From a virus: 22,880 nt of DNA. Where the stretch lies: positions 1 through 22,880 of IMG/VR virus record IMGVR_UViG_3300037189_031290; one strand, given 5' to 3'. Under the pieces are notes generated by a model. The model saw nothing but the letters and a program-made list of their open reading frames with translations. It was not told the DNA's origin and made no database searches. How positions within the stretch are numbered: the stretch's first letter is position 1; every line of letters begins with the position of its first letter. The position numbers and the translations under genes were made by a program. Below, piece by piece: positions 1 to 22,880 of this stretch.

Positions 1-1154
1 CTGAACTTCAACTCGTCTCTGGTAATTTCTGCCTGGCGACCAAACCCCATGGTGGTGTCTGGCTTCATGCGGCTGGCAGGAACATTCAATGACTGATACA
101 ACTTATTTTGGAAATAGTTGATGTCGTCAATCTGTCCCAGATTTTGTCCGCCATCCAGGGTGGTGATTTCCGTGCCTTTACCACCTTCGCGGCGTGGCAT
201 CCAGAAGTCTTCCAACATGCTCATGGTTTTCTTTTCGTCGCGAATCTCACCAGTAGCCGCATCATAGGTTACCTTGTTGCGATACTGGTTCATGATGCTT
301 TTTACATAGGCTTCGGCCTTGGCCTTGGGCAGGTTACCAACGTCGATGTAGAAAATTCTGCGCTCAGGGGCGCGTGTCATGCGGTAAATTACCAGACTGT
401 CTTCAACCATTTTTAACTGGTTAATGACTTTGATGGACTTCTGCAGGTAACTCAGTACCATGTTTTTGTCCAGATCCAGCAGACCGCTGGTACAATAGGC
501 TATGCTATCCACGGATATTTTTAAGCCCTGGGCTGAATTGGCCGTTGTTGGCAGAGTACTGATCAGGCCCTTTTCATTGAAGACGAAAAATTCTTCAATG
601 TTGTTGATAAACTCCACACCGGATTGCTGGTCCTTGGTTTTATTGATCTTGCGTACTTTTTTAATTTTACGGGGATCAATATAACGCAGTTCCTGTATAC
701 CCTGTTTAGAGTTTGATGTATTTACAATCTTATGATAGTAGATACGCCCATCAATATACCAACGCTTAAAAATATCGTGACTTTTACTGTTAAAATCCAG
801 CAACTTGAGAACTGTTTTAAATTCTTCGTCGATTAGATTTTTAACTGACTTGCTAAGTTCGACCTTTTCCAGGTCGATTTTAACAACTGCCTCGTCATCC
901 TCTGCGGCTACTGCTTCATTGACAATATCTTCAATGGCAGTATCGGCATCGGGATACATGGCAGCGTCACGATAACGACTAATTAAATCATTTTCGTTTT
1001 TCGCAATAACGTCAATGTCAATAAAGGTGCCGAAGAAGCCGCTGGCATTGATAGCTGCGGCTCCGTCGTCATTTTGTGGGGTCACGAAGCTCTGTTTAGG
1101 AGCTTCCTTGACCTTCTTCTGTATAGTGTAACCAAATAATGTAAGATCAGCCAT
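1..1154 (-). CDS. gp20: Portal vertex protein gp20, C-terminus cut by window edge
   Basis: This gene forms the dodecameric portal at the unique head vertex, through which gp17 pumps DNA and to which the neck attaches. The frame starts at ATG 1154 (MADLTLFGYTIQ) and stays open to position 1, giving about 384 codons; T4 gp20 has about 524, so roughly 140 C-terminal residues lie outside the window. The strongest evidence is the T4-type core: RMTRAPERRIFYID at residues 258-271, then a stretch near residues 315-335 containing EDFWMPRREGGKGTEITTL, then LYQSLNVPASRM. These are hallmark portal segments of T4-like phages. It starts 10 bases after the gp19 stop, with only an A-rich leader and no strong Shine-Dalgarno, so it may depend on translation from gp19. 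It is the last gene visible in the 18-19-20 series. The assignment is very secure. Confidence 0.96.
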   Translation of the reverse strand, partial: MADLTLFGYTIQKKVKEAPKQSFVTPQNDDGAAAINASGFFGTFIDIDVIAKNENDLISRYRDAAMYPDADTAIEDIVNEAVAAEDDEAVVKIDLEKVELSKSVKNLIDEEFKTVLKLLDFNSKSHDIFKRWYIDGRIYYHKIVNTSNSKQGIQELRYIDPRKIKKVRKINKTKDQQSGVEFINNIEEFFVFNEKGLISTLPTTANSAQGLKISVDSIAYCTSGLLDLDKNMVLSYLQKSIKVINQLKMVEDSLVIYRMTRAPERRIFYIDVGNLPKAKAEAYVKSIMNQYRNKVTYDAATGEIRDEKKTMSMLEDFWMPRREGGKGTEITTLDGGQNLGQIDDINYFQNKLYQSLNVPASRMKPDTTMGFGRQAEITRDELKF

Positions 1155-1164
1155 GTTATTCTAT

Positions 1165-1782
1165 TTAAATTGATCCGCCAAAAAGGCCACCACCAACACC
1201 ACGGCCGACATTGTTCAATACATTGCCAACGCTCAGAATGTTATCGAATTTGGTCTCAAAGTGTTGATATTGGAAGGTTACTGTATAAGTTTCAATGGTG
1301 TCATTGTCACCATAGCTTAGAGCAATTTCCGACATATCAATGGGGAACGCACTTTTTATTTCATATAATTTCAATGGATTGTTGTTGCGATCCAACTGGG
1401 TTACATTGATGTTCTTTGAATAAACAAATGGGTTGGTAAAACCGGTATTGTCTTGCAAACCGTTCATACCTGCCATCCATTTTTCCATGGCATTGCGGAT
1501 ATTAAAACTAACATCGTTCATGACTGTGACTGTCCAGGGGGCAAAAGTTCTTTCGCCACTGAATTTAACTTCACGACCACGGTATTGCACGATGGTTGGA
1601 TTGACTACGCTTCCTGGCAGTGTTGTGGCACTGCACAAAAATGCGCCTTGCACGCTTGCAGCAGCACCGGCGCCAACATAATCTGGAAAGCTCAAAGCAA
1701 CAAAGAACTGGTTGGCACGAGCACCACCACCAGTCATGTTGGATTTGAACTGATCTACATTAAAAATTGATCTTTCGGCCAT
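1165..1782 (-). CDS. gp19: Tail tube protein gp19
   Basis: The 205-aa product is the tail tube subunit that polymerises inside the sheath and forms the DNA channel. It begins MAERSIFNVDQF and contains the tube-type segment GERTFAPWTVTVMND near residues 75-90 and a C-terminal strand TYTVTFQYQHFET. T4 gp19 is 163 aa; this protein is longer, with an insert near residues 35-60 and a glycine-rich tail (GRGVGGGLFGG) after the last strand. The ATG at 1782 is preceded by AGGAGA at an 8-base spacing, which supports this start. It lies 24 bases downstream of the sheath gene and directly upstream of the portal gene, the same order as T4 18-19-20. The call rests on fold-typical sequence plus this synteny. 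Confidence 0.93.
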   Translation of the reverse strand: MAERSIFNVDQFKSNMTGGGARANQFFVALSFPDYVGAGAAASVQGAFLCSATTLPGSVVNPTIVQYRGREVKFSGERTFAPWTVTVMNDVSFNIRNAMEKWMAGMNGLQDNTGFTNPFVYSKNINVTQLDRNNNPLKLYEIKSAFPIDMSEIALSYGDNDTIETYTVTFQYQHFETKFDNILSVGNVLNNVGRGVGGGLFGGSI

Positions 1783-1806
1783 TTTATTTTTCTCCTATGT
1801 GTTTGA

Positions 1807-3732
1807 TTAAGCGCCGACTTCTTCAAAGGATACACCGGTACGTGTTGCCACAAAGTTCAGTGTAATGAAGTTGATGCTCTTGTTAGGCTTGATATAGATA
1901 TCGGCAACAAATTCATTGCGGTCAATAACATCACCATTATTATTTGAATCATCACAAACAACTTGGAAATCAATGATACCGCGGCGGCCCTGAACATCGC
2001 GTAGGAATGGCTCTACTAAACTGTTAAACTGTGCACGAGTGAATGCATCGTTGAACTCGAACAACTGGAATTTAGCTGCGGTTGAAATGGCTTTTTCCAG
2101 CACAATGAACAGACGGCGTACATTGATGCGATCAAATGCGCTTGGTCGTTGTGTGCAGGTCTTATCGCCGAACAGAATTGTACCGGCACCAGGTTGTTGC
2201 ATAACTGGGTTAATCTGACTGCGATACAGGTTATCACGATCAGTTTTAGTTGGGTTCCAGTTTAACTTAACAACATTCTTGATCTGACCGCGGCTATAAC
2301 CACCTGGGCTATACCATGGCTCGGATTGAGCGTCGGTGCGAACTGCACACCCTGCGATATCACCGGCCAGCGGCAACCAACGATATACGTCGTTGTAACG
2401 GTCATATTGATATTTCCAACCGCTGTCCATTACGGCATAGCTGCTGTCGATATTAAAGTTTGTATTGCGATCATTGACAACTGCAGTGCCAGTGATCAGG
2501 TCCTTGCTGGTTGGGCTGGTAAACACCACGCAGTCACGGCGAACTTCGGCAACATTGTTGACCACATAGCGAGCAGTGTTATTATCTGCAGTTACACCCA
2601 CAACTGGAATTAAACTAACGTCATAGGTTTCGGTTTGTGCAAGTCTGGCATATTCTGTCTGCAGCAGACCGTCGGTTGGTGTTACATCTACACCACCACT
2701 TAAACTGCGGCTCTGTGCCTGACTCCACTTCTTGAAACCACCGCTGGTTGGAACAACGTTGCCTGAACCAACTGTGAAGCCTGCAGAGCTAACTTCATAG
2801 CTGTTATGGCTACCCCAGTAAATATACTGGCTACCCAGATTGATGTAGGTTGGGTAGTATAGGCTTGTACCATCGGTATCTTTGGCATCGGTTGCCTTGC
2901 TCAGTCCCTTATGAATTTCCAGGATGGTTCCTGCAAATCCAGAAATAGCGCCGTCTTCGTCAACAACTACAACGTGTATTTCGTCATAGATTTCAGCAGT
3001 GCTGGGCTGACCGGTCTTATCCAGAGCAAATTTAGTATTGCTTGGACGACGGTCAACGTTCTGCCAGAACTCCCACAACATTGTACTGCTGGTTGTGCTG
3101 GGTGCAACACCGGTAGTGTTGGTGAATGCAACTGTGGTTGCACCCGTGGCAGCGTCGGCTGTCAACTGGAAGCGATATGTACCGCCGGCAGTAGTAATTT
3201 CTAACCAGCTACCTTTTGGTGCTGGACGAGTCAGAGCCGAAACCGTGGCACCAGTGGTGTACAGGGTTGAAACTGAGCTGAGGCTAACATCGAACTGATA
3301 GCTGTTGTAGTCACAGGCACTGACTTTTAAACTGTTACCCAAGGTACCTGGATAACGAGCAACATATTCTGTGCTGGTTAATGTGGGTGCTGTATAACCA
3401 GGACCACCTTCATAGTGGTTTTTATTCTTAACCAGTGGTGCTGTGCCTGCAGCAGACGCATTGCGAGATACTGAATCGGCGACACGGCTAACCTGCAGAT
3501 TGTTACCATAGGACAGGAAGTTAGCAGCAGTAAACCAGAAGGTATAGTTGCTGTTATCGGGTTTACCGAATTGATTGTACAGGGCTTTTTCACTATCTAA
3601 TGTGATGAACTCTTCACATGGTCCCCAGCTGAAGTTGCCAACGAACGCACCGGCGGTTGTAGAAACCTGAGGTACGAATAGGCTAACGTCACGCTCTTGG
3701 ACCAGTACGTTAGGCGAAACTTGGAAAGGCAT
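1807..3732 (-). CDS. gp18: Tail sheath protein gp18
   Basis: The 641-aa product is the contractile sheath subunit, close in length to T4 gp18 (659 aa). The start is MPFQVSPNVLVQERD at 3732, preceded by AAGGAGA with 5-base spacing; an in-frame ATG at 3762 would add ten residues but has no comparable site. The N-terminus carries the usual VSTTAGAFVGNFSWGP and FWFTAANFLSYGNNL segments (about residues 25-85). The C-terminus carries EFVADIYIKPNKSINFITL followed by NFVATRTGVSFEEV, the conserved sheath domain that binds neighbours and the tube. The middle, about residues 90-350, is less conserved and probably forms the outer protrusion. A TATAAATA late promoter lies 60 bases upstream, so gp18-gp19-gp20 can be made as their own transcript. 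Confidence 0.96.
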   Translation of the reverse strand: MPFQVSPNVLVQERDVSLFVPQVSTTAGAFVGNFSWGPCEEFITLDSEKALYNQFGKPDNSNYTFWFTAANFLSYGNNLQVSRVADSVSRNASAAGTAPLVKNKNHYEGGPGYTAPTLTSTEYVARYPGTLGNSLKVSACDYNSYQFDVSLSSVSTLYTTGATVSALTRPAPKGSWLEITTAGGTYRFQLTADAATGATTVAFTNTTGVAPSTTSSTMLWEFWQNVDRRPSNTKFALDKTGQPSTAEIYDEIHVVVVDEDGAISGFAGTILEIHKGLSKATDAKDTDGTSLYYPTYINLGSQYIYWGSHNSYEVSSAGFTVGSGNVVPTSGGFKKWSQAQSRSLSGGVDVTPTDGLLQTEYARLAQTETYDVSLIPVVGVTADNNTARYVVNNVAEVRRDCVVFTSPTSKDLITGTAVVNDRNTNFNIDSSYAVMDSGWKYQYDRYNDVYRWLPLAGDIAGCAVRTDAQSEPWYSPGGYSRGQIKNVVKLNWNPTKTDRDNLYRSQINPVMQQPGAGTILFGDKTCTQRPSAFDRINVRRLFIVLEKAISTAAKFQLFEFNDAFTRAQFNSLVEPFLRDVQGRRGIIDFQVVCDDSNNNGDVIDRNEFVADIYIKPNKSINFITLNFVATRTGVSFEEVGA

Positions 3733-3737
3733 GGTGG

Positions 3738-3744
3738 TCTCCTT
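3738..3744 (-). promoter_or_regulatory. Shine-Dalgarno site fixing the gp18 start
   Basis: On the minus strand this reads AAGGAGA, followed by CCACC and then ATG at 3732. It selects the MPFQ start over the upstream in-frame ATG at 3762. Confidence 0.85.
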
Positions 3745-3791
3745 GTATATTAAACCATTCAAAAAACGGATGGATCAGATTTGTTATCTTT

Positions 3792-3799
3792 TATTTATA
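3792..3799 (-). promoter_or_regulatory. T4-type late promoter box for gp18-gp19-gp20
   Basis: The minus strand reads exactly TATAAATA, the T4 late promoter consensus recognised by a gp55-type sigma with the sliding clamp. It lies in the 78-base gap between the gp17 stop and the gp18 start, one of the few true intergenic spaces here. The exact octamer, its orientation and its placement are all as expected. Whether this phage encodes the late sigma cannot be seen in the window. Confidence 0.75.
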
Positions 3800-3810
3800 T
3801 CAATCGTGAT

Positions 3811-5496
3811 TTAGAGCCAGTTTTCACCGGGTTTGTGTACTGTCCATAAATCGCCATCCATTACGAATTGTTCGGGTTTTTCTGATTCTCGTCCATCGTC
3901 GATGAACCCAAAGGGTGTTAGGTCATCTTCAATCTGACGAATTTGATTTTCATACATCGTTTCACGGATGTTGAGGTTGGTTAGATCACGAAAATATGGG
4001 TTGGTTGTCAGCCAGCTAAACAGAACCAGGGGCATGACCAGATCGTCATGATATCCTTCGTCGGCAGCATAGCTGTCTTTGGCCTCAACAAAGGTTGAAA
4101 ATTCACTGATAATATCCTTGTCCCAGACCAGCAACCGCTGAGCTTCAACCAGAGTTTTAAGCTGACTGCAGCCGATGCGTTTGACTTTTTTGTCGGTGCG
4201 AACTCCGCATTGCACTGTGCGTCCGCCGAATCCTCCACTGACAACTTGGCCCTTGGTACCGTCGCGGTTGATCCAGAGCATGTTTTCATACTCTAGCTCG
4301 TGATACAGGATGTCGGCAATCTGCTGACCATTATCGTTGATTTCAACCAGAATGTGTGCGTTGTTGTAGTTTCTGGCTACTGTGTGAATAATGCTGGGAT
4401 ACAACAACGGTGTTACTCGATTGTCACGATACTTGGCCACCACCTTGTAAGGGCTGTTTGTAATATCAATGACGACGAATGCTGAATAGTCGCCGCCTAC
4501 GCCGCGACTGGTGTCTACAACAATGACATAGGCACTGGCTGGAGTCAAGGTCTTGCCATCTTCGTCCAGGGTTGCCCGTGCTGGTTCTTCCAGCACATCT
4601 AGATTGTCGCGACTATAAATTGGACGCCGCGGACTAAACTTGCTTAGAGTGTCGGCATTCAACAGTGTATAGCTGGAACCCAGGAAGTTACACAGAACCT
4701 CCTGAGTGAACTTGACATCGCCCAGAACCGCACGCTGTTCATTGGCCCAGCGTTCATCGCGACCAGGTATGGCAGTATAGGGTATGAACAGATTGACAAA
4801 GTCATTGAGTCCCTGTTCAGCATCATTCCAGAACTTCCAGAAGTGATTGTAGCCCAGTGGCGTCGATGACATCAGCACCTTGGTGGTTTCACCGGCCATG
4901 ATGGTTGGATAGGTGGCTGTGAAGAACTCTTCGGCTATGTTGTTGGGTATGATGGCGGCTTCGTCGATGTACAACCAGTTTACGGACTTACCACGAATAC
5001 CCGAAGCTGCGGTAGCTGCGGTAAATACCTTGCTGCCGTTTTCTAATTCAATGCTGCCCTTGTTCCATTCTTTCACGCCCTGCTGCAACCACAGTGGCAG
5101 ATTCTCATACATGCCCTGATAACGACTCATGACTTCTCGAGCCGCTGCTGCCTTGTTGGCCAGTATGGCAACTGTTTTACTGTCCTGGAATAGAGTGTAC
5201 CAGAGTATGCAGGCCGCTGAAGTAATTGTCTTACCCTGCTGGCGACCTTCCATCAATATAACCTTGCGGTTATTCAGAATGACATTGACTTTTTCTTTCT
5301 GACATTCATAGAGTTTGAATGGAACCAGACCATGGTCCAGACTCACAATCTTGCAATAGGTTTCAATGAAATAAATTGGATCGTCAATACACTTGACAAT
5401 TTCCTCCAGCTGCCATGGCTCATAGTCAATGGCAAACCCGAGTTGCTTTAATCGATTGTTGCCGTTATAGCTGGGTTTGAGTTGACGACTGAACAT
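3811..5496 (-). CDS. gp17: Terminase large subunit gp17 (packaging ATPase and nuclease)
   Basis: The 561-aa protein is the motor that docks on the portal, translocates DNA by ATP hydrolysis and cuts the concatemer. The ATPase domain shows a Walker A motif GRQQGKT at residues 84-90, Walker B LYIDE at 175-179 with the catalytic Glu179, and a coupling motif SST at 210-212. The C-terminal RNase H-like nuclease has the expected acidic residues: Asp328 in VVDTSRGVGGDYSAF, Glu385 in ILVEINDNGQQ, and Asp484/Asp485 in EEGYHDDLV-type context (ADEGYHDDLVMPLVLF). T4 gp17 has about 610 aa; this one has a shorter N-terminus. The start at 5496 is preceded by AAGGTGA and overlaps the end of gp16 by 32 bases, so the two subunits are probably coupled in translation. 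No intron, intein or frameshift interrupts the gene. Confidence 0.97.
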   Translation of the reverse strand: MFSRQLKPSYNGNNRLKQLGFAIDYEPWQLEEIVKCIDDPIYFIETYCKIVSLDHGLVPFKLYECQKEKVNVILNNRKVILMEGRQQGKTITSAACILWYTLFQDSKTVAILANKAAAAREVMSRYQGMYENLPLWLQQGVKEWNKGSIELENGSKVFTAATAASGIRGKSVNWLYIDEAAIIPNNIAEEFFTATYPTIMAGETTKVLMSSTPLGYNHFWKFWNDAEQGLNDFVNLFIPYTAIPGRDERWANEQRAVLGDVKFTQEVLCNFLGSSYTLLNADTLSKFSPRRPIYSRDNLDVLEEPARATLDEDGKTLTPASAYVIVVDTSRGVGGDYSAFVVIDITNSPYKVVAKYRDNRVTPLLYPSIIHTVARNYNNAHILVEINDNGQQIADILYHELEYENMLWINRDGTKGQVVSGGFGGRTVQCGVRTDKKVKRIGCSQLKTLVEAQRLLVWDKDIISEFSTFVEAKDSYAADEGYHDDLVMPLVLFSWLTTNPYFRDLTNLNIRETMYENQIRQIEDDLTPFGFIDDGRESEKPEQFVMDGDLWTVHKPGENWL

Positions 5497-5914
5497 CTAT
5501 CACCTTTTCACCTTTGTTGCGCAATGCCTTGATCAAATCGTTGGTACTGCCAGCAAACACAATGTTGTTCTGTGTGCCAATCTGTTGTTGTTTTACTTCT
5601 TCAGGAGTCTGCAGTTCTTTTTTGGCCTTCTGCAGCGCCAGCAGATCCTTGGCAGTTTCTGCCACTGTCTTGATTAACTGTCCAGTGACTTCGAATGCTC
5701 GAGGGTGGTCACTTTGTGATGCCACTGACATCATGTTGTCCAGCGCAGTTTCCCCCTTGCTTACCAGACGACGCAGTGTTGCGCGCGCCATGTCAAAATC
5801 GTCCTGAACCTGCGGTGGGCTATCTGCTACCACAGCAGGTACAGTTGCCACTGCTGTTGGCGCAGTACCAAACTTATTGTCCAGAGCATTGAATGCATGT
5901 TTATCTTGTAACAT
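5465..5914 (-). CDS. gp16: Terminase small subunit gp16
   Basis: The 149-aa product is the probable small terminase that recognises DNA and regulates gp17. I chose ATG 5914 (MLQDKHAFNALDNKFG) because it resembles the start of other T4-like gp16 proteins; an ATG at 5962 would place 16 unlikely residues inside the upstream gene. The centre, about residues 38-105, is predicted helical and charged (DDFDMARATLRRL to LLALQKAKKELQ), matching the coiled-coil oligomerisation core of gp16. The end is a charged segment with NDLIKALRNKGEKVID. The start overlaps the upstream fibre gene by 14 bases and the end overlaps gp17 by 32. The Shine-Dalgarno is weak (GGGA), suggesting coupling. Identification rests on position, size and helical layout. 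Confidence 0.88.
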   Translation of the reverse strand: MLQDKHAFNALDNKFGTAPTAVATVPAVVADSPPQVQDDFDMARATLRRLVSKGETALDNMMSVASQSDHPRAFEVTGQLIKTVAETAKDLLALQKAKKELQTPEEVKQQQIGTQNNIVFAGSTNDLIKALRNKGEKVIDVQSSTQTQL

Positions 5915-7670
5915 TGAATCCCAGTGTATCAAAAGCCAGATAGGTTTGTGCTGCTGGCGCAATGGTGGATGCCACTACTGCATTGGTAAGTAAGAAACGC
6001 AGAGTCTGTCCAGTGGTTGGGAAAATTGCGGTGTTGGCCAGGTTGGTTTCAGTCAACAATTCGCGATCCGGACTCATGGGCAACATTACCGTGGTATTGC
6101 TGGTTAGGCCAGTAACAGTTCCGCGGCTAACAACCTCCATGGGCGCGCCCTGAATGTTGGTGCTAATACTGCTGTGATGCATGCCATAACCATACAAATA
6201 TAGTGCGGGGTTCTGTGTGGTAAATGCTGGATTCCAGACAACATTTAACTTGGCAGCAATGCCTGGAATTGGTGGAACAAATGTTAGGTTACTGCTAAAG
6301 AAATTTTCTGCAGTAGCAGTTGCTGCGGCACTGGTGGTAAGCGGTGTTACCTGTCCAGTTGTAACGATTGTTCGGCGGTAATTGCTGTGTGACGCAGTAG
6401 CTGGGTTAATTGCACCTGTGGACGCCAGTCTGCCCCAGCTATAAAAGATGGTGGAGTCGGCCACTTTATTCACTGTAAATGGCAGCGGAACCGGAGTACC
6501 GGCAGTATCGGTTCTAACACAGCCAAGTCGGCGCACCACACTCCAGGCACCGGTAACTGCGCTCAGTGCACTGATGGCAGCGTTAACTGTCTTTTGACTG
6601 GTTACCATGAAGTCTGGAGCTCCAGTAGCATTGCTGGCTATCAGGTAAATATAATACCAGGTATCCTGCACAATTGATCCGTCAATTACGGCATTGCTAC
6701 CAGCAACACTCCAGCCAGCGGCCCAGGTTTTTGTCATAGTACTGGTATTGGCAATCAGAGCCAGTACGCTGGTTGTACTGATGTTGGCAACATCGGCTGT
6801 ACCAAAACTATAGTGTACTGCCGAGCCAGCGGTTACCGACAAAGTAGCTGCCACTGAATTATAGCTATACAACAAGCCCTGACACAGGTGAGGATAATAG
6901 CGTGGATCAATGCCTATGTTTCTGGATACTTGTGTGGCGTCGCCGCCGCCAACCAGACCATTGTTAACTGTAATACTGAAAGAACTGCTGGCAAATCGTT
7001 CGCTGTATAGTTTAACAAAACCTGTGTGAGCAATGCTGTTGCTGCTATCTGAAATGTTCTTGGTGGCACCAGTAGCCACGTCCAGCACCGGTGAACCATA
7101 TAGTCTAACGCCGTTGCTGGATGATGACAATAACTGTGTATAGGATGCAGTATCTTCGGCCGAAGCAACAAAAATTTCTAAACCATATAAGCCGCGAACT
7201 GTCAGTCCTGTTGTATAAACACTGACGCTGGTAACGTTGGTCAGTCCCAGGCCAAGGTGCCATTCACCGCGTGTGGATGTTGACACACTGGTGTTTCTGC
7301 CCCGGAATGTCCACATTCTGCGTCCATTGATGATGGCATTGATACTGTTGGGTGGCCCAGTCAGATCGTTGTCAACGCCGGCCAGGCCTGCATTGTTGGT
7401 CAAATAAAGCAGAGTTTGACCATCGTTACCCAGAGTGCGCATACTGGTTGAACTGACACTGACAAACTTTTGCTGAGCAGCACTGTAACGCAGTGCATTG
7501 CCAGTCACCTTGCTAGTTTCATCGAGTTCAATAAGTATGGTGCCCGAGGTTGACCCTGCCAGGGCATCGTAAATTTCAACAAAGTTGCCATTGATTTTGG
7601 CGCCGCCAGCATACAGGCTGTCGCCATCGTTGTTGTTGGGTGTTCCTAAATTAATCGATTGATAAGACAT
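5901..7670 (-). CDS. Fibre-like virion protein inserted between gp15 and gp16
   Basis: This 589-aa protein is rich in Ser, Thr, Gly, Ala and Val, typical of beta-rich phage fibres. Residues 12-37 contain the recurrent phage tail-fibre N-terminal motif of the type NDG-D-L--A--KIN-NF-E-YDAL (here NDGDSLYAGGAKINGNF then VEIYDAL), thought to mark proteins attached to the virion. The rest has no enzyme motif I recognise; residues 225-245 carry a SSFSITVNNGLVGGGDAT segment resembling trimeric fibre shafts. T4 has gp15 directly followed by gp16, so this is an accessory insertion. The start at 7670 is preceded by a weak AGGATC site, 17 bases after the gp15 stop, with a possible late promoter in the end of gp15. 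Exact location on the particle is unknown. Confidence 0.72.
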   Translation of the reverse strand: MSYQSINLGTPNNNDGDSLYAGGAKINGNFVEIYDALAGSTSGTILIELDETSKVTGNALRYSAAQQKFVSVSSTSMRTLGNDGQTLLYLTNNAGLAGVDNDLTGPPNSINAIINGRRMWTFRGRNTSVSTSTRGEWHLGLGLTNVTSVSVYTTGLTVRGLYGLEIFVASAEDTASYTQLLSSSSNGVRLYGSPVLDVATGATKNISDSSNSIAHTGFVKLYSERFASSSFSITVNNGLVGGGDATQVSRNIGIDPRYYPHLCQGLLYSYNSVAATLSVTAGSAVHYSFGTADVANISTTSVLALIANTSTMTKTWAAGWSVAGSNAVIDGSIVQDTWYYIYLIASNATGAPDFMVTSQKTVNAAISALSAVTGAWSVVRRLGCVRTDTAGTPVPLPFTVNKVADSTIFYSWGRLASTGAINPATASHSNYRRTIVTTGQVTPLTTSAAATATAENFFSSNLTFVPPIPGIAAKLNVVWNPAFTTQNPALYLYGYGMHHSSISTNIQGAPMEVVSRGTVTGLTSNTTVMLPMSPDRELLTETNLANTAIFPTTGQTLRFLLTNAVVASTIAPAAQTYLAFDTLGFNVTR

Positions 7671-7687
7671 TTAGTGATCCTGTTAAA

Positions 7688-8437
7688 TTAGAGCCCATTG
7701 TTTTCAACATAATTAAATGTATCCGTGGGCAAAGCATCCACTGGGTCGGTTGTTATATTGTATTTATCAAGTTGTTGATCAAAAGCAGGATCATTGAATA
7801 CATTGGCCACGGCTGAACGAATGATACTCTGTGACTCGGTGGGTCCATAGTAGTATAATTTCAGAGTAAATGTATAGGTCCAGATAATGGTGCGTCTGCT
7901 GTCAAGGTCGCCTTCGAAATCATCTTGAAATGTTACGCTGTTAAGGATGATGGGTAGGTCGTGTTTTATGCCCAGCTCCGGAATATAGTTTACGGTTACA
8001 TTGAAATCGGGATTGAACGCTGGTGCAATCTGTTCAAAGATCTGCAATCCGTCATCCTGATTTTTGGTATAACAGTACAGGTTCATGGTAATGTTATAGG
8101 GAGTGGGTCCATACACACGATTGGCCTTGGTCTGACTGGTAACCTGACTAAAAGAATTTACATTGTTGATTTTACGTGCGCCATCATATTCAAAAGAAAT
8201 TATCTCAAAACTCATGCGAGGAAGAATAACCTGTTTCTCTAGTTTGTCTGCGTCTGGCAGAGCCTGAATGCGTGCCAGCATTTTATTCTTTGCTGCATAG
8301 GCCAAGGGCACGCGCAGGGATTGAATAACATTGCCACCGGCATCGCGACGTCGCACTTCCAGATTGTTGAACATTACGCCAAAAGCAATGACTGCTCTGC
8401 GTGTTGTCTGATGATAGAACGTTTTTCCTTCAAACAT
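7688..8437 (-). CDS. gp15: Tail completion protein gp15
   Basis: The 249-aa product corresponds to T4 gp15 (272 aa), the hexameric terminator that caps the tail tube and sheath and joins the tail to the neck. It begins MFEGKTFYHQTTRRAVIAFG, followed by FNNLEVRRRDAGGNV and RVPLAYAAKNKML, matching the gp15 pattern of an N-terminal helix and the 'RVP-TYA-K' strand. ILPRMSFEIISFEYDGARK (about residues 70-88) and the later DSRRTIIWTYTFTLKLYYYGP are also typical. The ATG shares one base with the stop codon of gp14 (TAATG), indicating tight translational coupling. The function follows from family and synteny. Confidence 0.93.
   Translation of the reverse strand: MFEGKTFYHQTTRRAVIAFGVMFNNLEVRRRDAGGNVIQSLRVPLAYAAKNKMLARIQALPDADKLEKQVILPRMSFEIISFEYDGARKINNVNSFSQVTSQTKANRVYGPTPYNITMNLYCYTKNQDDGLQIFEQIAPAFNPDFNVTVNYIPELGIKHDLPIILNSVTFQDDFEGDLDSRRTIIWTYTFTLKLYYYGPTESQSIIRSAVANVFNDPAFDQQLDKYNITTDPVDALPTDTFNYVENNGL
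7761..7768 (-). promoter_or_regulatory. Possible late promoter (GATAAATA variant) for the 589-aa fibre gene
   Basis: The minus strand reads GATAAATA, one base from the T4 late consensus TATAAATA. It lies inside the last codons of gp15 (encoding DKY), 91 bases upstream of the fibre gene start at 7670. It is supported only by the similarity and by an identical variant before the 974-aa gene. Confidence 0.4.
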
Positions 8438-9201
8438 TATTGTACCGCCACTTCACCGAATGGGTTAATCTCTGTAAAATCTAGAATATCTATGGATGCC
8501 AATCTATTGAATTCTGAATTGTCCGCCTGTGGGTCGTTTTCTATGACATTAAAATCTTCATTTAATAATTTGCTGGCATCGCCATATAAAGTCGAGTCCA
8601 GCAGCAGTGCGTCGCCAGTCTCCAGCAGCATATCAAAGTTTTGCATGTCCATGCTGGAATCTTCGATCTTGTCAACATCGGCATTGCCAGTATTGAATTC
8701 TTCTGAACTATACTGGAACAATTCACAGCGTAGTTTGTAGACATATAATTTGCCCAGCTGATAGAATGGGTCCTGTGCTTCCACCATTTTGACTTCAAAA
8801 TAACTGTTGGTTAGTGGCATGTATAAAAGATCGCCTTCAGCCGGACGATTGGGCAGCTGTAAATAATTGCTGCGTCCCTGACCTACAACATCATCCCAGC
8901 GTGATCTGGCAACCACAAAGGTTGCCGTGTCTCGAATCTCTATGCCAAATTTTTGCATGAGCTGACCATCGCCACCATAGCCATCCACCTGTTCCAGATA
9001 GGCTTCTACTGGTATGGCATTTTCATATTTGCCGGCTGGATCTTCCAGGAATATGGTGTCGGTATTTACCTCACTGCGGGGCAGATAAAAGACATCAAAA
9101 CCATAGATTTTAATCGACTCAATGATCAGACTTTCAACCAGACGTTGCTCACCGGTACGACCGCCGGGTATGCCGCTCTGGAAGTAAAAATTGGTACTCA
9201 T
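8437..9201 (-). CDS. gp14: Neck protein gp14
   Basis: The 254-aa product matches T4 gp14 (256 aa), which with gp13 completes the neck and allows the tail to join the filled head. It opens MSTNFYFQSGIPGGRTGEQR, followed by VESLIIESIKIYGFDVFYLPR and a segment with IFLEDPAGKYENAIPVEAYL, the conserved gp14 N-terminal half. The middle has FGIEIRDTATFVVARSRWDD and GDLLYMPLTNSYFEVK, also characteristic. The C-terminal 70 residues are acidic and variable. It starts 3 bases after the gp13 stop with GGTGGG upstream, and its stop overlaps the gp15 start by one base. The 13-14-15 order is the same as in T4. Confidence 0.94.
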   Translation of the reverse strand: MSTNFYFQSGIPGGRTGEQRLVESLIIESIKIYGFDVFYLPRSEVNTDTIFLEDPAGKYENAIPVEAYLEQVDGYGGDGQLMQKFGIEIRDTATFVVARSRWDDVVGQGRSNYLQLPNRPAEGDLLYMPLTNSYFEVKMVEAQDPFYQLGKLYVYKLRCELFQYSSEEFNTGNADVDKIEDSSMDMQNFDMLLETGDALLLDSTLYGDASKLLNEDFNVIENDPQADNSEFNRLASIDILDFTEINPFGEVAVQ

Positions 9202-9204
9202 GTT

Positions 9205-10170
9205 TTATCCCACCATAAAGTTTGGGGGCTCGACATAGGTACTCTGCATTTCCTCTTCTAGGTATTTAATTTCTTCCACGGCTTCGTCATAGATCTTCTG
9301 ACCATTTAAAGTGACGCCGCCGGGCATCTGTATACCTTCAAACTTCTTCAGATTGGCTCCCCACTGACGTTTGATCAGGGCAGTGGCATATCTTTTAACA
9401 AATCTGTCGCCATAGACCTGTGGCCAGTCTGCAGGATCCAGAATACGATAAGCTTCAACAATGATGTATTCGCCAACACTGACATCGGTTTCCCAGTTCA
9501 TGTCAATGTAGATGCGGTCCATGTGACGCTGATAGCGGAAGCTCTTTTCGCCAACCAACAGCATGTCCAGCATGGCCAGATGTTGCTTGACCTGCTGATA
9601 GTAGATTAGGCTGGTGCTCATCAGGCTAAACATATCATTGAGACGCAGCTGATAGCGTATGTCCCACATATAGGCCTGGCCAGTATTGATGGCACTGAAG
9701 GGCAATACTCTGACCACCCCCAGCACACCGTCGGCTGTCTGAATATATTTTTTATCTACTACACCCAGGGAAATGGCAGTCATTGTTGAACTAAAGTTAG
9801 ATGATGCTCCAATAATGACTTCTGAACTGGCAAATGTTCCCTGAATATAGGCTACCAGCAGACTGGTGCCAGTACTGGAAGTCAAATTTTCATTGACCAC
9901 AGTTGCCTTGGCACCCGATGTCTGTCCAGTAATTATTTCGCCATTGGTAAAGTTTTGTGCAACCGAACTATTCAGGGTAATGCGGGTTGCAGTAACCTGC
10001 GTAGACAAGTAGATACGTTCTACTGCATCATAGTGATAGTCTCGGTAATAGGCAAAAGCTTCATCAATGCGATCAGAAACCTGGTCGTCATCCACGTTGA
10101 TTTCCACCACGGGATGACCCAGTTCTCTGAGGCAATAATCAATAAGACCTTGACGAGTTGTGACTGCCAT
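9205..10170 (-). CDS. gp13: Neck protein gp13 with an extra Gly/Ser/Thr-rich insert
   Basis: The 321-aa product is the gp13 neck protein, partner of gp14. Conserved parts are the N-terminus (LIDYCLRELGHPVVEINVDD then QVSDRIDEAFAYYRDYHYDA, residues 9-49) and the C-terminal half (GVVRVLPFSA at 151-160, YMWDIRYQLRLNDM at 167-180, GEYIIVEAYRILDP at 233-246, then YGDRFVKRYATALIKRQWG near 253-271). Total length is near that of T4 gp13 (about 309 aa). Residues about 62-136 look unlike the rest: they are Gly/Ser/Thr-rich with FTNGEIITGQTSGAKATV, a pattern common in phage surface proteins. The start is supported by AGGGAG upstream. It follows the 974-aa gene after 12 bases. Confidence 0.93.
   Translation of the reverse strand: MAVTTRQGLIDYCLRELGHPVVEINVDDDQVSDRIDEAFAYYRDYHYDAVERIYLSTQVTATRITLNSSVAQNFTNGEIITGQTSGAKATVVNENLTSSTGTSLLVAYIQGTFASSEVIIGASSNFSSTMTAISLGVVDKKYIQTADGVLGVVRVLPFSAINTGQAYMWDIRYQLRLNDMFSLMSTSLIYYQQVKQHLAMLDMLLVGEKSFRYQRHMDRIYIDMNWETDVSVGEYIIVEAYRILDPADWPQVYGDRFVKRYATALIKRQWGANLKKFEGIQMPGGVTLNGQKIYDEAVEEIKYLEEEMQSTYVEPPNFMVG
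9763..9987 (-). other. Beta-rich insert within gp13
   Basis: This segment encodes gp13 residues about 62-136. It contains NFTNGEIITGQTSGAKATV and, after about 40 residues, a looser echo (FASSEVIIGASSNFSSTM). 'NGE-ITG-TSGA-A-V' segments are frequent in virion surface proteins, so this may be a small decoration domain inserted between the N-terminal helices and the conserved core. Boundaries are judged by eye from composition. Confidence 0.5.
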
Positions 10171-10182
10171 TTTAACTCCCTG

Positions 10183-13107
10183 TTAGGCCTGTGCTTCTGT
10201 CCAGCTTAGACGCAGATTGGTAATAGTAGCCGCGGCAGCGTTGTTGTTTCTTACCACAATGGTTAAAATATCTGGTCCGTTGGGGAAGCCAGGTGTTCTT
10301 GCGCTACCATTACCACTGACAATACTGTTACCCAGATCGCGAACCTGACTAATGTCATAGGTATCGCCGGCAGCACCAGTAACGAAGCCAAAGATCTGTT
10401 CACCACCGGTAACCGTTGTTGTATTACCAGTATGGTCAATAATCTGCGCTAACGAACCTGAACCAATCTGAGTAACCACCGAAGTATAGGTCCAGGCATC
10501 GGGCAATACTGGATTGGTGGTACCACCAAAGGAACTTGGATTCAGAATACCCAGAACCTGCACCGAGGTTGACGCAACCAGACCCATGGAGCGCATCTGC
10601 AACTGCATGCGGTTAACAATTTCGCGAACACCAAACTGACCAGTAATACTGTTGTCAACACTTGGTGCCAATCTCACGCTCAGAACTGCGACACTTGTAC
10701 CTGCGGCAATGGTGGTAATAGATGTCTGACGAGCGTAGGCGAATTGAATGCTGCGGTCATCGTCATAGCCACCATCCATGATCACGCTGGTACCCCAGTG
10801 GTAAATATTTGGAGCACAAGTACAGCCCAGAAAGGTAACTGAAACAACCGAGCTGTTGCCAGCTGCTGCACCATCGTATTCTGTGGGAGTGAATGTTACG
10901 TTGGTTGATGTACCACCAAATGCTCGGCGATCCAGACCAGTTAAATTCCAACCAGATAATGCGCTGTTGTAGGCCTTGTTACCATAGCCCATGACTTCGG
11001 TTAGGTTGCCCTGCTGCACCAGAATGGCACCAGAACTTGGCCAGTATTGAGCATTGTCAACAACCATGGTCAGGTCGCTGCTGGCCAGATTCACACCATT
11101 GTTGGCAGTACTGCCAGAAATCATTCGGGCATAGGGACCAATGTTGTATACTTCATAGCGCGCAGGCAAGTTACCACTACGCATATAGGCCTGATTGTTC
11201 ACGTTGTTGTTGGCAATCTTGTGACAGTAGATAACATCGCCATTGGTCATTCGGAAGCCGAAGCGAATAAAGCCTGCACCATACCAGGTGTAGTCTATAT
11301 AGCACATCTGCATCTTGGTGATGTCTATATTATAGCCTGACGGACCAGTGCCGTCACATCGATCTAAATTCCATTCACTCTGTGGTACTCTGACGTTCTG
11401 GGTAATGTTGAATCTCAGCGAGGTTGTTGTACCAGGTCCGCGATAGGCTGGACTAATTTCCATGCTAGTGCCGCTGTCAATGGCAGTAACCAGATAACTT
11501 GAACCGCGAATGACGATATAATCACCGGGATTCATCTGTTTATGGAATTTGGTATTGGTACCTGTTACCGTGGTTGAACCAGTGGTAACACCAATGGTTC
11601 CCATGCCTTCTTTGATGCTATGACGACGAACTGCAAATATAGTGGAGCCGTCGTATTCATAGTAAAAGCCGTTTTGATTATCGAACATACCAACACGGCA
11701 GCTGGCACCAGTCCAATTCTCGACGCTGACCTGAGGATTAACACCGCCCGGCGCAGTATCTGTACTGCTGGTGGTCATGTTGTATTGCAGCACATTACCA
11801 TTGGAGGTTGCAAAGGTACAGGTAAATGTACCATTGTAGGGATTGGCAGCGCCGCGGTTAACCTCGATGCCTTCAACAATAAGTGTTACACCACTGGCAA
11901 TATTTAACTTCTGCTGTACTGCTATGGTTACTGATGTTCCTGCACTGGTTGTATAGTTGACATCAAAATGTGGTGTAAACTTGGAGCCGGTGCTCATCTG
12001 CATGCCCTTACCAGATTGGTAACGGAAATAACGTCGAGTCTGACGAATGGCAGTAATACCATCGTTCAGGTTTGTCGATGTAATCATGACACCACCATCG
12101 CTGGGGCGGTGCACAAAATTGGCTTCTGGACGAGTTACAACAACCACGCTACCTGAAGTTGGTGTTGTTGTGCCGGTCTGAAATCCCGGTGTTAATACGC
12201 GGAAACTGGTGGCAGATGGTATGTCGTATATCTGCCAAGAACCATTGAGCGTGGTTGTAGTTGCACTGTTGATAAGAATTGGCATGTTGGGTAACAGGCC
12301 ATGTTTACCAATGGTATTGATAGTTAAAATGCTGCCTGGGCTGGCAATGCCGTTGTCGGAACTAATAACGCCAGTAATAATGCGGGATAAAATGCTGCTG
12401 TTAGTATAGGTATCAAAGTAGGAACCGCCCTGAATAACTGTGGATGATAAAAATACACCGCCGTTGATCTGACCCTTGGATGTATAGGTAAAGGTGGTGG
12501 TGCTGGGTACTGTTGTAATAACAAACACACCATCGGCGTCATTGTTCGATGAATAGCTAACGTTGACCAGATCGCTGGTTACCAGACCATGTGCAATACC
12601 AGTTGTTACAGTCATCAATGAACGAGGTGTCTGATTACCACCAGACAGCGCGGTTACGTTGAGACTGTTACCACCGCCCTTGAAATAGTAGGAAGGAATG
12701 TTGTTACCCAACACCAGGCTTTCCCATTTAATGGGTTGCAGACCATATTCAAAGTCGGTATCGATCAGGGCCTGTGGAGCGGCTACGCGCAGTTTATTGG
12801 TTGCGTCGTGCGCTTCTTCGGTCCAGGTAACATCGTGGTAGGCAGTTTCTTCCAGGATCATCAGTGCATCTGATGAGCTGAAAGAACTGGTATCGTAGCT
12901 TAGTGTAAACCGGGTTCCTGTGCTGCTGTAGGGCGCAATAAAACTTGGAATGCCTAGATCTGGATCACTGAAGTTGTAGAGAATTGTATTGCTGGATGAG
13001 TGCACAACCAACACCACACTTTCTCTTCTAAGTATTCGGTTGGGTATTGTTACCGTCTTGGTAGACGGTGAGAACGTATAATATTCATTAAGTAGTCTTT
13101 TCGCCAT
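10183..13107 (-). CDS. Large multi-domain virion structural protein (974 aa)
   Basis: The protein has several recognisable phage structural segments and no enzyme motif. Residues 1-87 match an N-terminal domain recalled from cyanophage-type structural proteins (LLNEYYTFSP, then ILYNFSDPDLG at 42-52, then FTLSYDTSSFSSSDAL). Two copies of an 'HGL' beta domain follow at about 163-211 and 258-311. FRYQSGKGMQMSTG (361-374) and VGMFDNQNGFYYEYDGSTIFAVRR (472-495, given here as a span) form a core that continues at 587-651 with GTGPSGYNIDITKMQ, WYGAGFIRFGFRM and MRSGNLPARYEV. A 55-residue GSTTVTGTNTKF domain at about 503-557 interrupts it. AGGAGA stands 8 bases before ATG 13107. It sits just upstream of gp13, where T4 has short-tail-fibre and whisker genes, so a tail, baseplate or fibre location is likely. 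Confidence 0.75.
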   Translation of the reverse strand: MAKRLLNEYYTFSPSTKTVTIPNRILRRESVVLVVHSSSNTILYNFSDPDLGIPSFIAPYSSTGTRFTLSYDTSSFSSSDALMILEETAYHDVTWTEEAHDATNKLRVAAPQALIDTDFEYGLQPIKWESLVLGNNIPSYYFKGGGNSLNVTALSGGNQTPRSLMTVTTGIAHGLVTSDLVNVSYSSNNDADGVFVITTVPSTTTFTYTSKGQINGGVFLSSTVIQGGSYFDTYTNSSILSRIITGVISSDNGIASPGSILTINTIGKHGLLPNMPILINSATTTTLNGSWQIYDIPSATSFRVLTPGFQTGTTTPTSGSVVVVTRPEANFVHRPSDGGVMITSTNLNDGITAIRQTRRYFRYQSGKGMQMSTGSKFTPHFDVNYTTSAGTSVTIAVQQKLNIASGVTLIVEGIEVNRGAANPYNGTFTCTFATSNGNVLQYNMTTSSTDTAPGGVNPQVSVENWTGASCRVGMFDNQNGFYYEYDGSTIFAVRRHSIKEGMGTIGVTTGSTTVTGTNTKFHKQMNPGDYIVIRGSSYLVTAIDSGTSMEISPAYRGPGTTTSLRFNITQNVRVPQSEWNLDRCDGTGPSGYNIDITKMQMCYIDYTWYGAGFIRFGFRMTNGDVIYCHKIANNNVNNQAYMRSGNLPARYEVYNIGPYARMISGSTANNGVNLASSDLTMVVDNAQYWPSSGAILVQQGNLTEVMGYGNKAYNSALSGWNLTGLDRRAFGGTSTNVTFTPTEYDGAAAGNSSVVSVTFLGCTCAPNIYHWGTSVIMDGGYDDDRSIQFAYARQTSITTIAAGTSVAVLSVRLAPSVDNSITGQFGVREIVNRMQLQMRSMGLVASTSVQVLGILNPSSFGGTTNPVLPDAWTYTSVVTQIGSGSLAQIIDHTGNTTTVTGGEQIFGFVTGAAGDTYDISQVRDLGNSIVSGNGSARTPGFPNGPDILTIVVRNNNAAAATITNLRLSWTEAQA
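12175..12621 (-). repeat. Two 'HGL' domains in the 974-aa protein
   Basis: Residues 163-211 (SLMTVTTGIAHGLVTSDLV ... GVFVITTVPSTTTFTY) and 258-311 (GSILTINTIGKHGLLPNMP ... GSWQIYDIPSATSFRV) share the plan of a strand, HGL, a loop, 'NG/DG-(W/F)-I--(V/I)PS-T-F'. This is a common small beta domain in phage structural proteins. A weaker third version may occupy residues 392-443. Confidence 0.6.
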
Positions 13108-13110
13108 GAA

Positions 13111-13731
13111 TCAATCTCCTAGGACTATGGTATTCGGTGAAAGCGGATAGCGACTTCGGGTTTGTCGCGATGCTGATACTGTATTTATCCTAATTTCTGC
13201 GCTTTGACCAGACTTGGCTACATGGCTATAAAAGATAATTCTTGAGCCAGTAACCCGGTATGTGCGCGCTCTTTCAGCTACGTACAATGAAATCCAAGGT
13301 CCTAATGTTGTGGTTTGTGGGACGGCAGCATTAAACAGTTGCCCGCCAATTTGTACTGTAAAATCTTTGTTGTCAACGTAGTTTATGCCCTCGGTGATGG
13401 CAATTCGGTTATTCTTCAGTGTGAAGATTCTGCGATTTTGTGCGAACTGATTGGAAATATCGTCAAGTACAGTAATGCCTGTATTGCCGCTGCTGCTGGC
13501 CACAGTACCTGGTTGCCAGGCAGCACCACTCCAGACAATGGCTTGTCCAGTAGTAGGAGACGCACTACTGAAAGTGCGTCCACTGAGCTTGATAACTGTG
13601 GGGCTACTAGTACTTCCACCGATGTCTCCTCCGAGCTGAACTTTATTATTGTTCAGCTCGGAAAAGTTATTGTCTACTTCGGCACTAGTAAGCGGCGCAC
13701 CTTTTACGGCGCGCAACGTCAATGTTGCCAT
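13111..13731 (-). CDS. Small fibre-type structural protein (206 aa)
   Basis: Residues 1-30 (LTLRAVKGAPLTSAEVDNNF, SELNNNK) form the 'LT--EVD-NF--L' motif found at the N-terminus of many phage tail fibres. Next come QLGGDIGGSTSSPTVIKLSG and SASPTTGQAIVWSGAAWQPG (residues 32-75), the 'GGD-GGS---PTV--L-GR--SS--PTTGQ--VW-G-AW-PG' pattern also widespread in tail fibre and collar proteins. The C-terminal part has a long basic strand-rich region ending RTRSRYPLSPNTIVLGD-like residues, with no known receptor domain. The start has AAAGGTGG upstream; it lies 21 bases after the 175-aa gene and 3 bases before the 974-aa gene. The role as a fibre or adaptor is inferred from the motifs. Confidence 0.72.
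   Translation of the reverse strand: MATLTLRAVKGAPLTSAEVDNNFSELNNNKVQLGGDIGGSTSSPTVIKLSGRTFSSASPTTGQAIVWSGAAWQPGTVASSSGNTGITVLDDISNQFAQNRRIFTLKNNRIAITEGINYVDNKDFTVQIGGQLFNAAVPQTTTLGPWISLYVAERARTYRVTGSRIIFYSHVAKSGQSAEIRINTVSASRQTRSRYPLSPNTIVLGD
13182..13189 (-). promoter_or_regulatory. Possible late promoter (GATAAATA variant) for the 974-aa gene
   Basis: The minus strand reads GATAAATA near the 3' end of the 206-aa gene, 75 bases before the 974-aa start at 13107. It differs from the late consensus at the first base, like the site before the 589-aa gene. It lies in coding sequence, so chance is possible. Confidence 0.4.
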
Positions 13732-13752
13732 ACTGAATTACCACCTTTCGGA

Positions 13753-14280
13753 TTAAGAAACGGTGATGGTCCAAGTAATTTGCAAAGTGTCGTCGTTACC
13801 TTTGTTAACAGGGTTGAAGGTAGTGCGGCAAAGCATGGTACCACCACCAGAAGCCAACTGGTTAAAAATACCCGCTTCAGTAATAGCAGTGGTATTTGAA
13901 GTGTTGGTACGCTGTGGGTTGTTGGTTGCGAATGTAGCAACATAGGTAACAACACCGGTTGAAGCAGTTGCTGCACTGATGGTTGCACGAGCTGCACCAG
14001 CGATGTCACCGTTGGCTGTAACTTCAGCGCCCAGTGTGTTATCAGTGACTAATGCAGTGGTTGTGCTGGTACCAACGGCCATGGTAATCATACAGCTGGT
14101 GCCGGTGGCAGTTGTCAACGTGCCTGCAGTTGTACCAAGAATACGAGTGGCAATGTAGTTTTTACCAGATTGTACAACCAGGTTGGGAATATAGCGAGTT
14201 TCTTTGAGCTCGCCGCTAGGACCAAATAGCTTAAGGTCAAGGCTGCCTTTTAGCTTGGTATTTTCTTTATGATCGATCAT
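13753..14280 (-). CDS. Conserved phage structural protein of the 'EAGIF...TMLCRTTF' type (175 aa)
   Basis: I chose ATG 14280 (MIDHKENTKLKGSLDLKL) because AAGGAG lies 9 bases before it; the ATG at 14337 would start inside the giant gene with no such site. The N-terminus has KLFGPSGELKETR and NLVVQSGKNYIATRILG (residues 17-49). The centre has MAVGTSTTTALVTDNTLGAE. The C-terminus has ITEAGIFNQLASGGGTMLCR then TTFNPVNKGNDDTLQITWTI (residues 133-172). This combination resembles a small domain family seen near tail fibre genes in many phages, function unproven. It follows the giant repeat gene after 16 bases and probably shares its late transcript, although an exact late promoter box also lies 112 bases upstream. 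Confidence 0.75.
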   Translation of the reverse strand: MIDHKENTKLKGSLDLKLFGPSGELKETRYIPNLVVQSGKNYIATRILGTTAGTLTTATGTSCMITMAVGTSTTTALVTDNTLGAEVTANGDIAGAARATISAATASTGVVTYVATFATNNPQRTNTSNTTAITEAGIFNQLASGGGTMLCRTTFNPVNKGNDDTLQITWTITVS

Positions 14281-14289
14281 TTTATGATG

Positions 14290-14295
14290 CTCCTT
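14290..14295 (-). promoter_or_regulatory. Shine-Dalgarno site for the 175-aa gene
   Basis: AAGGAG on the minus strand, 9 bases before ATG 14280 and next to the stop of the giant gene. It supports the MIDHKEN start. Confidence 0.8.
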
Positions 14296-14296
14296 A

Positions 14297-14626
14297 TTAA
14301 GTGAATGAACGCTTCTCGCCGACAAAATCATCTTCAAAATAATCTATGTCGGCATAGTCTGTCATGCGCAGATTTCCATTACTGGCTACGGTATTTATAT
14401 TTCCGTTCAGGTCAAGATCGCCAGAGTTATCGAACAGTCTTAACGGGAATACTACATTTATCACCAATAAATCGGTGATTTCCATGGAATCCACCTTGGG
14501 GCTGAAGAAATTCAGGTTCATGAATTCCACGCCCTCGCCCAGCATGGTTAAATCGTCGCTGATGCCGCCTTTTTGCCCATAAAGAGCAGTACGATCCAAG
14601 ATGGTGGTGGATGTTTCTGTGAATGG
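14297..14626 (-). other. Unique C-terminal cap of the giant protein
   Basis: These 109 codons share no cassette with the rest. The segment has DDLTMLGEGVEFMNLNFF, VDSMEITDLLVINVVFPLRL, SGDLDLNGNINTVASNGNL and a final acidic/aromatic DYADIDYFEDDFVGEKRSF. Such a non-repeat end could close the fibre or bind another virion part. Confidence 0.6.
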
Positions 14627-17600
14627 TTTATAGAGATTGATGACAAATGATTCCAGGGCGTCACCGCTGACACGCTTGCCCTGATTGCCCTGCCAGCTTT
14701 GTTGACCCAGGAATACACGGTCACGATCGCGGGCTCGAACTGTTGTGCTGCTCAGCGTTGTTGTAGTGCCGGTTCCCTGCTTGGCATCCAAGGAGAACAG
14801 CAGATCAGCGTCATTGGTATCTATGGTAACAATGGCGCCAGTGGTGCCTGCTACATCTCGATCAAAATTGGTTTTGGTGATGGTAAATTTAACAGTTTCC
14901 GATGTATTCTCTGATGCCTGGTAGCGGAAACCATAGTTGTTGCCAGCTCCGGCTACCACGAATGATACTGAACTGCCGGCTCCGTCCTGATCTGCACTCT
15001 TGGCAACTGTAAATAAGATTCTTTCCTGGCTATCACCAGAGTTACGTTTTCCTCCAGTATTGCCCTGCCAGCTCTGCTGACCCACGAACAGACGGTCACG
15101 ATCGCGAGCCGTAACAGTTACGCCACTGACTGTGTAGGTTACCGATGTATTGAATCCATTGACCTTGGCATCCAGACTAAACAAGAATGGTATGGTTTCT
15201 AGCAAACTGCCAGCAACCTTGACGCCAGTGCTGGATCCAAAGCCCATGGTCAGCGCCTCGCGTTTCAACATGGTGGTGTTGTAGACCAGGCCGTCGTACA
15301 CTTCAGTCAAATCCAACATGGCGGTTGTATCACCCAACAGCTTGCCAATCACAAAGGTGGTCCATTCTGCGTTGCTTTGGGTTCTTTGATTGCGGAAACC
15401 AGTGTCAGTACCTATGGTAATGGTTTCTGCGTTGAATCTGTTGATTACATAGTATAGGTTGAAGAAGTCCAGCATACCAACTTCATCCAACTGCCAATCG
15501 CCACGGCTGACCGTTACCGAGCTCTGCTGATATTCAACGTCGGGATTGGGGTCAATGGTGTTCAGTGTAACGTTGCCGGCCACGCCGCGCTTGGCAGTTT
15601 TAATATAAGTAAATGCTGGATTGTCCAGACTGTCGCCGGAGCGGCGTTCTGGATAGGTCTGGCTGGTGTTATTGCGACCCAGCGTGACGATGGCGCCAGT
15701 TGTTCCAGGAACATCAAAGTCGAATCTGGACTTGGTGACAGTGAATTTAACGGTCTCTGATGTGTTCTCACTAGCTTGATATCTAAATCCATAGTTGTCG
15801 CCAGCGCCAGCAACAACAAATGCCGTTGAACTACCTAAACCGTCAGCATCCGCTGCTTTGCTAACTGTGTAGAAGATGCGTTCCTGACTGTCGCCAGCAT
15901 TGCGTCTGCTAGTATTGCCTTGCCAGGTCTGTTGACCAACCACCACGCGATCTCTGTCTCGGGCAGTAACTGTTGATCCGCTGACAGTATAGGTTACCGA
16001 TGTTGCAGCAGCACCGTTAATCTTGGCATCCAGACTAAACTGGAATGCTGGGTTATCTAAACTGTCACCACTACGACGTTCTGGATAGGCTACCGATGTT
16101 GTTCCTCTACCTATGGTCAGCGCCTCACGCTTGATCATGGTGGTGTTGTAGACCAGACCGTCATATACCTCGGTCAGATCCAGCATAATGGTACCGTCAT
16201 CCTGACCCAGACGTTTACCTATGGTAAACTTAACTGTCTCAGATGTGTTCTGACTTGGTTGATAGCGGAAGCCGGTATCGGTACCAATGGTAATGGTATC
16301 ATTGGTAATACGACCAATAAAAATTAACGAATTGAAACTATCAATGATACCAACGATATCTGGTTGCCAAGATTGATAGCTTAGCAAAATAGAACTGTCG
16401 CTAGCATTGGGACCATCAATGTTCTTGAATGAATAATTTCCAACTGTACCTGCTTTGGCAGTCAATCTAACATCAAAGTTGGTTTGTTCTAATAAACTTC
16501 CAGATACACGTCCACCAGTACTGCTACCAAAACCCATGGTAACAATGGCACCGGTTGTTCCAGGAACATCAAAGTCGAATCTGGCTTTGGTGATGGTAAA
16601 TTTAACAGTTTCTGAGGTGTTCTCTGATGCCTGGTAGCGGAAACCATAGTTGTTGCCAGCTCCGGCTACCACAAATGCAGTGGAGCTGCCAACACCGTCG
16701 GCATCGGCCGCCTTGTTGACGGTATAGAAGATACGTTCCTGACGATCGCCGGCATTACGAATAGCTGTGTTGCCCTGCCAGGGTTGTTGACCAACAAATA
16801 TACGATCTCGGTCGCGAGCCAGTACTGTTACGCCACTGACGGTATATGTTTCGCTTAAACGGCCAGCCTTGGCATCCAGACTAAACAAGAATGGTATGGT
16901 TTCTAGCAAACTACCAGCAACCTTGACGCCAGTGCTTGAACCGAATCCAATGGTTAGGTTTTCACGTTCCAGCATTGTCGATGAATATGTCAGATTATCG
17001 TACAGGTCTGTACTATCCAACATTGTAGTGCCTTCGCCGGTAATGGCAGCGTCGAATGGATGACCTCCATATCGTCCCAGATTCTTACCAATGGTAAATC
17101 TAACTGTCTCGGATGTGTTTTGGCTAGACTGATAACGGAAGCCTAAATCAGTACCTATGGTAATTGCATCATTGACACTTCTACCAGTAGCAGCAAATGC
17201 CGAGAAGAAGTCAACAATACCAACAACGTCGTAATCGTAGTCCTGATAGGTTACTGCGGCTGAACTTTGGAATCCATTGCCGTCGGTAGGATCGATTAGT
17301 TTTAATGTAACTGTTCCTGTGACGCCACGGTTAGCGCGCATGCCAAACAAGAATGCTGGGTTATCTAAACTGTCGCCGGAGCGGCGTTCTGGATAGGTCT
17401 GGTTAGTTGATTCACGACCCATGATAACAATGGCACCAGTTGTACCTGCTACGTCCTTGTCAAATCTGGACTTGGTAATGGTAAACTTGACGGTCTCAGA
17501 ACTATTTTCATATTGCTGATATCTAAATCCATAGTTGTCGCCTGCACCAACTACAACATAGGCAATTGAACTTCCTGCACCGTCGGCATCGGCTTTCTTA

Positions 17601-20600
17601 CCCACAGTGAATAGGATGCGTTCCTGACCGTCTCCAGCGTTTCTAAATCCGCCGATGTTACCTTGCCAGCTCTGCTGACCAACAAATACACGATCTTTAT
17701 CTCGGGCTGTAATTGTTGTGCTGCTGACAGTATAGGTTACCGATGTTGCAGCAGCACCGTTAATCTTGGCATCTAAACTAAACTGGAATGCCGGATTGTC
17801 TAAACTATCGCCACTACGACGTTCTGGATAAGTGACCGAACTGGTACCGCGACCCAGAGTAATCAGCGATCCCGATGTACCAAATGAACTGTCAACTCTG
17901 GATTTGGTTACATTGAATTTGGTGGCCTCACCAACTAGATTGCTGCCAGTGTCAAATAAACCGCCGGTGCGCGCACGCCCGGTTAAATCGCCGTAGCCTA
18001 TGACAGCATAGCTTGTACTGCCGTCATATTCGGTGGCTCGTTTGCCTATGGTAAACTTAACAGTCTCTGATGTGTTCTCGCTGGACTGATAACGGAAGCC
18101 GTTGTCTGTACCAATTAAGATTGAATCCAGGAACGCACGACCTGTGCCAATCATCTGTACAAACATGAAGTCTACGGCACCAACTACATCATAGTCCCAG
18201 TCCTGATAGGTTACTGCAGCCGAACTCTGGCCAGCATCACCATTGATTGGATCAATCAATTTCAATGTAACAGTACCAGTCACGCCACGGTTGGCACGCA
18301 TGCCATACAAGAACGCTGGATTGTCCAGACTATCTCCACTACGACGTTCTGGATAGGTCTGGCTGGTTGATTCACGACCCATGACAACAATGGCGCCAGT
18401 GGTGCCTGCTACATCACGATCAAATCTGGACTTGGTAATGACAAATGTCATACCTTCACCACTGACAATGTTGAGAAATGCATTGATTGTTGGACCAGTT
18501 CTTGGTCTCTCGGTCAAATCACCGTAGCCAATGGTTGTTAAATCGGGGTTAGTTGGATTGGCAAATTTACCTAGGGTGTAGAAAATACGTTCCTGTGTGT
18601 CACCAGAGTTACGTCGACCGCCAGTGTTACCTTGCCAGCTCTGCTGACCAACGAATATGCGATCTCGGTCGCTGGCCGTAACTGTTGTGCCACTCACAGT
18701 GTTGGTGGTTGATGAACCTTGCTTGATATCCTTATAAACATCAAAGGGAATATTCTCCAGCAGGCTTCCTGTGACTTTAACGCCGGTGCTGGATCCAAAA
18801 CCCATGATCTGAGTTTCACGTTTCAGTATTGTCGAATTGTATACCAACCCATCATAGACTTCAGTCAGGTCCAGCATGGCTGTATCATCGCCCAACAGCT
18901 TGCCAATCAGGAATGTAGTAAATTCCAGTCTAGATTCTGTGGGCTGTGTTCTAATTCCAGTGGCAGTGCTGGACAATCCAATGGTGACAAAATCCTGATC
19001 TATGGTGCGGGTAATCTGATAGAACAGATTGAATCTATCCAACATACCAACTTCATCCAGTTGCCAATCGCCACGACTTATGGTAACTGAACTAACAAAG
19101 AACTCAACGTCTGGATTGGGATCAATGGTGTTCAGTGTAACGTTACCAGCAACACTGCGTTTGGCCGTCTTGATAAAGTTGAATGGAATATTTTCCAGCA
19201 AACTTCCTGATACACGAGATCCAGTGCTGCTACCAAAACCCATGATAACAATGGCACCAGTTGTTCCAGGAACATCAAAGTCGAATCTAGATTTGGTAAC
19301 AGTGAACTTAACTGTCTCCGACGTATTTTCCGATGCCTGATAGCGGAAGCCATAGTTGTTGCCTGCACCAATAACTACGAACGATACTGAACTACCAGCT
19401 CCGTCACTGTCAGCTTTCTTGCCCACCGTAAATAAAATTCTTTCCTGGCTGTCGCCGGCATTTCTAAATCCGCCAGTGTTACCTTGCCAGCTCTGCTGGC
19501 CAACATATACTCTGTCACGATCTCGAGCCGTGACTGTTGTGCCACTCAGTGTATAAGTTACTGAGGTGGCGGCCGCAAAGTTAATCTTGGCATCCAGACT
19601 AAACTGGAATGCTGGATTGTCCAAGCTATCGCCGCTGCGGCGCTCTGGGAATGCTACCGATGTTGTGCCACGACCCAGGATAACACGACTTGTTGTTCCG
19701 TCATAAAGTTTAGCCAGCTTGGTAATATTAAAGAATGTTGTTTCACCATATAAATTATTATTAATATCAACAGTTAATGTACCAACGCGTGATCTTTCAA
19801 TTAAATCTCCCCAACCAATTTGAGCATAGCTGGTTGTGCCGTCATATTCCTTGGCAAACTTACCAATGGTGAATTTGGTGTTTTCCAGACTTGACTGACT
19901 TGGTTGATTGCGGAAGCCGGTATCAGTGCCAATGGTAAGTAAATCAAAAATGCTACGACCAGTCGCTGCAACCGCCGACATAAAGTCAATTGATCCAACT
20001 ACATCATAATCCCAGTCCTGATAGGTTACTGCGGCTGAACTATTAAACCCATTGCCGTCAGTGGGATCAATTAATTTCAATGTAACCGTACCTGTGACAC
20101 CCCGGTTGGCTCTTAACCCATACAAGAAGGCCGGATTGTCTAAACTATCACCGGAGCGGCGTTCTGGGTATGTCACTGAACTGGTACCCCGACCCATGGT
20201 AACCAATGCACCAGTGGTGCCTGCTACATCGCGATCAAATCTGGCTTTACTTACTGTGAAGAAAGTCTTTTCATTGGCATAGCCCAGACGATCGTCAACA
20301 CCGCTACCGGCAACCGCCAGGGTTTGAACGCTGGTGTCTCGGGCATTGCCCAATCTTGCACTAATGGTGAATAAAATTCTTTCCTGTGGATCATTGGCAA
20401 ATCTGGTTGTGCCATACTGCTGACCAACAAATAGTCGATCTGTGTCGCCGGCAGTAACTGTGTTGCCGCTGAAGGTAATTGTGTTGCCGCTGTACTCGGC
20501 TGCCTTGACAACATCAAAGCTGACTCTTTCTGTGGCACCACTCTTGGTACGAGCCGGGAATGTCTGACTGGTTTGTCCACTGCTGATAATTTGTGTATCT

Positions 20601-22880
20601 GCCTTGTACAGAGCAGACGTATAAACCAGACCGTCGTATACCTCGGTCAGATCCAGCATGGCGGTTGTATCGCCCAACAACTTGGTAATCAAGAACTTGA
20701 TATTTTCTGTGGTTGTCTGACGCTGATCGATGCCACTGCCTAAAGTCAGGTATTCGTCGAACTGACGATACAGCATGTAATAGATGCTGAAATAATCCAG
20801 GGTACCAACTGCATCGCTGTCCCAGGCATTGGCAGTTACTGCAACCGAACTTTGTTGCCATTCAACATCGGGATTGGGATCAATGGTGTTGAGTAACAGT
20901 GTGCCGGCAACACCACGACGGGCAGACTTGGTAAACTGAATTGTTTTAACGTCACCCGATGTATAGATCAGATGATGACTGGTGGTTGGATTGTCATCTG
21001 GGAAGACACGCTTGGTTACCAGTTTAAATGCTCTTTCCAGGGGTTCAACATACTTGTCAAAGGCGCCTGAATTGCCCAGATAATCTGCGTGCCAGGGATA
21101 ACGAACGAATGTACGAACATCGTTGATACCGCCAAATACACCAACAACATCGGTGTCAGGTGCGGTAAAGGTTACCACCGCTGCACTTACATAACCATTG
21201 TTGCCATCAATAAACTGTAGCAATGGCAGTGTGGTTGATGCCCCGCGCTTGGCAGTTAAACCATATTGAACACTGACATTTTCTGTCTGGTTACCTGATC
21301 GGCGCAGAGGATGTACACCGCGGAATGGATCGCCCAGGACAACCAGGTCACGCGATCTCGCCAGGTTGGTGACCGAAGATGCATTGATGAATCCTGTGAT
21401 TGTGGTATCGACACTCTGCTTGGCATCCAGACCAAAGGTCAGGGCGGCATCGTTGTCTAGCAGGGTGACTATGGCACCAGTAGTTCCAGGTACGTCAAAG
21501 TCAAATCTGGACTTGGTTACGGTAAAGAAGGTTCTTTCAGACAATGCTGAACGTCGATCTTCTCCACTACCAACAATGATAATTGTGTTGGATGATCCAG
21601 CTCCACCTATGCCCGTGGTCTTGAAGAAGTCCTTGGCTGGATATGGACTGAATCTGCTGTTGTCGGTAACGGTGAACAGGTCAAATACACCACGACCAGG
21701 TGCCACTATCAGATCATCCAACAGAGTGACTATGGCGCCGGTGGTGCCGGGAACATCTTTGTCGAATAGTGTCTTAAAGACGGCAAAGGTTGTTTTTTCT
21801 GTGGTGTAGAACAGGCGGTCGTCGACCCCACTACCAATGGTGATGCTATCAATGGGAGAACGTGAAACGCCAAAGGCCATCCACCATCTGTCGGCCATAC
21901 CAATGGCATCAAGGTCACTGGGACCATAGGTCAATGTAACCGACGATGCATTCCACTCAAAGTCGGGATCGCGGTCAATGGTATTGACACTGATGCTCCA
22001 GGTAACACTGGATCCGGCCTTGGCAGTCTTGAAGAAATTAAAGCCAACATTTTCAGCCTGTGCGCCGCTGCGGCGCAATGGATATACACCCTGCAGTGGA
22101 TCGCCAACATAGATGCGTTCTCCGCGGGCACCAGCAGTAGCGGCAAAGCTGGAATTGTTGATATAACCAGACCAGGTGTTATTGACACCCTGCAATGCCA
22201 ACTTGGTGATGTCAAACTTGGTTGATTCACCAACAAATTCATTACCAAAGAATCCAAGACCAGAGAGACGACCAATACGAGGTCTTTCAACAAGATCGCC
22301 AAAGCCAATAATTGCTATAGTTGGATCATAAACACCAAAAGAAGTTCCCGGGGTTTTAATAAAGGTAAACTTGGTATTTTCTAGACTAGACTCTGATGGT
22401 TGGAAACGACGGCCGTTATCGCTGCCAATGGTTACAACGGTGTTCGCAGAACCTGCGCCACCCAGACCGGCGGTCTTGAAGAAGCTGAATGGAATTCGTT
22501 CTAGCTGACTACCTGAAACTTTGATGCCTGTGCTTGAACCAAAACCAATTATAGTTGTTTCTTGTTTCTGAATTGTAACATTGGAATTTAAACCGTCAAA
22601 GATGCCGGTGAGATCTAGCATTGGAACAATGTCGGCCAAGCCTTTATTGAAGAAGAAGCGAGTCCATTCCAGACTTGATTCTGTGGGCTGATAACGGAAG
22701 CCGGTGTCGGTACCAATGGTAATAAAGTCTTCAGGTCTGCGGGTAATCTGATAGAATAGATTGAATCTATCCAACATACCAACCATGTCCATGTCTTTGG
22801 GACCATAGGTTATTGTTACCGAGCTGGCCTGGAATTCAATGTCTGGGCTAGGGTCAATGGTGTTGAGCTGTACTGTCCAG
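14297..22880 (-). CDS. Giant repeat-built virion/fibre protein, N-terminus outside the window
   Basis: The frame is open from the right edge (22879) to TAA at 14297, at least 2860 codons. The ATG at 22792 is internal: codons before it read LNTIDPSPDIEFQASSVTI, which matches the repeat header seen nine more times. The protein has ten blocks opened by an IDP/SSVT header, each with short glycine-containing cassettes ending 'E---F---K'. I see no enzyme motif, no cysteine-rich or membrane segment. A unique acidic cap of about 110 residues ends DYFEDDFVGEKRSF, similar to a 'YF-EDYVG--R-F' ending I recall from cyanophage-type structural proteins. It occupies the place of T4 genes 10-12/wac, upstream of gp13. 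A long beta-rich fibre or tail filament is the likeliest role, but function is inferred from composition and position only. Confidence 0.8.
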   Translation of the reverse strand, partial: WTVQLNTIDPSPDIEFQASSVTITYGPKDMDMVGMLDRFNLFYQITRRPEDFITIGTDTGFRYQPTESSLEWTRFFFNKGLADIVPMLDLTGIFDGLNSNVTIQKQETTIIGFGSSTGIKVSGSQLERIPFSFFKTAGLGGAGSANTVVTIGSDNGRRFQPSESSLENTKFTFIKTPGTSFGVYDPTIAIIGFGDLVERPRIGRLSGLGFFGNEFVGESTKFDITKLALQGVNNTWSGYINNSSFAATAGARGERIYVGDPLQGVYPLRRSGAQAENVGFNFFKTAKAGSSVTWSISVNTIDRDPDFEWNASSVTLTYGPSDLDAIGMADRWWMAFGVSRSPIDSITIGSGVDDRLFYTTEKTTFAVFKTLFDKDVPGTTGAIVTLLDDLIVAPGRGVFDLFTVTDNSRFSPYPAKDFFKTTGIGGAGSSNTIIIVGSGEDRRSALSERTFFTVTKSRFDFDVPGTTGAIVTLLDNDAALTFGLDAKQSVDTTITGFINASSVTNLARSRDLVVLGDPFRGVHPLRRSGNQTENVSVQYGLTAKRGASTTLPLLQFIDGNNGYVSAAVVTFTAPDTDVVGVFGGINDVRTFVRYPWHADYLGNSGAFDKYVEPLERAFKLVTKRVFPDDNPTTSHHLIYTSGDVKTIQFTKSARRGVAGTLLLNTIDPNPDVEWQQSSVAVTANAWDSDAVGTLDYFSIYYMLYRQFDEYLTLGSGIDQRQTTTENIKFLITKLLGDTTAMLDLTEVYDGLVYTSALYKADTQIISSGQTSQTFPARTKSGATERVSFDVVKAAEYSGNTITFSGNTVTAGDTDRLFVGQQYGTTRFANDPQERILFTISARLGNARDTSVQTLAVAGSGVDDRLGYANEKTFFTVSKARFDRDVAGTTGALVTMGRGTSSVTYPERRSGDSLDNPAFLYGLRANRGVTGTVTLKLIDPTDGNGFNSSAAVTYQDWDYDVVGSIDFMSAVAATGRSIFDLLTIGTDTGFRNQPSQSSLENTKFTIGKFAKEYDGTTSYAQIGWGDLIERSRVGTLTVDINNNLYGETTFFNITKLAKLYDGTTSRVILGRGTTSVAFPERRSGDSLDNPAFQFSLDAKINFAAATSVTYTLSGTTVTARDRDRVYVGQQSWQGNTGGFRNAGDSQERILFTVGKKADSDGAGSSVSFVVIGAGNNYGFRYQASENTSETVKFTVTKSRFDFDVPGTTGAIVIMGFGSSTGSRVSGSLLENIPFNFIKTAKRSVAGNVTLNTIDPNPDVEFFVSSVTISRGDWQLDEVGMLDRFNLFYQITRTIDQDFVTIGLSSTATGIRTQPTESRLEFTTFLIGKLLGDDTAMLDLTEVYDGLVYNSTILKRETQIMGFGSSTGVKVTGSLLENIPFDVYKDIKQGSSTTNTVSGTTVTASDRDRIFVGQQSWQGNTGGRRNSGDTQERIFYTLGKFANPTNPDLTTIGYGDLTERPRTGPTINAFLNIVSGEGMTFVITKSRFDRDVAGTTGAIVVMGRESTSQTYPERRSGDSLDNPAFLYGMRANRGVTGTVTLKLIDPINGDAGQSSAAVTYQDWDYDVVGAVDFMFVQMIGTGRAFLDSILIGTDNGFRYQSSENTSETVKFTIGKRATEYDGSTSYAVIGYGDLTGRARTGGLFDTGSNLVGEATKFNVTKSRVDSSFGTSGSLITLGRGTSSVTYPERRSGDSLDNPAFQFSLDAKINGAAATSVTYTVSSTTITARDKDRVFVGQQSWQGNIGGFRNAGDGQERILFTVGKKADADGAGSSIAYVVVGAGDNYGFRYQQYENSSETVKFTITKSRFDKDVAGTTGAIVIMGRESTNQTYPERRSGDSLDNPAFLFGMRANRGVTGTVTLKLIDPTDGNGFQSSAAVTYQDYDYDVVGIVDFFSAFAATGRSVNDAITIGTDLGFRYQSSQNTSETVRFTIGKNLGRYGGHPFDAAITGEGTTMLDSTDLYDNLTYSSTMLERENLTIGFGSSTGVKVAGSLLETIPFLFSLDAKAGRLSETYTVSGVTVLARDRDRIFVGQQPWQGNTAIRNAGDRQERIFYTVNKAADADGVGSSTAFVVAGAGNNYGFRYQASENTSETVKFTITKARFDFDVPGTTGAIVTMGFGSSTGGRVSGSLLEQTNFDVRLTAKAGTVGNYSFKNIDGPNASDSSILLSYQSWQPDIVGIIDSFNSLIFIGRITNDTITIGTDTGFRYQPSQNTSETVKFTIGKRLGQDDGTIMLDLTEVYDGLVYNTTMIKREALTIGRGTTSVAYPERRSGDSLDNPAFQFSLDAKINGAAATSVTYTVSGSTVTARDRDRVVVGQQTWQGNTSRRNAGDSQERIFYTVSKAADADGLGSSTAFVVAGAGDNYGFRYQASENTSETVKFTVTKSRFDFDVPGTTGAIVTLGRNNTSQTYPERRSGDSLDNPAFTYIKTAKRGVAGNVTLNTIDPNPDVEYQQSSVTVSRGDWQLDEVGMLDFFNLYYVINRFNAETITIGTDTGFRNQRTQSNAEWTTFVIGKLLGDTTAMLDLTEVYDGLVYNTTMLKREALTMGFGSSTGVKVAGSLLETIPFLFSLDAKVNGFNTSVTYTVSGVTVTARDRDRLFVGQQSWQGNTGGKRNSGDSQERILFTVAKSADQDGAGSSVSFVVAGAGNNYGFRYQASENTSETVKFTITKTNFDRDVAGTTGAIVTIDTNDADLLFSLDAKQGTGTTTTLSSTTVRARDRDRVFLGQQSWQGNQGKRVSGDALESFVINLYKPFTETSTTILDRTALYGQKGGISDDLTMLGEGVEFMNLNFFSPKVDSMEITDLLVINVVFPLRLFDNSGDLDLNGNINTVASNGNLRMTDYADIDYFEDDFVGEKRSFT
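14392..14399 (-). promoter_or_regulatory. T4-type late promoter box within the end of the giant gene
   Basis: The minus strand reads exactly TATAAATA, encoding part of GNINTVA in the C-terminal cap of the giant protein. It lies 112 bases upstream of the 175-aa gene. A late promoter here would let the three small structural genes and gp13-gp15 be transcribed without the very long repeat gene. Confidence 0.6.
14627..15568 (-). repeat. Block 10 of giant protein, leading into the C-terminal cap
   Basis: Header NTIDPNPDVEYQQSSVT, GTDTGFRNQ unit, MLDLTEVYDGLVY, GFGSSTGVKVAGS, GQQSWQGN, NYGFRYQASENTSETVKFT and DVAGTTGAIV. The last slot is a short TNDADLLFSLDAK piece, followed by an extra divergent GQQSWQGN cassette whose end (SGDALESFVINLYK) joins the cap. 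Confidence 0.85.
15569..16432 (-). repeat. Block 9 of giant protein
   Basis: Header KNIDGPNASDSSILLSY (divergent), GTDTGFRYQ unit, MLDLTEVYDGLVY, PERRSGDSLDNPAF, GQQTWQGN, NYGFRYQASENTSETVKFT, DVPGTTGAIV and a second PERRSGDSLDNPAF cassette; 288 codons. Confidence 0.85.
16433..17308 (-). repeat. Block 8 of giant protein
   Basis: Header LKLIDPTDGNGFQSSAAVT, GTDLGFRYQ unit, a divergent MLDSTDLYDNLTY cassette with a 10-20-residue insert, GFGSSTGVKVAGS, GQQPWQGN, NYGFRYQASENTSETVKFT, DVPGTTGAIV and a second GFGSSTG cassette. Confidence 0.85.
17309..18268 (-). repeat. Block 7 of giant protein
   Basis: Header LKLIDPINGDAGQSSAAVT, GTDNGFRYQSSENTSETVKF unit, GYGDLTGRARTG, PERRSGDSLDNPAF, GQQSWQGN, NYGFRYQQYENSSETVKFT, DVAGTTGAIV and a second PERRSGDSLDNPAF cassette; 320 codons, the longest complete block. 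Confidence 0.85.
18269..19138 (-). repeat. Block 6 of giant protein
   Basis: Header NTIDPNPDVEFFVSSVT, GLSSTATGIRTQ unit, MLDLTEVYDGLVY, GFGSSTGVKVTGS, GQQSWQGN, GYGDLTERPRTG, DVAGTTGAIV and TYPERRSGDSLDNPAF cassettes; 290 codons. Confidence 0.85.
19139..20083 (-). repeat. Block 5 of giant protein
   Basis: Header LKLIDPTDGNGFNSSAAVT, GTDTGFRNQ unit, GWGDLIERSRVG cassette, PERRSGDSLDNPAF, GQQSWQGN, NYGFRYQASENTSETVKFT, DVPGTTGAIV and GFGSSTGSRVSGS cassettes. It is the first block, in transcription order, with the complete eight-slot plan. Confidence 0.85.
20084..20896 (-). repeat. Block 4 of giant protein
   Basis: Header NTIDPNPDVEWQQSSV, GSGIDQR unit, MLDLTEVYDGLVY cassette, a SGQTSQTFPARTKSGATER cassette, a degenerate GQQ cassette (VGQQYGTTRFANDPQER), a GSGVDDR unit, DVAGTTGALV connector and the first TYPERRSGDSLDNPAF cassette. 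Confidence 0.8.
20897..21223 (-). repeat. Block 3 of giant protein, shortened and divergent
   Basis: The 109-codon block keeps the header plan (FIDGNNGYVSAAVVT ... DTDVVG) but lacks the standard cassettes. In their place is an aromatic segment with RYPWHADYLGNSGAFDK and VEPLERAFKLVTK. Confidence 0.65.
21224..21991 (-). repeat. Block 2 of giant protein
   Basis: Header NTIDRDPDFEWNASSVT, then GSGVDDR and GSGEDRR units, each followed by the DVPGTTGAIV connector, an unusual acidic LLDDLIVAPGRG segment between them, and a closing VLGDPFRGVHPLRRSG cassette. It shares the PLRRSG ending only with block 1. Confidence 0.75.
21992..22880 (-). repeat. Block 1 of giant protein (partial at right edge)
   Basis: Header NTIDPSPDIEFQASSVT ... 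DMVGMLD, then GTDTGFRYQ unit, a divergent MLDLTGIFDGL cassette, a GFGSSTGIKVSGS cassette, a GSDNGRRFQ unit, a long GFGDLVERPRIG cassette and a VGDPLQGVYPLRRSG cassette. It is at least 879 bases long and differs from blocks 5-10 in lacking the GQQ and PERRSGD cassettes. Confidence 0.8.

Follow-up and report, generated by a model that had tools for sequence, protein, structure and literature searches.

A giant two-level repeat protein of a T4-like phage as a candidate host-contact fibre of a widespread cassette family

The stretch of viral DNA analysed here (IMG/VR record IMGVR_UViG_3300037189_031290, 22,880 nucleotides; hereafter the window) carries on its minus strand a frame that remains open for 2,860 codons and ends in a stop (14297–22879 in the ORF list), and the question raised by this locus is what such a protein is built from and what it may do for the phage. 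No start codon was found at the right edge and the first visible residues ('WTVQLNTIDPSPDIEF...') fall in the middle of a repeat header; because the record ends at 22,880 bases, the 5' end of the giant gene is missing. The first-pass annotation had read the right edge as cutting through a header and the true length as greater than 2,860 codons; the opening of the frame inside a header agrees with the former, and the absence of a start in the window together with full-length relatives of 2,113–4,792 aa agrees with the latter. The features of the window are as follows.

14297–22879, minus strand: giant repeat protein gene, 3' part; 2,860 codons and a stop, 5' end beyond the record
22007–22876, minus strand: block 1 (aa 2–291), LNTIDP-type header (header HMM i-Evalue 1e-20)
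21233–22006, minus strand: block 2 (aa 292–549), header i-Evalue 4e-10
20912–21232, minus strand: block 3, short (aa 550–656), degenerate header, i-Evalue 0.007
20099–20911, minus strand: block 4 (aa 657–927), header i-Evalue 2e-30
19154–20098, minus strand: block 5 (aa 928–1242), header found by HMM; 69% aa identity with block 7
18284–19153, minus strand: block 6 (aa 1243–1532), header found by HMM
17324–18283, minus strand: block 7 (aa 1533–1852), header found by HMM
16442–17323, minus strand: block 8 (aa 1853–2146), header found by HMM
15584–16441, minus strand: block 9 (aa 2147–2432), header found by HMM
14627–15583, minus strand: block 10 (aa 2433–2751), header found by HMM
14300–14440, minus strand: conserved C-terminal tail (aa 2814–2860), end 'INTVASNGNLRMTDYADIDYFEDDFVGEKRSFT'; relatives in 69 IMG/VR loci
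13753–14280, minus strand: phrog_5417 protein, 175 aa, ATG at 14280 after AAGGAG; phrog_5417 E 2e-18, obtained with the longer 194-aa ORF
13111–13731, minus strand: 206-aa protein, start 'MATLTLRAVKGAPLTSAEVDNNF' (ORF list); third place of the module
10183–13107, minus strand: 974-aa virion structural protein, phrog_5838; ~37% identity to S-PM2p175 and S-RIM32 homologues
7688–10170, minus strand: T4-like neck and tail-completion genes gp13, gp14 and gp15 (Pfam and PHROG matches)

Repeats at two levels, with ten blocks of mostly 255–320 aa, had been claimed from the letters alone. A header profile made from six copies recovered ten, at aa 2, 292, ~553, 657, 928, 1243, 1533, 1853, 2147 and 2433 (i-Evalues 7e-32 to 0.007), and zero copies from the shuffled or reversed giant. 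With nominal starts, the blocks are 290, 258, 107, 271, 315, 290, 320, 294, 286 and 317 aa long; the count of ten held, and the third block, with only 107 aa, is the short one. An HMM of the ~40-residue cassette gave 33–34 matches in the window giant and zero on its shuffled and reversed copies, bearing out the second level of repeats as well. The closing motif E/D-xxx-F-x-h-x-K/R was observed 30 times against 0.75 expected, a count reached by 0 of 300 shuffles, which upholds the closing 'E-x-x-x-F-x-h-x-K' of the cassette outline first proposed; the strict first strand 'h-h-G-G' of that outline did not stand, as the strand oftener reads 'h-x-h-G' or 'hhhGxG' (ITIG, VVAGAG, TMGFG). Self-matches cover 87% of the giant, with top lags of 285, 607 and 925.

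The best pair of window blocks shares 69% protein identity, DNA identity between blocks reaches a maximum of 69%, and the four-fold degenerate sites are 40–58% identical in most block pairs. Because the protein is shared while these sites have mostly diverged, the repeat copies are old and not an assembly artefact; they diverged long ago with the protein pattern kept. Two cassette types (GFGSSTG.. and ..PERRSGD..) fill two slots as PERR/GFG in block 5, GFG/PERR in block 6, PERR/PERR in block 7 and GFG/GFG in block 8, and by the four-combination argument the presence of all four implies that cassettes were shuffled or converted between blocks. The 'blocks' of the window look like a local, partly shuffled level of organisation. 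We consider the chance negligible that the giant itself is an artefact of assembly, with repeats collapsed or expanded. Repeats do perturb assembly in the relative G002, where the orthologue is split into two frames (L091:16795–16904); ~190 bases of repeat are absent at the break in comparison with the 99% identical contig L179, which is open across the split. Because L179 has these additional repeat bases, the break looks like an assembly collapse, and short-read data may therefore undercount the repeats, in the window as well. The window blocks, however, differ at at least 31% of residues and mostly at 42–62% of the compared four-fold sites, and independent contigs hold full-length open frames of 2,113–4,792 aa; both observations argue against an artefact.

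The window giant gave no convincing match in Pfam, PHROG, NCBIfam, the PDB or named phages, consistent with the earlier statement that the repeat belongs to no named family. Nothing meaningful was returned by tblastn of the whole giant, its last 431 aa or its last 116 aa against named phages, PDB sequence searches gave no match, and no homology was found to structural proteins of the cyanophages S-PM2, S-RIM32 and S-RSM4. No fibre, collar or S74 model of Pfam, PHROG or NCBIfam matched the window giant, nor did the phrog_384 profile. Hits of TraK_N (1e-4) and phrog_153 (4e-6) were rejected, as no single stretch passes the limit and both lie within repeats, and Pfam matches were rejected for scores under the curated cut-offs. 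No account of the cassette family was found in the literature consulted about DUF4815 and about phage fibres that are long and repetitive. Two AlphaFold2 monomer predictions reached pLDDT 39.9 and 30.5, too low for a usable model, and the strands in the former were all short; intertwined fibres for which few aligned sequences exist can give such low monomer confidence.

Direct IMG/VR scans with the giant produced pattern matches and zero confirmed relatives, and a header scan matched G049 only. Relatives were reached from gp15 homologues in IMG/VR, which led to G002, whose syntenic gene has a tail 68% identical to that of the window over 47 aa, and then through a three-sequence alignment of the C-terminal tails, which found 69 loci in IMG/VR. 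Full-length syntenic orthologues are 2,906 aa (L099/G049), 2,621 aa (L098/G048), 2,113 aa (L100/G050) and 4,792 aa (G047) long, and a further one of 2,251 aa (L168) was reached via the partner gene; G047 is the closest to the window giant (45% identity over ~300 aa, E 1e-57). The long orthologues have in common an N-terminal segment, IN(K/R)I.RS.SSLVTLAELQSGS, and orthologues end in 'LRMTDYADIDYFAEDYVG.SRTF'. The chain runs from an N-terminal segment conserved among relatives through a string of cassettes to the C-terminal tail that ends it. Inserts in orthologues match Laminin_G_3 (9e-8), Reelin_subrepeat-B (1e-13 and 1e-22) and Gly_rich_2 (8e-7), and no Peptidase_S74 or Pfam fibre-tip model was found in the orthologues searched.

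The gene order in G002 is a gp6-type gene, genes of ~2,000 aa and 485 aa, a DUF4815/phrog_358 gene (2,671 aa), the repeat giant, phrog_5417, a 'KGSPLTN..LDDNF' protein, phrog_5838 and gp13–gp20, and the window agrees with it from the giant onward, holding the 175-aa phrog_5417 protein, the 206-aa protein and the 974-aa phrog_5838 protein between the giant and gp13. The gene upstream of the giant encodes a large protein in G002, where it matches DUF4815/phrog_358, and also in G047, G048, G049 and L168. L168 has one more gene, of 112 aa (L168:2896–3231), after the DUF4815-type gene and before the giant; it matches phrog_3304 (6e-24), which stands for 'L-shaped tail fiber protein assembly', and weakly Pfam LtfC. 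The minus strand of the window further encodes the T4-like late genes gp13 (321 aa), gp14 and gp15, both terminase subunits, small and large, and genes that we take, from position and our own reading, to be sheath, tube and portal. The window terminase is ~48% identical to those of cyanophages and equally to that of Caulobacter phage Cr30, and so points to no single host.

Some neighbouring genes vary among the relatives. The gp13 protein (9205–10170) has 321 aa in the window, ~326 aa in some relatives and 250 aa in L007 and L098, and the extra stretch weakly matches phrog_358 as well as PHROGs of baseplate wedges and tail fibres, which suggests a small inserted beta domain. A 589-aa protein between gp15 and gp16 (5901–7670, start 'MSYQSINLGTPNNNDGDSLYAGGAKINGNF') weakly matches the N-terminus of T4 gp9/10 and is present also in L007, L012, L015 and L018; we know of no T4 counterpart at this place. 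L018, whose gp15 is 62% identical, lacks the giant: upstream of its genes for phrog_5417 and phrog_5838 (L018:1–2722) it has a frame of 701 codons and a gene with the start 'MARIVQHRRGTTAEVAGITGAAGELFVDT', as though a swap of host-recognition genes had taken place.

The window matches the consensus of the tail alignment, GxLRMTDYADIxYFxxDYVGxxRxF, which marks a cassette family ending in a YFAEDYVG tail that is defined here and had no earlier name. The same tail ends proteins of about 140–700 aa in other phages, the smallest having 139 codons from stop to stop (L137). A phrog_5417 homologue lies directly downstream in all 43 of the 43 loci found by the tail alone, a set that includes several near-duplicate contigs, and the window likewise has its phrog_5417 gene (13753–14280) next downstream. 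The third gene of the module, after phrog_5417, typically encodes a 'KGSPLTN.ELD.NF' protein, and in L115 a 1,877-aa fibre with a Peptidase_S74 end. The short relative encoded at L115 matches the last 72 positions of phrog_384 at 6e-5, and siphophage homologues match this profile in full. Among Achromobacter phages, the siphophage ART has the trio after its tape measure gene, with the third gene annotated 'tail fiber', and SE2 has a third gene annotated 'putative collar'; in both, a phrog_384 protein with the C-terminal tail and a small partner gene precede this fibre or collar gene. In a SU10-like podophage, the repeat gene comes after a SU10-type adaptor. In SU10, gp11 is the adaptor and gp12 the proximal long tail fibre (PMC9509320), and by analogy the repeat gene may occupy the proximal long tail fibre position. 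A scan of cellular genomes with the tail gave one record, Janthinobacterium sp. CG3 (L166, NZ_KB467826.1), which carries this module of three genes, probably as part of a prophage.

The short homologues, most of about 220–700 aa, show sharp peaks at lags 18, 36 and 54, and a lag of 18 also peaks in the N-terminal parts of L100, L097 and G047 and is among the top lags in L099. Relative to shuffles, the spacing K-xxx-D-xxxxx-D/E is enriched 4–22 times, both in the short homologues and in the N-terminal parts of these long orthologues; the window giant has 6 matches against 3.6 expected, and lag 18 is among its top lags, barely above the mean. An 18-residue HMM from the short proteins gave no significant match to the giants, for which these periodicity tests replaced it. 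The long orthologues combine 18-residue cassettes, window-type cassettes and inserted domains, and the visible window giant consists almost wholly of window-type cassettes. The K-xxx-D-xxxxx-D spacing is retained in the window cassette 'KLLGDTTAMLDLTEVYDGLVY', which has counterparts in orthologues ('KNLADFVVPQDLAGVFDGITY'), and on this ground the 40-residue cassette can be read as an 18-residue one with an enlarged loop. As judged from periodicity, the basal unit of the wider family is the 18-residue cassette, of which the 40-residue cassettes of the window would be elaborated forms.

What the giant does was considered from its surroundings. In T4-like cyano- and pelagimyophages, the island from VrlC to gp14 has been named the host recognition cluster (PMC7029224). 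The orthologues in G002, G047, G048 and G049 lie between VrlC/DUF4815 and gp13/gp14, where the equation of DUF4815/phrog_358 with VrlC rests on an annotated BUCT-ZZ01 protein with a similar N-terminus, and the window shows the gp13/gp14 side of this location. Because of this position, the module, the inserted lectin-like domains and the length variation, the best reading is that the giant is a modular fibre-like protein of the tail or baseplate contacting the host cell, to which we give a probability of about 0.7. Counted against it are that the giant has no direct match to any characterised fibre, that neither it nor the orthologues searched gave a Peptidase_S74 or Pfam fibre-tip match, that the structure predictions were of too low confidence to support a shaft, and that PHROGs lists phrog_384, which contains short homologues, under head and packaging.

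The same surroundings could house an extended fibre or whisker at the neck or baseplate with a structural role alone, either T4 wac-like or a spacer, which would carry other fibres and bind no host; we regard this as unlikely but not negligible. On the T4 map gp10–gp12 and wac lie between the baseplate genes and gp13, no binding domain was recognised in the visible giant, and the shorter homologues consist largely of cassettes and carry no known module for binding; but same-locus orthologues carry modules of lectin-like, Reelin-like and Gly-rich type, and both length and content differ widely, which would not suit a spacer of fixed size. The PHROG category of phrog_384 and the nearby neck genes would fit a decoration fibre attached to the capsid or head, a placement that is improbable given that in siphophage ART the homologous module is flanked by the tape measure gene and the tail fibre gene, and that it comes after baseplate-type genes in T4-like relatives. 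Still less credible is an internal, ejected or non-virion protein: very large phage proteins can be ejected, such as the 3,398-aa virion RNA polymerase reported for phage DEV, but the giant has short Thr/Gly/Ser-rich cassettes and no enzymatic domain, and the surroundings of structural genes are conserved across three virion types.

In a host-contact fibre, the N-terminus would dock onto the baseplate and the cassettes would be beta-hairpins stacked into a long shaft, probably as an oligomer. Variable loops and inserted modules may touch sugars of the host surface, the C-terminal tail may cap the shaft or join partner proteins, and recombination among cassettes would alter both length and binding surface. 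We give about even odds to the wider proposal of an unnamed class of host-contact fibres of 18-residue cassettes, spanning about 140 to 4,800 aa and sharing one C-terminal tail and one partner gene, that would grow, shrink and reshuffle by recombination in T4-like myophages, siphophages and SU10-like podophages; the window giant would be its two-level elaboration, with enlarged cassettes in duplicated mosaic blocks. From sequence, the giant is a putative fibre-type phage protein, unusually large and with repeats at two levels, in a widespread unnamed cassette family.

A huge and otherwise unannotatable gene of an aquatic phage is in this way tied to a widespread three-gene module of presumed host contact, and its repeat now has a defined unit, ends and a partner gene. 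If the shaft model is true, one architecture covers lengths that differ roughly 35-fold, and the cassette mosaic is a testable route by which phages may alter reach and specificity. The C-terminal tail, the N-terminal motif and the cassette profile provide search signatures for annotating such genes.

Among known systems, the nearest catalogued group is phrog_384. Its proteins in SE2 and ART resemble the giant in that segments of the 18-residue type lead into the shared C-terminal tail ('ADYVDDSYFAESYVGYSVSF' in SE2), and that downstream lie a small partner gene, assigned to phrog_5417 in ART, and next a gene for a fibre or collar. They differ in their size of 341–357 aa, other N-terminal domains and few cassettes. 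The proteins of the host recognition cluster (PMC7029224; S-PM2p175–p177) share with it the niche between VrlC/DUF4815 and gp13/gp14 and the phrog_5838 neighbour, whereas S-PM2p176 and p177 and their S-RIM32 and S-RSM4 counterparts have no similarity to it (best BLASTP E 0.32). T4 gp34/gp37, gp12 and the Peptidase_S74 fibres would be alike in the proposed role and in a presumably beta-rich repetitive build, but the giant has no Pfam, PHROG or PDB sequence match to them, and in the giant and the orthologues searched no chaperone of the S74 kind was found. The tandem BACON repeats reported for crAss-like phages (PMC6949934) are likewise those of a tandem-repeat phage protein in which repeats evolve as units; BACON is a named domain, whereas the repeat of the giant is unnamed, shorter and organised at two levels.
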